Source: Leifsonia shinshuensis (GTDB taxonomy: Bacteria > Actinomycetota > Actinomycetes > Actinomycetales > Microbacteriaceae). Taken from it: 64,000 nt of DNA. The stretch lies in contig NZ_CP043641.1 in assembly GCF_014217625.1 (NCBI RefSeq), positions 1,860,001 to 1,924,000 on the forward strand, given 5' to 3'. A program made the translations under genes and the position numbers. Every line of letters begins with the position of its first letter. Position 1 is the first letter of the stretch. Of the stretch, positions 1 to 64,000 are shown piece after piece. The notes under the pieces were generated by a model. That model saw nothing but the letters and a program-made list of their open reading frames with translations, made no database searches and was not told the origin of the DNA.

Positions 1-447
1 GTCGCGCCGGTCCCGCAGTGGGACACCGCGAACCCCACCCAGATCAACATCGGCGGCTCGGCCTTCGCGGTGAGCAAGCAGGCCTCGGACCAGAAGGCGG
101 CGGCGAAGGTCGCGCAGGAGATCTTCGGCACGGAGGCGGCCTGGAAGCTCGGCATCGAGAAGGCGGCGCTGTTCCCGCTCTGGAAGCCGATCCTCGAGTC
201 CGACTACTTCCAGTCGAAGGCATACCCGTTCTTCGGCGGCCAGCAGATCAACAAGGACGTGTTCCTCACGGCGGCGACGGACTACACGGGTTTCCAGTTC
301 AGCCCGTTCCAGAACCTCGTCTACGACAAGCTGACCGACGCGGTCAACGCCACCAACAAGGGCAAGAAGAGCCCGGCCGACGCGCTGAAGACCTACCAGG
401 ACTCGGTCGTCTCCTACGCCAAGCAGCAGGGCTACACCGTCAAGTGA
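1..447 (+). CDS. ABC sugar transporter substrate-binding protein, C-terminal part
   Basis: The reading frame is open from the first base and ends at a TGA, so only the last ~148 residues of a larger protein are present. The text (a GGSAFAVSK segment, KAAAKVAQEIFG, then a lysine-rich helical end) resembles the C-lobe of family 1 extracellular solute-binding proteins, which deliver a sugar to ABC importers. Two permeases follow directly, as in a typical CUT1 importer operon, and an arabinofuranosidase closes the operon, so an arabinose-containing oligosaccharide is a reasonable substrate guess. The signal peptide and lipobox lie outside the window, so the lipoprotein nature is inferred only. 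Confidence 0.8.
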   Translation, partial: VAPVPQWDTANPTQINIGGSAFAVSKQASDQKAAAKVAQEIFGTEAAWKLGIEKAALFPLWKPILESDYFQSKAYPFFGGQQINKDVFLTAATDYTGFQFSPFQNLVYDKLTDAVNATNKGKKSPADALKTYQDSVVSYAKQQGYTVK

Positions 448-541
448 CCCACCCCGCCGGGAGGCGGAACCCGTGACCGCGATGACCGCTCGCGGGCTCC
501 GCCTCCCGGCCCCAGCTCCCCATCGGAAGGGCCTCGTTACG

Positions 542-1504
542 ATGACCGAAACCGCCGTCGCACCGCCGCGGCAGCGCACCAGCGGCACACCGCCGCTGCC
601 GTCCACACCGAGGCGGCGCGACCTCGTCGCCGCCCGCCGCGCACGCTGGGGCTGGGCGTTCACCGCGCCGTTCGCCGTCTTCCTCGTCGTGTTCCTGATC
701 GTCCCGCTGATCTACGCGTTCGTGCTCAGCCTCCAGAACACCACCCTCGCCGGCGGCACGTCGTGGGTCGGCTTCGCCAACTACGCGAAGGCCTTCACCG
801 ATCCGCTGTTCCTGGAGGGCGTCTGGCGCGTCGTCCTGTTCGCTCTCGTGATGATCCCGGCGCAGATGCTCGTCGCGCTGGTCGCGGCACTGTTGATCGA
901 CGCGCTGACCACGCGGTTCGCGAAGATCTCGCGGCTGCTGATCTTCGTCCCGTACGCCGTTCCGGTCGTGATCGGCGCGCTGATGTGGGGATTCCTGTAC
1001 AGCCCGAGCTTCGGGCCGGCGCAGGAGCTGTTCGGGCTCGTCGGCCTGAAGGCGCCGGACTTCTTCTCCGACCAGAACGTGTTCGGGTCGCTGGTGAACA
1101 TCGTCACTTGGCAGTGGGCCGGCTACTACATGATCATCCTCTACGCGGCGCTGCAGGGGGTCGATCCGTCGATCTACGAGGCGGCCCGCGTGGACGGCGC
1201 GAGCGCCTGGCAGATCGCGCTGCGGATCAAGGTGCCGATGGTGGCCTCCTCGCTCCTGCTCGTGCTCGTCTTCGCCCTGATCGGCACACTGCAGTTCTTC
1301 AACGAACCGCAGATGCTGCGCGGGATGGCCTCCGGCTCGATCACCTCGAACTACACGCCGAACATCTACGCGTACACGGTCGCGTTCTCGTACCACCAGT
1401 TCAACTACGCGTCGGCGATCGCCTTCGCACTCGGCCTGGTGATCTTCGTGGGCTCGTACGTGTTCATGTTCGCCACCCGCAAGAAGAGCGGAATGATGAA
1501 ATGA
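542..1504 (+). CDS. ABC sugar permease, MalF/UgpA type
   Basis: This is a 320-residue integral membrane permease of a CUT1 carbohydrate importer. About six hydrophobic segments are visible, and the EAA loop that contacts the ATPase is clear (YEAARVDGASAWQIA near residue 213). I chose ATG 542 because GGAAGG lies 11 bases upstream; the frame stays open to a GTG at 473, but the extra 23 residues look like untranslated leader. The stop overlaps the next gene as ATGA, implying translational coupling. No ATP-binding subunit is encoded nearby, so a shared MsmK-like ATPase is expected elsewhere in the genome. Confidence 0.9.
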   Translation: MTETAVAPPRQRTSGTPPLPSTPRRRDLVAARRARWGWAFTAPFAVFLVVFLIVPLIYAFVLSLQNTTLAGGTSWVGFANYAKAFTDPLFLEGVWRVVLFALVMIPAQMLVALVAALLIDALTTRFAKISRLLIFVPYAVPVVIGALMWGFLYSPSFGPAQELFGLVGLKAPDFFSDQNVFGSLVNIVTWQWAGYYMIILYAALQGVDPSIYEAARVDGASAWQIALRIKVPMVASSLLLVLVFALIGTLQFFNEPQMLRGMASGSITSNYTPNIYAYTVAFSYHQFNYASAIAFALGLVIFVGSYVFMFATRKKSGMMK

Positions 1505-2397
1505 CCACGACCCTCCGCGCACCCCGCGCCCTCCGCGCTTCCCGTCCTCGCCGCACCGGCCGCCAGGTCATCCCGCACATCGTGCTCGCCGCGTTCATCG
1601 TCTACTTCGCGCTGCCGTTCTGGTGGCTGATCGTCGCCAGCACGAAGAGCCAGCAGACGCTGTTCGACGGGACGACCTCCCCGCTCTGGTTCTCGCACTT
1701 CGACCTGTTCGAGAATCTGAGCTCGCTGTTCTCCTACTCCGGCGGCCTCTACGCGCACTGGCTCGGCAACTCGTTCCTCTACGCGATCGCGGGCGGCGTC
1801 GGCGCCACCGTGCTGTCGGTGCTCGCCGGCTACGGGTTCTCGATGTACGGGTTCCGCGGCCGGAGGCTGTTCTTCGCCGTCGTGCTCGGCTCGGTGATGG
1901 TCCCGGCGACCGTGCTCGTCATCCCGCTGTTCGTGCTGATGAGCGGCGCGCACCTGACCAACACCGTCTGGGCGATGATCCTGCCGTCGATGCTCAATCC
2001 GTTCGCCGTGTACTTGATGAAGGTGTACACGGACGAGGCCATCCCGCTGGAGATGGTGGACGCCGCCCGGGTCGACGGCGCGGGTGAAATCCGGATCTTC
2101 TCCCGCGTCGCGCTCCCTCTGATGCGGCCGGCCGTGGTGACGGTTCTGCTGCTGTCGGTCGTCGGCACCTGGAACAACTTCTTCCTGCCGCTGGTGATGT
2201 TCTCCAACCCGCAGCTCTTCCCCGTCACCGTCGGCCTCGGCGCCCTGCAGTCGCAGGCGCAGGTCAACACCGGAGGGCAATCGCTGTGGAACCTCGTCAT
2301 CACCGGCGCGCTCATCTCGATCATCCCGCTGATCGTGTCGTTCCTGACCCTGCAGCGCTACTGGCAGGGCGGGCTCTCGATCGGCAGTGTGAAGTAA
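1501..2397 (+). CDS. ABC sugar permease, MalG type
   Basis: A 298-residue partner permease for the preceding gene. It has an Arg-rich cytoplasmic N-terminus, about six membrane segments and the EAA motif (DAARVDGAGEIRIF, around residue 194), followed by a WNNFFLPL segment typical of MalG-type subunits. Its ATG shares four bases with the preceding stop codon (ATGA), so the two permeases are almost certainly produced together. With the upstream binding protein and downstream GH51 enzyme it forms a sugar uptake and hydrolysis operon. Confidence 0.9.
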   Translation: MTTTLRAPRALRASRPRRTGRQVIPHIVLAAFIVYFALPFWWLIVASTKSQQTLFDGTTSPLWFSHFDLFENLSSLFSYSGGLYAHWLGNSFLYAIAGGVGATVLSVLAGYGFSMYGFRGRRLFFAVVLGSVMVPATVLVIPLFVLMSGAHLTNTVWAMILPSMLNPFAVYLMKVYTDEAIPLEMVDAARVDGAGEIRIFSRVALPLMRPAVVTVLLLSVVGTWNNFFLPLVMFSNPQLFPVTVGLGALQSQAQVNTGGQSLWNLVITGALISIIPLIVSFLTLQRYWQGGLSIGSVK

Positions 2398-2460
2398 GCG
2401 CTGTGCAGCAGCAGTACCCGCTCGACCCGAATCACGAATCGCAACAACTAGGAAGCAGAC

Positions 2461-3966
2461 ATGCCTGACACCCACATCGCCCTCGACCGCTCCGCCCGGG
2501 TCGCCACGATCGACCGCCGCATCTTCGGCTCGTTCGTGGAGCACCTCGGCCGGTGCGTCTACGACGGCATCTACGAGCCGGGTCACCCGACCGCGAACGA
2601 GGACGGCTTCCGCCTCGACGTGGTGGAGCTGGTGAAGGAGCTCGGCTCGACCACCATCCGCTACCCCGGCGGCAACTTCGTCTCCGGGTTCCGCTGGGAG
2701 GACAGCGTCGGACCGCGCGAGCAGCGCCCGGTGCGGCGCGACCTCGCCTGGCACTCGCTGGAGACGAACCAGGTCGGGCTGGACGAGTTCTCGCGCTGGC
2801 TGAAGCTGACCGGCTCCGAGCTGATGCTCGCGGTCAATCTCGGCACCCGCGGGATCGACCAGGCCCTCGACCTGCTCGAGTACGCCAACCACCCGTCCGG
2901 CACCGCGCTCAGCGACCAGCGGATCGCCAACGGCACGCCTCAGCCGCACGGCATCCGGATGTGGTGCCTCGGCAACGAGATGGACGGCCCCTGGCAGACC
3001 GGCTACATGACCGCCGACGACTACGGCAAGCTCGCCGCGCGCACCGCGGCCGCCATGAAGATGGCCGACAAGGACCTGGAGCTCGTCGCGTGCGGGTCCT
3101 CCGGCTCCGGGATGCCGACCTTCGGCGACTGGGAGCGCACGGTGCTCGAGCACGCCTACGACCACGTCGACTTCATCTCCGCGCACGCCTACTACCAGGA
3201 GCGCGGCGGCGACCTCGGCTCGTTCCTCGCCTCCTCCGTGGACATGCAGTACTTCATCGACACGGTCGTCGCCGCGGCGGACCACGTCGGCAGCAAGCGC
3301 AAGAGCGCCAAGAAGATCTCGATCTCGTTCGACGAGTGGAACGTCTGGTACCTGGACGAGCACAAGGAGTCCGAGGAGGTCAACGACGAGTGGCGCGTCG
3401 CCCCGCGCCAGCTGGAGGACGTCTACTCGGTCGCCGACGCGGTGGTCGTCGGCAACCTCCTGATCACGCTGCTGAAGAACCACGACCGGGTGCGCAGCGC
3501 CTCCCTCGCCCAGCTCGTCAACGTCATCGCCCCGATCATGACCGAGCCCGGCGGCGCGGCCTGGCGGCAGACCACGTTCTTCCCGTTCTCGGTCACCAGC
3601 CGGCTCGCGCGCGGCGAGGTGCTGCGCCCGGCCGTGCGCACCGGCAGCTACGAGACTGCGGCGCACGGGACGGCGGAGGTCGTGGACGCGGTCGCGACGC
3701 ACGACGCGTCGACCGGAGAGTCGGCGGTGTTCCTGGTCAACCGCAGCCTCACCGAGACCGAGACGGTCACGATCGACGTCCGCGACCTGTGCGCGACGGC
3801 GGTGCGGGAGGCGCTGAGCCTGTCCGACGACGACGTGTACGCGAAGAACACGCTCGCCGACCCGGAGCGCGTCGGCCTGCGCGCCAACGGCACCGCGACC
3901 CTCGCTGACGGCGTGCTCACGCTGCAGCTGCCTCCGGTCTCCTGGACGGCGGTCGCGCTCGGCTGA
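2461..3966 (+). CDS. abfA: alpha-L-arabinofuranosidase, GH51
   Basis: A 501-residue, full-length GH51 enzyme that releases terminal L-arabinofuranose from arabino-oligosaccharides. The (beta/alpha)8 barrel comes first and a beta-rich C-terminal domain follows from about residue 385. The acid/base glutamate is in the LGNEMDGPWQ motif (~residue 173) and the nucleophile glutamate in SFDEWNVW (~residue 297). There is no signal peptide, so it acts in the cytoplasm on imported oligosaccharides. It lies 63 bases after the permease pair with AGGAAG before its ATG, and is followed by a strong hairpin, so it is probably the last gene of the uptake operon. Confidence 0.93.
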   Translation: MPDTHIALDRSARVATIDRRIFGSFVEHLGRCVYDGIYEPGHPTANEDGFRLDVVELVKELGSTTIRYPGGNFVSGFRWEDSVGPREQRPVRRDLAWHSLETNQVGLDEFSRWLKLTGSELMLAVNLGTRGIDQALDLLEYANHPSGTALSDQRIANGTPQPHGIRMWCLGNEMDGPWQTGYMTADDYGKLAARTAAAMKMADKDLELVACGSSGSGMPTFGDWERTVLEHAYDHVDFISAHAYYQERGGDLGSFLASSVDMQYFIDTVVAAADHVGSKRKSAKKISISFDEWNVWYLDEHKESEEVNDEWRVAPRQLEDVYSVADAVVVGNLLITLLKNHDRVRSASLAQLVNVIAPIMTEPGGAAWRQTTFFPFSVTSRLARGEVLRPAVRTGSYETAAHGTAEVVDAVATHDASTGESAVFLVNRSLTETETVTIDVRDLCATAVREALSLSDDDVYAKNTLADPERVGLRANGTATLADGVLTLQLPPVSWTAVALG

Positions 3967-4003
3967 CCCCCTCGGCGAGCCCTCGGCCGCCCGCTCCCTC
4001 CGT

Positions 4004-4060
4004 CGAGGGGCACGTAAACGCCCTTATCCCGCGTGGATAGGGGCGTTTACGTGCCCCTCG
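4004..4060 (+). terminator. Long hairpin, copy 1 of a dispersed repeat
   Basis: Perfect 20-bp arms (CGAGGGGCACGTAAACGCCC and its complement) extend to about 27 bp with one mismatch around a 5-base loop. It starts 38 bases after the GH51 stop and probably terminates that operon, although no T-run follows. Near-identical stems occur at 36881-36937 and 54826-54882, and a diverged relative at 28719-28753. Confidence 0.75.
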
Positions 4061-4117
4061 GCGCTTACACGCAGGGCGGATTGGCGGGAGGACCCTGCCG
4101 CATGTTAGATATATACG

Positions 4118-4360
4118 ATGACCGGCCGGATGTTCTCGCAGCTCTGCGCCACCGTGGCGCTCGCTCTGCTGACCCTGCTGATCGGCCGCTCGATGCACGA
4201 CCTCGGCACCGTGATCCTGTTCGCGGTCGGCGTGCTGGCGACCATCCTGTCCGCGTTCCGGGTGCGTTCGCTGCGCCTCCGGCATCGCGCAGAGGTAGAA
4301 CGCCGTGTCCCCCAAAATGCCGCTACAAACGACCGGAGGAATCCGTCAGGCTCAGTGTGA
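4118..4360 (+). CDS. small two-helix membrane protein
   Basis: An 80-residue protein that I cannot assign to a family. Two hydrophobic helices are visible (roughly residues 6-24 and 29-47), followed by a basic, Arg-rich cytoplasmic-looking tail. Its TGA overlaps the ATG of the next gene (TGATG), which supports both being real and co-translated. The region just before the ATG is AT-rich (TTAGATATATACG) and could hold a -10 element very close to the start, which would make the message leaderless. Function unknown; its partner may share a membrane role. Confidence 0.6.
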   Translation: MTGRMFSQLCATVALALLTLLIGRSMHDLGTVILFAVGVLATILSAFRVRSLRLRHRAEVERRVPQNAATNDRRNPSGSV

Positions 4361-4926
4361 TGAGCAGGCAGCAGCAATCGGGGGTCGGCACGGTGGTGGC
4401 GAGCGATACTGTGCTGCGCCCGTACCGGGACCTGTTCGCGCGCGGCCTCACCGCCGTCCTCGCCCTGACCACACCGGTGTTCGCCGTGCTCTACTGGCTC
4501 ACCATCCCGGACGGCGACTGGACGTACGTCCTCGTCGTGCACGTGCTGGTCGTGCTGGCGACGCTCCTCGGGGTGTACGCGTTCCTCAGCGCCACGATCA
4601 CGCTTCGGCCCGACGGCGTCCGGGAGCGCGGATTCTTCGGCCGGACCCGGTTCGTCCGCCCTATCGACGTCGGCTCCATCGTGCTCGTCCGGCTCTACGA
4701 CGGCAGCACGCTCGACACGCTGCCCCAGTTGTTCATCACGGACCACGACGGCCGGGTGCTCATCCGGATGCGCGGGCAGTTCTGGTCGGTGGAGGACATG
4801 GAGCGCGTCGCTGAGGAGTTCGATGTGCCGGTCACACGTCCGGAGGACTTCATGACCATGACCCAGCTGCGGCGCCGGTCGCCCGAGCTGCTGTACTGGT
4901 TCGAGCGGATGCCGCGGTTCCGCTAG
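4360..4926 (+). CDS. membrane-anchored PH-domain-like protein
   Basis: A 188-residue protein with two membrane segments near the N-terminus (about residues 28-48 and 53-75), followed by a soluble beta-rich part beginning TITLRPDGVRERGFFGRTRFV. That layout resembles bacterial PH-like (bPH/YdbT-type) domain proteins, whose roles are poorly known. The frame is open upstream to 4033, but ATG 4360 is chosen because it overlaps the preceding stop codon and GGAGGA lies at 4335-4340. Assignment rests on architecture, not on a diagnostic motif. Confidence 0.65.
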   Translation: MSRQQQSGVGTVVASDTVLRPYRDLFARGLTAVLALTTPVFAVLYWLTIPDGDWTYVLVVHVLVVLATLLGVYAFLSATITLRPDGVRERGFFGRTRFVRPIDVGSIVLVRLYDGSTLDTLPQLFITDHDGRVLIRMRGQFWSVEDMERVAEEFDVPVTRPEDFMTMTQLRRRSPELLYWFERMPRFR

Positions 4927-4928
4927 AA

Positions 4929-4979
4929 GCGTTCAGAGTTCTGCGGCGTTCAGACCTCCGCGGCGCTCACACTTCTGCG
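4929..4979. repeat. Three tandem 17-bp repeats at a gene end
   Basis: Three consecutive 17-base units begin GCGTTCAGAG, GCGTTCAGAC and GCGCTCACAC. The last unit contains the final codons and stop of the minus-strand acetyltransferase. Each unit carries a minus-strand TGA preceded by Ala-Glu-Val/Leu codons, and because 17 is not a multiple of three, the stops fall in three different frames (4967, 4950 and 4933). Confidence 0.8.
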
Positions 4980-5575
4980 TCCGTCGCGATCGCGAGCGCG
5001 GGCGCGTCGGGGCGGCTGGAGGGCAGCTCCCGGAAGCCGAGCCGCCGGTAGAACGCCATCGCGCCCGTGTTCGCCGGCGACATCCGCAGGAAGACGCCCG
5101 GCACCCCGCGCTCGTGCAGCGCGGCGAGGAGCTCGCGGATGAGACGGCGGCCGAAGCCCTGGCCCTGCAGCTCGGGCAGCAGGTCGATGTGCAGGTGCGC
5201 CGGATACCGGTCGGCCTCCGGGACGATCGCCTCGTGCTGGTCGAGCCCGAAGCCGATGGCCTCGCGCTCCTTCGCGGTGGGGGCCGCGTCGAGCGGGTAG
5301 CGTTCGCGGAATCCGGGCAGCCAGTGCTCGTCGTACCAGTCGGCGAAGGCCTGGCTGTCGGCCACCGCGATCACGTAGCCCGCGACCCGGTCGCCGGTGT
5401 CGACCACGAACGCGAGGTCGGGCTGGTACTCGACGTAGGGTCCGGCGAACACGTCGGGGATCAGGTCGTCGCTGGAGTACAGGCCGCGCGCATCGGACCC
5501 GCTCGCCCCTGTCCTGACGCAGATGTCGTAGACGTCGTCGCGGTCGGCCGGACGGTACGGGCGAATCGAACTCAC
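4967..5575 (-). CDS. GNAT family N-acetyltransferase
   Basis: A 202-residue GNAT acetyltransferase. It opens with the family-typical SSIRPYRPADRDDVYDIC, and the acetyl-CoA-binding signature is visible as LQGQGFGRRLIRELL (about residues 138-152), followed by MSPANTGAMAFYRRLGF. The acceptor substrate cannot be predicted. The frame runs open to 5641, but GTG 5575 puts the start exactly at the conserved N-terminus and leaves 17 bases to the divergent AraC gene, so I prefer it. The end of the gene is embedded in a 17-bp tandem repeat array. Confidence 0.82.
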   Translation of the reverse strand: MSSIRPYRPADRDDVYDICVRTGASGSDARGLYSSDDLIPDVFAGPYVEYQPDLAFVVDTGDRVAGYVIAVADSQAFADWYDEHWLPGFRERYPLDAAPTAKEREAIGFGLDQHEAIVPEADRYPAHLHIDLLPELQGQGFGRRLIRELLAALHERGVPGVFLRMSPANTGAMAFYRRLGFRELPSSRPDAPALAIATDAEV

Positions 5576-5592
5576 CGTGAAAGTATGGCAGC

Positions 5593-6420
5593 GTGACCTC
5601 GTCCACCGCCGCCGGGCCGCTGAGCAAGGGCCGGCTGACACCCGGCGCCGACGCCATCGCGGCGCCCGTGCGGATCGACCGGCGCGCGCCCGGCGAGGAG
5701 GCCGCGGCGTTCGTGCGGCACTACTGGCTGCCGCGATGGTCCATCCCGGGCGGCGGGAGCGTGCGCGAGGCGGTCCTGGAGTACCCGACCGCGAACGTGG
5801 TGATCGAGGCGGGCGCCGCGCTGCTGCACCGGGCGAGCCGGGGGCTGTCCGGGAGGACGCTGACCGGCGACGGCTGGGCGTTCGGCGCGATGCTGCTGCC
5901 GGGCACGGCGCGGCAGTGGGTGGGCGGCTCGCTGCGCAGCGCTCCCCCGGCGATCCCGCTCAACGCGCTCGCGGCGCCTGACCTTGCGCGGGTGACCGGC
6001 GCGGTGCGCGAGCGGCTGGCCGACGGCGACGCGGAGGGCGCCGTGGCGGCCTTCGAGGACGCGCTGCGCGGCCTCCCGGCCCCGGACGCCGACGCGCGGC
6101 TCGTGGACGCGATCGTCGCCGCGGTCGAGTCGGACCGCGACCTGCGCCGCGTGGAGCAGCTCGCCGACCGGTTCGGGCTCGGCGTGCGCCGGCTCCAGCG
6201 ACTCGTCGCCGGGCACATCGGGTTCGGCCCGAAATGGCTCATCCAGCGCTACCGGCTGCAGGAGGCCGCCGCGGCGCTGCGCGAGCCGGAGCCTCCGACG
6301 TTCGCCCGGCTTGCGGCCGAGCTGGGCTATGCGGATCAGGCGCACTTCAACCGGGAGTTCAAGGCCGTGGTCGGCGTGACACCGGGCGCGTACGCGTCCG
6401 AGAGCAGGCGCGAGACGTGA
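5593..6420 (+). CDS. AraC family transcriptional regulator with DUF6597-like sensor
   Basis: A 275-residue regulator starting at GTG. The N-terminal part (FVRHYWLPRW, EYPTANVVIEAG) resembles the DUF6597 sensor domain, and the C-terminal ~100 residues form the AraC double helix-turn-helix (RRLQRLVAGHIGFGPKWLIQRYRLQEA, then LAAELGYADQAHFNREFKAVVGVTP). It is divergent from the acetyltransferase, and its TGA overlaps the ATG of the next gene (TGATG), so it probably regulates or is co-expressed with that kinase. The inducer is unknown. Confidence 0.87.
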   Translation: MTSSTAAGPLSKGRLTPGADAIAAPVRIDRRAPGEEAAAFVRHYWLPRWSIPGGGSVREAVLEYPTANVVIEAGAALLHRASRGLSGRTLTGDGWAFGAMLLPGTARQWVGGSLRSAPPAIPLNALAAPDLARVTGAVRERLADGDAEGAVAAFEDALRGLPAPDADARLVDAIVAAVESDRDLRRVEQLADRFGLGVRRLQRLVAGHIGFGPKWLIQRYRLQEAAAALREPEPPTFARLAAELGYADQAHFNREFKAVVGVTPGAYASESRRET

Positions 6421-7265
6421 TGGATCCCACCGCCGACTCCCGGCTCGCGCCGTGGCGGGCACGCTGGTCGCTGACACCGGACGGCCCCGCCTTCGCGACG
6501 CCGTCGAGCGTGCTCCAGCCGGTCACGTCGGAGGGTCGTGCGGCATATCTCAAGCTGGCCACCGTTGCCGAGGAGGCCGCGGGCGGGCGTGTCCTGCGCT
6601 GGTGGAATGGGCGCGGGGCGGCCCCGGTCCTCGCGGCGGAGGGCGACGCGCTGGTGCTCGAGCGCGCGACCGGCTCTGGCGACCTCGCGGCGCTGGCCGC
6701 CTCCGGTCCGGACGGGGACGACGCGGCGACCCGGATCCTCTGCCGCGCCGCGCTGCGCCTGCACGCCGTGACCGATCGCCCGCGACCGCACGTCCTGGTC
6801 GGACTCCCGCGGTGGTTCGCCGAGCTGTTCGAGCACGCCCAGGCGCACCCGCATGCCCATGGCGGCATGTTCGCCCGGGCGGCCGCGACGGCGCGGGGCC
6901 TGCTCGCCGCGCCGGAGGGCGATGTGGTGCTGCACGGCGACATCCACCACGGCAACGTGCTCGACTTCGCGGACGACGGCTGGCTGGCGATCGACCCGAA
7001 GCATATCCACGGCGATCCGGCCTTCGACTTCGCGAACATCCTGTGCAACCCGTCGGCGGAGGTGGCGCTGGCGCCGGGACGGTTCGAGCGCACGGTGGCG
7101 GTGATCGCGGCGGAGACCGGGATCCCCGAACGGCGGATGCTGCGCTGGGCCCTCGCCTGGGCCGGCCTGTCGGCGGCGTGGTCCGAGCGCAGCGCCGGAG
7201 ACGGGTCGAACGCGGTCGGCGTCGGGCTTCGTGCGATGCGTGCGCTCGACGCCAGGGACGGTTAG
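6420..7265 (+). CDS. aminoglycoside/hydroxyurea phosphotransferase-like kinase
   Basis: A 281-residue small-molecule kinase of the APH(6)/hydroxyurea phosphotransferase group. The catalytic loop VLHGDIHHGNVL (~residue 171) and the metal-binding segment IDPKHIHGDPAFDFANIL (~residue 190) are intact, so it should be an active ATP-dependent O-kinase. Family members inactivate streptomycin or similar compounds, but many chromosomal homologues have no proven resistance role. ATG 6420 is chosen because it overlaps the AraC stop; the longer open frame from 6234 lies inside the regulator gene. Substrate not determinable here. Confidence 0.8.
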   Translation: MDPTADSRLAPWRARWSLTPDGPAFATPSSVLQPVTSEGRAAYLKLATVAEEAAGGRVLRWWNGRGAAPVLAAEGDALVLERATGSGDLAALAASGPDGDDAATRILCRAALRLHAVTDRPRPHVLVGLPRWFAELFEHAQAHPHAHGGMFARAAATARGLLAAPEGDVVLHGDIHHGNVLDFADDGWLAIDPKHIHGDPAFDFANILCNPSAEVALAPGRFERTVAVIAAETGIPERRMLRWALAWAGLSAAWSERSAGDGSNAVGVGLRAMRALDARDG

Positions 7266-7325
7266 CCGGCCCGGCTCACCACGCGCGACTGGGTGCGCAG
7301 TGGCTCCCGCTCCGCAGGCGCGGAG

Positions 7326-8000
7326 CTACGCCCTCCTGAGCACGAACGGGTGCGGCCGGGTGCTCTCCTCCGCGAGCTTGTACGCCAGCGGAGCCCACAC
7401 GATGACGGCGACGCCGGCGCCGAGGAGGAGCCCGCCGATCGTGTCGCTCAGCCAGTGCGCGCCGAGGTAGGTGCGGCTGATCGCCATCAGGATCGCCCAG
7501 GCCCCTCCCACGCACCACACCCAGACGCGCGGGAACAGGATGCCGAACACGACCACCATGGTCGCCGCGTTCGCCGTATGCCCGGACGGGAATGAGCCGG
7601 GATCGGCGACCACGAGGATCTCCGACGGCCGCGCCCTCCCGACCGTGTGCTTGAGCACCTGGACGCAGATCACCGACACGACGCTGGCGATCGCGAAGAA
7701 GGTGGCGCCCCACGGCCTCCGGAACGCCAGCAGCACGAGGACGATCACCACCGGGATCACGACCGAGCCGAGGATCCCGCCGCCGACGTAGTTGAAGAAC
7801 AGCGCAGGCACGGTCCACACCGGCGAGCGGTGCTCGATGACCTCGGCCATCCACTTGAGGTCGAGCGCGAACGGCTCGTTCGGCCGGAACGCGATGATCG
7901 CGCCGAGCACCAGCACCAGGCCGACGGCGACGGACGCCGAGATCAGCGGCCAGCGCCGCTGGATGTGCGCGGCGGTGTGGAGCGGCGGCGTCGCGGTCAT
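7326..8000 (-). CDS. PAP2 family membrane phosphatase
   Basis: A 224-residue integral membrane phosphatase of the type-2 phosphatidic acid phosphatase superfamily. All three signature motifs are present in order: KHTVGRARP, FPSGHT and SRTYLGAHWLSD, giving the catalytic histidines and lipid-phosphate pocket. About six hydrophobic segments surround them. It probably dephosphorylates an undecaprenyl or phosphatidyl phosphate at the outer face of the membrane. It stands alone between convergent and co-directional neighbours with no clear operon partner. Confidence 0.9.
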   Translation of the reverse strand: MTATPPLHTAAHIQRRWPLISASVAVGLVLVLGAIIAFRPNEPFALDLKWMAEVIEHRSPVWTVPALFFNYVGGGILGSVVIPVVIVLVLLAFRRPWGATFFAIASVVSVICVQVLKHTVGRARPSEILVVADPGSFPSGHTANAATMVVVFGILFPRVWVWCVGGAWAILMAISRTYLGAHWLSDTIGGLLLGAGVAVIVWAPLAYKLAEESTRPHPFVLRRA

Positions 8001-8041
8001 GGGATCACGCTACCGCGCGGGGCCGCCCGCCGCCGTCACCG

Positions 8042-9271
8042 TCAGTGCGCGAGCTCCGGCACCGTCCGCGGGCGCACGATCAGCCACAGCGCCGCGATGG
8101 ACACCGCAGCGCAGACCGCCATCATCGCGCCCATCGGCGCCGCGCTCCCCGTGCCGAGGAGGCCGACGATCGGCGAGAACACACCCGCCGAGCCGAAGTT
8201 GAGCGCGCCGAGGAGGCTGGCCGCCGTCCCCGCCTCGTGGCCGTGGTTGTTGAGCGCCAGCACCTGCACGCACGGGAAGCCGAACCCGCAGGCCGCGATG
8301 AAGAACCACAGCGGGATCGCCACGCCCCAGAGCCCGACGTGGGCCTGGTCGAGCACCACGATCGCGATCGACGCCAGGAACATCACGGCCGTCGAGACGG
8401 CGAGGATCCACTGCGGGCCGAAGTACTTGGTCAGCCGCGACGCCGACTGCACACCGATGATGATGCCGATGGAGTTGACCGCGAACAGGAGGCCGTACTC
8501 CTGCGGCGTGAAGGCGTAGAGGCCCTGGAAGATGAACGGGCTCGCCGACAGGTAGGAGAACAGGCCGGTGAAGTTCGCGGCTCCCACGATCGCGATGCCG
8601 ACGAAGACACGGTCGCTCAGGACCGAACGGTAGCGCTGGCCGACGGTCGAGTGGCCGGCGTCGTGGCGGCGCGCCTTCGGGAGCGTCTCGGCGATCCACA
8701 GCGACACGCAGGTGATCACGAACACGCCGTAGCAGGCGAGCACGACGAAGATGCCGCGCCACGGCATCACCAGCAGCAGCCACGACCCGATGACCGGGGC
8801 GAGCACCGGCGCGAGGCCGTTGACGAGCGCGAGGCGGCTCAGCATCCGGACCAGCGGGCGGCCGCCGAACAGGTCGCGCACCATCGCCATCGCGACCACG
8901 CCGCCGGCCGCCGCGCCGATGCCCATCAGCGCGCGGGCGATCCCCAGCAGCTCGACGTTCGGCGCGATGGCGGCGGCGAGGCACGCGAAGATGTGGACGC
9001 CGGTCGCCGCGATGAGCGGGACCCGGCGGCCGACCTTGTCCGACCACGGCCCGACCAGGAGCTGGCCGAGTCCGAAGCCGATCGTCGTCGCCGTGAGCGT
9101 GAGCTGGATCATCGCGGTGGAGACGTTGAAGTCGGACTCCAGCGTCGGCAGCGCCGGGAGGTACATGTCGATCGTGAACGGCCCGAGCGCGGTGAGCGCG
9201 CCGAGGATCAGGATGTACGACAGGCGCTGGCGGCCGGTCAGCGAATCGCCGGGATGGACGACGGTGGTCAC
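8042..9271 (-). CDS. Bcr/CflA family drug efflux MFS transporter
   Basis: A 409-residue, 12-helix major facilitator antiporter of the Bcr/CflA group. The diagnostic start (LGPFTIDMYLPALPTLE, motif D1-like) and motif A (LVGPWSDKVGRRVPL) are visible. GTG 9271 is chosen because AGGA precedes it by about 8 bases and the protein then starts as in the family; the frame is open to 9409, but that segment is an unlikely N-terminus and contains the leader hairpin described separately. It is divergent from the alpha-galactosidase gene. Likely drug or metabolite export; the actual substrate is unknown. Confidence 0.88.
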   Translation of the reverse strand: MTTVVHPGDSLTGRQRLSYILILGALTALGPFTIDMYLPALPTLESDFNVSTAMIQLTLTATTIGFGLGQLLVGPWSDKVGRRVPLIAATGVHIFACLAAAIAPNVELLGIARALMGIGAAAGGVVAMAMVRDLFGGRPLVRMLSRLALVNGLAPVLAPVIGSWLLLVMPWRGIFVVLACYGVFVITCVSLWIAETLPKARRHDAGHSTVGQRYRSVLSDRVFVGIAIVGAANFTGLFSYLSASPFIFQGLYAFTPQEYGLLFAVNSIGIIIGVQSASRLTKYFGPQWILAVSTAVMFLASIAIVVLDQAHVGLWGVAIPLWFFIAACGFGFPCVQVLALNNHGHEAGTAASLLGALNFGSAGVFSPIVGLLGTGSAAPMGAMMAVCAAVSIAALWLIVRPRTVPELAH

Positions 9272-9339
9272 GAAAAGAGTCCTTCTGCTGGAGGCGTGTG
9301 GGGAGGAGGGCACGCGCCCGGCGCTGGACGCAAAACGAC

Positions 9340-9363
9340 AGCACCGCGACGGGTCGCGGTGCT
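9340..9363 (-). terminator. Leader hairpin with U-run, candidate attenuator
   Basis: In the transcribed leader of the efflux gene, 11-bp perfect arms (AGCACCGCGAC and GTCGCGGTGCT) enclose a 2-base spacer. The minus-strand sequence then reads GTCGTTTTG. This is the shape of an intrinsic terminator placed about 70 bases before the start codon. Confidence 0.6.
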
Positions 9364-9378
9364 GGGAGGCCGCCCGTT

Positions 9379-9390
9379 CGAATCGATTCG
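9379..9390. promoter_or_regulatory. 12-bp perfect palindrome downstream of the efflux promoter
   Basis: CGAATCGATTCG is a perfect palindrome about 20 bases downstream of the -10 box of the efflux promoter, in its early leader. It could be an operator for a repressor, or part of an alternative leader fold with the attenuator-like hairpin. Confidence 0.4.
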
Positions 9391-9409
9391 ATTGTGGGCG
9401 CGTGACCAT

Positions 9410-9437
9410 CTTATAGCCATTCGCGGCGAAATGTGAA
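9410..9437 (-). promoter_or_regulatory. promoter of the efflux gene
   Basis: On the minus strand TTCACA and TATAAG are separated by 16 bases, a good sigma-A type match, giving a leader of about 130 nt before GTG 9271. The rest of the 264-base gap (9272-9535) holds the leader hairpin, the 12-bp palindrome and the alpha-galactosidase promoter. Confidence 0.6.
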
Positions 9438-9472
9438 CGTGCGCATGACCCCGAATTCGCGGGACAGGCGTT

Positions 9473-9518
9473 TTTACCGCGCAGCGCCTCCTGTGCGATA
9501 GTTTTGTCGAGGAATTAA
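9473..9518 (+). promoter_or_regulatory. alpha-galactosidase promoter with ROK-like box
   Basis: TTTACC and GATAGT are 18 bases apart. The -10 overlaps ATAGTTTTG-tcg-AGGAATTAA (9498-9518), which has the same 9-3-9 geometry and TAGTTTTG core as the better inverted repeat TTAGTTTTG-cag-CAACATTAA before the ABC operon at 13064-13084. Both flank the ROK regulator gene, which may bind them. Confidence 0.45.
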
Positions 9519-9535
9519 GTAGAGAGGGGCTGCGG

Positions 9536-11803
9536 ATGAGAGTCGACGGCGTCGAGACCATCCACCTGACCGCGGGCGGCGTGAGCGTGCTGCTCGACCT
9601 CCGCGGCGGGCTGCTGCCGGCGATCGCGCACTGGGGCGCGGCGCTCGGCGACCTGGACGCGGCGGAAGCGGGCGCGCTCGTGCTCGCCGGGGTGCCGCCG
9701 CAGGCGAACAACACGGTGGACGAGCCGGTGCGCGTCGCCGTGCTCCCCGAGCAGCGCACGGGCTGGCTCGGGAGGCCGGGCCTCAGCGGGAGCAGGGACG
9801 GGACCGCGTGGTCGCCGTGGTTCCGGGTGGTGGAGGTGCGGGTGGATGAGTCGACCGGGGCCGAGCCGGCGGCGGCCACCGCCGAAGCGCCCTCACCGTC
9901 GGCCCACGTCACCCTCCCCGCCGGCTCCGTCACAGTCACCGCCCGCGACGACATCGCCGAGCTCGAGCTCACCGTCGACCTCCGGCTCTCCCCCGCCGGC
10001 GTCCTCCGCGCCGCCGCCACGCTGACCAACCTCGGGGCCGACTACCGGCTGGACGAGCTCTCCCTCGCCCTCCCACTGCCCGCCCGGGCGCGCGAGATCC
10101 TCGACTTCGCGGGCCGCTGGGGCAAGGAGCGCACCCCGCAGCGCGGCGACCTCCGCGTCGGCACGCACCTGCGCGAGGGCCGCCGCGGCCGCACCGGCGC
10201 CGACGCCGCCACCCTGCTGACCGTCGGCGAGCCCGGCTTCGGCTTCGCCCGCGGCGAGGTGTGGGGCGTCCACGTCGGCTTCAGCGGCAACCACCGGCAC
10301 TACGCCGAACGGCTCTCCACCGGCGAGCAGGTCGCCGGCGGCGGGGAGCTGCTGCTTCCCGGCGAAATCGTCCTCGGCAGCGGCGAGAGCTACCGCACGC
10401 CGTGGCTGTTCGGGGTCTACGGCGACGGACTGGACGACCAGGCGCGCCGCCTCCACCGGCACCTGCGTGCGCGGCCGCAGCATCCACGGACCCCGCGCCC
10501 GGTGACCCTCAACGTGTGGGAGGCCGTGTACTTCGACCACGACCTGAGCCGCCTGGTCGACCTGGCCGAGCGGGCCGCGGCGATCGGCGTCGAACGTTAC
10601 GTGCTGGACGACGGCTGGTTCCGGCACCGCAGGGACGACCGCGCCGGCCTCGGCGACTGGTTCGTGGACGAGACCGTCTGGCCCGACGGGCTCACCCCGC
10701 TGATCGAGCGGGTCCGTGCGCTCGGGATGGAGTTCGGGCTCTGGTTCGAGCCCGAGATGGTGAACGTCGACTCCGATCTTGCGCGCGCCCATCCCGAGTG
10801 GATCATGCAGACCGGCGGCCGGCTGCCCGTCGAGTCGCGGCACCAGCAGGTGCTGAACCTGGGCATCCCGGAGGCCTACGCGTACGTGCGGGACCGGATG
10901 GCGGACATCCTCGCCCACAACGACATCGCTTACATCAAGTGGGACCACAACCGCGACCTGGTCGACGCCGGCACCGCGCCCGGCGGCGAGCCGGGCGTGC
11001 ACGCGCAGACCCTCGCCACGTACCGGCTGATGGACGAGCTGAAGGAGCGCTTCCCCGGCCTGGAGATCGAGTCGTGCTCCTCGGGCGGCGCCCGCGTCGA
11101 CCTCGGCGTGATCGAGCGCACCGACCGGGTCTGGGTGTCCGACTGCATCGACCCGCTGGAACGGCAGGAGATGCACCGCTGGACTCAGCAGCTCCTCCCG
11201 CCGGAACTCCTCGGAGCGCACATCGCCTCCGGCCGCTCGCACACGACGCACCGCTCGCACGACCTCGCGTTCCGCGCGGCCACCGCGCTGATCGGTCACC
11301 TCGGGATCGAGTGGGACCTGGGGCAGGCGACCGAGTCGGAGCTCGCCGGACTGGCCGAGTGGATCGCGTTCTACCGGGAGCGCCGCGACCTCCTCCACGG
11401 CGGGGACCTGGTCCGGATGGACGACGTCGACCCGACGCTGTGGGTCAGCGGCGTCGTCGCCCCGGACCGCACGCGGGCGCTCTACTCGCTCGCCTACCTG
11501 GGCCGCTCGGCCGAGGGCCCGCTCGGCCGCATCACACTGCGCGGCCTCGACCCGGACCGCCGCTACCGGGTGCGCCCGCTCGCGCTCGGCGACCCGGCCG
11601 GCGGGTACCGGGTGCCGCCGTGGTTCGCCGGCGCCGCGACCGTCCCGACCGGGACGGACGGGGTCACCCCGCTGTCCCGTGCGCTGGCCCCGGACGACGT
11701 GGAGGGCGTCGTGCTCTCCGGCCGCGCCCTCGCGACGGCGGGGCTGGCCGCCCCGCTGTCGTATCCCGACCGGGTGTGGCTCCTGGACGTCACCGCAGTG
11801 TGA
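9536..11803 (+). CDS. alpha-galactosidase, GH36
   Basis: A 755-residue GH36 alpha-galactosidase that removes terminal alpha-galactose from raffinose-type or galactomannan oligosaccharides. It has the N-terminal beta-sandwich, a central barrel with YVLDDGWF (~residue 360) and LWFEPEMVN, the nucleophile aspartate in YIKWDHNRD (~residue 466), and SCSSGGARVD followed by the acid/base aspartate in WVSDCID. No signal peptide is present, so the enzyme acts in the cytoplasm. It is convergent with a ROK regulator gene and probably belongs to the same regulon as the ABC importer beyond that regulator. Confidence 0.94.
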   Translation: MRVDGVETIHLTAGGVSVLLDLRGGLLPAIAHWGAALGDLDAAEAGALVLAGVPPQANNTVDEPVRVAVLPEQRTGWLGRPGLSGSRDGTAWSPWFRVVEVRVDESTGAEPAAATAEAPSPSAHVTLPAGSVTVTARDDIAELELTVDLRLSPAGVLRAAATLTNLGADYRLDELSLALPLPARAREILDFAGRWGKERTPQRGDLRVGTHLREGRRGRTGADAATLLTVGEPGFGFARGEVWGVHVGFSGNHRHYAERLSTGEQVAGGGELLLPGEIVLGSGESYRTPWLFGVYGDGLDDQARRLHRHLRARPQHPRTPRPVTLNVWEAVYFDHDLSRLVDLAERAAAIGVERYVLDDGWFRHRRDDRAGLGDWFVDETVWPDGLTPLIERVRALGMEFGLWFEPEMVNVDSDLARAHPEWIMQTGGRLPVESRHQQVLNLGIPEAYAYVRDRMADILAHNDIAYIKWDHNRDLVDAGTAPGGEPGVHAQTLATYRLMDELKERFPGLEIESCSSGGARVDLGVIERTDRVWVSDCIDPLERQEMHRWTQQLLPPELLGAHIASGRSHTTHRSHDLAFRAATALIGHLGIEWDLGQATESELAGLAEWIAFYRERRDLLHGGDLVRMDDVDPTLWVSGVVAPDRTRALYSLAYLGRSAEGPLGRITLRGLDPDRRYRVRPLALGDPAGGYRVPPWFAGAATVPTGTDGVTPLSRALAPDDVEGVVLSGRALATAGLAAPLSYPDRVWLLDVTAV

Positions 11804-11810
11804 CGTCGCC

Positions 11811-11863
11811 AACTCCGGAGCCCCCGGCCGCCACGCGGCGCGTCGGCCGGGAACTCCGGAGTT
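11811..11863. terminator. Inverted repeat between convergent genes
   Basis: Arms AACTCCGGAGCCCCCGGCCG (11811-11830) and its complement at 11844-11863, with two mismatches, sit between the convergent ends of the alpha-galactosidase and ROK genes. It is a likely bidirectional terminator. The outer AACTCCGGAGTT is itself palindromic. Confidence 0.65.
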
Positions 11864-11881
11864 AGTGACCGCCGGCACGCA

Positions 11882-13015
11882 TCAGCGCAGCATCCGCGCG
11901 CGGATGGCCGTGGCGGCCGCGCCGCGCGCCCACTCGTTGAACGCGAACGGCTGCACTTCCACCGGTGCGCGCACGCCCTCCCAGTCCGTGCCGTCGGTCA
12001 GCGACGCGAGCATCGCGTGCTCGCCCACCTCGCCCAGGCGGGCGCCCTCGCCGGCGAGGAGGATCCGCTGCGGATCGAGGGTGTTCGTCACGCTCGCCAG
12101 CAAGAGGCCGAGCGCGGCGGCGGCCTCGTCGACGACCGCGCGCAGCGCCGGGTCTCCGCGGGACGCGCCGAGCAGCACCGCGTCGTAGTCCATCGCGGCG
12201 CCGGTCGCTCGCGCGGCAGCCGCCTCGACGGCCGCGGTGCTGAGCAGCGCGCTGGCGCAGCCGTGGTGCCCGCGCCAGCAGACCGCGTCCGACCAGGCGA
12301 GCAACTGGTGGCCGATGCTGCCGGCCGCGCCGTTGGCCCCGGCGACGACGTTGCCGCCCGCGACGACGCCCATGCCGATGCCCGCGCCGATCGTCACGAC
12401 GACGAAAGAGTCCAGCCCGCGCCCGGCGCCGAACCAGTGCTGGGCCTGGGTCAGCGCGTTGACGTCGTTCGCCACGGTGACCGGGAGGCCGATGCGCTCC
12501 TCGACCAGGTCGGCGAGCGGCACGTCCGTCCACTCCAGGAAGTGCGACGCCCGCACCGTTCGCCCGTCCGCGGAGGTGCCGCCGAGGCTGATGCCGACGC
12601 CGGAGAGCGGGGCGAACTCGTCCGGGAGGGCGCGCACGGCGCCCACGACCGCGTCGGCGACGACCTCCGGCCCGTGCCCCGCCAGCGGCAGCTCCACTTC
12701 GGCCCGGATGACGCCGCGGAGGTCGGTCACGACGGCGTACACGGTGGTCGCCGTGATCTTCGCCCCGGCGAAGTGCTCGGCCGACGGGTCCAGCTCCAGC
12801 GGGAGGATCGGACGGCCGGCGGCGCGCGCGAGCGGCGCGCCCTCCGACAGGCGCCCGGAGGCCAGGAGCGGCTTGGTGAGGCGGGTCAGGCTGGGCCCGG
12901 ACAGGCCGAGCCGCTCGGCCAGCTCGACGCGCGAGAGCGGCCCGTGGATGAGGATCTCCAGCATCACCCGCTCGGCGCTGGCGGGGCCTTCTTCCGCCAC
13001 GACACTCTCTGCCAT
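11882..13015 (-). CDS. ROK family transcriptional regulator (degenerate kinase site)
   Basis: A 377-residue ROK repressor. A winged helix-turn-helix is at the start (SRVELAERLGLSGPSLTRLTKPLLASG, about residues 28-54), followed by the sugar-kinase-like ROK domain. Its kinase-type motifs are altered: the glutamate of the usual GxAGExGH is serine (AAGSIGHQ), and the usual CxCGxxGCxE zinc motif reads CWRGHHGCAS, so it should bind a sugar ligand without phosphorylating it and may not hold the structural zinc. It is divergent from the ABC sugar operon starting at 13114 and convergent with the alpha-galactosidase gene, its two likely targets. Confidence 0.88.
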   Translation of the reverse strand: MAESVVAEEGPASAERVMLEILIHGPLSRVELAERLGLSGPSLTRLTKPLLASGRLSEGAPLARAAGRPILPLELDPSAEHFAGAKITATTVYAVVTDLRGVIRAEVELPLAGHGPEVVADAVVGAVRALPDEFAPLSGVGISLGGTSADGRTVRASHFLEWTDVPLADLVEERIGLPVTVANDVNALTQAQHWFGAGRGLDSFVVVTIGAGIGMGVVAGGNVVAGANGAAGSIGHQLLAWSDAVCWRGHHGCASALLSTAAVEAAAARATGAAMDYDAVLLGASRGDPALRAVVDEAAAALGLLLASVTNTLDPQRILLAGEGARLGEVGEHAMLASLTDGTDWEGVRAPVEVQPFAFNEWARGAAATAIRARMLR

Positions 13016-13052
13016 GAGGACATGCTACGGCTCCCGGCCGGTGAATCGGGTA

Positions 13053-13084
13053 TTGACAGCTATTTAGTTTTGCAGCAACATTAA
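13053..13084 (+). promoter_or_regulatory. promoter and operator of the second ABC operon
   Basis: A consensus -35 TTGACA (13053-13058) is followed by the inverted repeat TTAGTTTTG-cag-CAACATTAA (13064-13084, 7 of 9 arm positions matched). The repeat fills the spacer and -10 area. This placement fits repression by the divergently encoded ROK regulator. Confidence 0.55.
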
Positions 13085-13113
13085 TGCCATTCCAGTCAGA
13101 CGAAGGAGTCTCG

Positions 13114-14067
13114 ATGGCCATCACCACCTCCCGGCCCGCACCGGCCCGCACCTCGGCCACGCCGGCCTCCCGCAGCACCCCGTCCGCCCGCCGCGGCCGC
13201 TCCGGCGGCGACGGCCTCGTCGCACTGCTGTTCATCGCGCCCGCCGCGATCGGCTTCCTGGTGTTCCTCGCGTGGCCGACCCTGCGCGGTATCTACCTCA
13301 GCTTCACCAGCTACAACCTGCTCACCCCCGAGAAGTGGATCGGCTTCGGCAACTACATCCGGATGGCCGGCGACCCGATCTTCTGGCACTCGCTCGGCGT
13401 CACGGTGGAGTACGTCGTCATCAACATCGGCGTGCAGACGGTCGTGGCCCTCCTGATCGCGGTGCTCATGCAGCGCCTGACCCGTTCCACGTTCGTGCGC
13501 GGGATCGTGCTGACGCCTTACCTGGTGTCCAACGTCGTCGCCGGCATCGTCTGGCTGTGGATCCTGGACACGCAGCTCGGGATCGGCAACCAGCTGCTCG
13601 GCGCGCTCGGGTTGGAGCACATCCCGTTCTTCGCGAGCGAGACCTGGTCCATCCCGACCATCGCGCTCGTCAACGTCTGGCGGCACGTCGGCTACACCGC
13701 GCTGCTGCTCTTCGCCGGGCTGCAGGCCATCCCGAGCCACGTCTACGAGGCGGCGCGGGTGGACGGCGCGAGCGAGTGGCGGATGTTCTGGAGCGTCACC
13801 ATGCCGCTGCTGCGCCCGGTGCTCGCCGTGGTGCTGATCATCACCGTGATCGGCTCCTTCCAGGTGTTCGACACCGTCTCGGTGACGACCAACGGCGGCC
13901 CGGCGAACGCGACGAACGTGCTGCAGAAGTACATCTACGACCTCGCCTTCGGCCGGTTCCAGTTCGGCTACGCCTCGGCCCTCTCGGTCGCTCTGCTGGT
14001 GGCGCTCAGCGTCATCACGGTGATCCAGTACCGCATCACCCGCGCCGGCCGCACCGACCTCGACTGA
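13114..14067 (+). CDS. ABC sugar permease, MalF/UgpA type
   Basis: A 317-residue CUT1 importer permease with a long Ala/Ser/Arg-rich cytoplasmic N-terminus, about six membrane segments and the EAA loop (YEAARVDGASEWRMF, ~residue 212). ATG 13114 has AAGGAG five bases upstream, so it is preferred over an earlier in-frame ATG at 13084. It is the first gene of an operon whose order (permease, permease, binding protein, oxidoreductase) is the reverse of the usual binding-protein-first order. Sugar specificity is probably alpha-galactoside or similar, judged by the neighbouring GH36 gene. Confidence 0.9.
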   Translation: MAITTSRPAPARTSATPASRSTPSARRGRSGGDGLVALLFIAPAAIGFLVFLAWPTLRGIYLSFTSYNLLTPEKWIGFGNYIRMAGDPIFWHSLGVTVEYVVINIGVQTVVALLIAVLMQRLTRSTFVRGIVLTPYLVSNVVAGIVWLWILDTQLGIGNQLLGALGLEHIPFFASETWSIPTIALVNVWRHVGYTALLLFAGLQAIPSHVYEAARVDGASEWRMFWSVTMPLLRPVLAVVLIITVIGSFQVFDTVSVTTNGGPANATNVLQKYIYDLAFGRFQFGYASALSVALLVALSVITVIQYRITRAGRTDLD

Positions 14068-14113
14068 CGCGCCAGCCGCCACCCCCACACAGACCGGCGA
14101 AGGAGCCACGCAC

Positions 14114-15052
14114 ATGACCACCCTCGACACGACGCTGCCGCAGGCGCCGGGGCGCACCGACGCGCCGCGCGCCGGCCGCCGCCTCCCGATCGGCCGCACG
14201 ATCTCCTGGATCGTGATGGTCCTCATCATCCTGGTGACGCTGTTCCCGTTCTACTGGATGCTGCGGACCGCCCTCTCCACGAACACCGCCCTCGCGTCCG
14301 ACCCGGCCAGCCTGCTGCCTGTCGACCTCAGCCTCGGCGGCTTCGCCCGCGTCTTCGGCCTGCAGAGCACCCAGGAGGCGCTGGCGGAGGGCGGGTCCGG
14401 GGCCTCCGTCGACTTCTGGCGCTACCTGCTCAACTCGGTGGTCGTCGCCACGACGATCGCCGTCTGCCAGACGTTCTTCTCGGCGATGGCCGCGTACGCG
14501 TTCGCCCGGCTGCGGTTCCGTGGCAGGAACATCCTGTTCGCGGTGTTCCTCGCCGGGCTGATGGTGCCGAGCATCTTCACGCTGCTGCCGAACTTCGTCC
14601 TCATCAAGCAGCTCGGGCTCGTGGACACGCTGCTCGGCATCACCCTTCCGAGCCTGTTCATGACGCCGTTCGCGGTGTTCTTCCTGCGCCAGTTCTTCCT
14701 GAACGTGCCGCGGGAGGTGGAGGAGGCCGCCCTGCTCGACGGCGCCGGCAAGGTCCGCGTGTTCTTCCGGGTGATGCTGCCGATGTCGGCCGCGCCGATC
14801 GTCACGCTCGGCATCCTCACCTACATCACCGCCTGGAACGACTACTTCTGGCCGCTCATGGTCAGCTACACCGACCAGTCGCGCGTGCTCACGGTCGCGT
14901 TGAGCATCTTCCGCTCGCAGACACCGCAGAGCGGCACGGACTGGTCCGGGCTGATGGCGGCGACCCTCGTGGCCGCGCTGCCGATGCTCATCCTGTTCGG
15001 CGTCTTCGCGCGCCGCATCGTCAACTCCATCGGCTTCACCGGACTGAAATGA
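14114..15052 (+). CDS. ABC sugar permease, MalG type
   Basis: A 312-residue second permease of the same importer. The segment FPFYWMLRTALS after the first helix and the EAA loop (EEAALLDGAGKVRVF, ~residue 201) are characteristic, as is the WNDYFWPLMVS segment near the C-terminus. GAAGGAG precedes its ATG. Its stop overlaps the start of the binding-protein gene by ATGA, so the two are translationally coupled. Confidence 0.9.
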   Translation: MTTLDTTLPQAPGRTDAPRAGRRLPIGRTISWIVMVLIILVTLFPFYWMLRTALSTNTALASDPASLLPVDLSLGGFARVFGLQSTQEALAEGGSGASVDFWRYLLNSVVVATTIAVCQTFFSAMAAYAFARLRFRGRNILFAVFLAGLMVPSIFTLLPNFVLIKQLGLVDTLLGITLPSLFMTPFAVFFLRQFFLNVPREVEEAALLDGAGKVRVFFRVMLPMSAAPIVTLGILTYITAWNDYFWPLMVSYTDQSRVLTVALSIFRSQTPQSGTDWSGLMAATLVAALPMLILFGVFARRIVNSIGFTGLK

Positions 15053-16449
15053 GCCGCCTCATGAGACTCCCCCGCACCCGCACCCGCACCCGCACCCGTT
15101 CCCGGCGCCTGGCCGCCGCCGCGACCGCCGTCGCAACCGCGTCCGCGCTCCTGCTCTCCGGCTGCGCCGCCGGCTCGCCGTCCGAGCCGAAGAACACGGT
15201 CAGCTACTGGCTGTGGGACTCCAACCAGCTCCCCGCCTACGAGAAGTGCGCCGCCGGCTTCGAGAAGGAGAACCCCGGGCTCACCATCACGATCACGCAG
15301 CTCGGCTGGAACGACTACTGGACGAAGCTGACGGCCGGCTTCATCGCCGGCACCCAGCCGGACGTCTTCACCGACCACATCTCGAAGTTCGCGCAGTTCG
15401 TCGACCTCGGCGTCCTCCAGCCGCTCGACGAACTGGACGCCACCAAGGGCATCGACGACAGCATCTACCAGCCGGGGCTCGCCGGCAGCTGGATGGGGCC
15501 GGACGGCCACCGCTACGGCACCCCGAAGGACTGGGACACCATCTCGGTGTTCTACAACAAGAAGGTCACCACGGCGGCCGGCGTCTCCGACGCGCAGCTC
15601 AACGACCTGAGCTGGAACCCCACCGACGGCGGCAGCTTCGAGAAGACGCTGGCGCACCTCACCATCGACAAGAACGGCGTGCGCGGCGACCAGCCCGGCT
15701 TCGACAAGAACCACGTCGCCACCTACGGCCTGGCCACCAACGACGCGGGAGGCTTCGACGGCCAGACCCAGTGGAGCTCGTTCACCGGCTCCACCGGCTG
15801 GAACTACACCGACAAGAACCCGTGGGGCACCCACTACAACTACGACGACAAGCGGTTCCAGGACACCATCTCCTGGTACTTCGGCCTCGCCAAGAAGGGC
15901 TACCTCGCCCCGTTCACCGACTTCTCGGCCTCCAACGGTCCGGAGGTCCAGCTCGGCAGCGGCAAGGCCGCACTGTCGATGAACGGCTCGTGGATGATCA
16001 GCACCTACGCCAAGCTGAAGGGCGTCGATCTCGGGATCGCGCTCACGCCGACCGGGCCGACGGGCAAGCGGGCGTCCATGCTCAACGGGCTCGCGGACTC
16101 CATCACCAAGAACGCCGCCAACAAGCCCGGCGCCGCGAAGTGGGTCGCGTACCTCGCCTCCCCCGCCTGCCAGAACGTCGTCGGCCAGCAGGGCATCGTC
16201 TTCCCGGCTGCCAAGAGCGGGACGCTGAACGCGATCGCCGCGTACAAGGCGCGCGGGATCGACGTCACCCCGTTCACGAAGCAGGTCGCCGACAAGACGA
16301 CGTTCTCGTTCCCGATCACCAACTATGCGGCGGATGTGGCCGCGCTGATGGTGCCGGCGATGCAGAACGTCTACGCGAACGGCGCGCCGGTCTCCACCCT
16401 CACGACCACGAACAAGCAGATCGACCAGCTGTTCCAGCAGGGCGGCTGA
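15049..16449 (+). CDS. ABC sugar transporter substrate-binding lipoprotein
   Basis: A 466-residue extracellular solute-binding protein. The signal peptide has an Arg-Thr-rich n-region, a hydrophobic core and the lipobox LLSGC (Cys at ~residue 39), so it is a diacylglyceryl-anchored lipoprotein on the outer face of the membrane. The mature part has the family 1 fold text (SYWLWDSNQ, PDVFTDHISKFAQFVDLGVLQPLDE). The n-region is encoded by four CGCACC hexamers, a simple repeat that cannot shift frame. It overlaps the preceding permease gene by four bases. A second ATG at 15061 is a possible alternative start. Confidence 0.9.
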   Translation: MSRLMRLPRTRTRTRTRSRRLAAAATAVATASALLLSGCAAGSPSEPKNTVSYWLWDSNQLPAYEKCAAGFEKENPGLTITITQLGWNDYWTKLTAGFIAGTQPDVFTDHISKFAQFVDLGVLQPLDELDATKGIDDSIYQPGLAGSWMGPDGHRYGTPKDWDTISVFYNKKVTTAAGVSDAQLNDLSWNPTDGGSFEKTLAHLTIDKNGVRGDQPGFDKNHVATYGLATNDAGGFDGQTQWSSFTGSTGWNYTDKNPWGTHYNYDDKRFQDTISWYFGLAKKGYLAPFTDFSASNGPEVQLGSGKAALSMNGSWMISTYAKLKGVDLGIALTPTGPTGKRASMLNGLADSITKNAANKPGAAKWVAYLASPACQNVVGQQGIVFPAAKSGTLNAIAAYKARGIDVTPFTKQVADKTTFSFPITNYAADVAALMVPAMQNVYANGAPVSTLTTTNKQIDQLFQQGG

Positions 16450-16501
16450 CCGGCCTGCCCTCCCGACATCCCGCAGTACCACCACCCTGAAAGCGAGTGA
16501 C

Positions 16502-17707
16502 ATGTCCTTCTCCATCGCCATGATCGGCGCCGGCCAGTTCGCCGGGCAGTTCGCCAAGCTCTTCGCGCTGCACCCCGGCGTGAGCGCGGTGTACGCCGCC
16601 GACCTGCTGCCCGAGCGCGCCGAGCGACTGGTCGCCGAGTACGGCCTCGACGGCGCCCTCCCGTCCTTCGAGGCTGCCCTCGACGACCCGCGCGTGGACG
16701 CCGTCGCGATCTTCACCCAGCGCTGGACGCACGGCCCGCTGGTCGTCCGCGCCCTGGAGGCCGGCAAGCACGTCTACTCGGCGGTCCCGATGGCGATCAG
16801 CGCCGACGAGATCGCCGCGATCATCGACGCCGTGCGCCGCACCGGACTCACGTACATGATGGGCGAGACCAGCCACTACAACCCGGCCACGGTCTACGCG
16901 CGGTCGCAGATCGCGGAGGGCGCCTTCGGCCGCGTCTTCTATGCGGAGGGCGACTACGTCCACGACATGGACCTCGGCTTCTACGACGCCTACCGCTACT
17001 CCGGCGGCGAGCAGTGGAAGGCGACGGCCAGTTATCCGCCCCTGCTGTACCCGACGCACTCCATCGGCGGCATCCTCGGCGCCTGGGGCACGCACGCGGT
17101 CAGCGTCTCGGCGATCGGCGTGACCGACGACCGCGGCGACGGCGTCTTCGACCGCGAGGTGAGCATGTTCAGCAACGACTTCTCGAACGCTACGGCGCTG
17201 TTCGGGGTCGCGGGCGGCGGATCGTTCCGCACGAACGAGTTCCGCCGGGTCGGCTACCCGTCGCACATCCGGGAGTCGCGCTTCCGCTTCTTCGGCACCG
17301 AGGGCAGCTTCGAGCAGCTGGCGACCGTCTCGCACCGCACAGACAAGGAGGGCGTGCAGGACGTCACCGAGCTGCTGCAGCCCAAGCCGACGCTGTCCCC
17401 GGACGATCCGTCGCTGGCGCACGTCTCGCCCGCGCTCCGCGACGCGTTCACCTCGGGCAGCGCGCCCATCCACGACCGCTCGCGGCTGCCGCGCGAGTTC
17501 GACCACGTGACGAACGGGCACGAGGGCAGCCACCACTTCCTGGCCGACGACTTCGTGCGCGCGGTGAACGGGCGCACGCTGCCGCCGGTGAACGCGTGGC
17601 AGGCGGCGCGGTACACACTGCCCGGGATCGTGGCGCACGAAAGCGCGCTGCAGGGTGGCGTGCGGTTGGCCATCCCGGACTTCGGGGACGCGCCGGACGC
17701 GCTCTGA
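16502..17707 (+). CDS. Gfo/Idh/MocA family oxidoreductase
   Basis: A 401-residue NAD(P)-dependent oxidoreductase. It begins with the dinucleotide-binding segment AMIGAGQFAGQF, and the family lysine position lies in the GKHVYSAVPMAIS region, where the usual EKP is replaced by AVP. That missing lysine suggests altered catalysis or another sugar-acid substrate. It ends the ABC operon and therefore probably acts on the imported sugar. It faces the second ROK regulator gene, with a strong hairpin between the two. Confidence 0.85.
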   Translation: MSFSIAMIGAGQFAGQFAKLFALHPGVSAVYAADLLPERAERLVAEYGLDGALPSFEAALDDPRVDAVAIFTQRWTHGPLVVRALEAGKHVYSAVPMAISADEIAAIIDAVRRTGLTYMMGETSHYNPATVYARSQIAEGAFGRVFYAEGDYVHDMDLGFYDAYRYSGGEQWKATASYPPLLYPTHSIGGILGAWGTHAVSVSAIGVTDDRGDGVFDREVSMFSNDFSNATALFGVAGGGSFRTNEFRRVGYPSHIRESRFRFFGTEGSFEQLATVSHRTDKEGVQDVTELLQPKPTLSPDDPSLAHVSPALRDAFTSGSAPIHDRSRLPREFDHVTNGHEGSHHFLADDFVRAVNGRTLPPVNAWQAARYTLPGIVAHESALQGGVRLAIPDFGDAPDAL

Positions 17708-17723
17708 GGGACGTCCCACCCGG

Positions 17724-17758
17724 CCGCCGGGCACCGCGGATCCGCGCGTGCCCGGCGG
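17724..17758. terminator. Bidirectional hairpin terminator
   Basis: Perfect 11-bp arms CCGCCGGGCAC and GTGCCCGGCGG surround a 13-base loop that is itself partly palindromic. It sits between the convergent ends of the oxidoreductase and ROK genes. Confidence 0.75.
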
Positions 17759-17764
17759 TTCTCG

Positions 17765-18961
17765 TCAGGGGGCGGACGGGGATGCGAGCAGCGGCGCGAA
17801 GGCGAGCTCGGCGGCGCCGATCATGAGGATGTCGCTCCCGAGCGCCGCGCGCGTGATGGTCAGCGTCTCCGCGGACGCGGCGAGCGCCTGCGACGCGACG
17901 AGCGCAGGCAGCCGCTCCGGGGCCAGCTCGTGCAGCGCGCCGAGGAACCCGCCGAGCACGATCCGCTCGGGGTCGAAGACGTTGGTCGCGTTGCGCAGCG
18001 CGGTCGCGAGGAAGCCGAGCTGCCGGTCCACTTCGGCGAGCACGGCCGCGTCGCCCGACGCGACAGCCGCGGCCAGCGCCCGGGAGAGCTCGTCCGGGTC
18101 GGCGGAGGCCAGTCCGAGCACCTGCAGCAGCGCGCGCTGGCTGACCTCGGTCTCCAGGCAGCCGACCGCGCCGCAGTGGCAGCGCACGCCCGCCGAGTTC
18201 ACCAGTGTGTGGCCGAGCTCGCCGGCGTAACCGCTGATGCCGGTCAGCGGCCTCCCGCCGACGATCACGCCCGCGCCGATGCCGGACGCGCCGCCGTTGA
18301 CGTACACGAGGTCGGCCGCACCCTGGCCGGCGCCGAACAACCGCTCGGCGTTCGCGCCCAGGCTGGCGTCGTTCGCCGCGACCACCGGGTAGCCGGTCGC
18401 CTCCGCGAGCTGGGCGGCGAAGGGCTCCTCCGCCCACTCCAGGTGCGGGGCCAGGCGCACGACGCCGTCCTCCTCGCGCACGAGCCCCGGCACCGCCACG
18501 CCGACGCCGACGACCCGGGAGGCCGCGGACAGCTCGGGCCGCAGCCCGTCGATCACGGCGGAGGCGATGGCGGCGGCCTCCGCGGCGGTCGGCACGTGGC
18601 CGGTGGGATAGCGGACGCGGCGGTGCACGCGCGCGTCGAGCCCGACCACGCCGACCGTCACCGCGTCGACCTCGGGGTTCACGGCGAGCGCGACGACCCG
18701 GCCGTCGGCGGCGATGACCGGGGACGGCCTCCCGACCCGGTTGCTCGTCTCCGGCTCGCGCTCCAGCACCAGTCCGAGCTCGGCCAGCTCGGCGACCAGC
18801 GCGCCGATGGTCGAGCGGTTCAGGCCGGTCGCCTGGGTGAGCGCGGAGCGCGCCAGTGGCCCCTCGCGGTGCACCATGCCGAGCACCGTGGCGAGGTTGT
18901 GCCGCCGCACCGTGTCGAGGTTCGTCCCCGCCGTCGTCCTGCCGTTCATGATCCCGGTCAC
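17765..18961 (-). CDS. ROK family transcriptional regulator
   Basis: A 398-residue ROK repressor with an N-terminal winged HTH (ARSALTQATGLNRSTIGALVAELAELG) and a canonical ROK domain. AGELGH and the zinc motif CHCGAVGCLE are intact, unlike in the other ROK gene of this window. The start may be GTG 18961 or ATG 18949; no Shine-Dalgarno is visible, and a -10-like TGTAATAC directly precedes the GTG, so a leaderless message is possible. It could control its own gene through the CTGTA-T-TACAG palindrome at the start, and the neighbouring sugar operons or the regulator-less xylAB genes. Confidence 0.87.
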   Translation of the reverse strand: MTGIMNGRTTAGTNLDTVRRHNLATVLGMVHREGPLARSALTQATGLNRSTIGALVAELAELGLVLEREPETSNRVGRPSPVIAADGRVVALAVNPEVDAVTVGVVGLDARVHRRVRYPTGHVPTAAEAAAIASAVIDGLRPELSAASRVVGVGVAVPGLVREEDGVVRLAPHLEWAEEPFAAQLAEATGYPVVAANDASLGANAERLFGAGQGAADLVYVNGGASGIGAGVIVGGRPLTGISGYAGELGHTLVNSAGVRCHCGAVGCLETEVSQRALLQVLGLASADPDELSRALAAAVASGDAAVLAEVDRQLGFLATALRNATNVFDPERIVLGGFLGALHELAPERLPALVASQALAASAETLTITRAALGSDILMIGAAELAFAPLLASPSAP

Positions 18962-18971
18962 TGTATTACAG
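18961..18971. promoter_or_regulatory. Palindrome at the ROK start site
   Basis: CTGTA-T-TACAG is a perfect 5+1+5 inverted repeat covering the first base of the GTG start and the -10-like sequence of the ROK gene. It is a candidate autoregulatory site. Confidence 0.4.
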
Positions 18972-18998
18972 GTCGCGGGGTGCGGCGGACGCGCGGCC

Positions 18999-20114
18999 TC
19001 ACCACGCCTCGGGTCGCGCCCCCTGCGGCACCGCCTCCGGGCGCTCGACCGTGGAGGCCAGCGTGACGACCTCGTGCCGCGCGCCGGCCGCCAGCACGGC
19101 CTCCATGATCTCCAGCACGTGGAACGCCAGCTCCCCCGACGCCCGGTGCGGCCGGCCGGTCCCGAGCGCGCGGGCCAGGTCGGCCAGGCCGTAGCCGCGG
19201 CCGGCCTCCGCGTAGCCGCCCGCCGTCGCCACCTGGCGGAACTCGCGGTCGTCCGCGGTCGCGACGAGCACCGGATCGGAGAACCGGTTGGGGTCCGGAA
19301 CCGAGAGCGTCCCCGCGGTCCCGTAGACCTCGAACAGCGGCACCCGGGAGGCCCACACCTCGAACGAGACCGTCACGGTCGACACCACTCCGGAGGCGTG
19401 CTCCAGGATGGCGGTGACGTGCGTGTCCACGTCCACCGGTACGGCGGCTCCCGCCTGGGGTCCCGTGGCGACGGTGCGCGCGCGGTCCGAACGCCGGGTC
19501 GCCCCGGAGACCCGCACGACGGGGCCGAAGAAGGTCACGAGCGAGGTCAGGTAGTACGGGCCCATGTCGAACAGCGGGCCGCCGCCCGGCTGGTAGTAGA
19601 ACGCGGGCGCCGGATGCCACAGCTCGTGCCCCGGGGCGGTCCACGCCACCGCGGCGCCGAGCGGCACGCCGATCCGGCCCGCGTCCAGCACGGCGCGCGC
19701 GGTCTGGATGCCGGTCCCGAGCACGGTGTCCGGGGCGCAGCCGACCCGCAGCCCGAGCTCGCCCGCCCGCGAGAGCACGGGCGCGGCCTCGGCGGTCGTG
19801 AGCGCCAGCGGCTTCTCGCCGTAGACATGCTTGCCCGCAGCGAGGGCGCGCAGCGCGACGTCCGCGTGGGCGAGCGGGATGGTCAGGTTGAGCACGACAT
19901 CCACCTCGGGATGCGCGAGCAGCTCGTCCACGGTCATCGCCTCGACGCGCTGCTCTGCAGCGACGGCGCGCGCCCGGTCGAGGTCGAGGTCGGCGACCGC
20001 GCGCAGGTGCAGGTTCGGCAGCTTCGGGAACTCGGCGAAGTACTGCGCTGAGATGACACCGACACCGATCACTCCGACGTTCAGAGGGGCGCTGTCGTTC
20101 AGCGCGCCGCCCAC
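18999..20114 (-). CDS. Gfo/Idh/MocA oxidoreductase, ThuB-like
   Basis: A 371-residue NAD(P)-dependent oxidoreductase with the nucleotide-binding GVIGVGVISAQYF at the start and an intact EKP catalytic motif (HVYGEKPLAL, ~residue 96). The only suitable start is GTG 20114, which overlaps the end of the ThuA-like gene by 16 bases, so the two are translationally coupled. The pair resembles ThuA-ThuB, which in rhizobia oxidise imported disaccharides to 3-keto derivatives. It is the last gene of the LacI-headed operon. Confidence 0.87.
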   Translation of the reverse strand: MGGALNDSAPLNVGVIGVGVISAQYFAEFPKLPNLHLRAVADLDLDRARAVAAEQRVEAMTVDELLAHPEVDVVLNLTIPLAHADVALRALAAGKHVYGEKPLALTTAEAAPVLSRAGELGLRVGCAPDTVLGTGIQTARAVLDAGRIGVPLGAAVAWTAPGHELWHPAPAFYYQPGGGPLFDMGPYYLTSLVTFFGPVVRVSGATRRSDRARTVATGPQAGAAVPVDVDTHVTAILEHASGVVSTVTVSFEVWASRVPLFEVYGTAGTLSVPDPNRFSDPVLVATADDREFRQVATAGGYAEAGRGYGLADLARALGTGRPHRASGELAFHVLEIMEAVLAAGARHEVVTLASTVERPEAVPQGARPEAW

Positions 20115-20791
20115 AGCAGGCCCCTCTCGATGATGGTGCGCACCGGACGGGACTCCACGATCTCCAGCCGGTGGCCGGGAGCGGAGACGAAGATGCGGCC
20201 CTCGCCCCACTGCCGCGTCCAGATCGCGGGCGCCGTGACCGGACGGTTCCAGGCATCCCACGGCCGGACGCCCTGCGTCGTCGTTGCCAGGACGTCGTTG
20301 TACTCGTCGCTCAGCACCCAGTACTGCTCGGTCTCCAGGTCAAAGTCCGCGATCCCCTCGGTGATCGGATGCGAGGCCCCGTACGAGGTGATGTTCACCG
20401 TGTACGGAATGTAGTTGTCCGACTGCTCGCCGGTGCGCTCGGCCGGGTCTTTGCCCGCGTGGTGGGCGAACTGGCCGCCGATCATGTGCAGGTAGTCGGC
20501 GTTGTTCCGGTAGGAGTCCGCGATGCCGCCGTGCCAGCCGGCCATCCCCGTGCCGTTCAGGACCGCGCGCTGCAGGCCGGCGAACTCCTCCGGCTCGATG
20601 GTGCTCATGGTGTTGATCTGGAGGACGAGGTCGACCGTGTCCATGAACGCCTCGTCCGTGTAGACGGCCGGGCTCTCCTCCACCCGCACCGCGAAGCCGT
20701 TCTCCTCCAGGAACGGGATGAAGAGGTTCGTGGTCTCGACGGGCATGTGCCCGTCCCAGCCGCCGCGGACGACGAGGGCTTGTCTGGTCAT
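20099..20791 (-). CDS. ThuA domain-containing protein
   Basis: A 230-residue ThuA/trehalose-utilisation domain protein with a class-I glutamine amidotransferase-like fold. Typical text is visible: VVRGGWDGHMPVETTN at the start and GMAGWHGGIADSYR (~residue 92). ATG 20791 has GGAAGGAA just upstream; an earlier in-frame start at 20818 would lie within the end of the preceding permease. Its genetic coupling with a ThuB-like dehydrogenase and an ABC sugar importer supports a role in converting an imported disaccharide or glycoside. Confidence 0.87.
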   Translation of the reverse strand: MTRQALVVRGGWDGHMPVETTNLFIPFLEENGFAVRVEESPAVYTDEAFMDTVDLVLQINTMSTIEPEEFAGLQRAVLNGTGMAGWHGGIADSYRNNADYLHMIGGQFAHHAGKDPAERTGEQSDNYIPYTVNITSYGASHPITEGIADFDLETEQYWVLSDEYNDVLATTTQGVRPWDAWNRPVTAPAIWTRQWGEGRIFVSAPGHRLEIVESRPVRTIIERGLLWAAR

Positions 20792-20814
20792 GGGTTCCTT
20801 CCGGGTGGTGCGGG

Positions 20815-20867
20815 TCACTTGGAGAAGCCGGCCGTCATCCCGCTGATGAGCTGGCGGCGGCCGAACA
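20815..20867 (-). pseudogene. Out-of-frame permease tail after a one-base deletion
   Basis: This stretch encodes, in a frame shifted by one relative to the permease gene, the expected MalG-type C-terminus VFGRRQLISGMTAGFSK and a proper stop at 20815. Restoring one base near 20870 (CTCTAGTG to CTCTACGTG) would fuse it to the main permease frame. It is therefore the natural end of that gene, cut off by a frameshift. Confidence 0.8.
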
Positions 20868-21722
20868 CTAGAGCAGGAAGATCGGCAGCGTGGAGAGCAC
20901 GACCGCCGCCAGGATCGCCGGAACGTTCACGGTGAACGATCCCATGAACGTCCACAGCGACAAAGGGAGGACCCGGGTCTCCGGGCTCTGCGTGAGCACG
21001 AGCGGGAAGAGGAAGCCGTTCCAGACGTTGAGCGCGTTGTAGAGCGCGACGGTCACGACCGCGGGGCGCGACAGCGGCAGCACAAGCGAGAACAGCACCC
21101 GCCAGTGCCCGGAGCCGTCGACGCGCATCGACTCGAACAGCTCCTTCGGGATGTCCCGGATGAAGTTGGCGAGGATGAGCACCGTCACCGGCACCGCGAA
21201 GCCGATCGAGGGCAGGATGAGCGCCGCGAGCGAGTCGTACAGGCCGGCCTTCGAGAGCATGTAGAACAGCGGGATGATCGTCGCCTGCAGCGGGATCGCG
21301 AGCCCGAGCAGGAAGAACGAGAACGTCGCGCGCGTGAACCGGGAGTTGGTCCGCACGATCGCGTAGGCGGCCATGACGCAGACGAACACGGTCACCGCGA
21401 CGCTCGCGACGGTGACGATCACCGAGTTCGCCAGGTAGAGGAAGAAGTCGCTCTGCAGCACGAGCGCGTAGCCCTCGAGCGTGGGATCGGCGGGCGGGAG
21501 CAGCTGGTTGCTGGCGAAGAACCCGGCCTGCGGGCGCACGCTCGTGATCACGATGTAGTAGATCGGGACCACGATCACGGCCAGCCAGACCCAGGCGCCG
21601 ATTCCGCCGAGCCAGTTGGGGCGGCTGCCGGGACGGCGGGAGCGGCGCGAGCGCGATGCGGGAGGCCGCTCGTCCAGCGCGACCGCGACATCCCGCTCGA
21701 CCTCGTCGATGAGCTGCGTCAT
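20868..21722 (-). CDS. ABC sugar permease, MalG type (C-terminally frameshifted)
   Basis: A 284-residue permease with about six membrane segments, WNGFLFPLVL near the C-terminus, and a variant EAA loop (FESMRVDGSGHWRVL). It stops prematurely at TAG after TLPIFLL, just before the conserved YVFGRRQLISGMTAGFSK tail, which continues in another frame to 20815. All membrane helices remain, so activity may be reduced instead of lost, or the shift may be a sequencing error. ATG 21722 overlaps the upstream stop (TGATG). Confidence 0.85.
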   Translation of the reverse strand: MTQLIDEVERDVAVALDERPPASRSRRSRRPGSRPNWLGGIGAWVWLAVIVVPIYYIVITSVRPQAGFFASNQLLPPADPTLEGYALVLQSDFFLYLANSVIVTVASVAVTVFVCVMAAYAIVRTNSRFTRATFSFFLLGLAIPLQATIIPLFYMLSKAGLYDSLAALILPSIGFAVPVTVLILANFIRDIPKELFESMRVDGSGHWRVLFSLVLPLSRPAVVTVALYNALNVWNGFLFPLVLTQSPETRVLPLSLWTFMGSFTVNVPAILAAVVLSTLPIFLL

Positions 21723-22633
21723 CACACACCCTCCTGCTGGCTCGTCATCTTCGTGAAGCCGCTCAGCTTCGTCATCAGCAGCGCGATCACCAGGCCGATC
21801 ACGACGAGGATCATCGCCATCACGCTCGCCTGGCCGAACTGGTTGGCGGAGAAGCCGGTGACGTACATGAGGATCGGCAGGATCCGCACGCCCGAGCTCG
21901 GCACGCCTCCGGTCAGCACGAACACCACGTCGAAGTAGGTCAGCGAGCCGACCACCATGAGCGTCGAGGAGGTCACGATCGTGTACCGCAGCTGGGGCAC
22001 CGTGATGTGGAAGAACTGCTTCACCCGGCCGGCGCCGTCGATCTCCGCCGCCTCGTACAGGGACGCCGGGATCTGCCGCACGCCGCCCTGGTACAGCAGC
22101 GTGTGGAACGGCACGAACTGCCACGCGATGATGAAGATCACCACGTACAGGATGAGCTGCTGGTTGCCCAGCCAGTCCTGCTTGAGGAACGGGATGCCGG
22201 TCGAGGCGGCGAGGCCGAAGTTCGGGTCGAGGATCGCCTTGAACGCGATCGCGATCGCCGCCGACGACAGAATCAGCGGCAGGAAGAAGATCGCGGCGAG
22301 GACGGCACGGCTGCGCTGTCGGCCGGCGGTCCAGGCCCCGAGCAGCAGGCTGATCGGGGTCTGCACGATCCAGGAGATGACGATCACCTTGAGGCTCAGC
22401 ACGAGCGCGTCGATGGTCACCGGATCCGCGAGGACGCTCGTCCAGTTGGACAGGCCCACCCAGACCGGGTCGCTGATCGCATCCCAGCGGGTGAAGCTCA
22501 GCCAGAGCGCCACCGCGAGCGGGACGATCGCGAAGACGACGAAGAAGAACAGCGCGGGCAGGACCATCCACCCGCCCGGCCCGGTGCGGGCCGGGCGGAC
22601 GGTGGCGCCCGTGTCGCGGACGACGGAGGTCAT
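21722..22633 (-). CDS. ABC sugar permease, MalF/UgpA type
   Basis: A 303-residue permease, partner of the frameshifted subunit. It has about six hydrophobic helices and the EAA loop (YEAAEIDGAGRVKQFF, ~residue 195). It starts two bases after the binding-protein stop codon and its own stop overlaps the next start (TGATG), so the three transport genes form one tightly packed unit. No ATPase gene accompanies them. Confidence 0.9.
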   Translation of the reverse strand: MTSVVRDTGATVRPARTGPGGWMVLPALFFFVVFAIVPLAVALWLSFTRWDAISDPVWVGLSNWTSVLADPVTIDALVLSLKVIVISWIVQTPISLLLGAWTAGRQRSRAVLAAIFFLPLILSSAAIAIAFKAILDPNFGLAASTGIPFLKQDWLGNQQLILYVVIFIIAWQFVPFHTLLYQGGVRQIPASLYEAAEIDGAGRVKQFFHITVPQLRYTIVTSSTLMVVGSLTYFDVVFVLTGGVPSSGVRILPILMYVTGFSANQFGQASVMAMILVVIGLVIALLMTKLSGFTKMTSQQEGV

Positions 22634-22635
22634 CG

Positions 22636-23946
22636 CTACTGGCCGATCGTCTTGTTCATGTTGTCGCTGAACTGCTGGGGCGTGATCTGCTTGTTGAACA
22701 GCTGGTCGAGGTTCGTCAGCAGCGCGGTGGCCTGCGCCGGCGGTAGCGCCTGGTCCCAGGACTGCTGGAAGCTCTTCGCGTTCTTCGTCATCCCGTAGAC
22801 CGTCGAGCCGAAGTCGCCTCCGGTCGCCTGGATCTTCGCGTCGATGTCCGTGATCGGCGGCACCTGGCCGTTCTTCACCATCCGGTCGGTGTATGCGGTG
22901 TCGAAGACGCCCTGCGTCAGGTACTTCACGGCCGTGGCCTTCTGCGCGGCCGAGGCGTTGGCCGAGACGGAGAAGTAGCCGGAGGGGTTGCCCACGATGT
23001 CCGACGGGTCGCCCGCGCCGCCGTCGACCGACGGGAAGGTGCCGAAGCCGAGTCCGGACTTCACGAAGTCGGGGGCCTGCTGCTGGAAGGTGGTCATCAC
23101 CCACGCGCCCTGCAGCATCATCGCGGCCTTGCCGGTGTAGAGGAGCGCGACATCGGCGTTGGAGTCGGCAGTCACCGACGAGAAGCCGTCCACGAACGCA
23201 CCGGCGTCGACGAGCTGCTGGATCATCTCGTTGGCTTTGACGATGCCGGGATCGCTCCAGGCGCCCTTCTCGCCGGCCATGACCTTCGCGAACGCCCCGG
23301 GACCTGCGACGCGGTCGACCAGGTACTCCTCCCACATCAGCGACGGCCACTTGGAGGCTCCGGCGAGCGAGAACGGCGCGACGCCCGCGGCCTTCAGCTT
23401 GGGCACGGCGGCGAGGATGTCGTCCCAGGTCTTCGGGACGGCGACGCCGGCCTTCTTGAGCACGTCCTTGTTGTAATAGAACATGATCGGCGTCGTGGCG
23501 TTCATCGGCACCGCGTACACCTTGCCGTCGACCACGCCCTGGTTCCAGACCGATTCGAGGTACTTGGACTTCGCGTCGGCGGTGTCGGCGGTCAGGTCGG
23601 CGACCTTGTTCGCCTTCACGTACTGGGCGAGCGTCCCGCCGGCCCAGCTGTAGAGGATGGTCGGAGCGGAGCCGGCCCCGACGGCGGTGCGGATCTTGGT
23701 CTTGTACGCGTCGTTCTGGAAGTAGGTCGCCGCGACCTGGTCCTTGGCGTTGGCGGCGTTCCAGTCCTTCAGCGACGGGCCGATCACGGTGTCCTCGTCG
23801 GCGCTGGAGAGGCCCCAGAGCGTGGCCTGGCCGCCGGCGGAGCCGGAGCCGGACGAGCAGGCGGTGGCGCCGGCCAGCAGGGCGGCGACGCCGAGCGCGA
23901 CGGCGGCGAGCCTGGCGCCGCGGCGGGAGGGCGAAGGGTGCGTCAT
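22636..23946 (-). CDS. ABC sugar transporter substrate-binding lipoprotein
   Basis: A 436-residue family 1 extracellular solute-binding protein. The signal peptide ends in a lipobox (AGATAC, Cys at ~residue 30) followed by SSGSGSAGG, so the mature protein is lipid-anchored outside the cell. GAGGAGAAAG precedes the ATG. The text (PTILYSWAGGTLAQYVKANKV, YAVPMNATTPIMFYYNKDVLKKAG) is typical of oligosaccharide receptors. It serves the two permeases downstream. Confidence 0.92.
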   Translation of the reverse strand: MTHPSPSRRGARLAAVALGVAALLAGATACSSGSGSAGGQATLWGLSSADEDTVIGPSLKDWNAANAKDQVAATYFQNDAYKTKIRTAVGAGSAPTILYSWAGGTLAQYVKANKVADLTADTADAKSKYLESVWNQGVVDGKVYAVPMNATTPIMFYYNKDVLKKAGVAVPKTWDDILAAVPKLKAAGVAPFSLAGASKWPSLMWEEYLVDRVAGPGAFAKVMAGEKGAWSDPGIVKANEMIQQLVDAGAFVDGFSSVTADSNADVALLYTGKAAMMLQGAWVMTTFQQQAPDFVKSGLGFGTFPSVDGGAGDPSDIVGNPSGYFSVSANASAAQKATAVKYLTQGVFDTAYTDRMVKNGQVPPITDIDAKIQATGGDFGSTVYGMTKNAKSFQQSWDQALPPAQATALLTNLDQLFNKQITPQQFSDNMNKTIGQ

Positions 23947-23970
23947 TGCGGTCTTTCTCCTCAGTGTGTG

Positions 23971-23992
23971 GTGGTCAGGTGGTGGTCAGGTG
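23971..23992. repeat. Two 11-bp direct repeats in the binding-protein leader
   Basis: GTGGTCAGGTG is repeated head-to-tail (23971-23981 and 23982-23992) and trails into degenerate GTGGTTCGG copies. It lies between the oxidoreductase stop and the binding-protein start, where it may affect mRNA folding or simply be slippage. Confidence 0.6.
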
Positions 23993-24068
23993 GTGGTTCG
24001 GTCGTGGTTCGTCGGTCGGTGATGGGCCGCCGCGCGCAGGGGCGCGGCGGCGGTGCGACGGCGTGGCG

Positions 24069-25256
24069 CTACTCGGCGGCCGTCCACGCACTGCCGGCGG
24101 CGGCGCTGTGTTCGACAGCCGCCAGCACGCGCTGGATGTGCAGGCCGTCCGCGAAGGACGGCTCGGGGTCGGCGCCGCTCGTGACGGCGTCGACGAAGTC
24201 GGTGATCTGGTGGCTGAACGCGTGCTCGTAGCCGATCGCGTGGCCGGTGGGCCACCAGTTGGCCATGTAGGGATGCTCGGGCTCTGTCACGATGATCCGG
24301 GTGAAGCCCTGCTCCCCCGCCGGCGCGGTGGCGTCGTAGAACTGGAGCTCGTTCATCGCCTCCAGGTCGAAGGCGATGGCGCCGCGGGAGCCACTCAGTT
24401 CGATCCGCAGCGCGTTCTTGCGGCCGGTCGCGTAGCGGGTCGCCTCGAAGGCGCCGATCGCGCCCGCCGCCGCGCCGCCGGCGAGGCGCGCGGTGAACCA
24501 GGCGGCGTCGTCCACGGTCACCCGGCCGCGCTCGGCGGAGGCCGTGCCGGACAGGCCGACCGTCTCGCCGAGCAGCGGCCGCTCCTCCACGAAGGTGGCG
24601 AGAGTGCCGGAGACCGTCGACAGCCGGGAGCCGGTCAGGTGCTCGACCAGGTCGATCGCGTGAGCGCCGATGTCGCCGAGCGAGCCGGAGCCCGCGGCCT
24701 CCTTGTCGAGTCGCCAGGTCATCGGGCCGTTCTCGTCGCTCAGCCAGTCCTGCAGGTAGAGCGCGCGCACCTGGCGGATCGCACCGAGCCGGCCCTCCTG
24801 CACGAGCCGGCGCGCGTAGCCGATCGCCGGGACGCGCCGGTAGCTGAAGCCCACCATGGAGCGCACGCCGCGGGAAGTCGCGCGCTCGGCGGCGGCGACC
24901 ATCGCCTCCGCCTCGGCCACGGTGTTGGCGAGCGGCTTCTCGCACAGCACGTGCTTGCCGGCGTCGAGCGCCGCGATCGCGATCTCGGCGCGCGAGGAGC
25001 CGGGCGAGCAGATGTCGACGATGTCGATGTCCGGGTCCTCGACCACGCGGCGCCAGTCGGTCTCGGCGCGCTGCCAGCCGAACTTCGCGCGGGCGGCCTC
25101 CACCCGGCCGGCGTCGCGGCCCACGATCGTGGCCATGACCGGCTCGGCGGCCAGGTCGAAGAACCGCGGAGCCACCCGCCAGCCCTGGGAGTGGGCCGCG
25201 CCCATGAACCCGTAGCCGACCATCGCCACCCGCAGCTCGCGTGCCGCTGAAGTCAT
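24069..25256 (-). CDS. Gfo/Idh/MocA family oxidoreductase
   Basis: A 395-residue NAD(P)-dependent sugar oxidoreductase. The Rossmann motif MVGYGFMGAAHSQGW is at residues 11-25 and the catalytic EKP is intact (HVLCEKPLAN, ~residue 97). ATG 25256 has AAGGAG about eight bases upstream; the frame is open for another 150 codons, but that part overlaps the LacI gene. It is the first structural gene after the LacI regulator and precedes the binding protein, so it likely oxidises the imported sugar or its 3-keto product. Confidence 0.88.
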   Translation of the reverse strand: MTSAARELRVAMVGYGFMGAAHSQGWRVAPRFFDLAAEPVMATIVGRDAGRVEAARAKFGWQRAETDWRRVVEDPDIDIVDICSPGSSRAEIAIAALDAGKHVLCEKPLANTVAEAEAMVAAAERATSRGVRSMVGFSYRRVPAIGYARRLVQEGRLGAIRQVRALYLQDWLSDENGPMTWRLDKEAAGSGSLGDIGAHAIDLVEHLTGSRLSTVSGTLATFVEERPLLGETVGLSGTASAERGRVTVDDAAWFTARLAGGAAAGAIGAFEATRYATGRKNALRIELSGSRGAIAFDLEAMNELQFYDATAPAGEQGFTRIIVTEPEHPYMANWWPTGHAIGYEHAFSHQITDFVDAVTSGADPEPSFADGLHIQRVLAAVEHSAAAGSAWTAAE

Positions 25257-25315
25257 CCGTCCCGCTCCTTCGCGTCTGTCCTGCGTGACGCTAACGAACG
25301 GGATTTTCGGCACGC

Positions 25316-25333
25316 AAGTTTCTCGCGAAGCTT
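25316..25333. promoter_or_regulatory. LacI-type operator before the thu-like operon
   Basis: AAGTTTCTCGCGAAGCTT is an 18-bp even palindrome with a central CG and 14 of 18 positions symmetric, the usual form of LacI-family operators. It lies in the 103-base gap between the LacI gene and the operon it heads. Confidence 0.55.
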
Positions 25334-25359
25334 GGAAAACTTTCGTGGAGTCGGGCGCG

Positions 25360-26382
25360 TCAGCGCACGCGCGGAGCGGCCGTGGAATCGCGCACGACGA
25401 GCGAGGTGGCGAGCTCCAGCCGCGGGTTCTCGACGGCCCCGGCGCGCAGGCGCAGCGCGGTGCGCGTCGCCGCCTCCGCCATCTCCTGCATCGGCTGGCG
25501 GACCGTCGTGAGCGCCGGCCGCGCCCACGAAGCGGGCGGGACGTCATCGAAGCCGACGACCGACACATCCCCCGGCACGTCCAGCCCGAGCGCGAAGGCC
25601 GCGTCCATCGCCCCGAGCGCCTGCATGTCGTTGCCGCAGACGATCGCGGTGGGACGGTCGGCCTTCTCGAGCAGGCGGCGCGCCTCGCGCTCCCCGTCTG
25701 CGCGCCGGAAGTCGCCGACACCGGCCAGCCGCGTGTCGAACGGGAGGCCCGCCTCCGCCAGCGCCGACTGGTACCCGGCGACGCGGGCGCGCGAGCACAT
25801 CAAGTCCAGCGGCCCGGAGATCACCGCGATGCGGGTGTGGCCGAGGCCGAGCAGGTGCCGGGTCGCCGCGACGCCGCCGGCCCAGTTGGTCGCGCCGATC
25901 GCCGGAACGTCCGGCGGCGGGTCCCCGGCCGGGTCCACGACGACGAACGGGATGTTGCGGGTGCGCAGCTGCTGCCGGTGCTCCGCGGTCAGGTTCGAGA
26001 ACTGCAGGACCACCGCGACGGGCTTCCGGCTGAGCACGCCGGTGATCCAGTCGCGTCCCGGCTCGTGATGGGCGTCGAGGGCGGACAGCGCGAGCACGAA
26101 GCCGGCCTCGCGCGTGATCCGCTCGACGCCGCGGATGATCTCCACCGACCACTCGCTGACCAGGTCCGTCACGACCAGCTCGACCAGCCCGCCGCGCTCC
26201 GGATCGGGTCCGCGGCGCGCGTAGCCGGAGTCGTGCAGCAGCTCCTCGACGCGCGCCCGGGTGGGCGCGGACACGCCGGGCCGGCCATTGAGGACCTTGG
26301 ACACCGTGGAGAGCGACACCGCGGCCTGGCGCGCGATGGCGTCCAGCGTCGGGCGGCTCGACGCAGCGGTCGGTTCGGGCAT
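25360..26382 (-). CDS. LacI family transcriptional regulator
   Basis: A 340-residue LacI repressor. The HTH is at residues ~12-37 (TLDAIARQAAVSLSTVSKVLNG), followed by the hinge and a periplasmic-binding-protein-like sugar-sensing domain ending with VVGFDDVPPASWARPALTTVRQP. ATG 26382 is chosen because it places the HTH at the normal distance from the N-terminus. It is co-directional with the thu-like operon and an operator-like palindrome separates them, so it probably represses that operon and responds to its sugar. It is divergent from the CE7 esterase gene. Confidence 0.9.
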   Translation of the reverse strand: MPEPTAASSRPTLDAIARQAAVSLSTVSKVLNGRPGVSAPTRARVEELLHDSGYARRGPDPERGGLVELVVTDLVSEWSVEIIRGVERITREAGFVLALSALDAHHEPGRDWITGVLSRKPVAVVLQFSNLTAEHRQQLRTRNIPFVVVDPAGDPPPDVPAIGATNWAGGVAATRHLLGLGHTRIAVISGPLDLMCSRARVAGYQSALAEAGLPFDTRLAGVGDFRRADGEREARRLLEKADRPTAIVCGNDMQALGAMDAAFALGLDVPGDVSVVGFDDVPPASWARPALTTVRQPMQEMAEAATRTALRLRAGAVENPRLELATSLVVRDSTAAPRVR

Positions 26383-26412
26383 GGAGTCACTGTGCCACAA
26401 TGTCGGCCAGGC

Positions 26413-26432
26413 TTTCGCGCCGTCCCGCGAAA
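26413..26432. promoter_or_regulatory. Inverted repeat before the esterase gene
   Basis: TTTCGCG-ccgtcc-CGCGAAA has perfect 7-bp arms and lies between the divergent LacI and esterase genes. It shares CGCGAA with the operator-like site at 25316 and may bind the same regulator. Confidence 0.4.
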
Positions 26433-26459
26433 CATCCACCCGCCCTCCCGAGGAGACCC

Positions 26460-27425
26460 ATGCCGCTCACCGACCTCACCCTCGCCGAACTGGCCGCCTT
26501 CCGTCCGGAGGTCGAGGAGCCCGCCGACTTCGACGCCTTCTGGGAGTCGACGCTCGCGGAGTCCCGCGCGGCGGGCGGCGAGGTGGTGCTGGCGCCGGCG
26601 ACGACCCCGGTCACGCAGCTGATCGTGGAGGACCTGACCTTCCCCGGGTTCGGCGGCGAGCCGGTGCGGGCGTGGGTCTCGCGCCCGCTGCACGCGAACG
26701 GCCCGCTCCCCGCGGTCGTGCAGTACCAGGGCTATGGCGGCGGCCGCGGCCTCGCCGGCGAGAACGTGGACTGGGCGCTCGCCGGCTACGTCCACGTCTT
26801 CATGGACACCCGCGGCCAGGGCAGCGGCTGGGGCACGGGCGGCGACACCGCCGACCCGCACGGGTCGGGGCCTGCGACTCCGGGCTTCATGACCCGCGGC
26901 ATCCACGACCCGCACGAGCACTACTACCGCCGCGTGTTCACCGACGCGGTGCGCGCGGTCGACGCGGCCCGGACGCTGCCGTTCGTCGACCCGGCCCGGA
27001 TCGCGGTGACCGGCGGCAGCCAGGGCGGCGGGATCGCGCTGGCCGCCGGCGCGCTTGCGGACGTCCAGGCCGTGCTGCCGGACGTGGCGTTCCTGTGCGC
27101 GTACCGCCGTGGCGCGGAGGTCGCCGTCGGCGGCCCGTTCCAGGAGCTGGCGACCTACCTGTCGGTGCACCGCGACGAGGTGGACGCGGCGTTCCGCACG
27201 CTCTCGTACCTCGACGGCGTGAACTTCGCCCGCCGCATCCACGCGCCCGTGCTGTTCTCGGTGGCGCTGATGGACGCGGTCGTGCCGCCCTCTACGACGT
27301 TCGCGGCCTACAACCACCTGGCCGCGGCGGACCGCGCGATCGAGGTGTATCCGTTCAACGACCACGAGGGCGGCCAGGCGGCGCACTGGCACAAGCAGGC
27401 GGCCTGGCTGGCGTCGCGGATGTGA
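26460..27425 (+). CDS. acetylxylan esterase / cephalosporin-C deacetylase, CE7
   Basis: A 321-residue alpha/beta-hydrolase of carbohydrate esterase family 7. DTRGQGSGWG (~residue 118), the nucleophile serine in GGSQGGG (~residue 184), the acid ALMDAVVPP (~residue 269) and the histidine in NDHEGG (~residue 299) are all present. CE7 enzymes are cytoplasmic and remove acetyl groups from short xylo-oligosaccharides. GAGGAG precedes ATG 26460. It lies 82 bases before xylA, so deacetylation and xylose use are linked here. Confidence 0.9.
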   Translation: MPLTDLTLAELAAFRPEVEEPADFDAFWESTLAESRAAGGEVVLAPATTPVTQLIVEDLTFPGFGGEPVRAWVSRPLHANGPLPAVVQYQGYGGGRGLAGENVDWALAGYVHVFMDTRGQGSGWGTGGDTADPHGSGPATPGFMTRGIHDPHEHYYRRVFTDAVRAVDAARTLPFVDPARIAVTGGSQGGGIALAAGALADVQAVLPDVAFLCAYRRGAEVAVGGPFQELATYLSVHRDEVDAAFRTLSYLDGVNFARRIHAPVLFSVALMDAVVPPSTTFAAYNHLAAADRAIEVYPFNDHEGGQAAHWHKQAAWLASRM

Positions 27426-27459
27426 TGCGCGGAGTGGCGCTCGGGCGTCGGGCCTGGTA

Positions 27460-27482
27460 TAAGTTTATCGAACCAACAAATC
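27460..27482 (+). promoter_or_regulatory. AT-rich element before xylA, candidate XylR/ROK site
   Basis: The sequence TAAGTTTATCGAACCAACAA and its AT-rich flank stand out in this GC-rich gap, 26 bases before the xylA ATG. AAGTTT and AACAAA half-sites resemble known ROK-type XylR boxes. No regulator gene is adjacent to xylAB. Confidence 0.45.
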
Positions 27483-27507
27483 ACCGACGACGTTGAAGGA
27501 AACTTCC

Positions 27508-28701
27508 ATGAGCCTCACCCCCACCCGCGCCGACAAGTTCTCGTTCGGTCTGTGGACCATCGGCTACAACGGCACCGACCCGTTCGGCGGCCCGACCCGG
27601 CCCCAGCTCGACGTGGTGGAGGCGGTGACCAAGCTCAGCGAGCTCGGCGCCTACGGCCTCACCTTCCACGACGACGACCTGTTCGCCTTCGGCTCGACCG
27701 ACGCCGAGCGCCAGAAGCAGATCAACCGCCTCAAGCAGGTGCTCGCCGACACCGGCGTCATCGTGCCGATGGTCACCACCAACCTGTTCAGCGCGCCGGT
27801 CTTCAAGGACGGCGGCTTCACCTCCAACGACCGCGCCGTCCGCCGCTTCGCGCTGCGCAAGGTGCTCCGCAACCTCGACCTGGCCGCCGAGCTCGGCGCC
27901 AAGACGTTCGTGATGTGGGGCGGCCGCGAGGGCGCCGAGTACGACTCGGCCAAGAACATCCAGGCGGCGCTGGAGCGCTACCGGGAGGCCGTCAACCTGC
28001 TCGGCGACTACGTCACCGACAAGGGCTACGACATCCGCTTCGCGATCGAGCCGAAGCCGAACGAGCCGCGCGGCGACATCCTGCTGCCGACCGTGGGCCA
28101 CGCCCTCGCGTTCATCAACTCGCTGGAGCGCCCGGAGCTCGTCGGCCTCAACCCGGAGGTCGGCCACGAGCAGATGGCGGGCCTGAACTTCGCCGCCGGC
28201 ATCGCCCAGGCGCTCTACCACGGCAAGCTCTACCACATCGACCTCAACGGCCAGCGCGGCATCAAGTACGACCAGGACCTCGTGTTCGGCCACGGCGACC
28301 TCCAGAACGCGTTCGCCCTGGTCGACCTGCTGGAGAACGGCGGCCCCAACGGCGGCCAGGCCTACGACGGTCCGCGCCACTTCGACTACAAGCCGTCGCG
28401 CACCGAGGACATCACCGGCGTCTGGGACTCGGCCGCCGCGAACATGCGCACCTACCTGCTGCTCAAGGAACGCGCGGCCGCCTTCCGCGCCGACCCCGAG
28501 GTGCAGGCTGCCCTGGAGGCGTCGCGGGTCACCGAGCTGTCCCAGCCAACGCTCGGCGCGGGCGAGAGCTACGACGACCTGCTCGCCGACCCCAGCGCCT
28601 ACGAGGACTTCGACCCGAGCGCCTACTTCGGCGGCAAGGGCTTCGGCTTCGTGCGCCTGCAGCAGCTCGCCCTGGAGCACCTGATCGGCGCCCGCGGCTG
28701 A
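27508..28701 (+). CDS. xylA: xylose isomerase
   Basis: A 397-residue class I (actinobacterial-length) xylose isomerase converting D-xylose to D-xylulose. The catalytic histidine is in TFHDDD (~residue 53), and the metal ligands lie in [24 protein letters not shown] and [16 protein letters not shown]; the conserved [11 protein letters not shown] segment is also intact. ATG 27508 has GAAGGAAA upstream; a TTG 15 bases earlier is unlikely. It forms a unit with xylB, separated by a GC-rich hairpin. Confidence 0.97.
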
Positions 28702-28718
28702 GCCGACCGTCCTTCGGC

Positions 28719-28753
28719 GAGGGGGCACGTGGACGCCGTCCGCGTGCCCCCTC
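28719..28753 (+). terminator. Hairpin between xylA and xylB
   Basis: Arms GAGGGGGCACG and CGTGCCCCCTC (11 bp, perfect) with a 13-base loop lie just after xylA. The GGGCACGT core recalls the dispersed hairpin family at 4004, 36881 and 54826. In this position it could lower xylB expression relative to xylA or protect xylA mRNA from 3' decay. Confidence 0.6.
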
Positions 28754-28792
28754 GCACCATCCACACCCGAAACAAGAAGTGAGGACCCGCAC

Positions 28793-30226
28793 GTGACGCT
28801 GGTCGCCGGAGTCGACTCGTCGACGCAGAGCTGCAAGGTGGTCGTTCGCGACCTGGAGACCGGGGCGCTGATGCGCTCGGGCCGGGCCACGCACCCGGAC
28901 GGCACGGAGGTGGACCCGGCCGCGTGGTGGTCCGCGCTGCAGTCGGCGCTGGAGGCCGCTGGCGGGCTGTCCGACGTCGCCGCGATCTCCATCGCGGGTC
29001 AGCAGCACGGCATGGTTGTGCTGGACGCCGACGGCCGCGTCATCCGCGACGCCCTGCTCTGGAACGACACCCGCAGCGCGCAGGCCGCCCGCGAACTGAT
29101 CGCGGAGGTCGGCGCGGAGGCGTACGCCGCGCGGGTCGGCGTCGTGCCGGTGGCCTCCTTCACCGCGACCAAGCTGCGCTGGCTGCGCGACGCCGAGCCC
29201 GTCAACGCCGCGCGCGTCGCCGCGGTCGCACTCCCGCACGACTGGCTGACCTGGCGGCTGCTCGGCTACGGCCCGGCGGATGAGAGCACGCTCGGGCCCG
29301 ACCTGGAGGCGCTGACCACCGACCGGTCGGACGCGAGCGGGACGGCGTACTGGAGCGCCGGGACAGGAGCCTACGACTTCGACCTGTTCGAGCGCGCGCT
29401 CGGGCGAGCGGGGCGGGAGGCCGGGTCTGCGTCTTCGTCCGCCGGCGCCGTCGTCCTCCCCCGCGTGCTCGGCCCCGCGGACTCCGCCGGCCGCACTCCG
29501 TCCGGCGTCCTCGTGGGCCCCGGCGCGGGCGACAACGCGGGCGCAGCGCTCGGCCTCGGCGCCGCCGACGGCGACGTGGTGGTGTCCATCGGCACCTCCG
29601 GCACGGTGTTCGCCGTGACCGACGCCCCGGTCGCGGACCCGTCGGGCACCGTCGCGGGCTTCGCCGACGCGGGCGGTCTCAACCTCCCCCTGATCGCGAC
29701 GCTGAACGCGGCCCGTGTGCTGAGCTCCGTCGCGGACCTCCTCTCGGTCGACTTCGACACTCTCGCCGAGCTCGCCCTGTCAGTGGAGCCGGGCGCGGAG
29801 GGCGTCGTGCTCGTCCCGTACTTCGAGGGCGAGCGCACCCCGAACCTCCCCGACGCGAAGGCCAGCCTGCACGGGCTCACGATCGCGAGCACGCGCCCCG
29901 CAACCTTCGCGCGCGCGGCCGTCGAGGGGATGCTGTGCGGCCTCGCGGACGGACTCGACGCCGTGCGAGCGGTCGGCGTGCGCGAGAAGCGCATCCTCCT
30001 GATCGGCGGCGCGGCGCAGAACCGCGCCGTCGCCGCGATCGCCGCGCAGGTGTTCGACGCGCCGGTCGTCGTGCCGGCGCCGGGCGAGTACGTGGCCGAC
30101 GGCGGGGCCGTGCAGGCGGCGTGGGCGCTGACCGGGGCGCGGCCGTCGTGGACGGTGGAGGCGGCGCCGCCGCTGGCCGTGGACACGCGGCCGGTCATCC
30201 GCGAGCAGCGGGCGCAGTACCTGTAG
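28793..30226 (+). CDS. xylB: xylulokinase
   Basis: A 477-residue FGGY-family carbohydrate kinase that phosphorylates D-xylulose to xylulose 5-phosphate. The N-terminal phosphate loop [39 protein letters not shown] and the second-lobe [11 protein letters not shown] and [12 protein letters not shown] motifs are all visible. It starts at GTG 28793. Gene order xylA-xylB is classical, and the product enters the pentose phosphate pathway. Confidence 0.95.
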
Positions 30227-30229
30227 TCC

Positions 30230-30337
30230 GCGGAGGACATCCCTGCCGAAACCGGCCCCAAGAACAGTCAGCGGAGGAGATCGGCGCACACGGAGGCCCG
30301 ACCTCCTCCGTTACCGGTTGTGGGGTGCGCGCGGCCT
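30230..30337. repeat. Imperfect inverted-repeat element, copy A
   Basis: The first of two tandem ~108-bp units, each beginning GCGGAGGACATCC, fills the gap between the convergent xylB and glycerate kinase genes. Its internal arms, around GCGGAGGAG and CTCCTCCGTTA, have several mismatches, so it looks like a decayed copy of unit B. Confidence 0.7.
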
Positions 30338-30460
30338 GCGGAGGACATCCCGACCGAAACCGGCCCCCACGACAGCTAACGGAGGAGTTCGGCGCGTGCG
30401 GCGGGCCGATCTCCTCCGTTAACTGTCGTGGGGGTGGGTGGCGGGGCGATGTCCTCCGTT
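30338..30460. terminator. Nested inverted repeat, copy B
   Basis: Two nested palindromes are present. The outer arms CGGAGGACATC/GATGTCCTCCG lie at 30339-30349 and 30448-30458. The inner 30-bp arms, 30364-30393 and 30405-30434, have only two mismatches around an 11-base loop. It sits between convergent genes and would terminate both, but it is much longer than a terminator needs to be. Confidence 0.75.
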
Positions 30461-30471
30461 GCCGACGCCGC

Positions 30472-31575
30472 TCAGCCGGGCCAGCGGCGCGCCAGCTCGG
30501 CGCCGGCCGCCGCGGCCCAGCGCAGCGGGTCCGTGATGGCGGCCGCCGAGCCTCCCGCGAGGTCGGACAGCGACGCCGCCCCCGCGAATCCGCGAGGCTC
30601 CGCAGCGATCGAGCCCGCCGCCAGGAACGCCGGGATGCCCGCATCCCGCGCGAGCCCCGCGACGTACTCCGGCACCTTCCCCGCCGCCGACTGGTCGTCG
30701 TAGCGCCCCTCACCGGTGACGACGGCGTCCGCGGAGGTCAGGGCCGCGGCGAGGCCCAGCGCCTCCCCGACCGCGGCCGAGCCCGGCGCCATCGTGGCTC
30801 CCCAGGCGAGGAGACCGAAGCCGGTTCCGCCCGCCGCTCCCGCGCCCGGCGCCGCCGGATCGACATCGACCCCGGCCTCCCGCAGCACCCGCGCCAGCCG
30901 CGCCAGCCCCGCCTCCAGCACAGGCACGTCCGCCGCCGTCGCACCCTTCTGCGGACCGAACACGGCGGCGGCGCCCGCCGGCCCGAGCAGCGGGCTCGTC
31001 ACGTCGCTCAGAATCCGCGCCCCTCCCGCCGGAAGCGTCCGCAGCGGGCCGGTCTCCGCCCGGTGGAGCTCGGCGAGGCCGCGGTTCCCCGGCCCGATCA
31101 CCGCGCCGTCCGCGTCGAGGAGGCGCGCACCCAGCGCGCTCAGCATCCCTGCTCCCCCGTCGGTGGACGCGCTGCCGCCGATCGCGAGCAGCAGCCCGGT
31201 CGCGCCGGCGTCCAGTGCGGCGGCAATCGCCTGGCCGAACCCGGTCGTCTGCGCGTCGTAGGGGGCGAGCCGCGGCATCAGGACGATCCCGCTGGTGTCG
31301 GCCAGCTCGACGACCGCGGTCCCGTCGGGGAGCAGGAGCCAGCTCGCGTCCCGTGCTTCGCCGTCGGGGCCGGTCACACGCACGGGGCGGCGCTCAGCCC
31401 CGGGCACCGCGACCTCGAACGCGTCGAGCGTGCCCTCACCGCCGTCCGCCATCGGCGCCAGGACCACCCGGTCGCCCGAACGCACCGACGACCAGCCCGC
31501 GGCGAGCGCCGACGCGACCTCCGCCGCGGTCGCGGAGCCCTTGAAGGAGTCGGGGGCGAAGACGACGGTGCTCAT
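30472..31575 (-). CDS. glxK: glycerate kinase, GlxK type
   Basis: A 367-residue type I glycerate kinase, phosphorylating D-glycerate. The family start VVFAPDSFKGS (residues 4-14) and the APMADGGEGTLDA segment (~residue 43) are diagnostic, with LLAIGGSASTDGGAG in the middle (~residue 125). ATG 31575 is chosen because it yields the canonical N-terminus; the frame is open upstream to 31716 into the promoter of the divergent MFS gene. It is convergent with xylB and probably functions independently. Confidence 0.9.
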   Translation of the reverse strand: MSTVVFAPDSFKGSATAAEVASALAAGWSSVRSGDRVVLAPMADGGEGTLDAFEVAVPGAERRPVRVTGPDGEARDASWLLLPDGTAVVELADTSGIVLMPRLAPYDAQTTGFGQAIAAALDAGATGLLLAIGGSASTDGGAGMLSALGARLLDADGAVIGPGNRGLAELHRAETGPLRTLPAGGARILSDVTSPLLGPAGAAAVFGPQKGATAADVPVLEAGLARLARVLREAGVDVDPAAPGAGAAGGTGFGLLAWGATMAPGSAAVGEALGLAAALTSADAVVTGEGRYDDQSAAGKVPEYVAGLARDAGIPAFLAAGSIAAEPRGFAGAASLSDLAGGSAAAITDPLRWAAAAGAELARRWPG

Positions 31576-31708
31576 CCCCACAGGCTGGCACAGATCGCGA
31601 CGCGCCGCGGTTCGCGCACGAGGGGGACGCGCCCCGCACACGCCTCTGGCACCGCACCCCAGACCGGACGATGATGTCGCGCATGAACGCACCACTCGGA
31701 CCCCGGCC

Positions 31709-33001
31709 ATGACCACCTCGCCCGGCCGGGTTCAAGCCGTCTACCTCACGCTCCTGCTCGGCAACACCCTGGCCGCGTCCTTCATCTGGGGCATCAACAC
31801 TCTGTTCCTGCTGGACGCCGGCCTCACCAACTTCGAGGCGTTCGCCGCCAATGCCTTCTTCACCGCCGGGATGGTGATCTTCGAGATCCCGACCGGCGTC
31901 GTGGCCGACACGATCGGGCGCCGCGCCTCCTACCTGCTCGGCACCATCACCCTCTCGCTGTCGACCGCGTTCTACTGGCTGCTCTGGCTGTGGCACGCGC
32001 CGTTCGGCTGGTGGGCGGTGGCCTCCATCCTGCTCGGGCTCGGGTTCACCTTCTTCTCCGGCGCCGTGGACGCCTGGCTGGTCGACGCGCTCGCGGTGAC
32101 CGGCTACACGGGGAGCCTGGAGTCCGTCTTCGGGCGCGGCCTCGTCGTCACCGGCGTGGCGATGTTCGTGGGGTCGGTGCTCGGCGGGGTGATCGCGCAG
32201 GTGACGAACCTCGGCGTCCCGTTCATCCTGCGCGCCGTCGTGCTGGTGATCATGTTCGTATTCGCGTTCTTCGCTATGCGCGACCTCGGCTTCACCCCCG
32301 ACAAGTCGATGGGACCGCTGAAGGCGACCAGGAACATCCTCGACCAGTCGATCGAGCACGGGATGAAGAAGCGCTCGGTGCGCTACGTCATCCTGTCGGC
32401 GCCGTTCGCGTCGGGCGTCGGGATCTACGCGTTCTACGCCCTCCAGCCCTACCTGCTGGAACTGTACGGCGACCCGAAGGCGTACTCGATCGCGGGGCTC
32501 GCGGCGGCGATTCTGTCGCTGGCGCAGGTGGCAGGCGGGATCCTGGCCCCGCGGCTGCGGCGCTTGTTCGCCAAGCGGACGACGACGGTGATCGGCGCCT
32601 CCCTCAGCAGCATCGTGGTGCTGGTGCTGCTCGGACTCACCGCGTTCTTCTGGTTCGCGGTGGTCCTGCTGGTCATCTGGGGCTTCGTCTACGCGGTGGC
32701 CGGACCGGTGCGGTCGGCGTACCTGAACGACATGATCCCGTCCAAGCAGCGCGCGACGGTGCTGTCGTTCGACTCGCTGTTCGGGAGCCTGGGCGGCGTG
32801 TTCATCCAGCCGGGGCTCGGCCGCGCGGCGGACCTTTGGGGGTACGGGACGTCGCTCGTGATCGGCGGGGCGATCGAGCTGATCGGGATCCCGTTCCTAC
32901 TGGCCAGCCGGCGGCAGGGCGATCCCGCGGACACGTCGGGAGGCCGCAGCGTGGCAGGGGAAGCCGGCGAGGCAGGCGACGCCGCGCCGACCGCGACGTG
33001 A
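31709..33001 (+). CDS. MFS transporter
   Basis: A 430-residue, about 12-helix major facilitator protein. Motif A is recognisable after helix 2 (TGVVADTIGRRASYL, ~residue 60), and the C-terminus is a short Gly/Ala-rich tail. The sequence resembles a group of uncharacterised drug:proton-type antiporters (GINTLFLLDAGLTNFEAF at the start). No adjacent gene hints at a substrate. The start at ATG 31709 is preferred because upstream in-frame sequence overlaps the divergent kinase gene. Confidence 0.85.
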   Translation: MTTSPGRVQAVYLTLLLGNTLAASFIWGINTLFLLDAGLTNFEAFAANAFFTAGMVIFEIPTGVVADTIGRRASYLLGTITLSLSTAFYWLLWLWHAPFGWWAVASILLGLGFTFFSGAVDAWLVDALAVTGYTGSLESVFGRGLVVTGVAMFVGSVLGGVIAQVTNLGVPFILRAVVLVIMFVFAFFAMRDLGFTPDKSMGPLKATRNILDQSIEHGMKKRSVRYVILSAPFASGVGIYAFYALQPYLLELYGDPKAYSIAGLAAAILSLAQVAGGILAPRLRRLFAKRTTTVIGASLSSIVVLVLLGLTAFFWFAVVLLVIWGFVYAVAGPVRSAYLNDMIPSKQRATVLSFDSLFGSLGGVFIQPGLGRAADLWGYGTSLVIGGAIELIGIPFLLASRRQGDPADTSGGRSVAGEAGEAGDAAPTAT

Positions 33002-33015
33002 GTGCCGGGGCGCGT

Positions 33016-34401
33016 TCAGTCCCGCACGATCCGGCCGCCGCACAGCCACGCCGCCAGGCACAGCACCCCGTTCACGCAGAACACCCCAGCGAACGCCGCC
33101 GGTGACGTCGCCCCGCCCAGCGCCGAGAACGCGATCGCCGTCGTCGCCAGTGCGATGGCCGAGCCGGTGGAGTCCGCGATCGACAGCGCCGAGCTGTTGA
33201 AGCCCTGGTCGGCGGGGGTCGAGTACTCCAGGGTGAGGACGCCGAGGCGCGGGTACAGGATGCCCATCCCGCCGCCGGCGAACGCCCAGCCGACCACGAC
33301 GATCGCCGGCGATGCGCCGGTCAGCGCGGTCACCAGCAGCGACGCGATCGCGACGGTCAGGCCGAGGGCGCCGAGGCGGGCGGCGAGGCGGTGGCCGATC
33401 GCCGGGAACCGGCCTTGCGCCCACGACGCCGCCGCCCAGCTGAGGCCCGCGGCGGTCAGGGCAAGGCCGGCGACGGCCGGCGACGCGCCGTACTGCGTGA
33501 CCATCAGCAGCGGGACGTAGACCTCCGCGGAGAAGAACGTCCCCGCGACGATCGCCCGCAGCAGGATCACGCTCGGGAGGCCGCGGCGCGCGAGCAGCGT
33601 GCCCGCGGGGATCAGCGGCCGCAGCGCGGCGATCGCGCCCGCGGCGGCGAACACCGGCACCAGCCACTGGACGGGTCCGCGCGCCTCCGCGGCGAGGGTC
33701 AGGGCGAGGACGGCGACCGCCACGAGGGTGGCGAGGCCGGCGCGCGCGAGCTCCCCGCGGCCTCCCGCGGGCCGGTGGTCGGGTCCGTGGACGGCGCGCA
33801 TCGCGGGCACCACCATCAGCATGGCGAGCACGACCAGCGCGACGACGCCGAGGAACACCCAGCGCCAGCCGACGGTCTCGGCGACGGCGCCCGCGATCAC
33901 CGGTCCGATCAGCGATGGGATGACCCACGCGGCGGCGAAGCCGGCGAAGATGCGGGCGTGCAGCCGCGGCGGGTAGACGCGAGCGACGATCACGTAGAGC
34001 GCCACCGTGAGTGCGCCCCCGCCGAGCCCGTGGACCAGGCGACCCGTGACGAACAGCCCCATCGTCGGTGCGAGGCCCGCCAGGATGAGGCCGGTGGCGA
34101 ACAGGCCGACCGACGCGAACAGGACGGTGCGCGGGTTGCCGCGGTCGCACCAGGTCCCGGCGACGACCATCCCGACGACGCCGACGGCGAGCGGACCGGC
34201 GAACGCGAACGCGTACAGCCCGGCCCCGTCCAGCTGCCGGCTGACGGTCGGCATGATCGTCGTCACGGCCAGAGCCTCGAAGGCGGCCAGGGTGACGAGC
34301 AGGCACATGCCGATGCTCACCCAGCGGTAGCGCGGCGCGAGCACCCCCTCCGGCTTGGCGAGGCGCCCTGGCGCGACTGTGGGTCCCCCGTCCGTGCTCA
34401 T
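33016..34401 (-). CDS. MFS transporter, DHA2/EmrB-like
   Basis: A 461-residue multi-helix (12-14 TM) major facilitator exporter. The start AAFEALAVTTIMPTVSRQLDG and the motif C-like region FAAAWVIPSLIGPVIAGAVAETVGWRWVF are typical of drug-efflux antiporters. The preceding gene on the same strand, 48 bases upstream, is a LacI regulator, so it could be part of that regulator's unit, although sugar regulators seldom control drug pumps. The gene is convergent with the other MFS gene. Confidence 0.85.
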   Translation of the reverse strand: MSTDGGPTVAPGRLAKPEGVLAPRYRWVSIGMCLLVTLAAFEALAVTTIMPTVSRQLDGAGLYAFAFAGPLAVGVVGMVVAGTWCDRGNPRTVLFASVGLFATGLILAGLAPTMGLFVTGRLVHGLGGGALTVALYVIVARVYPPRLHARIFAGFAAAWVIPSLIGPVIAGAVAETVGWRWVFLGVVALVVLAMLMVVPAMRAVHGPDHRPAGGRGELARAGLATLVAVAVLALTLAAEARGPVQWLVPVFAAAGAIAALRPLIPAGTLLARRGLPSVILLRAIVAGTFFSAEVYVPLLMVTQYGASPAVAGLALTAAGLSWAAASWAQGRFPAIGHRLAARLGALGLTVAIASLLVTALTGASPAIVVVGWAFAGGGMGILYPRLGVLTLEYSTPADQGFNSSALSIADSTGSAIALATTAIAFSALGGATSPAAFAGVFCVNGVLCLAAWLCGGRIVRD

Positions 34402-34449
34402 CCTCCGAGCCTACGGCGTGCGGGAGGCGGCTGCGCAGACGGCGCCGGC

Positions 34450-35469
34450 CTACGCGGGCGCCGCCGCCGTCGATCCCCGCACGATCAGCTCCGGAACCAG
34501 GCTCGCCGGCACCGGCTCCTCGCCGCCCTCGATCTCGGCGACCAGGCGTTCGACGCTGCGGCGGCCGAGCTCGGTGAAGTCCTGGAGGACGGTGGTCAGC
34601 GGCGGCCAGAAGTGGGCGGCCTCCGGGATGTCGTCGAAGCCGACCACGCTCAGGTCCTCCGGGATGCGCCGCCCGGCCTCCCGTGCGGCGTGGTAGACCC
34701 CGAGCGCCATCTGGTCGTTGGACGCGAACACGGCGGTGGTGCCCGGGTCGCGGACGAACGACTGCGCAGCGCGGTACCCCGACTCGGCCGACCAGTCGCC
34801 CTCCAGCAGCGCGGGCACCGGGAGGCCGGCGGCCTCCAGCTCGCCGGCGTAGCCCGCCGCACGGGCCTGCGCCTCGAACCAGGCCAGCGGGCCGGTGAGG
34901 TGGAGGATCCGGCGGTGGCCGAGGCCGATCAGGTGCGCGGTCGCGGCGCGGGCGCCGGCCTCCTGGTCGACGGTGAGCTCGCGCGCCACGTACTCGGAGC
35001 CGCCCTGCAGGGTGACGTACGGGACGGCGAGCCGGGCGCTCGCGATCCGCTCGAGGACCGGGTCCTGCGGCGCGATCACGATGATGCCCTCGACCGCCTG
35101 GGCGAGCAGATGATCGAGGGCGGCCGCGATCCCGGCGTCGGTCAGCTCGGGGATCTGTGCGACCGCGAGGTAGTAGCCGGCCGCGCGCGCGGCGCCCTGC
35201 ACGGCGTTGATGCTGGACACCGGACCGTAGAGGGCGGCGGCGGTGGTGGAGAGCACGCCGAGGGTGCGCGAGCGCGCGGTCACGAGGGCCCGCGCGGCGC
35301 GGTTGGGCCGGTACTGGAGCTGCTCCATCGCGTCCAGGACCCGCTGGCGCGTGGACTCCCGGATGCTCGGGTGGTCGTTGATGACCCGGGAGACGGTCTG
35401 GTGCGAGACACCGGCGAGCTGCGCGACGTCGCGGATGCTCGCGGCGCGTTGCGCGGGGTCGTGGGTCAC
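34450..35469 (-). CDS. LacI family transcriptional regulator
   Basis: A 339-residue LacI repressor starting at GTG. The HTH is very clear (SIRDVAQLAGVSHQTVSRVINDHPSIRESTRQRV, from residue 11), and the ligand-binding domain has PYVTLQGGSEYVARELTVDQEAGA and VVGFDDIPEAAHFWPPLTTVLQDF near the end. The text resembles lactose/galactoside regulators. Its target is not evident: the flanking genes are an MFS transporter and an APC permease. Confidence 0.9.
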   Translation of the reverse strand: MTHDPAQRAASIRDVAQLAGVSHQTVSRVINDHPSIRESTRQRVLDAMEQLQYRPNRAARALVTARSRTLGVLSTTAAALYGPVSSINAVQGAARAAGYYLAVAQIPELTDAGIAAALDHLLAQAVEGIIVIAPQDPVLERIASARLAVPYVTLQGGSEYVARELTVDQEAGARAATAHLIGLGHRRILHLTGPLAWFEAQARAAGYAGELEAAGLPVPALLEGDWSAESGYRAAQSFVRDPGTTAVFASNDQMALGVYHAAREAGRRIPEDLSVVGFDDIPEAAHFWPPLTTVLQDFTELGRRSVERLVAEIEGGEEPVPASLVPELIVRGSTAAAPA

Positions 35470-35476
35470 CTGGCCA

Positions 35477-36781
35477 TTATCCGGGACGCCGCGACCTCCA
35501 CCGGGCCGCCGCTCCCACCAGCACCGCGATCACCGCGATCCCTACCGGGAACACCAGGTGCCAGCCCGCCAGCACGAGGAGCCCCGCGGCGAACACGACC
35601 GACAGCACCGCCATCCACCAGCCCGGCGAGCGCGTCGGCAGCAGGACGATCGCGCTGGCGACGCCCAGGCCGTAGACGGCGGCGGCGATGCTGGTGTGCA
35701 CGAGGATGAACGGCTGCAGGTCGCCGCTGGCCAGCACCACCACCGAGTACAGCGCCATCACCACGGCCGACAGCAGCAGTCCGCGCCGGGCGACCGCGCC
35801 GTTCTCGGCGCCGCGGCCGAACCAGGCGGGCAGGTCGCCGTCGCGGCCCATCGCGGCGCCCAGCTTGCTGAACGCGGCGAGGTAGGCGTTGAAGACGCCC
35901 GTGACGACGATCGCGGCGATCACCGCGACGACGACGCCGCCTCCGGAGCCGGTCGCCACCGAGACCAGGTCGAGCAGCGGGACGGCCGACGTGGAGGCGC
36001 GGCCTCCCAGCACGGCGACGGTGACGGTCTGGATCGCGAGGTAGGCGACCGACACGATCACCAGCGCGAGCGCCGTGGCGCGCGGGATGTCACGCCGCGG
36101 GTTGCGGAACTCGCCGCCGATCCCGGCCACGGCCTCCCACCCGGCGAAGGCCCAGATGTAGAGGCTCATCGCGAGCCCGACGCCCGACCAGCCGTGCGGG
36201 AGCAGGGGCTGCAGGTTCCCTGCTCGCGCGTGCGGCGCGGCGGCGGCGAGGACGAAGACGAGCACGGCGATGAGCGCCCCGGAGAGCACCAGCTGGACGG
36301 ACGCGGCGAACCGGACGCCGAACGCGGTCACCGCGACGGGCACGACCATCAGGGCGATCGCGATCAGGACCGTCTGCACGGCGTCGCCGCCGATCACGGC
36401 CACGACGTAGCGCGCGGTCATCAGCGCGGCGATGGGCGCGCCGATCGGGGTGCCGAAGAAGAACCAGTAGCTGACGATCCGCGCGGAGGTCGGGCCGAAC
36501 GCGCGGCGGGCGAACGTCGCGACGCCGCCGGCGTCGGGGTGACGGCGGGCCAGGGCTGCGAACGTCGCGGCCAGCGGGATGGAGATGAGCGCGAGGGCGG
36601 CGACCGCCAGGATGGCACCAGGCCCGGCCGCCGCCGCCGCGAGCGCGGGGAGGACCAGGATGCCGGTGCCCAGAACGGCCGCGACGTAGAGCGCCGTGCC
36701 GCCGGCGACGCCGAGGTGTCCGCGGTGCTCGACGGCGTCCGGCGCGGGCACGCGCATGGTCGAGGGGGCGCTATCCGTCAC
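35477..36781 (-). CDS. APC family amino acid permease
   Basis: A 434-residue, about 12-helix amino acid/polyamine/organocation transporter. Helix 1 carries the unwound substrate-binding segment AAVLGTGILVLPALAAAAAGP (the GTGI-type motif), and FAGWEAVAGIGGEFRNPRRDIPRATAL lies in helix 6 and the following loop. GTG 36781 gives a short N-terminus; ATG 36757 is possible. The gene lies seven bases before the LacI gene, and a copy of the dispersed hairpin lies 100 bases upstream of its start. Substrate unknown. Confidence 0.87.
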   Translation of the reverse strand: MTDSAPSTMRVPAPDAVEHRGHLGVAGGTALYVAAVLGTGILVLPALAAAAAGPGAILAVAALALISIPLAATFAALARRHPDAGGVATFARRAFGPTSARIVSYWFFFGTPIGAPIAALMTARYVVAVIGGDAVQTVLIAIALMVVPVAVTAFGVRFAASVQLVLSGALIAVLVFVLAAAAPHARAGNLQPLLPHGWSGVGLAMSLYIWAFAGWEAVAGIGGEFRNPRRDIPRATALALVIVSVAYLAIQTVTVAVLGGRASTSAVPLLDLVSVATGSGGGVVVAVIAAIVVTGVFNAYLAAFSKLGAAMGRDGDLPAWFGRGAENGAVARRGLLLSAVVMALYSVVVLASGDLQPFILVHTSIAAAVYGLGVASAIVLLPTRSPGWWMAVLSVVFAAGLLVLAGWHLVFPVGIAVIAVLVGAAARWRSRRPG

Positions 36782-36880
36782 TGGACCATCCTGGCGTGGA
36801 CCGCCGACATCCGCCGTCCATCCGCGGCCAGCGATCGCGTATCCGCCGCCAATCCGCCCCCGGACGCACGAATTCACCGT

Positions 36881-36937
36881 CGAAGGGCACGTAAACGCCC
36901 CTACCCGGGCTGGATAGGGGCGTTTACGTGCCCTTCG
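36881..36937 (-). terminator. Long hairpin, copy 2 of a dispersed repeat
   Basis: Arms CGAAGGGCACGTAAACGCCC (extending to 26 bp with one mismatch) surround a 5-base loop. It ends 10 bases past the stop of the minus-strand GT39 gene, which it probably terminates. The stem is almost identical to those at 4004-4060 and 54826-54882. Confidence 0.75.
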
Positions 36938-36946
36938 AGCTCTGCG

Positions 36947-39076
36947 TCACTTCGTCAGGTCGTAGAGGGTGACACCTCCCACGGTCGTCGCGGTGAAGTT
37001 CTTCTCGACCCAGGAGGCGATGGCGCTGGAGGCGCTGCTCCCGCCGTTCGCCTGTCCGACGCCGCCGGCGATGAAGAAGTGGATCTTCCCCTCCTTCACG
37101 TACTGCTCGAACTGCGCCAGGGTGGGCGATGGATCGGAGCCGTTGAAGCCGCCGATTGGCATCACCGCCTCCTGCGTCGCCAGCTGGTAGCCCGCGGCCG
37201 AGTTGGAGCCGATCGCGGCCGCCACCCAGGTGTAGGACGAAGCGTTGGCCTTCAGGAGGGCGCTGAGCTGGGAGCTGACGGTGCTGGAGCCGAGGAGGCC
37301 GCCCATCCCGCCGCCGCCCGCGGTGCCGGGAGCGCCTGTCGCGCCGCCCTGGGTGCCGGTGGTGCCGCCGGTCGTGCCGCCGGTGCCGCCAGTCCCGCCA
37401 GTCCCGCCGGTGCCACCGGTCCCACCAGGACCGCCGTTCCCACCCGGGAACCCGCCCTGGCCACCGAACCCGCCGCCCGGCGTCCCCTGCCCGCCGCCGT
37501 TCGGCGCTCCCCCGAACCCGCGGCCTCCGCCCGGTCCGCCCATCGCCGACGCCACGGTTGGCCCGGCGGTCACGATCGACCCGCTGTGGCCCGTCGTCAC
37601 GGTCTGCAGCGTGTACGCAGTCGGCGCGAGCAACGCCGCCACCAGCGTCGCGGCGATGGTCGCGCCCGACAGCGCCCGGCTGCGCGGGGGAAGGAGCAGC
37701 AGCACGGACGCCGCGAGCGCGACGATCAGGACGACCACCTTCAGCCACGGGAGCCAGGAGGTCGCGCGGTCCAGCAGCACCCACGCCCATACCGCGGTGC
37801 CGAGCAGGGTCACGGCGGAGAGGATGCGCACCCAGAGCCGATCGCGGGCTCCCCACACCGCCGAGGCGCCGATCGCGACGACGCCGGCGAGCGCCGGGGC
37901 CAGGGCGACCGTGTAGTACGCGTGGAAGATGCCGGCCATGAAGGAGAACGCCAGGGCCGTCACGATCAGCCAGCCGCCGAACAGGAGCAGCGTCGCGCGG
38001 CGTGCGTCGGTCCGGGCCAGCCGGCGGCCGAGCACGAGCGCCACGACGAACAGCACGAGCGCCGCCGGGAGCAGCCAGGTGATCTGCCCGCCGATCTCGT
38101 TCTCGAACAGGCGGAGGATGCCGGTGGATCCCCACATCCCGCCTCCCGTCGCGCCGCCTCCCGCGCCCGTGACGCTGCCGGTCTCGTTGCCGGTGAGCCG
38201 GCCGAGGCCGTTGTAGCCGAAGGTCAGCTCCAGGAAGCTGTTGGTCTGCGAGCCGCCGATGTACGGCCGAAGCGACGCCGGGACGAGCTCGACGATCGCG
38301 ACCCACCAGCCGGCGGCGACCACGACAGCGCCGAGCGCGGCGAACAGGTGGCCGAAGCGCTTCGCCCACGAGACGCGGGCCGCCGCCAGGTAGACACCCG
38401 CCAGTACTGGCAGGATGAGGAACGCCTGCAGCTGCTTGGTCAGGAACCCGAAGCCGACGGCGACGCCCGCCCAGACCACCCAGCGGATGCGGCCGGACTC
38501 GATGCCGCGCAAGGTCAGGTAGGTCGCCAGGGTCAGGAGCAGCACGAGCAGCGCGTCCGGGTTGTTGAACCGGAACATCAGCGCCGCCACCGGGGTCACC
38601 GCCAGCACGCCGCCCGCGAGCAGAGCCGTCCGCGCGCTGAAGTTGCGGCGCACGATCAGGTACACGAGCCACACGGTCGCGACGCCCATCAGCGCCTCCG
38701 GCACGAGGATGCTCCACGAGCTGAGGCCGAACATCCGCACCGACAGCGCCATGATCCACAGGCTCGCCGGAGGCTTGTCGACCGTGATCGAGTTCGCGGC
38801 GTCGCTGGATCCGTAGAAGAAGGCCTCCCAGTTCACCGACCCCGCCTGGACCGCGGCGGAGTAGAACGAGTTGGCCCAGGCGCTGGCGGCGAGGTCCCAG
38901 AGGTAGAGGAGCGCGGTGACGGCCAGGAGGCCGAGGAGCGCCGGGCGCTCCCACGCCGCGGCGTCGTCCCGGCCGCGCACGAGGCTGCGCAGCCAGGCCG
39001 CGAGGCGCCCGGGCGGCGCGGTCGCGGTGGGGGTGTCGGGTGAGACGGTGCGGCTGGGCGCGGTGGTGACGGACAT
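36947..39076 (-). CDS. GT39-type glycosyltransferase, ArnT/PMT-like
   Basis: A 709-residue polytopic glycosyltransferase that would use a polyprenyl-phosphate sugar donor outside the membrane. The conserved VDKPPASLWIMALSVRMFG loop (~residue 90) and FRFNNPDALLVLLLT follow the first helices, and about eleven more helices follow. Around residues 530-610 comes a Gly-rich low-complexity stretch with GTG repeats, then a soluble C-terminal domain. ATG 39076 has GGAG upstream and lies two bases after the GT2-GtrA stop, so both are co-expressed. Likely role: adding a sugar to an envelope polymer, lipid or protein. Confidence 0.85.
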   Translation of the reverse strand: MSVTTAPSRTVSPDTPTATAPPGRLAAWLRSLVRGRDDAAAWERPALLGLLAVTALLYLWDLAASAWANSFYSAAVQAGSVNWEAFFYGSSDAANSITVDKPPASLWIMALSVRMFGLSSWSILVPEALMGVATVWLVYLIVRRNFSARTALLAGGVLAVTPVAALMFRFNNPDALLVLLLTLATYLTLRGIESGRIRWVVWAGVAVGFGFLTKQLQAFLILPVLAGVYLAAARVSWAKRFGHLFAALGAVVVAAGWWVAIVELVPASLRPYIGGSQTNSFLELTFGYNGLGRLTGNETGSVTGAGGGATGGGMWGSTGILRLFENEIGGQITWLLPAALVLFVVALVLGRRLARTDARRATLLLFGGWLIVTALAFSFMAGIFHAYYTVALAPALAGVVAIGASAVWGARDRLWVRILSAVTLLGTAVWAWVLLDRATSWLPWLKVVVLIVALAASVLLLLPPRSRALSGATIAATLVAALLAPTAYTLQTVTTGHSGSIVTAGPTVASAMGGPGGGRGFGGAPNGGGQGTPGGGFGGQGGFPGGNGGPGGTGGTGGTGGTGGTGGTTGGTTGTQGGATGAPGTAGGGGMGGLLGSSTVSSQLSALLKANASSYTWVAAAIGSNSAAGYQLATQEAVMPIGGFNGSDPSPTLAQFEQYVKEGKIHFFIAGGVGQANGGSSASSAIASWVEKNFTATTVGGVTLYDLTK

Positions 39077-39078
39077 GG

Positions 39079-40398
39079 TCAGTTCTCCGTTTCGGTCGGA
39101 ACGAGTACGAGTGCGGTGCCTTCCGTGGGCTCGGACACGGGCGGCGCGGACCCGGGCGCCGCGGTTACGGACGACGTCCCCGGGGATGCCGACGACGCGG
39201 CCTCCGCCACCGCCTTCCGCCTCCCCGCCCGGAACACCCACAGCCGCAGCAGCACGAACCGCACCAGCGTCGCGAACAGGTTCGCCGCCGTCAGCACGAT
39301 CAGCTCCACGCGCGGCCCCGCCCTCGGCGCCGTCGCGTGCAGCACCGCGAGCGAGCCGCTGGTCAGCGCCCACGCGATCCCGAACACGACCAGCCCCTGG
39401 AACTGGTGCCGCACCAACCCGGGCCGGCCGCGCACGCCGAACGTGAACCGCCGGTTGGCCCAGGTGTTGGCGACCGCCGTCAGCAGGAGGGCGGCGAAGT
39501 TCGCCGCCTGGCCGCCCAGCACCCCGGACAGCAGCAGGTACAGCAGCGCGTACGCGGCGGTCGAGAGCACCCCGACGATCGCGAACCGGACCACCTGCCC
39601 GAAGAAGCTCGGCGGCGTCGGCGGCGCGAACGGCCGCCTTCCGAGCTCGGCGTAGACGGCCTCGATGGGGATGCGGCCGCGCGCGATGTTGGTGCCGACG
39701 CGCAGCATCCCCTTGAGGTCCTCGCGCGCGGTGCGCACGATGTCCACCGAGCTGTGCGGGTCGTCCACCCAGTCGACGGGGATCTCGTGGATGCGCATGC
39801 CCGCGCGCTCGGCGAGGATCAGCAGCTCGGTGTCGAAGAACCAGCCGTCGTCCTCCACGAGCGGGAGGAGGCGCTGGGCGACGTCCCGGCGGATGGCCTT
39901 GAAGCCGCACTGCGCGTCGGAGAACCCGACCGACATCGTGCGGCGCAGCAGCAGGTTGTAGCTGCGGGAGATGAACTCGCGCTTGCCGCCGCGGGTGACG
40001 CGCGCGCTCCTGCCCAGCCGGGTGCCGATCGCGAGGTCGGAGTGGCCGGAGAGCAGCGGCGCCACCAGCGGCGGCAGGGCGGCGAGGTCGGTGGAGAGGT
40101 CCTCGTCCAGGTAGACGAGGACCTCGGCGGGCGAGGAGCCCCACACCGCCTTGAGGGCGCGTCCGCGCCCCTTCAGCGGGAGGTGCACGGCGACGACCCC
40201 GCCCAGCTCCGCGGCGAGCGCGTCCGCGAGGGCGGGCGTGGCGTCGGTGCTGGCGTTGTCGGCGATCGTGATCCGCCAGCTCGCCTGCACCGCGTCGGTC
40301 AGGTAGGCGTGCAGCCGGCGGAGGGACGTGTCGAGCGTCGCCTGCTCGTTGTACACGGGCACGACGATGTCGAGCGAGAGGGTCGTTGGCTGGGACAT
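39079..40398 (-). CDS. GT2 glycosyltransferase fused to a GtrA domain
   Basis: A 439-residue fusion. Residues 1-240 are a GT2 domain (VPVYNEQATLDTSL, VYLDEDLSTD metal site, FSDAQCGFKAIRRDV) like dolichyl-phosphate glucose/mannose synthases. Residues ~265-390 are a four-helix GtrA flippase-like domain (RFAIVGVLSTAAYALLYLLL, TWANRRFTF). It should make a polyprenyl-phosphate-linked sugar and help flip it, supplying the donor for the GT39 enzyme two bases downstream. An Ala/Ser/Pro-rich tail ends the protein. Confidence 0.9.
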   Translation of the reverse strand: MSQPTTLSLDIVVPVYNEQATLDTSLRRLHAYLTDAVQASWRITIADNASTDATPALADALAAELGGVVAVHLPLKGRGRALKAVWGSSPAEVLVYLDEDLSTDLAALPPLVAPLLSGHSDLAIGTRLGRSARVTRGGKREFISRSYNLLLRRTMSVGFSDAQCGFKAIRRDVAQRLLPLVEDDGWFFDTELLILAERAGMRIHEIPVDWVDDPHSSVDIVRTAREDLKGMLRVGTNIARGRIPIEAVYAELGRRPFAPPTPPSFFGQVVRFAIVGVLSTAAYALLYLLLSGVLGGQAANFAALLLTAVANTWANRRFTFGVRGRPGLVRHQFQGLVVFGIAWALTSGSLAVLHATAPRAGPRVELIVLTAANLFATLVRFVLLRLWVFRAGRRKAVAEAASSASPGTSSVTAAPGSAPPVSEPTEGTALVLVPTETEN

Positions 40399-40490
40399 GG
40401 CAGCAACCCTGCCGCCGTTACCTAACTGTGACCTTTCGCGCCGTTATGCCCGGTCGATGGAGGTTCTGCGGGGTTCCTATGCGGCGCCGA

Positions 40491-41099
40491 TCAGCGGGCT
40501 GCTGCCTCCCAGGCGAAGCCGTCCGGGTCGGTCGCCGCGCTGTCGCCGCCGATGACGATCCGGTGCGAGCCGGTGCCGTCCTCCGGGACGCCCGCGTCCT
40601 TCGCGAGCGCGCGCCGCTTGTACAGGCCGAGCTGCACGGGGCTGTCCTTCAGGTCGAACTGCACGTAGGAGCCGAAGCTCTTGCCGACCGGGAGGCCGCG
40701 GGCCGTGTAGAACTGCTTGCTCGCGCCGACGTCGTCGACGCCGAGCAGTAGCACGATGGACTCCGGCTCGCGCCTGGCCGGGCCGGTGTCCTTCTTGGCC
40801 GAGGTGGCGATCTTCCAGATGGCGCCGTCCGGAGCCTGCACGGTGCCGCCGACGCCCCAGAGCGACTTGGCGACCGGCTTGATCGTGGTCGCGCCCGCGG
40901 CGAGCGCGGCCTCCACGAAGGCGTTCACGTCGGCCGGCTGGGTGACCGTGATGGACAGGGTGTAGCCGCGGAAACCGGAGCTGGGGGTGTCGGAGGCGCG
41001 CACGCGCACCCGGTCGCCGAGCCCGAAGGCGGCGTCGTAGAACTGCTGGGCGGCGGAGGCGTCCGCCACCTCGAGGGTGATGTGGTCGATGGAGGTCAT
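40491..41099 (-). CDS. VOC (glyoxalase/bleomycin-resistance fold) protein
   Basis: A 202-residue protein with two VOC half-domains: SIDHITLEVADASAAQQFYDAAFG at the start and ESIVLLLGVDDVGASKQFYTARG in the middle (~residue 113). Such proteins bind metals or small ligands and act as dioxygenases, isomerases or binding proteins; the family alone does not define the reaction. ATG 41099 starts exactly at the domain; the open frame up to 41192 overlaps the thioredoxin promoter area. Confidence 0.82.
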   Translation of the reverse strand: MTSIDHITLEVADASAAQQFYDAAFGLGDRVRVRASDTPSSGFRGYTLSITVTQPADVNAFVEAALAAGATTIKPVAKSLWGVGGTVQAPDGAIWKIATSAKKDTGPARREPESIVLLLGVDDVGASKQFYTARGLPVGKSFGSYVQFDLKDSPVQLGLYKRRALAKDAGVPEDGTGSHRIVIGGDSAATDPDGFAWEAAAR

Positions 41100-41252
41100 G
41101 GGAACCACGGTAGGAGCGGGCGCGGGCGGGAGGCTTCTCCATTCCTGCTCGATGGGCGCGCGGGAATGCCGCACCCGGGCGTACCGTTCCACTCAGTGCG
41201 GCCATCCTCACCGAGCCGCCCCCACACTTCCCTCGACCAGCAGGAGACCCTC

Positions 41253-41636
41253 ATGGCAACCGTCGAGCTCACCGCTCAGAACATCGAGTCCCAGATCACC
41301 GAGAACGGCATCGTGTTCGTCGACTTCTGGGCGGAATGGTGCGGCCCGTGCCGCATGTTCGGCCCCATCTTCGAGAAGGCGTCGCAGGAGCACGCCGACG
41401 TCGTGTTCGGCAAGGTGGACACCGAGGCCGAGCAGGCGCTCGCCGCCTCCGCCGGCATCACCTCCATCCCGACGCTGATGGCGTTCCGCGACGGCATCCT
41501 GGTCTTCTCCCAGCCCGGCGCGCTCCCCGCGCCGACCTTCGAGGACCTCATCGGCCAGGTGAAGGCGCTCGACATGGACGCCGTGCGTGCGTCCATCGCG
41601 GAGGCCCAGGCGGGCGAGGGCGCGGCCGAGGCATAG
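41253..41636 (+). CDS. trxA: thioredoxin
   Basis: A 127-residue thioredoxin with the redox active site WAEWCGPC (residues 27-34) and the conserved cis-proline region GITSIPTLMAFRDG (~residue 70). It reduces protein disulfides in the cytoplasm with thioredoxin reductase. CAGGAG lies nine bases before ATG 41253. The C-terminal ~20 residues (AIAEAQAGEGAAEA-like) extend slightly past the usual thioredoxin length. A GC-rich hairpin follows. Confidence 0.93.
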   Translation: MATVELTAQNIESQITENGIVFVDFWAEWCGPCRMFGPIFEKASQEHADVVFGKVDTEAEQALAASAGITSIPTLMAFRDGILVFSQPGALPAPTFEDLIGQVKALDMDAVRASIAEAQAGEGAAEA

Positions 41637-41661
41637 GCCGCCGACGAACCGCCGGACACGC

Positions 41662-41683
41662 CGCCTCGCGGGCACGCGAGGCG
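41662..41683. terminator. Hairpin after thioredoxin gene
   Basis: CGCCTCGCG-ggca-CGCGAGGCG gives a 9-bp perfect stem between the convergent thioredoxin and antitoxin-like genes. Likely bidirectional terminator. Confidence 0.6.
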
Positions 41684-41711
41684 CCGTGCTCTGTCAGGTG
41701 GAGGGCTTCGA

Positions 41712-42068
41712 TCAGCTCGCGAGCTTGTGCCGCTCGAGCAGAAGGTGCACCGCCTCGCGCACGAGCTCGCTCTCACGCTTTCCGGTTTGACGCATCAGCT
41801 GGTCGAATGCTGCGCGTTCAGCCTCGGGGATCCTGCCCCTTACCGTCGGCGACGCCCCCTTGGGCCGCTCGCCGAGCCGCGGGCGGCCCGCAGGTCGCAG
41901 AGCCGCGTCGAGCGCGGCCTCCGACCCGTACTCCGACAGTAGGAAGTCACTGCCGGCAGCAGCCGCCTTCTCGCCTACCGAGACGTTCGCCGCGGGTGGC
42001 AGCGTGGTCGCCGGGTCGAGTAGGCGTTCCGCCAGTGCCTCGAAATCCGCGTCGCTCGTGTCAGCCAT
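41712..42068 (-). CDS. putative ribbon-helix-helix antitoxin-like protein
   Basis: A 118-residue protein whose C-terminal part (VRGRIPEAERAAFDQLMRQTGKRESELVREAVHLLLERH, about residues 77-115) reads as a ribbon-helix-helix DNA-binding domain. The N-terminal 70 residues are Ala-rich and would wrap the partner. Its ATG overlaps the end of the upstream gene by eight bases, an arrangement typical of toxin-antitoxin pairs with the toxin encoded first. It probably neutralises that protein and represses the pair through the tandem repeats ahead of it. Confidence 0.65.
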   Translation of the reverse strand: MADTSDADFEALAERLLDPATTLPPAANVSVGEKAAAAGSDFLLSEYGSEAALDAALRPAGRPRLGERPKGASPTVRGRIPEAERAAFDQLMRQTGKRESELVREAVHLLLERHKLAS

Positions 42069-42339
42069 TCGGGTTCTCCTCCCTGTACCGTCGGAGCTTC
42101 GGGCCGAGCTCCATCGCGTGGAACACGACGGCCTCACGGCCGTCCGGGTAGACGTTCACCAGGATCTCAACCTCTCGATCGGTCTGCGGGTGCGGGTGAC
42201 CGATGTAGAGCCACACCGTGCCATCGTCGATCGATTGACCGGGTAGCTCGGCGTGGTAGTTCGCGTGCACCATCGCCCGGATCTGGTCGGCCTGCGGGAT
42301 TCCATGCTTGCGGGCCGACTCGGTCCAACGTGGTGCCAT
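42061..42339 (-). CDS. putative toxin partner of the RHH protein
   Basis: A 92-residue protein from ATG 42339 (an alternative ATG at 42354 would lie inside the repeat array). It shows an N-terminal helix (RWTESARKHGIPQADQIRAMVHANYHAEL) followed by beta-strand-like text (TVWLYIGHPHPQTDREVEILVNVY) and a charged end. I do not recognise the family with certainty; size, order, overlap and the downstream RHH partner suggest a toxin module. The -10-like GATAAA just upstream suggests leaderless translation. Confidence 0.55.
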   Translation of the reverse strand: MAPRWTESARKHGIPQADQIRAMVHANYHAELPGQSIDDGTVWLYIGHPHPQTDREVEILVNVYPDGREAVVFHAMELGPKLRRYREENPNG

Positions 42340-42343
42340 GCGC

Positions 42344-42387
42344 CACTTTATCATGGCTACACTTTTACGGCTACGCTTTTTCGATCA
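42344..42387. promoter_or_regulatory. Three tandem repeats before the toxin-antitoxin-like pair
   Basis: CACTTTATCATGGCTA, CACTTTTACGGCTA and CGCTTTTTCGATCA follow one another (42344-42359, 42360-42373, 42374-42387). They are AT-rich in a GC-rich background and overlap the presumed promoter. Tandem direct repeats are the usual operators of RHH antitoxins. Confidence 0.6.
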
Positions 42388-42447
42388 CTGGCCTCACTGC
42401 CGGAGCAAGGTACGGAAGCGTAAGGCGCGGAGCCCTCAGCCGCGTCC

Positions 42448-42768
42448 CTAGTCCGCCGCCGCGACCGCCCGCGCCACCTCCCCCGCATCCCGCAGCCCGA
42501 ACCACCCCTCCGCGCTGGCACGCGCCGACTCCGGCAGCTCCGTCCACGTCCCCGGCTCCTCGCCGCGGCTGCGCAGCACCGCGTCGAGCGCGTCGCGCAC
42601 CAGCCATACGTCGGCCGGCTGCGCGCCGTCGACGGCGAGCGCCGCCAGCACCCGGTCCTCCCCGACGTTCAGCGCCGACGCCAGCCGGGACACCGGCCAG
42701 CCCGCCCGCTCGTACGCCGTGGCCAGCTCGCCGCGCGTCCGCTCCCGCTGTTCGCCGTCGAGCGACAT
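42448..42768 (-). CDS. DUF2316 family protein
   Basis: A 106-residue protein matching the DUF2316 pattern: MSLDGEQRERTRGELATAYERAGWPVSRLASALNVGEDRVLAAL, then DVWLVRDALDAVLRSRGEEPGTWTEL. The first half looks like a helix-turn-helix, so DNA binding is possible, but the family function is unknown. The ATG overlaps the stop of the aldo/keto reductase gene (TGATG), so both are made together. Longer open sequence upstream is inside that gene. Confidence 0.75.
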   Translation of the reverse strand: MSLDGEQRERTRGELATAYERAGWPVSRLASALNVGEDRVLAALAVDGAQPADVWLVRDALDAVLRSRGEEPGTWTELPESARASAEGWFGLRDAGEVARAVAAAD

Positions 42769-43736
42769 CAGTATCCCGTCGGCGTCGTCACGGTGTACGG
42801 CTCCTCCAGCTGCCGCACCTCGTCGTCGGTCAGCTCCAGGTGCACGGCCGCGACCGCGTCCGGGAGGTGGTGCGGCTTCGTCGCCCCGACGATCGGCGCG
42901 TCCACGACCGGGTTGCGCAGCACCCACGCCAGCGCGACCTGCGCCATCGGGACGCCGCGCGCCTCGGCCACGCGCTGCACGGCCTCCGCGATCGGCCGGT
43001 CGTGCGCTTCAGTGAAGCGCGCCTGCAGCGGGTCGGTGTCCCCGCGCAGCGTCTGCTCGCCCCACGGCCGCGTCAGTCGGCCCTTCGCGAGCGGGCTCCA
43101 CGGGAGGCTGCCCACGCCCTGGTCCGCCAGCTGCGGGAACATCTCCCGCTCCTCCTCGCGCATCATCAGGCTGTACTGGTCCTGCATGCTCACGAAGCGC
43201 GTCCAGCCGCCGAGGTCGGCCGCGTGCTGGAGCTTGGCGAACTGCCACGCCCACATCGAGGATGCGCCGAGGTAGCGCGCTTTGCCGGCCTTGACCACGT
43301 CGTGCAGCGCTTCCATCGTCTCCTCGACCGGCGTCAGCGGGTCGAAGCGGTGGATCTGGTAGAGGTCCACGAAGTCCGTGCCCAGCCGGGTGAGCGACGC
43401 GTCGATCTGCTCCAGGATCGCGCGGCGCGACAGCCCGGCGCCGCCGGGTCCGTCGCCTACCTTGAAGTTCACCTTGGTGGCCAGCACGATGTCCTCGCGC
43501 TTCGTGTACTCGCGGATGGCGCGGCCGACGATCTCCTCCGAGCTGCCGAAGCCGTAGACGTTCGCGGTGTCCCAGAAGGTGATCCCGGCCTCCACGGCCT
43601 GCCGGAAGATCGGGGCGCCGCCCTCGTCGTCCAGCGCCCACTCGTTGAAGCCGCGCGTCCGGTCGCCGAAGCTCATGCAGCCCAGTGCGATGCGGCTGAT
43701 CGGCAGTCCCGTCGACCCCAGTCGGGTGTATTCCAT
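42768..43736 (-). CDS. aldo/keto reductase
   Basis: A 322-residue NADPH-dependent aldo/keto reductase with the complete catalytic tetrad: Asp in FWDTANVY, Tyr in ANVYGFGSSE, Lys in LATKVNFK and His in YQIHRFD. The C-terminal part contains the cofactor segment typical of the YajO/YghZ-like group (VALAWVLRNPVVDAPIVGATKPHHL). Physiological substrate unknown. It is coupled to a DUF2316 protein that may regulate it. Confidence 0.9.
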   Translation of the reverse strand: MEYTRLGSTGLPISRIALGCMSFGDRTRGFNEWALDDEGGAPIFRQAVEAGITFWDTANVYGFGSSEEIVGRAIREYTKREDIVLATKVNFKVGDGPGGAGLSRRAILEQIDASLTRLGTDFVDLYQIHRFDPLTPVEETMEALHDVVKAGKARYLGASSMWAWQFAKLQHAADLGGWTRFVSMQDQYSLMMREEEREMFPQLADQGVGSLPWSPLAKGRLTRPWGEQTLRGDTDPLQARFTEAHDRPIAEAVQRVAEARGVPMAQVALAWVLRNPVVDAPIVGATKPHHLPDAVAAVHLELTDDEVRQLEEPYTVTTPTGY

Positions 43737-43839
43737 CGTTCGCTCTCCTCGTGTCCTCGTGCGTCGCCTCCGACGTTACGCGCCGCTCGCCGCCGGATGG
43801 GAGGTACTGCGAGTACCGCGAACGGCTTACCATCACGGC

Positions 43840-44001
43840 ATGACCGATGAACGAGAGAACTGGCCGGAAACGCCCTCCGGCGAGCCCATCGACACCGACG
43901 CCCTCGCGGAGGGCGAAGGCGGTGGCCCGTACGACGCCGACGGCGTGTTCGAGCCGGAGGATGACGCCGCTGCGGACGACGAGGACGACCCCGGCGTCTG
44001 A
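43840..44001 (+). CDS. small acidic protein
   Basis: A 53-residue, very acidic protein (MTDERENWPETPSGEP..., ending in a run of Asp/Glu). I recognise no domain, and the sequence is likely disordered. An overlapping frame from 43847 encodes a basic protein of lower plausibility. The frame is open further upstream, but ATG 43840 follows a sensible gap after the divergent aldo/keto reductase start. Function unknown. Confidence 0.45.
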   Translation: MTDERENWPETPSGEPIDTDALAEGEGGGPYDADGVFEPEDDAAADDEDDPGV

Positions 44002-44167
44002 CACCCGTTCGAAAGCTGTGCCCTCCCGTTCACCTGAATCCTCTTGTCCCCCGGGCTTGTACCCCACTAGGGTCTAGTCCTAGGAGCCAGTCCCTCACCG
44101 GCGGATGTCATGTCAGGTGCGCCGCAGGTGGCCGGGGACCGGCTGCACAACTGGGGAGGGGTGCAGC

Positions 44168-44374
44168 GTGACGACCTATGAGACGCCGATCGGGAACGCG
44201 CCGAAACCGGGCCAGGACATCCATCTGGTGAGATGGATCCGGTCCGCGGACGGCTGGAGCAGCGAGACAGTGCTCTGCACATATCTGGCGGGGACGCCCT
44301 CGCACTGGGTGGTCGAACGGCACGGCGAGCGCGTGAGCCTCGACCGTGCGGAGTGGGCGCAGTTCGCCTTCTGA
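44168..44374 (+). CDS. small hypothetical protein
   Basis: A 68-residue soluble protein (MTTYETPIGNAPKPGQ... with HLVRWIRSADGWSSETVL and WVVERHGERVSL). It looks like a small beta-rich domain with several tryptophans; no known motif is seen. GTG 44168 is preceded by a strong GGGGAGGGG Shine-Dalgarno, which decides the start over an ATG at 44105 in the same frame. Upstream, CTAGG-N7-CCTAG (44067-44083) may mark the promoter. Confidence 0.55.
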   Translation: MTTYETPIGNAPKPGQDIHLVRWIRSADGWSSETVLCTYLAGTPSHWVVERHGERVSLDRAEWAQFAF

Positions 44375-44466
44375 CCGGTCGCGCCACCGCGGTCTAGACG
44401 CCCCGAGGCGTCGCGCGTTATTTTCCCGCCATCGGCCGGACCGACCGGCCACGGGGAGGACGTGCG

Positions 44467-45933
44467 ATGCCGATCGAGGGGACGCCGGGTACGGGGCTGA
44501 CCGCGGAGCGGATGCGGGAGGCGGTGCAGCGCATCTCGATGCCGGACGAGCTGGCCACGGCGTTCGGCGCGTTCGAGTTCTTCGACGGGGTGCCGCGCAG
44601 CGGGTCCGTCGACGCCGTCTTCGACGCGCTCGACGTCATGCGCGCCGCCGAGGCGTTCCTGATCGGGATCCCCGGAGCGTCGCTCGTCGCGATGCGCAGC
44701 GGCCTGCGCAGTGCGGGAGTCACCTCGCCCGACATCATCGGCTACACCGACCCGCGCGCGAACTCCGGCGGCCTCTACCTCACCCCGAACACCGAGACCA
44801 CGTACGGGACGACCTTCCTCGATCTGAAGGCGTGGGGACCGACCGTCATCGAGGCGCCGCCGCAGTCGCTCTGCGTCGTGGACGACTTCTGGTTCCGGTA
44901 CGTCACGGACATGGGCATCGCGGGGCCGGACCACGGCGCAGGCGGGAAGTACCTCTTCCTGCCGCCCGGCTACGACGGCGCCGTGCCGGACGGCTACTTC
45001 ACGCTCCGGCCGCCGACGTACAGCAACTGGGTCGTGCTCCGCACGCTCGGCGGCGTCCCGGCGATGAAGACGACGCGCATCTACCCGTTGGCGGAGGCCG
45101 GGGCGCCGCGGGAGAACACCTTCGTCAACATCGCGGATGTTCCGCAGAACACCGTGCACTCCAACGACCTCGACTTCTTCCGGGAGATCGCCCAGATCAT
45201 CCAGGAGGAGCCCGTCGAATCGCTCGACCCGGAGCGCGCCGGCGTCTTCGCGGCGCTGGGCGTCGTCCACGATCAGCCGTTCGCCCCCGACGAGCGCCGC
45301 GCGCGCCTCCTCGACGCCGGCGCGCGACTCGGGGCCGCGATCTCCCGCGCCATCGTGTTCGCACCGCGCGACCCCGCCGCGTACTACTGGCCGGGGTCGT
45401 CGTGGAAGAACGCCTTCGTCGGCGGGAGCTCCGACTTCCTGCGCGCCGGCGCCCGCCTGCTCGACGCGCGCACGCTGTTCCACTACTTCGCCACCGTCAT
45501 CACGCCCGCGATGGCGCACGCGCAGGTCGGCGCGGGCTCCGCGTACGCCTATACGGCGGAGGACGCCGACGGTCACGTGCTCGACGGCGGCGCAACCTAC
45601 ACCCTCCGCATCCCCGCCGACCCGCCGGCGAAGAACTTCTGGTCGGTCGACCTCTACGACACCCAGACGCGGTCGCTGCTCCAGCTGCCGGACAACCCGT
45701 ACCCCGCGCTCTCCAGCCTGGAGGGCGCCGTGCGTCCGGACGCCGACGGCTCCTTCCTGCTCTGGTTCGGGCCGAAGCCGCCGGCGGGACACGAGACGAA
45801 CTGGATCGGCACCGTGCCGAGCAAGTCGTGGTTCCCGATGGTGCGCCTCTACGGGCCGCTGGAGCCGTGGTTCGATGGGTCGTGGCGGCTCCCCGAGCTC
45901 GAGCGCGTCACGGAGCCGGTGCCCGCCGACTGA
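44467..45933 (+). CDS. DUF1254/DUF1214 domain-containing protein
   Basis: A 488-residue protein with the DUF1254 domain in the first half (YTDPRANSGGLYLTPNTETTYGTTFLDLKAWGPTVIEAP) and DUF1214 in the second (ADPPAKNFWSVDLYDTQTRSLLQ and PAGHETNWIGTVPSKSWFPMVRLYGP). Such proteins are widespread but uncharacterised, and many are exported; this one has no obvious signal peptide. It is followed 25 bases later by a GltS-type carrier, suggesting a shared role around a carboxylate. Confidence 0.9.
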   Translation: MPIEGTPGTGLTAERMREAVQRISMPDELATAFGAFEFFDGVPRSGSVDAVFDALDVMRAAEAFLIGIPGASLVAMRSGLRSAGVTSPDIIGYTDPRANSGGLYLTPNTETTYGTTFLDLKAWGPTVIEAPPQSLCVVDDFWFRYVTDMGIAGPDHGAGGKYLFLPPGYDGAVPDGYFTLRPPTYSNWVVLRTLGGVPAMKTTRIYPLAEAGAPRENTFVNIADVPQNTVHSNDLDFFREIAQIIQEEPVESLDPERAGVFAALGVVHDQPFAPDERRARLLDAGARLGAAISRAIVFAPRDPAAYYWPGSSWKNAFVGGSSDFLRAGARLLDARTLFHYFATVITPAMAHAQVGAGSAYAYTAEDADGHVLDGGATYTLRIPADPPAKNFWSVDLYDTQTRSLLQLPDNPYPALSSLEGAVRPDADGSFLLWFGPKPPAGHETNWIGTVPSKSWFPMVRLYGPLEPWFDGSWRLPELERVTEPVPAD

Positions 45934-45958
45934 GCACACGCACGGCCGAGGAGGACGC

Positions 45959-47329
45959 ATGTTCGGTGGCTACACCGACACCCAGTGGGCCGCACTCGCT
46001 TTCGTGTTCCTCGGGATCGCGCTGGTGCTCGCCACCCTCGTGCGGCGGTACACCGGGTTCCTCCGCCGGCTCTACATCCCGGTCAGCGTCATCGCCGGGT
46101 TCCTGATCCTGCTGCTCGGCCCGCAGGTGCTGGGCGCGCTGACCCACGCGTCCGGGCTGGTGCCCGCGCCGGTCGCGGACGTGCTGGCACGGCTGCCCGG
46201 CCTGATGATCAACGTCGTCTTCGCCGGAGTGATGCTCGGCAAGCGGCTGCCGAGCGTGCGGACGTTCTGGCGGGAGTCGGCGCCGCACTTCATCCTGGGC
46301 AGCGTCTTCTCGTTCGGGCAGTTCGCGCTCGGAGCGCTCGCGGTCGCCCTCCTGCTGAAGCCGTTCTTCGGCCTGCCCGACGCCGCCGGATCGGTGCTGG
46401 AGCTGTCGTTCGCCGGCGGGCACGGCACGATTGCCGGGATGGGCGACATCCTGAAGACGGCGGGGGCCCCGGAGGTCGTCGACATCGGGCTCGGGCTCGC
46501 CACCATCAGCATGATCACCGGCGTGGTCGGCGGCTCGATCCTGGTGAACTACGCCATCCGCAGCCCGCGGATCGCCGTCGCACGCACCGCCCGCGTGCAC
46601 CCGGCGACGGACGCCGAGCACTACATCCCGCCGAACAGCGGCGACACCGACTCCGCCGACGTCGGCCTCGGCTCGATCAGCCGCAGCTTCGGCGCGATCG
46701 CCCTCGCGATCGCGCTCGGCCTGCTCATCCTGGAGCTGCTCCGGTTCGGGACGAACGCCCTGGGCTCCGGCCTGTTCGACGACTTCCCGCTGTTCCCGTT
46801 CACCGTCATCGGCGGCTTCGTGGTGCAGCTCGTGCTGACGCTGACCGGCACGGAGGAGCTGGTCGAGCGGCGGACGGTCAACGACATCACGACCCTGGCG
46901 CTGGACATCCTGATCGCCGCCGCGATCGGCACGATGTCCCTGGCTGCACTCGGAGCGAACATCCCGAGCCTGGTCATCCTGACGGTGATCGCGTTCGCCT
47001 GGAGCGTCGTCGGGATGCTGTGGCTCGGCCCGCGCATCCACCCGGTGGACTGGTTCGAGCACGCGATCGCCGACTACGGCCAGTCGCAGGGCAACGTCGC
47101 CACCGGCTTCGTCCTCGCCGACATGGCCGACCCCGCACGCGCGACGGCGGCCGCCCGCGCCTACGGCTACAAGCAGCTCACGTACGAGCCGATCCTCGGC
47201 GGCGGCGTGCTGACGGCCCTCAGCGTACCGATCATCCTGCAGATCGGGTCGCTGTGGTTCGGGGTCGCGAGCCTGGTCGTGACGGCGGGGCTCATCCTGT
47301 GGGGGACGCTGCGGGGGCGGCGGAGCTAG
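45959..47329 (+). CDS. GltS family sodium:glutamate-type symporter
   Basis: A 456-residue, 10-12-helix carrier of the GltS family (sodium-coupled glutamate uptake). The family loop FAGGHGTIAGMGD (~residue 160) is the key feature, and a second related segment (YGQSQGNVATGFVL, ~residue 372) marks the inverted repeat half. GAGGAGG lies just before ATG 45959. It is somewhat longer than enteric GltS because of a polar insert around residues 205-230. Co-directional with the DUF1254 gene. Confidence 0.88.
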   Translation: MFGGYTDTQWAALAFVFLGIALVLATLVRRYTGFLRRLYIPVSVIAGFLILLLGPQVLGALTHASGLVPAPVADVLARLPGLMINVVFAGVMLGKRLPSVRTFWRESAPHFILGSVFSFGQFALGALAVALLLKPFFGLPDAAGSVLELSFAGGHGTIAGMGDILKTAGAPEVVDIGLGLATISMITGVVGGSILVNYAIRSPRIAVARTARVHPATDAEHYIPPNSGDTDSADVGLGSISRSFGAIALAIALGLLILELLRFGTNALGSGLFDDFPLFPFTVIGGFVVQLVLTLTGTEELVERRTVNDITTLALDILIAAAIGTMSLAALGANIPSLVILTVIAFAWSVVGMLWLGPRIHPVDWFEHAIADYGQSQGNVATGFVLADMADPARATAAARAYGYKQLTYEPILGGGVLTALSVPIILQIGSLWFGVASLVVTAGLILWGTLRGRRS

Positions 47330-47350
47330 GGCGCGATCGCGGCGACGGCC

Positions 47351-47620
47351 TCACAACCCCGCCCGCGCCGCCAGCAGCTCCACGGCCACCCGCCAGTCGC
47401 GCGCCGGGATCCCGTCCCCGGTCTCCTCCTCGCCGGGGGGCCGGGCGACGAACGACGGCCACGGGTCGCCGGGGATGTGCGACTCCTCGACCAGGCCGAG
47501 GTAGTCGCCGCCGAAGTAGACCTCCCACGCGGCGGTCGCCGTCGGGCTGTACATGAGTGTCAGCGGGAGCGTGCCGTAGGTGTAAACGGCGTGCTGGTGG
47601 GCCAGTTCCTTCCCCGTCAT
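47351..47620 (-). CDS. small hypothetical protein
   Basis: An 89-residue protein (MTGKELAHQHAVYTYGTLPLTLMY..., ending ARDWRVAVELLAARAGL). GGAGG five bases before ATG 47620 supports this start over a GTG at 47647. No domain is recognised; the pattern of short hydrophobic and aromatic stretches suggests a compact cytoplasmic domain. It lies alone between the GltS gene and the YbdK ligase gene. Confidence 0.5.
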   Translation of the reverse strand: MTGKELAHQHAVYTYGTLPLTLMYSPTATAAWEVYFGGDYLGLVEESHIPGDPWPSFVARPPGEEETGDGIPARDWRVAVELLAARAGL

Positions 47621-47692
47621 GTCCGCCTCCACGATCCACCCCTCCACTCATGTCCGAGCGTAAGCGCGTCCAGCCTCCGGCGGAAGGGATTG

Positions 47693-48805
47693 CTACGCCA
47701 CGAAACGGCCGTCGCCCTCGTCGCCGGCGTCGTGGGTCGCCGCCACCGCCTCGGCGACGACGTCCCGCATCCGCCCGCGGCGCGCGAGGGCGGACCGCTG
47801 CCGGCCGGCGCCGCCTCCGCTGCGCAGGATCCGGTCCACCCCGGTGCGCACCAGCTCCAGGTCGCCGTAGCTCTCCAGCGCACGCGCAGTGTGGACGAGC
47901 AGGGCGTCGAGGGCGGAGACCGCCGTGCCCTCCCGTCCGGTCACCGGGTGGGGCAGCATCCCGCCCACGCCGGTCAGCGCCGCCTGCCACTCGGCCAGCC
48001 GGAGGGCCGCGGAGGGCGTCGCGAGCGGTGCGACGCCCGAGCGCCACTCGGCGACCGCGGTGTCGACGAGGGCGCGCACCAGTGCGGCCAGCACGACCGT
48101 GTCGCGCGCGTCGAGGCAGACGTCCGCGACCCTCACTTCGACGGTCGGCTGCTTGTGCGAGACCCGCGCGTCGAGGTAGAGCATGGCCTTGTCGAGGATC
48201 ACGCCCGTCTCCACGAGCAGCCGCTCGAAGCGGTCGTAGGCCTCCACCGACCCGAAGACGTCGGTCGGCCCTGCGCTCTGCCACTGGTGCCAGGCGACGA
48301 AGCGGTAGCTGGCGTGCCCAGTGTCGACGCCGCCGACGAACGGCGAGTTCGCCGTCAGCGCCAGGAGCGCGGGAAGCCAAGTGCGGATCCGGTCGAGGAC
48401 GGCGACGCCCTCCTCGCGCGAGTGGATGGCGACGTGCACGTGGCAGCCGCAGACGAGCGTCCCCCTGGCCGTGAGCCCGTACCGAGACATCATCTGGTCG
48501 TAGCGCGGGTCGGGCGTCGCGTGCGGGCGCAGCGGCAGGGGCGACATGGCCACGGCCACGGCCCGTGCGCCGTGGCGGCGGGCGAGCGTGTCGGCGAGCG
48601 TACGGCCCTCCACGATGTCGGCGTACAGCTCGTCGGTCGTCAGGCGCGGCAGCGTCTGGGTCTCGATCATCTCCTGCTGGATCTCGGCGCCGAGCCGCTG
48701 CTCGGCGCCGGCGGGCGCGTCCGCCAGCGCGAACGGGGCGACCGGAGTCGCGATCCCGCGTTCGTCGACCAAGAGGAGTTCTTCCTCCACCCCGAAAGTC
48801 CTCAC
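47693..48805 (-). CDS. YbdK-type carboxylate-amine ligase (glutamate-cysteine ligase 2 family)
   Basis: A ~370-residue member of the GCS2 family (YbdK). The N-terminal substrate loop RTFGVEEELLLVD and the metal/ATP segment VCGCHVHVAIHSREEG (~residue 118) are diagnostic. Family members ligate gamma-glutamyl groups to an amine, and the true substrate in actinobacteria is often unknown. GTG 48805 starts directly at the conserved motif; a TTG at 48841 is the other possibility. Confidence 0.85.
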   Translation of the reverse strand: MRTFGVEEELLLVDERGIATPVAPFALADAPAGAEQRLGAEIQQEMIETQTLPRLTTDELYADIVEGRTLADTLARRHGARAVAVAMSPLPLRPHATPDPRYDQMMSRYGLTARGTLVCGCHVHVAIHSREEGVAVLDRIRTWLPALLALTANSPFVGGVDTGHASYRFVAWHQWQSAGPTDVFGSVEAYDRFERLLVETGVILDKAMLYLDARVSHKQPTVEVRVADVCLDARDTVVLAALVRALVDTAVAEWRSGVAPLATPSAALRLAEWQAALTGVGGMLPHPVTGREGTAVSALDALLVHTARALESYGDLELVRTGVDRILRSGGGAGRQRSALARRGRMRDVVAEAVAATHDAGDEGDGRFVA

Positions 48806-48874
48806 GACAACCACTATCGGTGAGGGGTCCTCAGGGAGCAATACCCCGTTGCCCGTGAATCCGCCCAGCGCGGC

Positions 48875-49390
48875 CTACGCCGGGAGGACGACCGCCCGTT
48901 CGAGCACCTGCCCCGGCCACTCTCCGACCAGGAACGGGTCGGTGGGCGTGTATCCGCACGACTCGTAGAACCGGACCAGGTCGCCGGTGCCGCCCGCGTA
49001 GCAGTCGACCCGCAGCTTCCCGACCCCCGCGGCGAGCGCTTCGTCGTGCGCGAAGTCCAGCAACCGGCGCCCCGTGCCCTTGGCGCGCGGGTCACGGGAG
49101 CCGATGAGGACCCGGACGTACAGCTCGGGATCGGTCGCCGCCGGCACGTACTCGGTCGCCTCCCCCAGAGCCAGGAAGCCGACGACGCCCGCCTCCGGGT
49201 GCTCGGCGATCCAGGTCCCCGGCTCGGCGACCCAGCCCTGCACCCGGGTCACCTGCTCGGGACGGGAGGAGAACGGCTGCGTGCCCCACTGGCCGGTGTT
49301 GCCGATGGTGACGAACCAGGCGATCGCGTCGTCGAACAGGCGGAGGACGGCGTCGGCGTCGCCGGGCCGCGCCGGGCGGATGGTGGTCAT
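48875..49390 (-). CDS. GNAT family N-acetyltransferase
   Basis: A 171-residue GNAT enzyme. It starts with the fold-typical MTTIRPARPGDADAVLRLFDDAI, and the acetyl-CoA motif is DPRAKGTGRRLLDFAHDEA (~residue 102), followed by LVRFYESCGYTPTDPF. The acceptor substrate cannot be inferred. It is divergent from the HEAT-like gene at 49429 with only 38 bases between the two starts. Confidence 0.87.
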   Translation of the reverse strand: MTTIRPARPGDADAVLRLFDDAIAWFVTIGNTGQWGTQPFSSRPEQVTRVQGWVAEPGTWIAEHPEAGVVGFLALGEATEYVPAATDPELYVRVLIGSRDPRAKGTGRRLLDFAHDEALAAGVGKLRVDCYAGGTGDLVRFYESCGYTPTDPFLVGEWPGQVLERAVVLPA

Positions 49391-49428
49391 GCTCCCATCC
49401 TGCTGGATGCGCTGCCTAGAATCGCGGA

Positions 49429-50238
49429 ATGGCCATCCTCCCCGACCTCGCCGCGCTCTGGAGCGCCGCCCTGTCCGGCGACCCGGCCCCGGTCGAGCTC
49501 GCCCTCGCGGAGGACAGCCGGTTGCCCGGACCGCGCGCCAACCTCGAACTGGCGGCGCGGTTCGCGGACACGGTGGCGGCGGACCGGGCGACAGATCTCG
49601 CCGTGCTGGCCGGCTGGCTCGTGACCCCGCCGCGCCTGGCCGCCTCCCTGCCCGAGGGCACCGAGGAGTTCCTTCCCGCCTGCGCGGCGCTCGCGGCCGG
49701 CGCTGTGGCGGCGCGGGCGGCGGCGGACGGCGGGAGGCTCCCCGGCGACGCCGTCGGTCTCCTCACGACCGCGGCCGGGGACGCGCGCTGGCGCGTCCGC
49801 GAGCTGGCCGCGACGGGGATGCAGCGCGTCCTGGCCGCCGACTGGGCGACCGGCCTCCGGCAAGTCCGCGGCTGGCTGGACTCTGCCGAGCCCCTGCCGA
49901 TGCGCGCCGCCGTCGCGGCGGTGGCCGAGCCTCCTCTCCTCCGCGACCCGCAGCACGCCGCCGACGCAGTGGCCGTCGTCCGGGAGGCCGTGGAGGCCCT
50001 GCTCGACCTGCCCGCCGCGCGCCGCAGGGACGACGACGTCCGCGTCCTCCGCAAAGCCCTCGGCTACGCGATCAGCGTGGTCGCCGCCGCGGACCCGGAG
50101 GACGGTCTTCCGCTCCTGGAGCGTCTCGCGGCCTCCACCGATCCCGACGCCGCCTGGCTCGTGCGCGAGAACCTCACGAAGGCGCGCCTGAAGCCCTACG
50201 CCGAACGCCTCGCCGCGCTGAGGGCGCCGAAAGACTAG
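49429..50238 (+). CDS. HEAT-repeat-like protein
   Basis: A 269-residue, all-helical protein composed of Ala/Leu-rich helix pairs (DARWRVRELAATGMQRVLAADW, PMRAAVAAVAEPPLLRD, RVLRKALGYAISVVAA). This looks like an alpha-solenoid of HEAT type, usually a scaffold for protein or nucleic acid binding. No catalytic motif is visible. The stop shares the bases CTAG with the stop of the convergent metB gene. Confidence 0.65.
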   Translation: MAILPDLAALWSAALSGDPAPVELALAEDSRLPGPRANLELAARFADTVAADRATDLAVLAGWLVTPPRLAASLPEGTEEFLPACAALAAGAVAARAAADGGRLPGDAVGLLTTAAGDARWRVRELAATGMQRVLAADWATGLRQVRGWLDSAEPLPMRAAVAAVAEPPLLRDPQHAADAVAVVREAVEALLDLPAARRRDDDVRVLRKALGYAISVVAAADPEDGLPLLERLAASTDPDAAWLVRENLTKARLKPYAERLAALRAPKD

Positions 50239-51380
50239 CGGCCCAGCGCCTGCTCCACATCGGCCAGCAGGTCCGCGACGTCCTCGATGCCGACCGACAG
50301 CCGGATGACGTTGTCCGGGACCTCCAGCTCGGTGCCGCGCACCGACGCGTGGGTCATCTCCGACGGGTAGCCGATCAGCGACTCCACGCCGCCGAGCGAC
50401 TCCGCGAGCTGGAAGACCTCTGTCGACTCCGCAAACGTCCGGGCGGCCGCCGCTCCCCCGCTGAGCGCGACGGACAGCATCCCGCCGAAGCCGCTCATCT
50501 GCCGGGCGGCGAGGTCGTGGCCGGGGTGGTCGGGGAGCCCGGGGTAGTAGACCGCGTCGATGCCGGGACGGCCGACCAGCGCCTCCGCGATGGCCTGCGC
50601 GTTCTCGCTGTGCCGCTTCATCCGCACGTCGAGCGTCTTGATGCCGCGGACGGTGAGCCACGCGTCCATCGGCGACGACACGGCACCGGCGGCGAACTGG
50701 ATGAACTGCGCCTTCTCGGCGAGCTCGGCGTCCGCGAACACCAGGGCGCCGCCGATCACGTCGGAATGGCCGCCGAGGTACTTGGTCGTGGAGTGCACCA
50801 CCACGTCCGCGCCGAACGACAGCGGCTGCTGGAGGGCGGGCGACGCGAACGTGTTGTCCACGACGACCAGCGCGCCGGCCGCGTGGCCCAGCTCGACGAG
50901 TGCCGCGAGGTCGCTGATCTTCATCAGCGGGTTGCTCGGGGTCTCGATCCAGAGCACCCGGGTGCGGTCGGTCGTGAGCGCGCTGCGGACGGCGTCCAGG
51001 TCGCCGAGGTCGACCGTCGTGTTGCGCACCTCCCAGGCGCCGTGGATGCGGTTGATGAGCCGGTGGGTGCCGCCGTAGACGTCGTTGCCGAGGACAACGT
51101 GGTCGCCCGGGCGCAGCACCGCGCGCAGCAGGGCGTCCTCGGCCGCGAGCCCCGACGCGAACGACAGCGCGCGCACGCCGCCCTCCAGGGAGGCCAGCAG
51201 CTCCTCGAGCGAGGTGCGCGTCGGGTTGCCGGCGCGGCCGTACTCGTACCCGCCGCGGAGGCCGCCGACGCCGTCCTGGACGAAGGTCGAGGTCTGGTAG
51301 ATCGGCGGGATGATCGCGCCGGTGGTGGGGTCGAACTCCTGGCCGACGTGGATGGCGCGCGTGGCGAAACCGTGGGTCAT
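50235..51380 (-). CDS. metB: cystathionine gamma-synthase
   Basis: A 381-residue PLP enzyme of the Cys/Met metabolism family. The lysine that binds PLP is in HSTTKYLGGHSD (~residue 196), with YEYGRAGNPTR (~residue 46) and ALSFASGLAAEDALL upstream. It joins O-succinyl- or O-acetylhomoserine with cysteine to give cystathionine, although close relatives act as cystathionine gamma-lyase, so the direction cannot be fixed from sequence. It lies 39 bases downstream of cbs, making a transsulfuration operon. Confidence 0.9.
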   Translation of the reverse strand: MTHGFATRAIHVGQEFDPTTGAIIPPIYQTSTFVQDGVGGLRGGYEYGRAGNPTRTSLEELLASLEGGVRALSFASGLAAEDALLRAVLRPGDHVVLGNDVYGGTHRLINRIHGAWEVRNTTVDLGDLDAVRSALTTDRTRVLWIETPSNPLMKISDLAALVELGHAAGALVVVDNTFASPALQQPLSFGADVVVHSTTKYLGGHSDVIGGALVFADAELAEKAQFIQFAAGAVSSPMDAWLTVRGIKTLDVRMKRHSENAQAIAEALVGRPGIDAVYYPGLPDHPGHDLAARQMSGFGGMLSVALSGGAAAARTFAESTEVFQLAESLGGVESLIGYPSEMTHASVRGTELEVPDNVIRLSVGIEDVADLLADVEQALGR

Positions 51381-51419
51381 CGGGATCCTTACTTCGATGC
51401 GGGATGTGTGGAGGAGCGG

Positions 51420-52784
51420 CTATTCGCTCAGGTACGTGAGCAGGTCCTGCCGGGTCAGCACTGCGACGGGCTTGCCGTCCTCGGTGACCAGCAGCGCGTT
51501 CGCGACGGCGAGCGCCGCCCGCGCGGCGGTCACCGGCTCGTTGACGCCGATCAGCGGCAGCGGCTCGCCGAGGTGCGCCCCGACGGGGTCGTTCATCTTG
51601 GCGCGCCCGCCGAAGACGTCGTCGACCAGCGAGCGCTCGTCGAGCGCTCCGGCCACCTCGCCCATGACGACCGGCGGCTCCGCCGTCAGCACCGGCAGCT
51701 GCGAGACGCCGTACGTGTTCATGATCTCGATGGCGTCGTGGACGGTGTCGGACGGGTGCGCGTGCACGAGGTCGGGCAGGTCGCCGCGCTTGGTGCGGAT
51801 GACGTCGTGCACAGTGGCCTCGTCGGGCACCTCGCTGAAGCCGTAGGAGCGCATCCACTTGTCGTTGAAGATCTTCGCCAGGTAGCCGCGGCCGCCGTCC
51901 GGGAGGATGACGACCACGACGTCGTCGGCGGTCAGGTCCTTCGCGGCGCGCAGGGCGGCCACCACGGCCATGCCGCTGGAGCCGCCGACGAGGATGCCCT
52001 CCTCGCGGGCGAGCCGCCTGGTCATGTGGAAGGAGTCGGCGTCGCTGACCGGGATGACCTCGTCGACCACGCTCGGGTCGTACGCGCCGGGCCAGAAGTC
52101 CTCGCCCACGCCCTCCACGAGGTACGGGCGGCCGGTGCCGCCGGAGTAGACCGAGCCCTCCGGGTCGGCGCCGACGATGCGGACGCGGCCCTCGGAGATC
52201 TCCTTGAGGTAGCGCCCGGTGCCGGTGATGGTGCCGCCGGTGCCGACGCCGGCCACCAGATGGGTGATCCGGCCGTCGGTGTCGCGCCAGATCTCCGGAC
52301 CGGTGGTCTCGTAGTGGCTGCGCGGCCCGTTCGGGTTGAAGTACTGGTTGGGCTTGAACGCCCCGGGGATCTCCGCCGCCAGCCGGTCGGACACCGAATA
52401 GTAGGAGTCCGGGTGGTCGGGCGGCACCGAGGTGGGCGTCACCACGATCTCCGCGCCGTAGGCGGTGAGGACGTTGCGCTTGTCCTCGCCCACCTTGTCG
52501 GGGAGGACGAACACGCACCGGTAGCCGCGCTGCTGGGCGACGAGCGCCAGGCCCACGCCGGTGTTGCCGCTCGTCGGTTCCACGATGGTGCCGCCGGGCT
52601 TGAGCTGCCCGTCCGCCTCCGCCGCGTCGAGGATGCGGGAGGCGATGCGGTCCTTCGACGAACCTCCGGGGTTCAGGTACTCGAGTTTGACGAGCACCGT
52701 CGCCGCGATTCCGTCGGTCAGCCTGTTGAGCTTCACGAGCGGAGTGTCGCCGACCAAGTCGATGATGGTCTCTGCGTACTTCAC
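51420..52784 (-). CDS. cbs: cystathionine beta-synthase
   Basis: A 454-residue enzyme: a PLP-dependent synthase core (NPGGSSKDR with the PLP lysine at ~residue 44, PTSGNTGVGLALVA, GVGTGGTITGTGRYLKE) followed by a C-terminal pair of CBS domains (from ~residue 335: HPSDTVHDAIEIMNTYGVSQLPVL). It condenses homocysteine and serine to cystathionine, and the CBS pair may bind adenosyl compounds. GTG 52784 starts at MKYAETIIDLVG as in the family. It is divergent from the dtxR-like gene. Confidence 0.92.
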   Translation of the reverse strand: MKYAETIIDLVGDTPLVKLNRLTDGIAATVLVKLEYLNPGGSSKDRIASRILDAAEADGQLKPGGTIVEPTSGNTGVGLALVAQQRGYRCVFVLPDKVGEDKRNVLTAYGAEIVVTPTSVPPDHPDSYYSVSDRLAAEIPGAFKPNQYFNPNGPRSHYETTGPEIWRDTDGRITHLVAGVGTGGTITGTGRYLKEISEGRVRIVGADPEGSVYSGGTGRPYLVEGVGEDFWPGAYDPSVVDEVIPVSDADSFHMTRRLAREEGILVGGSSGMAVVAALRAAKDLTADDVVVVILPDGGRGYLAKIFNDKWMRSYGFSEVPDEATVHDVIRTKRGDLPDLVHAHPSDTVHDAIEIMNTYGVSQLPVLTAEPPVVMGEVAGALDERSLVDDVFGGRAKMNDPVGAHLGEPLPLIGVNEPVTAARAALAVANALLVTEDGKPVAVLTRQDLLTYLSE

Positions 52785-52869
52785 GCCGTCCACCGTAACA
52801 GGGCGGATGCGCGGCCGCCGCCGTATTACCCGCTCATCCGCGCCGGGGCTCCCCGCCTAGACTTCTGCC

Positions 52870-53538
52870 ATGCCCGTGTCCGATCTCTCGCCCGTGGCCC
52901 AGGACTACCTGAAGCTGATCTGGTCGGCGACCGAGTGGGCGGGCGACCCGATCACGGTCAAGCAGCTCTCGGAGCGGATGGGCGTGCGCGCCGCGACGGT
53001 GTCGGACGGCATCCGGAGGCTCGCCGACCAGGGCCTGGTGGTGCACGAGCCGTACGGCGCGATCGAGCTGACCGAGGACGGCCGCCGCGGCGCGGTCGCG
53101 ATGGTGCGCAGGCATCGGCTGATCGAGACCTTCCTCGTCGAGGAGCTCGGCTACGGCTGGGACGAGGTGCACGACGAGGCCGAGGTGCTGGAGCACGCGG
53201 TCTCCGACGGCCTGGTCGACCGCATCGACCGCCGGCTCGGCTACCCGGCGCGCGACCCGCACGGCGACCCCATCCCGACCGCGGACGGCACGCCCCGTCG
53301 ACCGGAGGCCGTCCCGCTGCTGACCGCGCCCTCCGGCGTCCCGCTCAGCGTCGTGCGCATCTCGGACGCCGACCCTGCCGTCCTCCGCTACCTCGCCGAG
53401 CGCGGCATCGGGCTGGATGCGGTGCTGACGGTGGACGAGCACCGCGCGTTCGCGGGCGACGTGACCGTGCACGTGGGCGACGCCGCGATCGTGCTGGGCG
53501 CGACGGCGGCCGGGGCGGTGTGGGTCGCCGGCGGGTGA
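52870..53538 (+). CDS. DtxR/MntR family metal-dependent regulator
   Basis: A 222-residue three-domain regulator. It has an N-terminal winged helix (TVKQLSERMGVRAATVSDGIRRLADQGLV, residues 31-59), a metal-binding dimerisation domain (RHRLIETFLVEELGYGWDEVHDEAEVLEHAVSDGLVDRIDRRLG) and an SH3-like C-terminal domain. The convergent neighbour is an Nramp transporter with a matching palindrome over its start, so manganese is the likely ligand and it probably acts as MntR. A TAGACT -10-like box close to the ATG suggests a very short or absent leader. Confidence 0.88.
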   Translation: MPVSDLSPVAQDYLKLIWSATEWAGDPITVKQLSERMGVRAATVSDGIRRLADQGLVVHEPYGAIELTEDGRRGAVAMVRRHRLIETFLVEELGYGWDEVHDEAEVLEHAVSDGLVDRIDRRLGYPARDPHGDPIPTADGTPRRPEAVPLLTAPSGVPLSVVRISDADPAVLRYLAERGIGLDAVLTVDEHRAFAGDVTVHVGDAAIVLGATAAGAVWVAGG

Positions 53539-53545
53539 CCGCGCC

Positions 53546-54802
53546 CTACGCCACCACCGTCAGCACCACCAGCGCCAGGTTCAACGCCACCACCAACCCC
53601 GCGACGCCCCAGCCGACGACCCGCACCCAGCCCGCGTCCGCCCGTTCCCCCATCACCGCGCGCGACCCGGTCAGCCGAAGCAGCGGGATCATCGCGAACG
53701 GGATGCCGAGGCTCAGGAACACCTGCGAGATCACCAGAGCCCAGGTGGGGTCCACGCCGAGCGCGAGGATGATCACGGCCGGGATCAGCGTCACGACGCG
53801 GCGGGCGAGCAGCGGCACGCGCACGCGCAGGAGGCCGCTCATGATGGTGGCGCCCGCGTAGCTCCCGACGGAGGTCGACGCCAGCCCGGAGGCCAGCAGC
53901 CCGACCGCGAAGATCGCGCCGATCGCCGGGCCGAGCGCCGCGCTGATCGCGGCGTGCGCTCCCTCGATGGTGTCGGTCCCCGCCACCCCGGGCAGCGCCG
54001 ACGCCGCCAGCAGCAGCATCGCGATGTTGACGGCCCCCGCGAGCACGAGAGCGAGCACGACATCCAGCCGGGTCGCCCGCAGCAGCGTGCGCGTACGCCC
54101 CTCGTCGCCGCCGGCGCCGTGCCGGTCGCGCGCGAGCGCCGAGTGCAGGTAGATCGCGTGCGGCATCACCGTCGCGCCGAGCATGCTCGCGGCGAGCAGC
54201 ACCGTCGGCGCCCCGTCGAAGCGCGGCACCAGACCCGCGGCGGCGGCCCCCCAGTCGACCGGGCTGACGAAGAGCCCGGCCAGGAAGCCCGCGGCGATCA
54301 CGCCGAGCAGCACCAGGATGACCGCCTCGAACGGCCGCTGTCCGCGCCGCGTCTGCACCGCCAGCAACGCGATGGCGGCGACGCCGACGATCAGCCCGCC
54401 GAGCGGCAGCGGAAGGCCGAACAGCAGGTTCAGCGCGATGGCCCCGCCGATGACCTCGGCGATGTCGGTCGCCGCGGCGACCAGCTCGGCCTGCGCCCAG
54501 TACGCGCGCCGGGCGCCCGCGCCGAGCCGTGCCCCCAGCAGCTCCGGAAGGCTTCGCCCGGTGACGATCCCGAGCTTCGCGGACTGGTATTGCACGAAGA
54601 CGGCGATGGCGTTGGCGGCGACCAGCACCCAGACGAGGAGGTAGCCGTAACGCGCGCCCGCCGTCAGGTTGGCCGCGACGTTGCCGGGATCGACGTACGC
54701 GATCGCGGCCACGAAGGCCGGCCCGAGCAGGAACCACAGACGCAGGCGCGAGCGCGCGGGCCGCTCCGCGACCTCCGCAGTTTTCGTCTCTCCTGACTCC
54801 AT
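53546..54802 (-). CDS. mntH: Nramp family divalent metal transporter
   Basis: A 418-residue, 11-helix proton-coupled Mn2+/Fe2+ importer. The metal-site motifs are intact: DPGN in helix 1 (AIAYVDPGNVAANLTAG, ~residue 40) and MPH in helix 6 (GATVMPHAIYLHSAL, ~residue 210). The ATG at 54802 is directly preceded by the DtxR-type palindrome and a -10-like TAGGCT, with no Shine-Dalgarno, which suggests a leaderless message under direct control of the convergent dtxR-family gene. Confidence 0.93.
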   Translation of the reverse strand: MESGETKTAEVAERPARSRLRLWFLLGPAFVAAIAYVDPGNVAANLTAGARYGYLLVWVLVAANAIAVFVQYQSAKLGIVTGRSLPELLGARLGAGARRAYWAQAELVAAATDIAEVIGGAIALNLLFGLPLPLGGLIVGVAAIALLAVQTRRGQRPFEAVILVLLGVIAAGFLAGLFVSPVDWGAAAAGLVPRFDGAPTVLLAASMLGATVMPHAIYLHSALARDRHGAGGDEGRTRTLLRATRLDVVLALVLAGAVNIAMLLLAASALPGVAGTDTIEGAHAAISAALGPAIGAIFAVGLLASGLASTSVGSYAGATIMSGLLRVRVPLLARRVVTLIPAVIILALGVDPTWALVISQVFLSLGIPFAMIPLLRLTGSRAVMGERADAGWVRVVGWGVAGLVVALNLALVVLTVVA

Positions 54803-54821
54803 TGTTAGCCCAGCCTAACAA
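54802..54821. promoter_or_regulatory. DtxR/MntR-type operator at the mntH start
   Basis: TTGTTAGCCCAGCCTAACAA has perfect 7-bp arms (TTGTTAG/CTAACAA) around six bases, resembling DtxR/MntR boxes. It covers the -10-like region and touches the mntH ATG, so a bound repressor would block the promoter directly. Confidence 0.7.
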
Positions 54822-54825
54822 CGAT

Positions 54826-54882
54826 CGAAGGGCACGTAAACGCCCCCAAAACGCTGTTTTAGGGGCGTTTACGTGCCCCTCG
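54826..54882 (-). terminator. Long hairpin, copy 3 of a dispersed repeat
   Basis: Arms CGAAGGGCACGTAAACGCCC and a matching right arm (one outer mismatch) have an AAAAC/GTTTT extension near the loop. It ends four bases before the stop codon of the minus-strand ABC exporter gene and begins five bases from the mntH operator. The stem matches the copies at 4004 and 36881 while the loop differs. Confidence 0.75.
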
Positions 54883-54885
54883 GCG

Positions 54886-56772
54886 TCACTGATCGAGGAT
54901 CGCGGTCTCGGTCTGCTCGCGGTAGAGGCGGGCGTAGATGCCGCCCAGGTCCAGGAGCTCGCGGTGCGTGCCGCGCTCGACCACCTGGCCGTGGTCGATC
55001 ACGAAGATGACGTCGGCGGCGACGATCGTGGACAGCCGGTGCGCGATCGCGATGGTGGTCCGGCCGCGGGAGGCCGTGTCGAGCGCCTGCTGCACCACCC
55101 GCTCCGAGATCGTGTCGAGGGCGCTCGTCGCCTCGTCGAGGATGAGCACCTCGGGGTCCTTCAGCAGCACGCGCGCGATCGCGATGCGCTGCTTCTCGCC
55201 GCCCGACAGGCGGTAGCCGCGCTCCCCGACGACCGTCTCGTAGCCGTCGGGGAAGCCGACGATCGTGTCGTGGATGTTCGCCCGCTTCGCCGCGGCCTCC
55301 AGCGCCTCCTGCGTCGCGTCGGGCCGGGCATAGCGGAGGTTCTCGGCGATGGTCGCGTGGAAGAGGTACGTCTCCTGGCTGACGACGCCGATGTGCGAGA
55401 CCAGCGAGTCCTGCTGCAGCTCGCGGAGGTCGGTGTCGCCGAACAGGATCCGCCCGGAGGTCGTGTCGTAGAACCGCGGGATGAGGTAGCTCACCGTGGT
55501 CTTGCCCGCGCCGCTCGGCCCGACGAACGCGGCGAACTCGCCCGGCTCGATGGTGAACGACACGTCGTCCAGGGTGTTGCGCTCCCCCGGCCGGGCGTCC
55601 GGGTAGCGGAACACCACGTGGTCGAACTCGATGCGGCCGAGGTCGCGGCCCGGGTCGACGGGCACCGCGTCCGGGCGGTCGGCGATGGCCGGCTTCAGGT
55701 CGAGGTATTCGAAGATCCGGGCGAACAGGGCGCCGGAGGTCTGCAGGTCGAGCGCCACCCGCATGAGCGCGAGCAGCGGGAACAGCAGCCGCGCCTGCAC
55801 CGTCGTGAACGCGACGATGGTGCCGGCCGTGATGTCCGTGGCCCCGCCGAGGATCAGCCAGCCGGAGACCAGGTAGACGATCGCCGGGATGGACGACAAG
55901 AAGATGTTGACCATCGCGAAGAACCACTGGCCGCTCATCGACTGCGACACCTGCAGCCGGATCTGGGTGCGATTCTCGTCCGAGTAGCGCTCGATCTCGG
56001 CCTGCTGGCGGTTGAAGCTCTTCGAGAGCAGGATGCCGGACACGCTCAGCGTCTCCTGCGTGATCGCGGTCATGTCCGACAGCGACTCCTGCGTCCGGGT
56101 CGCGATCCGCGCCCGCACCTGGCCGACCCGGCGCTGGGCGATCACCAGGATCGGCATCAGGATGACCGCGACGATGGTCAGCTGCCAGTTGAGCAGCAGC
56201 ATCGCCACCAGGGCGGCGATCACCGTCACGGTGTTGCCGAGGATGCTCGACATCGTGTTGGTGAGCACGTTCGCGACGCCGCCGACATCGTTCTGCAGCC
56301 GCGACTGGATGATGCCGGTCTTGGTCTTGGTGAAGAAGCTCAGCTCCATCGACTGCAGGTGCGAGAAGAGCCGCACCCGCAGCGCCCCCATCACCTTGTT
56401 GCCGACGGACGAGGTCAGGTAGGTCTGCCAGACGCCGAGGAGCGCCGACCCGACGAACACCACGATCATCACCACGACGATCTCGATCAGCACGGGCATG
56501 TCCGGCGTGCCGGACTTCGGGAAGAGCCCGTGGTCGAAGGCGCGCTGGGTGAGCAGCGGAGGCACCACCGACAGCGCCGCGCCGATCAGCACCAGCACCA
56601 TGGTGGTGACGATCGCGACCTTGTGCGCGGAGAACAGCGACACGATCCGGCGGAACAAATGCGGGATCCGGGGCGCCTCCGCGTTCATCGCCCGCTGCGC
56701 CGCCGCGTCGCCGCCGCTGACGCGCGAGCGCATGCCACCGCCGCCACCGACCATGCCGCGCATCCCGCTCAC
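54886..56772 (-). CDS. ABC exporter, fused membrane and ATPase domains
   Basis: A 628-residue half-transporter of the MsbA/LmrA type. After a Gly-rich N-terminus there are six membrane helices (about residues 50-335), then the nucleotide-binding domain with Walker A GPSGAGKTT (~residue 422), the signature LSGGEKQR, Walker B VLILDEATSALD and the H-loop AHRLST. It probably works as a homodimer exporting a lipid, peptide or drug; no neighbouring gene shows which. GTG 56772 is the longest start and internal ATG codons are possible. Confidence 0.92.
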   Translation of the reverse strand: MSGMRGMVGGGGGMRSRVSGGDAAAQRAMNAEAPRIPHLFRRIVSLFSAHKVAIVTTMVLVLIGAALSVVPPLLTQRAFDHGLFPKSGTPDMPVLIEIVVVMIVVFVGSALLGVWQTYLTSSVGNKVMGALRVRLFSHLQSMELSFFTKTKTGIIQSRLQNDVGGVANVLTNTMSSILGNTVTVIAALVAMLLLNWQLTIVAVILMPILVIAQRRVGQVRARIATRTQESLSDMTAITQETLSVSGILLSKSFNRQQAEIERYSDENRTQIRLQVSQSMSGQWFFAMVNIFLSSIPAIVYLVSGWLILGGATDITAGTIVAFTTVQARLLFPLLALMRVALDLQTSGALFARIFEYLDLKPAIADRPDAVPVDPGRDLGRIEFDHVVFRYPDARPGERNTLDDVSFTIEPGEFAAFVGPSGAGKTTVSYLIPRFYDTTSGRILFGDTDLRELQQDSLVSHIGVVSQETYLFHATIAENLRYARPDATQEALEAAAKRANIHDTIVGFPDGYETVVGERGYRLSGGEKQRIAIARVLLKDPEVLILDEATSALDTISERVVQQALDTASRGRTTIAIAHRLSTIVAADVIFVIDHGQVVERGTHRELLDLGGIYARLYREQTETAILDQ

Positions 56773-56832
56773 AGGGAAAGCCTACGTCCGCGCCGACCGC
56801 TCTCATGCCGCTCCCGGTACGCCGTGCGCGAA

Positions 56833-56872
56833 GGAGGCGGGCGGCAGGCCCCATGCCCTTCCGCCCGCCTCC
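56833..56872 (-). terminator. Hairpin after the LAxTG-like micro-protein gene
   Basis: Perfect 12-bp arms GGAGGCGGGCGG and CCGCCCGCCTCC with a 16-base loop lie 22 bases past the stop of the minus-strand small gene. It probably ends the wecB-surface protein-micro-protein transcript. Confidence 0.7.
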
Positions 56873-56893
56873 GGTCTGGTGGCTAGCCGCCGA

Positions 56894-57097
56894 TCACGCC
56901 GCGTCGAGCGCGGCGGCCTCGGCGTGCTGCGCCCTCCGCACCCACTGGGAGCGGAGCAGGAACAGCCCGGCGACGACCGCGATCGCTGCGATCACCATCG
57001 GGGTCACGCTGTCGAAGCCCGTCGAGGCGAGCGCGCCGCCGCCGAGCAGGGCGCCGCCGCCACCGAGGGGGCCGAAGGGGTTGCCGGTTCCGTACAT
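56894..57097 (-). CDS. micro-protein with LAxTG-like C-terminal anchor
   Basis: A 67-residue protein with AGGAG before its ATG. It has a short Gly-rich N-terminus, then LASTG, a hydrophobic helix (TPMVIAAIAVVAGLFLL) and a basic segment RSQWVRR. That resembles the LAxTG sorting tail recognised by actinobacterial class E sortases, but there is no N-terminal signal peptide. It is the last gene of the epimerase-surface protein unit. It may be an anchor remnant, a small membrane subunit or a sortase decoy; its function is unknown. Confidence 0.6.
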   Translation of the reverse strand: MYGTGNPFGPLGGGGALLGGGALASTGFDSVTPMVIAAIAVVAGLFLLRSQWVRRAQHAEAAALDAA

Positions 57098-57159
57098 GTC
57101 GTTTCTCCTGAGGTTCGTTGGCGAGTCGGATCGTTGTCGAGTGGGGGCCGGGAGGCGGA

Positions 57160-58449
57160 CTACTTCTGCGCGGAGCGCTTGCGGCGGCCGATCACGACGC
57201 CGCCGGCGCCGAGCACACCCGCTCCGGCGAGCCCCAGCAGCACCGGGACCTCCTGCGCGGCGATGATCACCGTCACGTCGGCGGACTCGTCGCCCGAGGT
57301 GACCGGGAGGTCGTTCTGGCCCTCGGCCAGCCCGGAGACCTCCAGCGACCAGGTGCCGTCCTCCTTCACGGTGGTGTCCGCGGGACCGGTCGGAGTGGTC
57401 ACGGTCACGGTCGCGCCCGGCGTCCCGTTGCCCGAGATCACCGCGGTCTTGGCGTCGTCGTCCTTCGAGTCGACCTGCGCGGTCAGCGGCGTGGGCACGT
57501 CGGCCGCGTCGATCGTCACCGACGTGTCGGCGGACGAGGTGACCGTGGCTCCGGTGCTGTCGGTCTTCTCCTGCACGGCCGTGAACGCGTTGGCGCCCTC
57601 GGCGAGGCCGTCGACGTCCACCGACCAGGTGCCGTCCGGGCCGACAGTGGCGGTCTTCGGGCCGTTCGGCGTGCTGACGGTGATCGTGGCGCCCGGCTCA
57701 CCCTTTCCGGTGAGCGTCGCGGCCTTCGCGTCGTCGTCCTTCGCCGAGACGGTGACGGTGACCGGCTCGATCGCGCGGAGGAAACGCGCGGTGAGGCCGC
57801 CGACGTCCGGGTTGACGACCGTGCCGGCGGTCAGCCGGGTCGCGTCCCAGTCGTAGCTGACGGTGACGGAGGACACCGCGCCGTTGAGCTGCACGTTCGC
57901 CGTCGTGTTGAGCATCGCGGTGTCCGGCGCTGCGAGGACGGCCGCGACATCGACGCTCAGCGTGTTGGCCGCCCAGCTCCACGCCGGATCCGAGCCGTTC
58001 ACGAGGGACAGCGCGGGCGCGGGCGAGCCGTTCACCCCGGTGACCTTCGGCTGCACCCACGTGCGGACGGTCGAGCTGTTGCCGCTGCCGGTCCCGAATC
58101 GGAGCACCGGGTCGCTGACGGGCGTGGAGAACGTGAACGTCTGCGTGTAGGTGCCGCAGCGGACGACCTCACCGACCTTCGTGCCCGACGTCACGCAGTT
58201 CGCGACCGGGTCGGGGATGCTCCGGAGGGAGTTCCCGCTCGGGGAGACCTTCTGGGCGCCGGGCGCGTCGACGGTCAGGGTCCCGCTGAGCGGGGCGGCG
58301 AGCGACGCGCTCGTCCCGGTGAAGGCGCTGGTCGCAGCGACGGTGCCGTCGGGCGTGGGTACCACCGCGTTGGCGGCCGACGGGACCAGGAGGGCCAGGG
58401 CGGCGGCGGTGATCCCCGCGCCGCCGATGGTCAGACGGGTCTTCTTCAT
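57160..58449 (-). CDS. secreted Ig-like-repeat surface protein with VP...GRRKR anchor (paralogue 1)
   Basis: A 429-residue exported protein. A Sec signal peptide with AANA cleavage site (residues 1-27) is followed by a variable domain with two cysteines, then two Ig-like repeats (about 230-318 and 319-398), each with a KDDDAK...GTPGATVTV...DGTWS...GLAEG pattern. The end is EVPVLLGLAGAGVLG, a hydrophobic helix and GRRKR, the plan of PEP-CTERM-like sorting signals, without LPxTG. It lies 33 bases after wecB in one transcript. Probably held at the surface or released by a sorting enzyme. Confidence 0.82.
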   Translation of the reverse strand: MKKTRLTIGGAGITAAALALLVPSAANAVVPTPDGTVAATSAFTGTSASLAAPLSGTLTVDAPGAQKVSPSGNSLRSIPDPVANCVTSGTKVGEVVRCGTYTQTFTFSTPVSDPVLRFGTGSGNSSTVRTWVQPKVTGVNGSPAPALSLVNGSDPAWSWAANTLSVDVAAVLAAPDTAMLNTTANVQLNGAVSSVTVSYDWDATRLTAGTVVNPDVGGLTARFLRAIEPVTVTVSAKDDDAKAATLTGKGEPGATITVSTPNGPKTATVGPDGTWSVDVDGLAEGANAFTAVQEKTDSTGATVTSSADTSVTIDAADVPTPLTAQVDSKDDDAKTAVISGNGTPGATVTVTTPTGPADTTVKEDGTWSLEVSGLAEGQNDLPVTSGDESADVTVIIAAQEVPVLLGLAGAGVLGAGGVVIGRRKRSAQK

Positions 58450-58481
58450 GTGCTGTGTCCTTTCTGGGACGGTCGGTTGTC

Positions 58482-59591
58482 TCAGGCGGCGTCCGCGAGC
58501 CGCAGGGCCGCCTGGGCGATCTGCGCGCCGGCGCGTCCGTCGCCGTACGGCGACGGGGTCGCGGCCAGGCGCGAACGCAGACCGGGCTGGGAGAGGACGC
58601 CGGCCGCCGCGGCGGCGATGTCCTCCCCCGGCGTCACGAGCCGGGCGAACCCGGCGTCGATGGATTCGGGGCGCTCGGTGGAGCGCCGGACGACGAGGAG
58701 CGGCTTCCCCAGCACCGTGACCTCCTCCTGCACGCCGCCGGAGTCGGAGACGATCAGGTCGGCGACGCTCGCGAGGGCGAGGAAGTCGCCGTGGCCGAGG
58801 CCGCGGCGCACGTCGAAGGCGTCCAGCAGTCCTGCGAGGCCCCAGCGGTTCGCGGCGGCCTCGGTGCGCGGGTGGAGGGCGAGGACGACGTCCGCCTCGA
58901 TCCGGCGCAGCCCCTCGAGGACGCGGCGCAGCGCCTCCGGGTCGTCGGTGTTCTCCGGGCGGTGGACGGTGGCGAGCACCAGTGGCCGTCCGGTCTCCGC
59001 ACGTTGGGCGGGCGCCGCAGCCTCCAGGGAGGCGATGGTGGCCTCGACGACCGTGTTGCCGGTGACCGCGATCCGCTCGGCCGGCACGCCCTCGCGGAGC
59101 AGGTTGTCCCGGTTGGCGGCGGTCGCCGCGCAGTGCAGCTCGGCGAGCGCGCCGACCACGAGCCGGTTGAGCTCTTCGGGCATCGCGCGGTCGTGGGAGC
59201 GCAGCCCGGCCTCGACGTGGATGACCGGGATGTCGAGGTAGGACGCCGCCTGGGCGCCGACCGAGGTCGAGTTGGTGTCGCCCTGCACGATCACGGCGGC
59301 GGGACGGTCCGCGCGGAAGTGCGCGGTGAGCTCCGCGATCCCTTCGGCGACCTGCTCGGGACGGCCCTTGCCGCTCATGCCGGACAGGCGGATGTGCGGC
59401 TCGCCGATGCCGAGGTCCGTGAAGAACCGCCCGGCCATGCTGTCGTCCCAGTGCTGGCCGGTGTGCACGACGCGGGCACGGGGGCCGAGGGCGCGGACGA
59501 CGCTCGCGAGCTTGATGATCTCGGGGCGGGTGCCGAGGACGACGGCGATGTCGCCGGAGCGGGCGGCGACGGAACGGGTGCGGGTGGTCAT
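58482..59591 (-). CDS. wecB: UDP-N-acetylglucosamine 2-epimerase
   Basis: A 369-residue non-hydrolysing epimerase that interconverts UDP-GlcNAc and UDP-ManNAc for envelope polymers. All family motifs are visible: VVLGTRPEIIK, VQGDTNSTSVGAQAA, HVEAGLRSHDRAMPEELNR and SDSGGVQEEV. AAGGAGT precedes ATG 59591. It is the first gene of the unit with surface protein 1 and the micro-protein, and has the shared bipartite promoter element about 100 bases upstream, so its sugar likely feeds the same surface polymer as the GT2 enzyme. Confidence 0.92.
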   Translation of the reverse strand: MTTRTRSVAARSGDIAVVLGTRPEIIKLASVVRALGPRARVVHTGQHWDDSMAGRFFTDLGIGEPHIRLSGMSGKGRPEQVAEGIAELTAHFRADRPAAVIVQGDTNSTSVGAQAASYLDIPVIHVEAGLRSHDRAMPEELNRLVVGALAELHCAATAANRDNLLREGVPAERIAVTGNTVVEATIASLEAAAPAQRAETGRPLVLATVHRPENTDDPEALRRVLEGLRRIEADVVLALHPRTEAAANRWGLAGLLDAFDVRRGLGHGDFLALASVADLIVSDSGGVQEEVTVLGKPLLVVRRSTERPESIDAGFARLVTPGEDIAAAAAGVLSQPGLRSRLAATPSPYGDGRAGAQIAQAALRLADAA

Positions 59592-59688
59592 GTGTACTCC
59601 TTCTCGGGTGCGGTGGTGCGGGTGGTTCCGGGTGCGGGTGGTGTCGTCCTGCGGGCCACGACACTGCAATTCTTTCGGCCGAGATTTC

Positions 59689-59730
59689 AGATTGCGGGGC
59701 CGAGCCGCCCCGGTGAGTGACCGATGAGTG
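59689..59730 (-). promoter_or_regulatory. Bipartite promoter element, wecB unit
   Basis: Read on the minus strand: CACTCA-N5-CACTCA, 19 bases, CAATCT. The half-sites are 11 bp apart (one helical turn). The same element with identical spacings occurs at 61236-61277 and 63439-63480. Confidence 0.65.
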
Positions 59731-59760
59731 CTGCCGGGGACCCGGCTGCGGTCGGCGGGG

Positions 59761-59803
59761 CGAAGGCCCCGGTCGTCGACGTGGCGGCGACGGCCGGGGC
59801 CTT
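59761..59803 (-). terminator. Terminator of surface protein 2
   Basis: Arms AAGGCCCCGG (59763-59772) and CCGGGGCCTT (59794-59803) form a perfect stem 18 bases after the stop of the minus-strand gene at 59821. Confidence 0.7.
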
Positions 59804-59820
59804 GCTTCGAGCGGGAGGCG

Positions 59821-61134
59821 TTACTTCCGCGCGCGCTTGCGGCGGCCGATCACCGCGCCGGTCGCGCCGAGCACGCCGGCGCCGGCCAGGCCCAGCAGCA
59901 CCGGGACCTCCTGCACCGCGATGATCACGCTCACGTCGGCGGACTCGTCGCCCGAGGTCACGGTGAGGTCGTTCTGGCCCTCGGCGAGGCCCGAGACCTC
60001 CAGCGACCAGGTGCCGTCCTCCTGCACAGTGGTGTCCGCCGGACCGGTCGGCGTCGTGACGGTCACGGTCGCGCCCGGCGTGCCGGTGCCCGAGATCACC
60101 GCGGTCCTGGCGTCGTCGTCCTTCGAGTCGACCTGAGCGGTCAGCGGCTCGGCCGGGGCCGGCACGTCGATCGTCACGGCGACATCGGCGGTGGAGGTCA
60201 CGGTCGTGCCGTTCTGGTCCTTCACCGGCTGGGACACCGTCAGGTCGTTCTTCCCCTCGGCGAGGCCGTCGAGGTCCACCGACCACGTGCCGTCGGCGGC
60301 GACGGTGGCGGTCTTCGGGCCGTTCGGCGTGCCGACGGTGATCGTCGCGCCCGGCTCACCCTTTCCGGTGAGCGTCGCGGTCTTCGCGTCGTCGTCCTTC
60401 GCCGAGATCGTCGCCGTCACCGGGGTGATCTCCCGCGACAGGCCGATGGACACGGCCGAGCTCTGCGGCGACGTCGCGGTCGAGTTCACCGGGCCCGCCG
60501 TCTTGACCGCCTTGAGGTCGTGGACGAAGGTCACCGAGGTGACGGCTCCGGGGAGCTGGACGTCGGCCATGGTGCCTGCGTTGGCGGGCGCTCCGACCAG
60601 GCCCGCGCCGTCGGTCGTCAGGGTGTTGTCCTTCCAGCCGGCTCCCGTGCCGGAGGCCGCCGCGAGCGGCGCGACGGCCGGCGCGGGCTTGCCGTCGATC
60701 TGGGCGATACGCGGCTCGGCCCAGCCCCTCACCTCGAGACCGTCCGCGTTCTTGACGCCCCAGCCGAAGCTGATCAGCTTCAGGATGGGCTCCGTCACCG
60801 GCGCGTCGAAGGTGAGGGTCTCGGTGAAGGTCCCGCAGTCGACGATCCTTCCGATCGCGGAGACGGCCGGCATGCAGTTCGCCTGAGCGGTCAGCTCGGC
60901 CATCATGCTCTGCGCGGACCCGGTGAGTTTGACGCCGTTCGACGCGCTCGCGGTGACCTTTCCGGCATAGGGCGCCTTCAGCGGGGCCGCCGTGCCGGCG
61001 AAGTCGCCGTTCAGGACGACCGTGCCGTTCGCGGCCGGGTCCGCGGCCTGGGCGGCGAGCGGGGTCAGGATGGTCATCGCGGCGGTCGCGACGAGCGCGC
61101 CGGTTCCGGCGAGCAGTCTTCTGGTGGTCTTCAT
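59821..61134 (-). CDS. secreted Ig-like-repeat surface protein with VP...GRRKR anchor (paralogue 2)
   Basis: A 437-residue exported paralogue of the protein at 57160. It has a signal peptide ending AAQA (residues 1-30), a variable domain again with two cysteines, the same two Ig-like repeats, and the same EVPVLLGLAGAGVLG plus helix plus GRRKR end. The last ~100 codons are nearly identical in DNA to paralogue 1, while the first ~200 residues differ strongly, which suggests duplication followed by domain exchange or gene conversion. It has its own copy of the shared promoter element and its own terminator. Confidence 0.82.
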   Translation of the reverse strand: MKTTRRLLAGTGALVATAAMTILTPLAAQAADPAANGTVVLNGDFAGTAAPLKAPYAGKVTASASNGVKLTGSAQSMMAELTAQANCMPAVSAIGRIVDCGTFTETLTFDAPVTEPILKLISFGWGVKNADGLEVRGWAEPRIAQIDGKPAPAVAPLAAASGTGAGWKDNTLTTDGAGLVGAPANAGTMADVQLPGAVTSVTFVHDLKAVKTAGPVNSTATSPQSSAVSIGLSREITPVTATISAKDDDAKTATLTGKGEPGATITVGTPNGPKTATVAADGTWSVDLDGLAEGKNDLTVSQPVKDQNGTTVTSTADVAVTIDVPAPAEPLTAQVDSKDDDARTAVISGTGTPGATVTVTTPTGPADTTVQEDGTWSLEVSGLAEGQNDLTVTSGDESADVSVIIAVQEVPVLLGLAGAGVLGATGAVIGRRKRARK

Positions 61135-61192
61135 GGGGAAGGTCCTTTCACAGGTCGGGTGTTCCGGCGGGTGACCGGGCTTTTCGGATGAG

Positions 61193-61208
61193 TCGCACGG
61201 AAGTGCGA
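61193..61208. promoter_or_regulatory. Inverted repeat in the surface protein 2 leader
   Basis: TCGCAC-ggaa-GTGCGA, extended by AGT/ACT flanks with a one-base bulge, lies 59 bases before the start codon and downstream of the presumed promoter. It may be an RNA hairpin or operator. The rest of the 290-base gap 61135-61424 holds the promoter element and the GT2 terminator. Confidence 0.45.
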
Positions 61209-61235
61209 TGACTCGATCCTCCCGTCTGAAATTGG

Positions 61236-61277
61236 ACATTGTGGGTCTGGGATGTCTTGCTGAGCGGCGGTTGAGTG
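61236..61277 (-). promoter_or_regulatory. Bipartite promoter element, surface protein 2
   Basis: Minus-strand CACTCA-N5-CGCTCA, 19 bases, CAATGT, about 100 bases before the start codon. Same spacing as the elements at 59689 and 63439. Confidence 0.65.
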
Positions 61278-61320
61278 GTCCTCGGCCGGCCCGCCCGCAG
61301 GCGCTCCGAGCGCGCGAAGA

Positions 61321-61356
61321 AGCCCCGGCCGTCGTACCCGAACGACGACCGGGGCT
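61321..61356 (-). terminator. Terminator after the GT2 synthase
   Basis: 15-bp arms AGCCCCGGCCGTCGT and ACGACGACCGGGGCT with one mismatch and a 6-base loop, about 70 bases beyond the GT2 stop. Confidence 0.65.
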
Positions 61357-61424
61357 CTCGGGTCGGCCCCCACCCGGAGGGGCCGGTGCCGGCGGCGGCA
61401 CCCGAGCACGCCGCCGGAACTCTG

Positions 61425-62792
61425 TCAGCTGGTGCGCGAGACGAGCTGTCCCGCCTCCACCGTCTCCGCGTTGCGGATGGTCTTCGCCCAGCCGGTCTGC
61501 CGGCGGACCAGCTGGATGACCGCGCGCCACGCGATCACATAGATCAGGTAGACGTACACGAGGTAGCCCAGGCCCCAGCCGAGGGCGGCGCGCCAGGTGG
61601 CCTCCGGCTCGCAGCGCAGCCGGTAGAGGACTCCCCAGATCGCGAACTCGCCGACGCCGACGACGAGGTACACGGCCAGCAGCCAGGCGCCGCCGTGGGC
61701 GAGCCAGTCCACCATGCCGTACGGGTCGGAGGCGGCGTTGACGATCATCGCGATCAGCGGGACCGGGTACAGGATCGTGCCGAGCACCTGCACCCAGGGC
61801 TGCATCAGGAAGTAGCTGAGCTCCATCGCGCCGAGGTTGCCGAGGCGTGAGCTGCCCCAGATCTTCGGGAGGTAGCGGAAGCACTGCATGGTGCCCTGCG
61901 ACCAGCGGGCGCGCTGGACGATGTACCGGCGCAGCGAGTACAGCGCCTCCTGGTCGACCCAGGCCGCCGTCGTGTACGCGTTCTTCCAGCCGCCGAGGAG
62001 GAAGTGCAGTCCGAGCTCGAAGTCCTCCAGCAGCGATCCGCGCCACGGGCCCTCACCCTCGGCGATGTCGTCCAGCGCGGAGAGCCGGGTCAGCTGGCCG
62101 TTGCCTCCGACGTTGACCGTTCCGGTGTAGCGGCGGCTCATCTGGATGGCGGAGATCGGGCCGCGGAACTCCAGATCCTGCATCCGCACGAAGGTGCGCG
62201 CCAGCAGGTTCGCCAGCCGGCCGCGGTTCGGCAGCGGCGTCGCCTCGACGCGGTTGGACATCCGCACCTCGACCTGGACGGCGCCGATCTTCGGCGTGCC
62301 GAACAGCTCGGGGCCGGCCGCGACCTCGAGGAGGTTCGCGGAGGGGCGCCCGTCGGCGTCCACGACGGCGAGGATCGTGCTGTCGCGCTCGTCGGCCGGG
62401 ATGGTCTCCCGGATGATCGACCAGGCGTGGTTCAGGGCGTGGGCCTTGCCGATGCGGGCGTTCGGGCGTCGGCGCTGGATCAGCTCGACGCCGCCGAGCT
62501 CCGCGGCGGCCTCGCGCACGATCGCGGCGGTCGCGTCCTCCGAGTCGTCGTCGACGACCCAGACGGTGGCTGCGGGGAAGGTCTCGCGGAGGTAGGCGAT
62601 GGTCTCGCCGATCACGGCCTCCTCGTCGCGGCACGGCACGACGAAGTGCCAGTCGTAGGCCGCCGGGTCGCCCATCTCCTCCGGCTTGCGCCGGACGAAC
62701 GGCAGGATGATCGTGACGACGTAGCCGAGGAAGACCGTGCCGGCCACCAGCGAGAAGATGATCGAGATGTCGAGGAGGAGCTGGTGGTTCAC
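61425..62792 (-). CDS. processive GT2 glycosyltransferase (polysaccharide synthase-like)
   Basis: A 455-residue membrane glycosyltransferase of the cellulose/hyaluronan/poly-GlcNAc synthase type. It has an N-terminal helix, a GT2 core (VVDDDSEDAT, VVDADGRPS metal site, LLEDFELGLHFL, and QRARW, the Q/RxxRW processivity motif) and about four C-terminal helices forming the export channel. It should polymerise a UDP-sugar at the inner face and extrude the chain. Its GTG overlaps the stop of the exosortase-like gene (GTGA), so both proteins are coupled. Confidence 0.9.
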   Translation of the reverse strand: MNHQLLLDISIIFSLVAGTVFLGYVVTIILPFVRRKPEEMGDPAAYDWHFVVPCRDEEAVIGETIAYLRETFPAATVWVVDDDSEDATAAIVREAAAELGGVELIQRRRPNARIGKAHALNHAWSIIRETIPADERDSTILAVVDADGRPSANLLEVAAGPELFGTPKIGAVQVEVRMSNRVEATPLPNRGRLANLLARTFVRMQDLEFRGPISAIQMSRRYTGTVNVGGNGQLTRLSALDDIAEGEGPWRGSLLEDFELGLHFLLGGWKNAYTTAAWVDQEALYSLRRYIVQRARWSQGTMQCFRYLPKIWGSSRLGNLGAMELSYFLMQPWVQVLGTILYPVPLIAMIVNAASDPYGMVDWLAHGGAWLLAVYLVVGVGEFAIWGVLYRLRCEPEATWRAALGWGLGYLVYVYLIYVIAWRAVIQLVRRQTGWAKTIRNAETVEAGQLVSRTS

Positions 62793-63364
62793 GCGGTCAC
62801 CGCCTGTCCCTTGCGGCCGCGGGCGGCGATCCAGAGCATCCCCGCGGTGGTCAGCAGCAGGCCGGCCAGCACGATCACGGAGCCGACCAGCGTGTGGCCC
62901 CAGCCGAACCCGCTGACGCCGTCGCCGAGGGTCAGCGCGGCGATGACGAGGACGCGGACGGTGTTGACGACCTCCAGCAGCACGGCGCCGATTGCGACGG
63001 CGAACAGGGCGCGCAGCACGCTGATCCGGCCGGTGGCCAGCAGCGCGGCGGCGATGAGCAGGAACGGCACGAGCAGCAGGACGATGCTGCAGGCGAGGCC
63101 GATGCTCATCGAGAAGAGCATCGGGCCGCCGGCGCCGACCGTGATGGTGGCGTGCTCGCCGAGCGCGGCTGACGCCCCGAGCACGGTCGGGATGGCCTGC
63201 GCGAAGAGGTGCGCCTCCAGCTGGACGGCCCGCTCGAGCAGCACGACGAGCGCGACGGCGAGGCCGGTGAGCAGCGCCGCCAGGACGAGCTGCGGGACGG
63301 AGGCCCGGCGGCGGCGTGCGGTCCGCCGGGCGGATGGGGTGGGTGCGAGTGGTGTGTCTGACAT
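62789..63364 (-). CDS. exosortase/archaeosortase-like membrane protein
   Basis: A 191-residue protein with about six membrane helices after a basic N-terminus. The catalytic-type residues of exosortases are in the expected order and context: Cys92 in SIGLACSIVLLLVPFLL, Arg137 in LEVVNTVRVLVIAAL, and His157 in FGWGHTLVGSVIVL. Such transpeptidases cleave PEP-CTERM-type tails, and two nearby surface proteins end in a similar tail. It is short for the family and lacks a strict CSG motif, so activity is an inference. It is coupled to the GT2 synthase and preceded by the shared promoter element. Confidence 0.6.
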   Translation of the reverse strand: MSDTPLAPTPSARRTARRRRASVPQLVLAALLTGLAVALVVLLERAVQLEAHLFAQAIPTVLGASAALGEHATITVGAGGPMLFSMSIGLACSIVLLLVPFLLIAAALLATGRISVLRALFAVAIGAVLLEVVNTVRVLVIAALTLGDGVSGFGWGHTLVGSVIVLAGLLLTTAGMLWIAARGRKGQAVTA

Positions 63365-63387
63365 GTTCGTGCTCCTGCCGGGTGGCT

Positions 63388-63414
63388 GTACTCCTGCCGG
63401 GTGTGCGGGAGTAC
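63388..63414. repeat. Inverted and direct repeats in the exosortase-like leader
   Basis: GTACTCC...GGAGTAC can form a 7-bp stem over a 13-base loop. The same leader carries CTCCTGCCGGGTG twice (63372-63384 and 63391-63403, plus strand), so the message has two AGGAG ribosome-binding sequences, the second at normal distance from the ATG. Confidence 0.5.
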
Positions 63415-63438
63415 TTCGATGGAACCAGCGGAGCTGTC

Positions 63439-63480
63439 AGGATGCGGGGGCCGCTCCCCGGTTTGAGTGCCGGGTGAGCG
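63439..63480 (-). promoter_or_regulatory. Bipartite promoter element, exosortase-GT2 unit
   Basis: Minus-strand CGCTCA-N5-CACTCA, 19 bases, CATCCT, about 75 bases before the start codon and directly after the LuxR stop. Spacings equal those of the elements at 59689 and 61236. Confidence 0.65.
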
Positions 63481-63489
63481 GTCGGAGCC

Positions 63490-64000
63490 CTACAGGTCGG
63501 GGTTCCACTCGTCGCGGAGCTGCCGGCGGTTGGCGTAGCCCAGCTTCTTCAGGAGGCGGTGCATGTGGTTCTCGACCGTGCGGACGCTCACGAACAGCCG
63601 GTGCGCGATGTCGCGGTTGCTGAGCCCGGCCTTCGCGAGGATGGCGACCTCCCGCTCCCGGTCCGAGAGGAGCTCGCCGCCCCTGTCCTGGTCGAAGCGG
63701 TGCCGATGGTCCCCGATCAGGGCGGTGCGCGCCCCGTCGTCCAGGGGTTCCCGGCCGGAGGCGGCGCGCAGCCGGTCGATCGCCTCCACGGCCGCGGCCG
63801 CCAGCTGCGGGGAGATCAGCTCGCCCGAGCGGTCCAGCGCGGTCGCGATCCGCTGCTCGTCGCCCGACCCCATCGCCACCTTCACGTCGAAGACCGCGTG
63901 GTGGAGCGGGCTGTCGATGCGGTCCATCACCGCGGCGATCTCGACCGCCTGCTCCGCCGTGACCTCCGTCAGGTCGGCCCAGAACATGCACGCCGTCGCC
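63490..64000 (-). CDS. LuxR family regulator, C-terminal part
   Basis: The frame stays open to the window end, so at least 170 residues of a larger regulator are seen. The last ~65 residues are a canonical LuxR/NarL HTH (LLSDREREVAILAKAGLSNRDIAHRLFVSVRTVENHMHRLLKKLGYANRRQLRDEW). The preceding helical part suggests an LAL/MalT-type signal-integration domain, but the ATPase end is outside the window. It sits immediately before the exosortase-GT2 unit on the same strand and is the obvious candidate to act on the shared bipartite elements. Confidence 0.88.
   Translation of the reverse strand, partial: ATACMFWADLTEVTAEQAVEIAAVMDRIDSPLHHAVFDVKVAMGSGDEQRIATALDRSGELISPQLAAAAVEAIDRLRAASGREPLDDGARTALIGDHRHRFDQDRGGELLSDREREVAILAKAGLSNRDIAHRLFVSVRTVENHMHRLLKKLGYANRRQLRDEWNPDL

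Follow-up and report, generated by a model that had tools for sequence, protein, structure and literature searches.

A paired CRCTCA box shared by three promoters of an exosortase locus beside a LuxR-type regulator gene in Leifsonia shinshuensis

Three minus-strand promoters of an exosortase locus in Leifsonia shinshuensis, situated in the 64,000-nucleotide stretch of DNA that was analysed (the window), carry the composite pattern CRCTCA-N5-CRCTCA-N19-CANNNT. A search of the whole genome (three contigs, 4,608,984 bases) returned exactly three matches, all at these promoters and at the positions reported in the initial annotation. The reversed control of the full pattern gave 0 matches in the whole genome and, when the window was shuffled 100 times, three matches were never reached (0/100), the largest count in any shuffle being 0. 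The sequences and their uniqueness are direct observations, and the view that a shared operator at the three promoters is real is supported. Judging from the sequence, the locus is probably a local, self-contained and activator-dependent regulon for surface-protein anchoring, operated by the adjacent LuxR protein, with LuxR binding, activation, the -10 boxes and the transcription starts as its predicted parts. The elements and genes are the following:

63490–64000, minus strand: LAL/MalT-like LuxR regulator, C-terminal part (861 aa; the gene continues to G000:C1:1926075)
63475–63480, minus strand: distal half-site CGCTCA, exosortase promoter (pattern match)
63464–63469, minus strand: proximal half-site CACTCA, exosortase promoter (pattern match)
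63439–63444, minus strand: putative -10-like box CATCCT, exosortase promoter (pattern match)
62789–63364, minus strand: exosortase, XrtP/R/S-like, 191 aa (TIGR04178 over cut-off)
61425–62792, minus strand: XrtP-associated glycosyltransferase (NF053846, 613 bits, cut-off 520)
61321–61356, no strand: hairpin, interval between the glycosyltransferase gene and the surface protein 2 promoter
61272–61277, minus strand: distal half-site CACTCA, surface protein 2 promoter (pattern match)
61261–61266, minus strand: proximal half-site CGCTCA, surface protein 2 promoter (pattern match)
61236–61241, minus strand: putative -10-like box CAATGT, surface protein 2 promoter (pattern match)
59821–61134, minus strand: surface protein 2 (Ig-like repeats, C-terminal hydrophobic segment, RRKR tail)
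59763–59803, no strand: hairpin, interval between surface protein 2 and the wecB promoter
59725–59730, minus strand: distal half-site CACTCA, wecB promoter (pattern match)
59714–59719, minus strand: proximal half-site CACTCA, wecB promoter (pattern match)
59689–59694, minus strand: putative -10-like box CAATCT, wecB promoter (pattern match)
58482–59591, minus strand: wecB, UDP-GlcNAc 2-epimerase (TIGR00236, 285 bits, cut-off 210)
57160–58449, minus strand: surface protein 1 (57% identity with surface protein 2, C-terminal signal shared)
56894–57097, minus strand: small ORF, 67 aa, starts MYGT, last in the wecB operon (one hydrophobic segment, by eye)
56833–56872, no strand: hairpin 3' of the small ORF

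The exosortase scores 29.9 bits with TIGR04178 (cut-off 23) and stays under the cut-offs of the subfamily models (XrtS 64.8/145, XrtR 64.7/150 and XrtP 49.1/200 bits) and of Pfam Exosortase_EpsH (15.9 versus 25.7 bits). Surface proteins 1 and 2 are its likely substrates. A search of the same genome for further regulon members by their C-terminal signal scored well only for these two known proteins, the two other matches being weak (E 0.03 and 0.95). Three operons are delimited by gene overlaps, short gaps and hairpins, the exosortase and glycosyltransferase genes overlapping by 4 bp and wecB being separated from the surface protein 1 gene by 32 bp; these limits are read directly. The claim that the locus holds just three transcription starts therefore stands as far as three separate transcription units are concerned, with the exception of the regulator gene, which requires a start of its own.

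The repeat itself was compared with random intergenic DNA in the three promoter intergenic regions (229, 290 and 125 bp), the score being five of six columns identical across all six half-sites. With every spacing between 7 and 22 allowed, only 5/8161 random triples of distinct regions from the same genome score as high, as do 4/8161 Markov shuffles over the same spacings, and at spacing 11 alone the score is reached by a single triple (1/8161); a repeat this regular is therefore seldom produced by chance. The weaker statistic of 12/17 invariant columns is reached by 100/8161 random triples and 61/8161 Markov shuffles. Of the 33 columns on the 3' side of the repeat, 10 are the same in all three promoters (binomial P ~0.001, for a region chosen after the fact). 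The wecB and exosortase promoters are also alike in the spacer (score reached by 9/1000 shuffles) and over their promoter halves (3/1000), so the three promoters are not fully independent; the surface protein 2 promoter half gives alignment scores against the other two that are reached by 53/1000 and 149/1000 shuffles.

Without the -10-like part, CRCTCA-N5-CRCTCA has four exact matches in the genome, the same number as its reversed control (4 vs 4). Three of the four are found inside 3.8 kb, one ahead of each transcription unit, and it is the placement of this 17-mer, not its number, that is remarkable. The fourth match (C1:1043873) was rejected as a regulon member, being coding DNA at the junction of two genes, the end of one and the start of the next; by eye, these genes resemble sufS and sufU. 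With one mismatch allowed, 74 matches were obtained, including the 4 exact ones, versus 48 for the reversed control. Among the 26 of 70 one-mismatch matches inspected, 17 lie inside called genes and were discarded as regulon members, and neither an exosortase nor a surface-protein gene was seen by eye at the other 9.

No sigma-70 -35/-10 match was found between 56800 and 63600. This agrees with the part of the initial annotation that proposed an activator replacing the -35 contact, as expected for an activator-dependent promoter; the likeness to OmpR/PhoB systems that it invoked is one of geometry only.

The full gene of the neighbouring regulator encodes an 861-aa MalT-like (LAL) LuxR protein. 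Its C-terminal GerE helix-turn-helix is clear (PF00196, 53.9 bits, cut-off 23.5). The N-terminal ATPase matches are under their cut-offs (AAA_30, E 7e-5; AAA_22, E 9e-5); the sequence shows a Walker A-like GDDGSGKT, and the TPR_MalT match reaches 20.5 bits, under the cut-off of 45.

In related genomes, CACTCA is again found next to LAL genes: in four of them the neighbour is an exosortase, and in one more it is a signal peptidase of the SipW type. This recurrence of the half-site beside related regulator genes is likewise a direct observation. Nine LAL-linked loci, the present one included, contain 2.29 CACTCA per kb of intergenic DNA, compared with 0.83 per kb in 10 glycosyltransferase/exosortase loci labelled as lacking a LAL gene and 0.28 per kb in 20 control stretches, each with at most one copy. 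It is the hexamer with the top z-score in the intergenic DNA of eight LAL-linked loci (31 seen versus 4.3 expected), of the seven that have an exosortase (26 versus 3.6) and of L067, L068 and L081 alone (17 versus 1.6), the last count leaving out both our own locus and a tandem array. At the 10 loci labelled without LAL it ranks eighth (16 versus 6.5), with four copies in L077 and three in L069. In the regions counted, CACTCA is absent from three of the nine LAL-linked loci (L070, L071 and L072, all exosortase loci), and L070 has one copy under a wider counting rule. Boxes are oriented toward the downstream gene in 28 cases, the opposite way in 5, and 5 are in divergent gaps. Depending on the analysis, the intergenic counts exclude stretches shorter than 25 or 40 bp and longer than 700, 900 or 1000 bp. 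Genes were called with a simple codon-score script trained on the genes of the window, which missed genes in L160, L161, L159 and L254, making the counts for these loci rough.

Pairs of the half-site (CACTCA-N3-18-CACTCA) show no genome-wide excess, with 39 versus 42 for the reversed control in 12 genomes. The only such pair of G025 sits between the LAL gene and the gene for a SipW-type export substrate; the LAL neighbour in that genome (L158), taken at one point for an exosortase, turned out to be the signal peptidase. Elsewhere, LAL loci hold 1/4 (G021), 5/8 (G019), 2/6 (G027) and 1/7 (G003) of the genome total, the G019 count being inflated by a 15-bp tandem array. The 17-mer matches 47 times across the 28 genomes of the genus versus 69 times for the control; the other 27 genomes account for 43 of these, at scattered positions whose coordinates all fall outside the 17 compared stretches. 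Alignment with relatives had been put forward as a check on the pattern, and its conservation was not borne out: neither the 11-bp spacing nor N19-CANNNT was found in them, and the architecture was seen in this genome only. Half-site spacings in relatives are 10, 12, 15, 16, 18, 22 or 23, and some loci have boxes in both orientations. In the 21 kb of Mycetocola seen, which has the closest relative of the glycosyltransferase (60%), neither a LAL gene nor the exact paired box is present, and one match of the pair has one mismatch. A one-mismatch pair in L079 and L081 was rejected, as it lies inside the end of wecB.

Among the first 14 LAL proteins compared, 7/7 with the helix RT[VI]ENH have 3–9 boxes nearby, and 7/7 with RTV[ED]SH have 0–2. 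In the alignment, the N of the ENH helix falls at the position of DosR Asn183, which contacts bases. A strict helix-to-box rule was dropped after the full recount, which carries over the earlier counts for L079, L070, L158, L253 and L259, includes a 695-aa ENH frame in L067 and excludes the 685-aa L066 gene and an L072 fragment: at least three boxes were counted for 9/15 ENH regulators and for 4/41 others, 6/15 of the ENH group having fewer than three nearby and the 4/41 having three or four. The link between helix and box is loose, and the proteins compared are related to one another.

In the reading we favour, the LuxR protein of the LAL/MalT type whose gene lies immediately upstream (from 63490 onward) would bind CRCTCA through its C-terminal GerE helix-turn-helix, and the two half-sites, directed toward the gene and one helical turn apart, would be occupied by two subunits of an oligomer that depends on ATP. 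The proximal half-site, at about the -35 position, would bring RNA polymerase to a weak -10 in a MalT-like manner, so that the regulator would co-activate the exosortase and its glycosyltransferase, wecB and both of the likely substrates. We infer the LuxR protein as the binder, its oligomerization and use of ATP, activation instead of repression, and the -10. A wider proposal is more tentative, and we think it rather doubtful: among these actinobacteria, modules dedicated to the export and anchoring of surface proteins, with an exosortase or a SipW-type signal peptidase, may travel together with a MalT-like ATPase regulator of their own and its operator code, in which an Asn at the DosR-Asn183 position would read CACTCA. 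In each module a single STAND protein might then sense the state of the cell surface and co-activate the sortase or peptidase, the sugar supply and the substrates.

The main alternative is that the protein bound to the repeat is encoded elsewhere, being either a response regulator of the OmpR family, similar to PhoP or MtrA, or a SARP, with LuxR acting upstream or at other sites. The geometry would suit it, PHO boxes being characterised by 11-nt direct repeats (PMC4415409, in the part cited) and the classical SARP unit being 11 bp (PMC5930380, likewise), and the half-site and the S. coelicolor unit GTTCACC have a TCA core in common. We nevertheless regard this as unlikely: the exact pattern is limited to one locus, unlike the site of a global regulator, all six half-sites have C at the first T of GTTCACC as given in that part of PMC4415409, and the 11-bp phasing is not kept in relatives that share the half-site. 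Moreover, the half-site tracks LAL genes even where a signal peptidase replaces the exosortase, and no SARP or response-regulator gene was noticed by eye among the called genes of the 10.5-kb L065.

The same LuxR protein might also act as a repressor, or as a switch that does not replace the -35 contact, bound upstream of an unrelated promoter. The variable spacing and occasional double orientation of the boxes in relatives would fit such a role; the absence of a sigma-70 match at the locus, the strong orientation bias of the boxes, and the MalT proteins in the cited part of PMC7567727, which are activators with sites over the -35, make it improbable. Least credible of all is that the boxes are functionless look-alikes left by chance or common descent, through the GC-rich make-up of the intergenic DNA and the duplication of a promoter. 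A common origin is indeed conceivable for the wecB and exosortase promoters given their likeness beyond the boxes, 12 shared columns alone arise in ~1% of random triples, and such pairs show no genome-wide excess over controls. Against this, the surface protein 2 promoter half carries the boxes yet shows no more than chance similarity to either of the other two, and the half-site is found at LAL loci of other genomes.

The locus and its paired box resemble several described systems, compared here with the cited parts of each report. The PHO box likewise consists of two 11-nt direct repeat units, but in Streptomyces these are GTTCACC, bound by a response regulator at many targets (PMC4415409); our comparison used the exact pattern, and PHO boxes vary. 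Operators of SARP-LAL proteins such as PimR also have direct repeats with an 11-bp period, whereas their heptamer, CGGCAAG, is bound by the SARP domain, PimR being described there without a C-terminal LuxR helix-turn-helix (PMC5930380). The proteobacterial PEP-CTERM regulon PrsR/PrsK/PrsT shares with our locus an upstream DNA motif common to exosortase substrates and a matching regulator, but has a sigma-54 promoter, an NtrC-like regulator and a histidine kinase where we find a LAL-type LuxR neighbour (PMC1569441). The conclusion of that paper states that further regulators and DNA motifs are still to be found. The present locus offers a candidate regulator, an operator sequence and a short target list for exosortase control outside Proteobacteria; a literature search on such control of exosortase loci found nothing, although this does not prove that nothing has been published. 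LAL regulators are described as a poorly studied family in the cited part of PMC3282765, and the locus provides an entry point to the specificity with which they recognise their operators.

MalT is a further parallel. In Actinoplanes sp. SE50/110, paired hexamers 5 nt apart lie over the -35 upstream of 17 start sites, and E. coli MalT sites are reported to consist of a repeated core hexamer (PMC7567727, in the part cited); paired boxes are thus not unusual for a MalT-like regulator, whereas the initial annotation would have counted such a repeat as unusual for it. Both systems have a MalT-like LuxR regulator, hexamers 11 bp apart centre to centre, and sites in the regulator's own gene neighbourhood. 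The Actinoplanes half-sites, however, are inverted (TCATCC-5nt-GGATGA) whereas ours are direct, and MalT controls a maltose-regulated region whereas the box described here is at an exosortase locus (PMC7567727). The MalT box GGGGA(T/G)GAGG (PMC7567727) is not matched by the CRCTCA half-sites, and its absence lowers the probability that the regulator is MalT, not that it works like MalT.

On the minus strand, the last 7 kb of the window begin with the end of a LuxR-type gene, followed in turn by genes for an exosortase, a glycosyltransferase and surface protein 2, by wecB, by the gene for surface protein 1 and by a 67-aa ORF. The exosortase (191 aa) scores above the cut-off of the general family model TIGR04178 and below the curated cut-offs of XrtS, XrtR and XrtP. 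With 613 bits against a cut-off of 520, the glycosyltransferase is of the XrtP-associated kind. Both surface proteins contain Ig-like repeats and a common C-terminal hydrophobic segment ending in RRKR, and in the whole genome of this strain only these two give good scores for the surface-protein C-terminal signal. The exosortase and glycosyltransferase genes share 4 bp; the gap from wecB to surface protein 1 is 32 bp, and that from surface protein 1 to the small ORF 62 bp. The coordinates of the small ORF and of the hairpins in the cluster are:

61321-61356, hairpin between the glycosyltransferase gene and surface protein 2
59763-59803, hairpin between surface protein 2 and wecB
56894-57097, minus strand, small one-helix ORF
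56833-56872, hairpin past the small ORF

A consensus scan of 56800-63600 found no sigma-70 promoter-like site and no T-tailed terminator-like site, so the three hairpins are without a T tail. Three transcription units in the exosortase-wecB cluster are a fair expectation, given the gene overlap, the short gaps and the hairpin positions. The three starts proposed in the initial annotation agree with this, except that they were called the only ones expected in the locus, to which the regulator's own promoter adds one more. Small one-helix ORFs of about 60–70 aa, starting with MYGT, MYNT or MYSF and containing an ATG/STG-type motif, recur within exosortase loci of the genus (also in L070, L071, L072 and L079); they are possibly short substrates or anchors.

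The bipartite motif CRCTCA-N5-CRCTCA-N19-CANNNT was found ahead of the exosortase gene, surface protein 2 and wecB, where the initial annotation had placed it, and nowhere else in the 4.61 Mb of the genome. The direct repeat CRCTCA-N5-CRCTCA has four exact matches in this genome, the fourth in coding DNA, and its reversed control, the motif read backwards as a measure of chance, likewise has four; across 28 genomes of the genus the repeat is matched 47 times and the control 69 times. The number of direct repeats is ordinary; their clustering ahead of three transcription units is not. With a statistic allowing any spacing of 7–22 in the three intergenic regions, only 5 of 8161 triples of random intergenic DNA from the same genome matched the observed score, as did 4 of 8161 Markov shuffles, which upholds the claim of a shared element; at spacing 11, a single triple in 8161 was as good. 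Past the direct repeat, 10 of 33 columns are invariant, partly because the wecB and exosortase promoters resemble each other.

The LuxR gene, read past the window end, encodes 861 aa. Its GerE domain scores above the cut-off, the P-loop and MalT-TPR matches are weak and below theirs, and judged from its sequence the protein is a LAL (large MalT-like, ATPase-type LuxR) regulator. The solved structure nearest in sequence to its helix-turn-helix is DosR/DevR. In the alignment, the N of RTVENH falls on Asn183, the E on Lys182 and the R on Lys179, described in an excerpt of PMC4082495 as the three base-contacting residues of DosR. A second LAL protein of this genome (G000:C1:745552, L166) is 27% identical and has an ESH helix; its gene adjoins that of a 1518-aa protein which by eye ends in a hydrophobic segment with a basic tail, and only one CACTCA is nearby.

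Of 28 genomes of the genus, 8 encode a glycosyltransferase scoring above the family cut-off, and of 398 genomes drawn from the family, 15 have a match to that of the window (E <= 1e-60), own included in both counts. For the nearest named one, from Mycetocola saprophilus (60%), the 21 kb covered show neither a LAL gene nor an exact paired box. The 2.6-Mb reduced genome G027 contains several such loci; in two, L076 and L075, the glycosyltransferase copies have internal stops, and in L076 the wecB match is broken into three pieces. LAL genes adjoin an exosortase gene in G019 and G021 (XrtR, above cut-off), in G015 and G009 (above the TIGR04178 cut-off), and in G027 and G003 (E ~1e-13, short of the subfamily cut-offs); in a second G027 locus, L072, a LAL gene fragment does so. 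In G025 the neighbour was ruled out as an exosortase, being a SipW-type signal peptidase I; the LAL gene is flanked by this peptidase and by a protein bearing a SipW-type signal, each scoring above cut-off. G027 and G003 each have a second LAL gene, likewise next to such a peptidase. LAL genes with SipW-type signal peptidase I are located as follows:

L158 (G025), 8786-12101
L067 (G027), 14970-18221
L292 (G003), 2442-5688
L159 (G223), 5832-11292

SipW-type export substrates are nearby in G025 and G223, and this LAL/SipW module may merit separate study.

The half-site form CACTCA ranks first of all hexamers in the intergenic DNA of eight LAL-linked loci, own included and L081 omitted as near-identical to L079 (31 seen, 4.3 expected). 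It stays first among 1762 hexamers when the SipW locus is left out (26 vs 3.6), and in L067, L068 and L081 alone (17 vs 1.6). In ten glycosyltransferase/exosortase loci labelled LAL-free, one of which (L066) does hold a 685-aa reading frame that includes a LuxR helix, it is eighth (16 vs 6.5). Its density is 34 in 14.8 kb of nine LAL-linked loci vs 9 in 32.3 kb of 20 control stretches from six of the same genomes, the close-relative pairs L067/L068 and L079/L081 overstating the independence of these counts; three of the nine loci (L070, L071 and L072) have none. In tandem gaps of seven loci, 28 boxes point toward the downstream gene and 5 away (20 and 5 without L079), with 5 more in divergent gaps. 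The pair CACTCA-N3-18-CACTCA occurs once in the own genome, at the wecB promoter, and once in G025, between the LAL gene and the SipW-type substrate. Elsewhere, its locus shares are 1 of 4 in G021, 5 of 8 in G019 (a tandem array), 2 of 6 in G027 (upstream of the exosortase gene) and 1 of 7 in G003 (downstream of a LAL gene that is itself near the exosortase gene). Six other genomes, with no ENH-type (RT[VI]ENH) LAL gene recognised at such a locus, have 0 to 4; the total over all genomes counted is 39 vs 42 for the reversed control.

Upstream of wecB in G019 (L079 13129-13270) lies a 15-bp tandem array around CACTCACCGCCGCC, contracted in its near relative L081 (G021); repeat expansion may alter the number of operator copies. 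The 20-mer CACTCATCGGTTGTCACTCA is identical in three genomes (L169 1501-1520, G019 and G021); at L169 it lies in the gap preceding a gene with, by eye, an infB-like start. A 68-bp tandem repeat with TGAGTG (L161 11366, 11434 and 11502, G005) directly follows a LAL gene, with no exosortase recognised nearby, and one 29-bp stretch with two CACTCA boxes recurs far apart in G003 (C1:256873 and 652964).

When 14 LAL proteins of the genus were compared, each of the seven with an RT[VI]ENH helix had between 3 and 9 boxes nearby, and each of the seven with RTV[ED]SH had 0 to 2; the ENH proteins fall in two separate groups on the tree of the 14. The LAL proteins of L070, L071 and L072, the loci where no CACTCA was counted, all read ESH (L072 from its gene end). 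The rule loosens on a full recount, in which at least three boxes accompany 9 of 15 ENH proteins vs 4 of 41 others; some regions enter this count under two regulators, and gene calling at L254, L159 and L161 is rough. The apparent link between helix and box is a lead only.

The promoter pattern would most simply be read as that of an activator replacing the -35 contact, since the half-sites lie one turn apart and are gene-directed, the nearer is ~34 bp ahead of the start that the -10-like box would predict, and a MalT-like regulator adjoins. A MalT-like protein on the two half-sites would take over the -35 contact. The paired box could instead bind a PhoP- or SARP-type protein, whose sites have the same geometry in excerpts of PMC4415409 and PMC5930380, but such a protein fits poorly with the half-site sequence, the confinement of the motif to its own locus and the varied half-site spacing in relatives. 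That SipW-type loci with a LAL gene carry the box too favours the LAL protein over the exosortase as its partner; in G025 it lies ahead of both peptidase and substrate. The SipW-type nature of the G025 locus makes the tie to the exosortase weaker and the tie to the LAL protein stronger.

The literature searched gave no description of the operator sequence, of an exosortase system as target or of the half-site recurrence. A LAL activator with paired boxes is a known kind of system: according to PMC7567727, the MalT sites of E. coli consist of a repeated core hexamer, and in Actinoplanes TCATCC-5nt-GGATGA lies over the -35 of 17 start sites and is assigned to a MalT-like activator.
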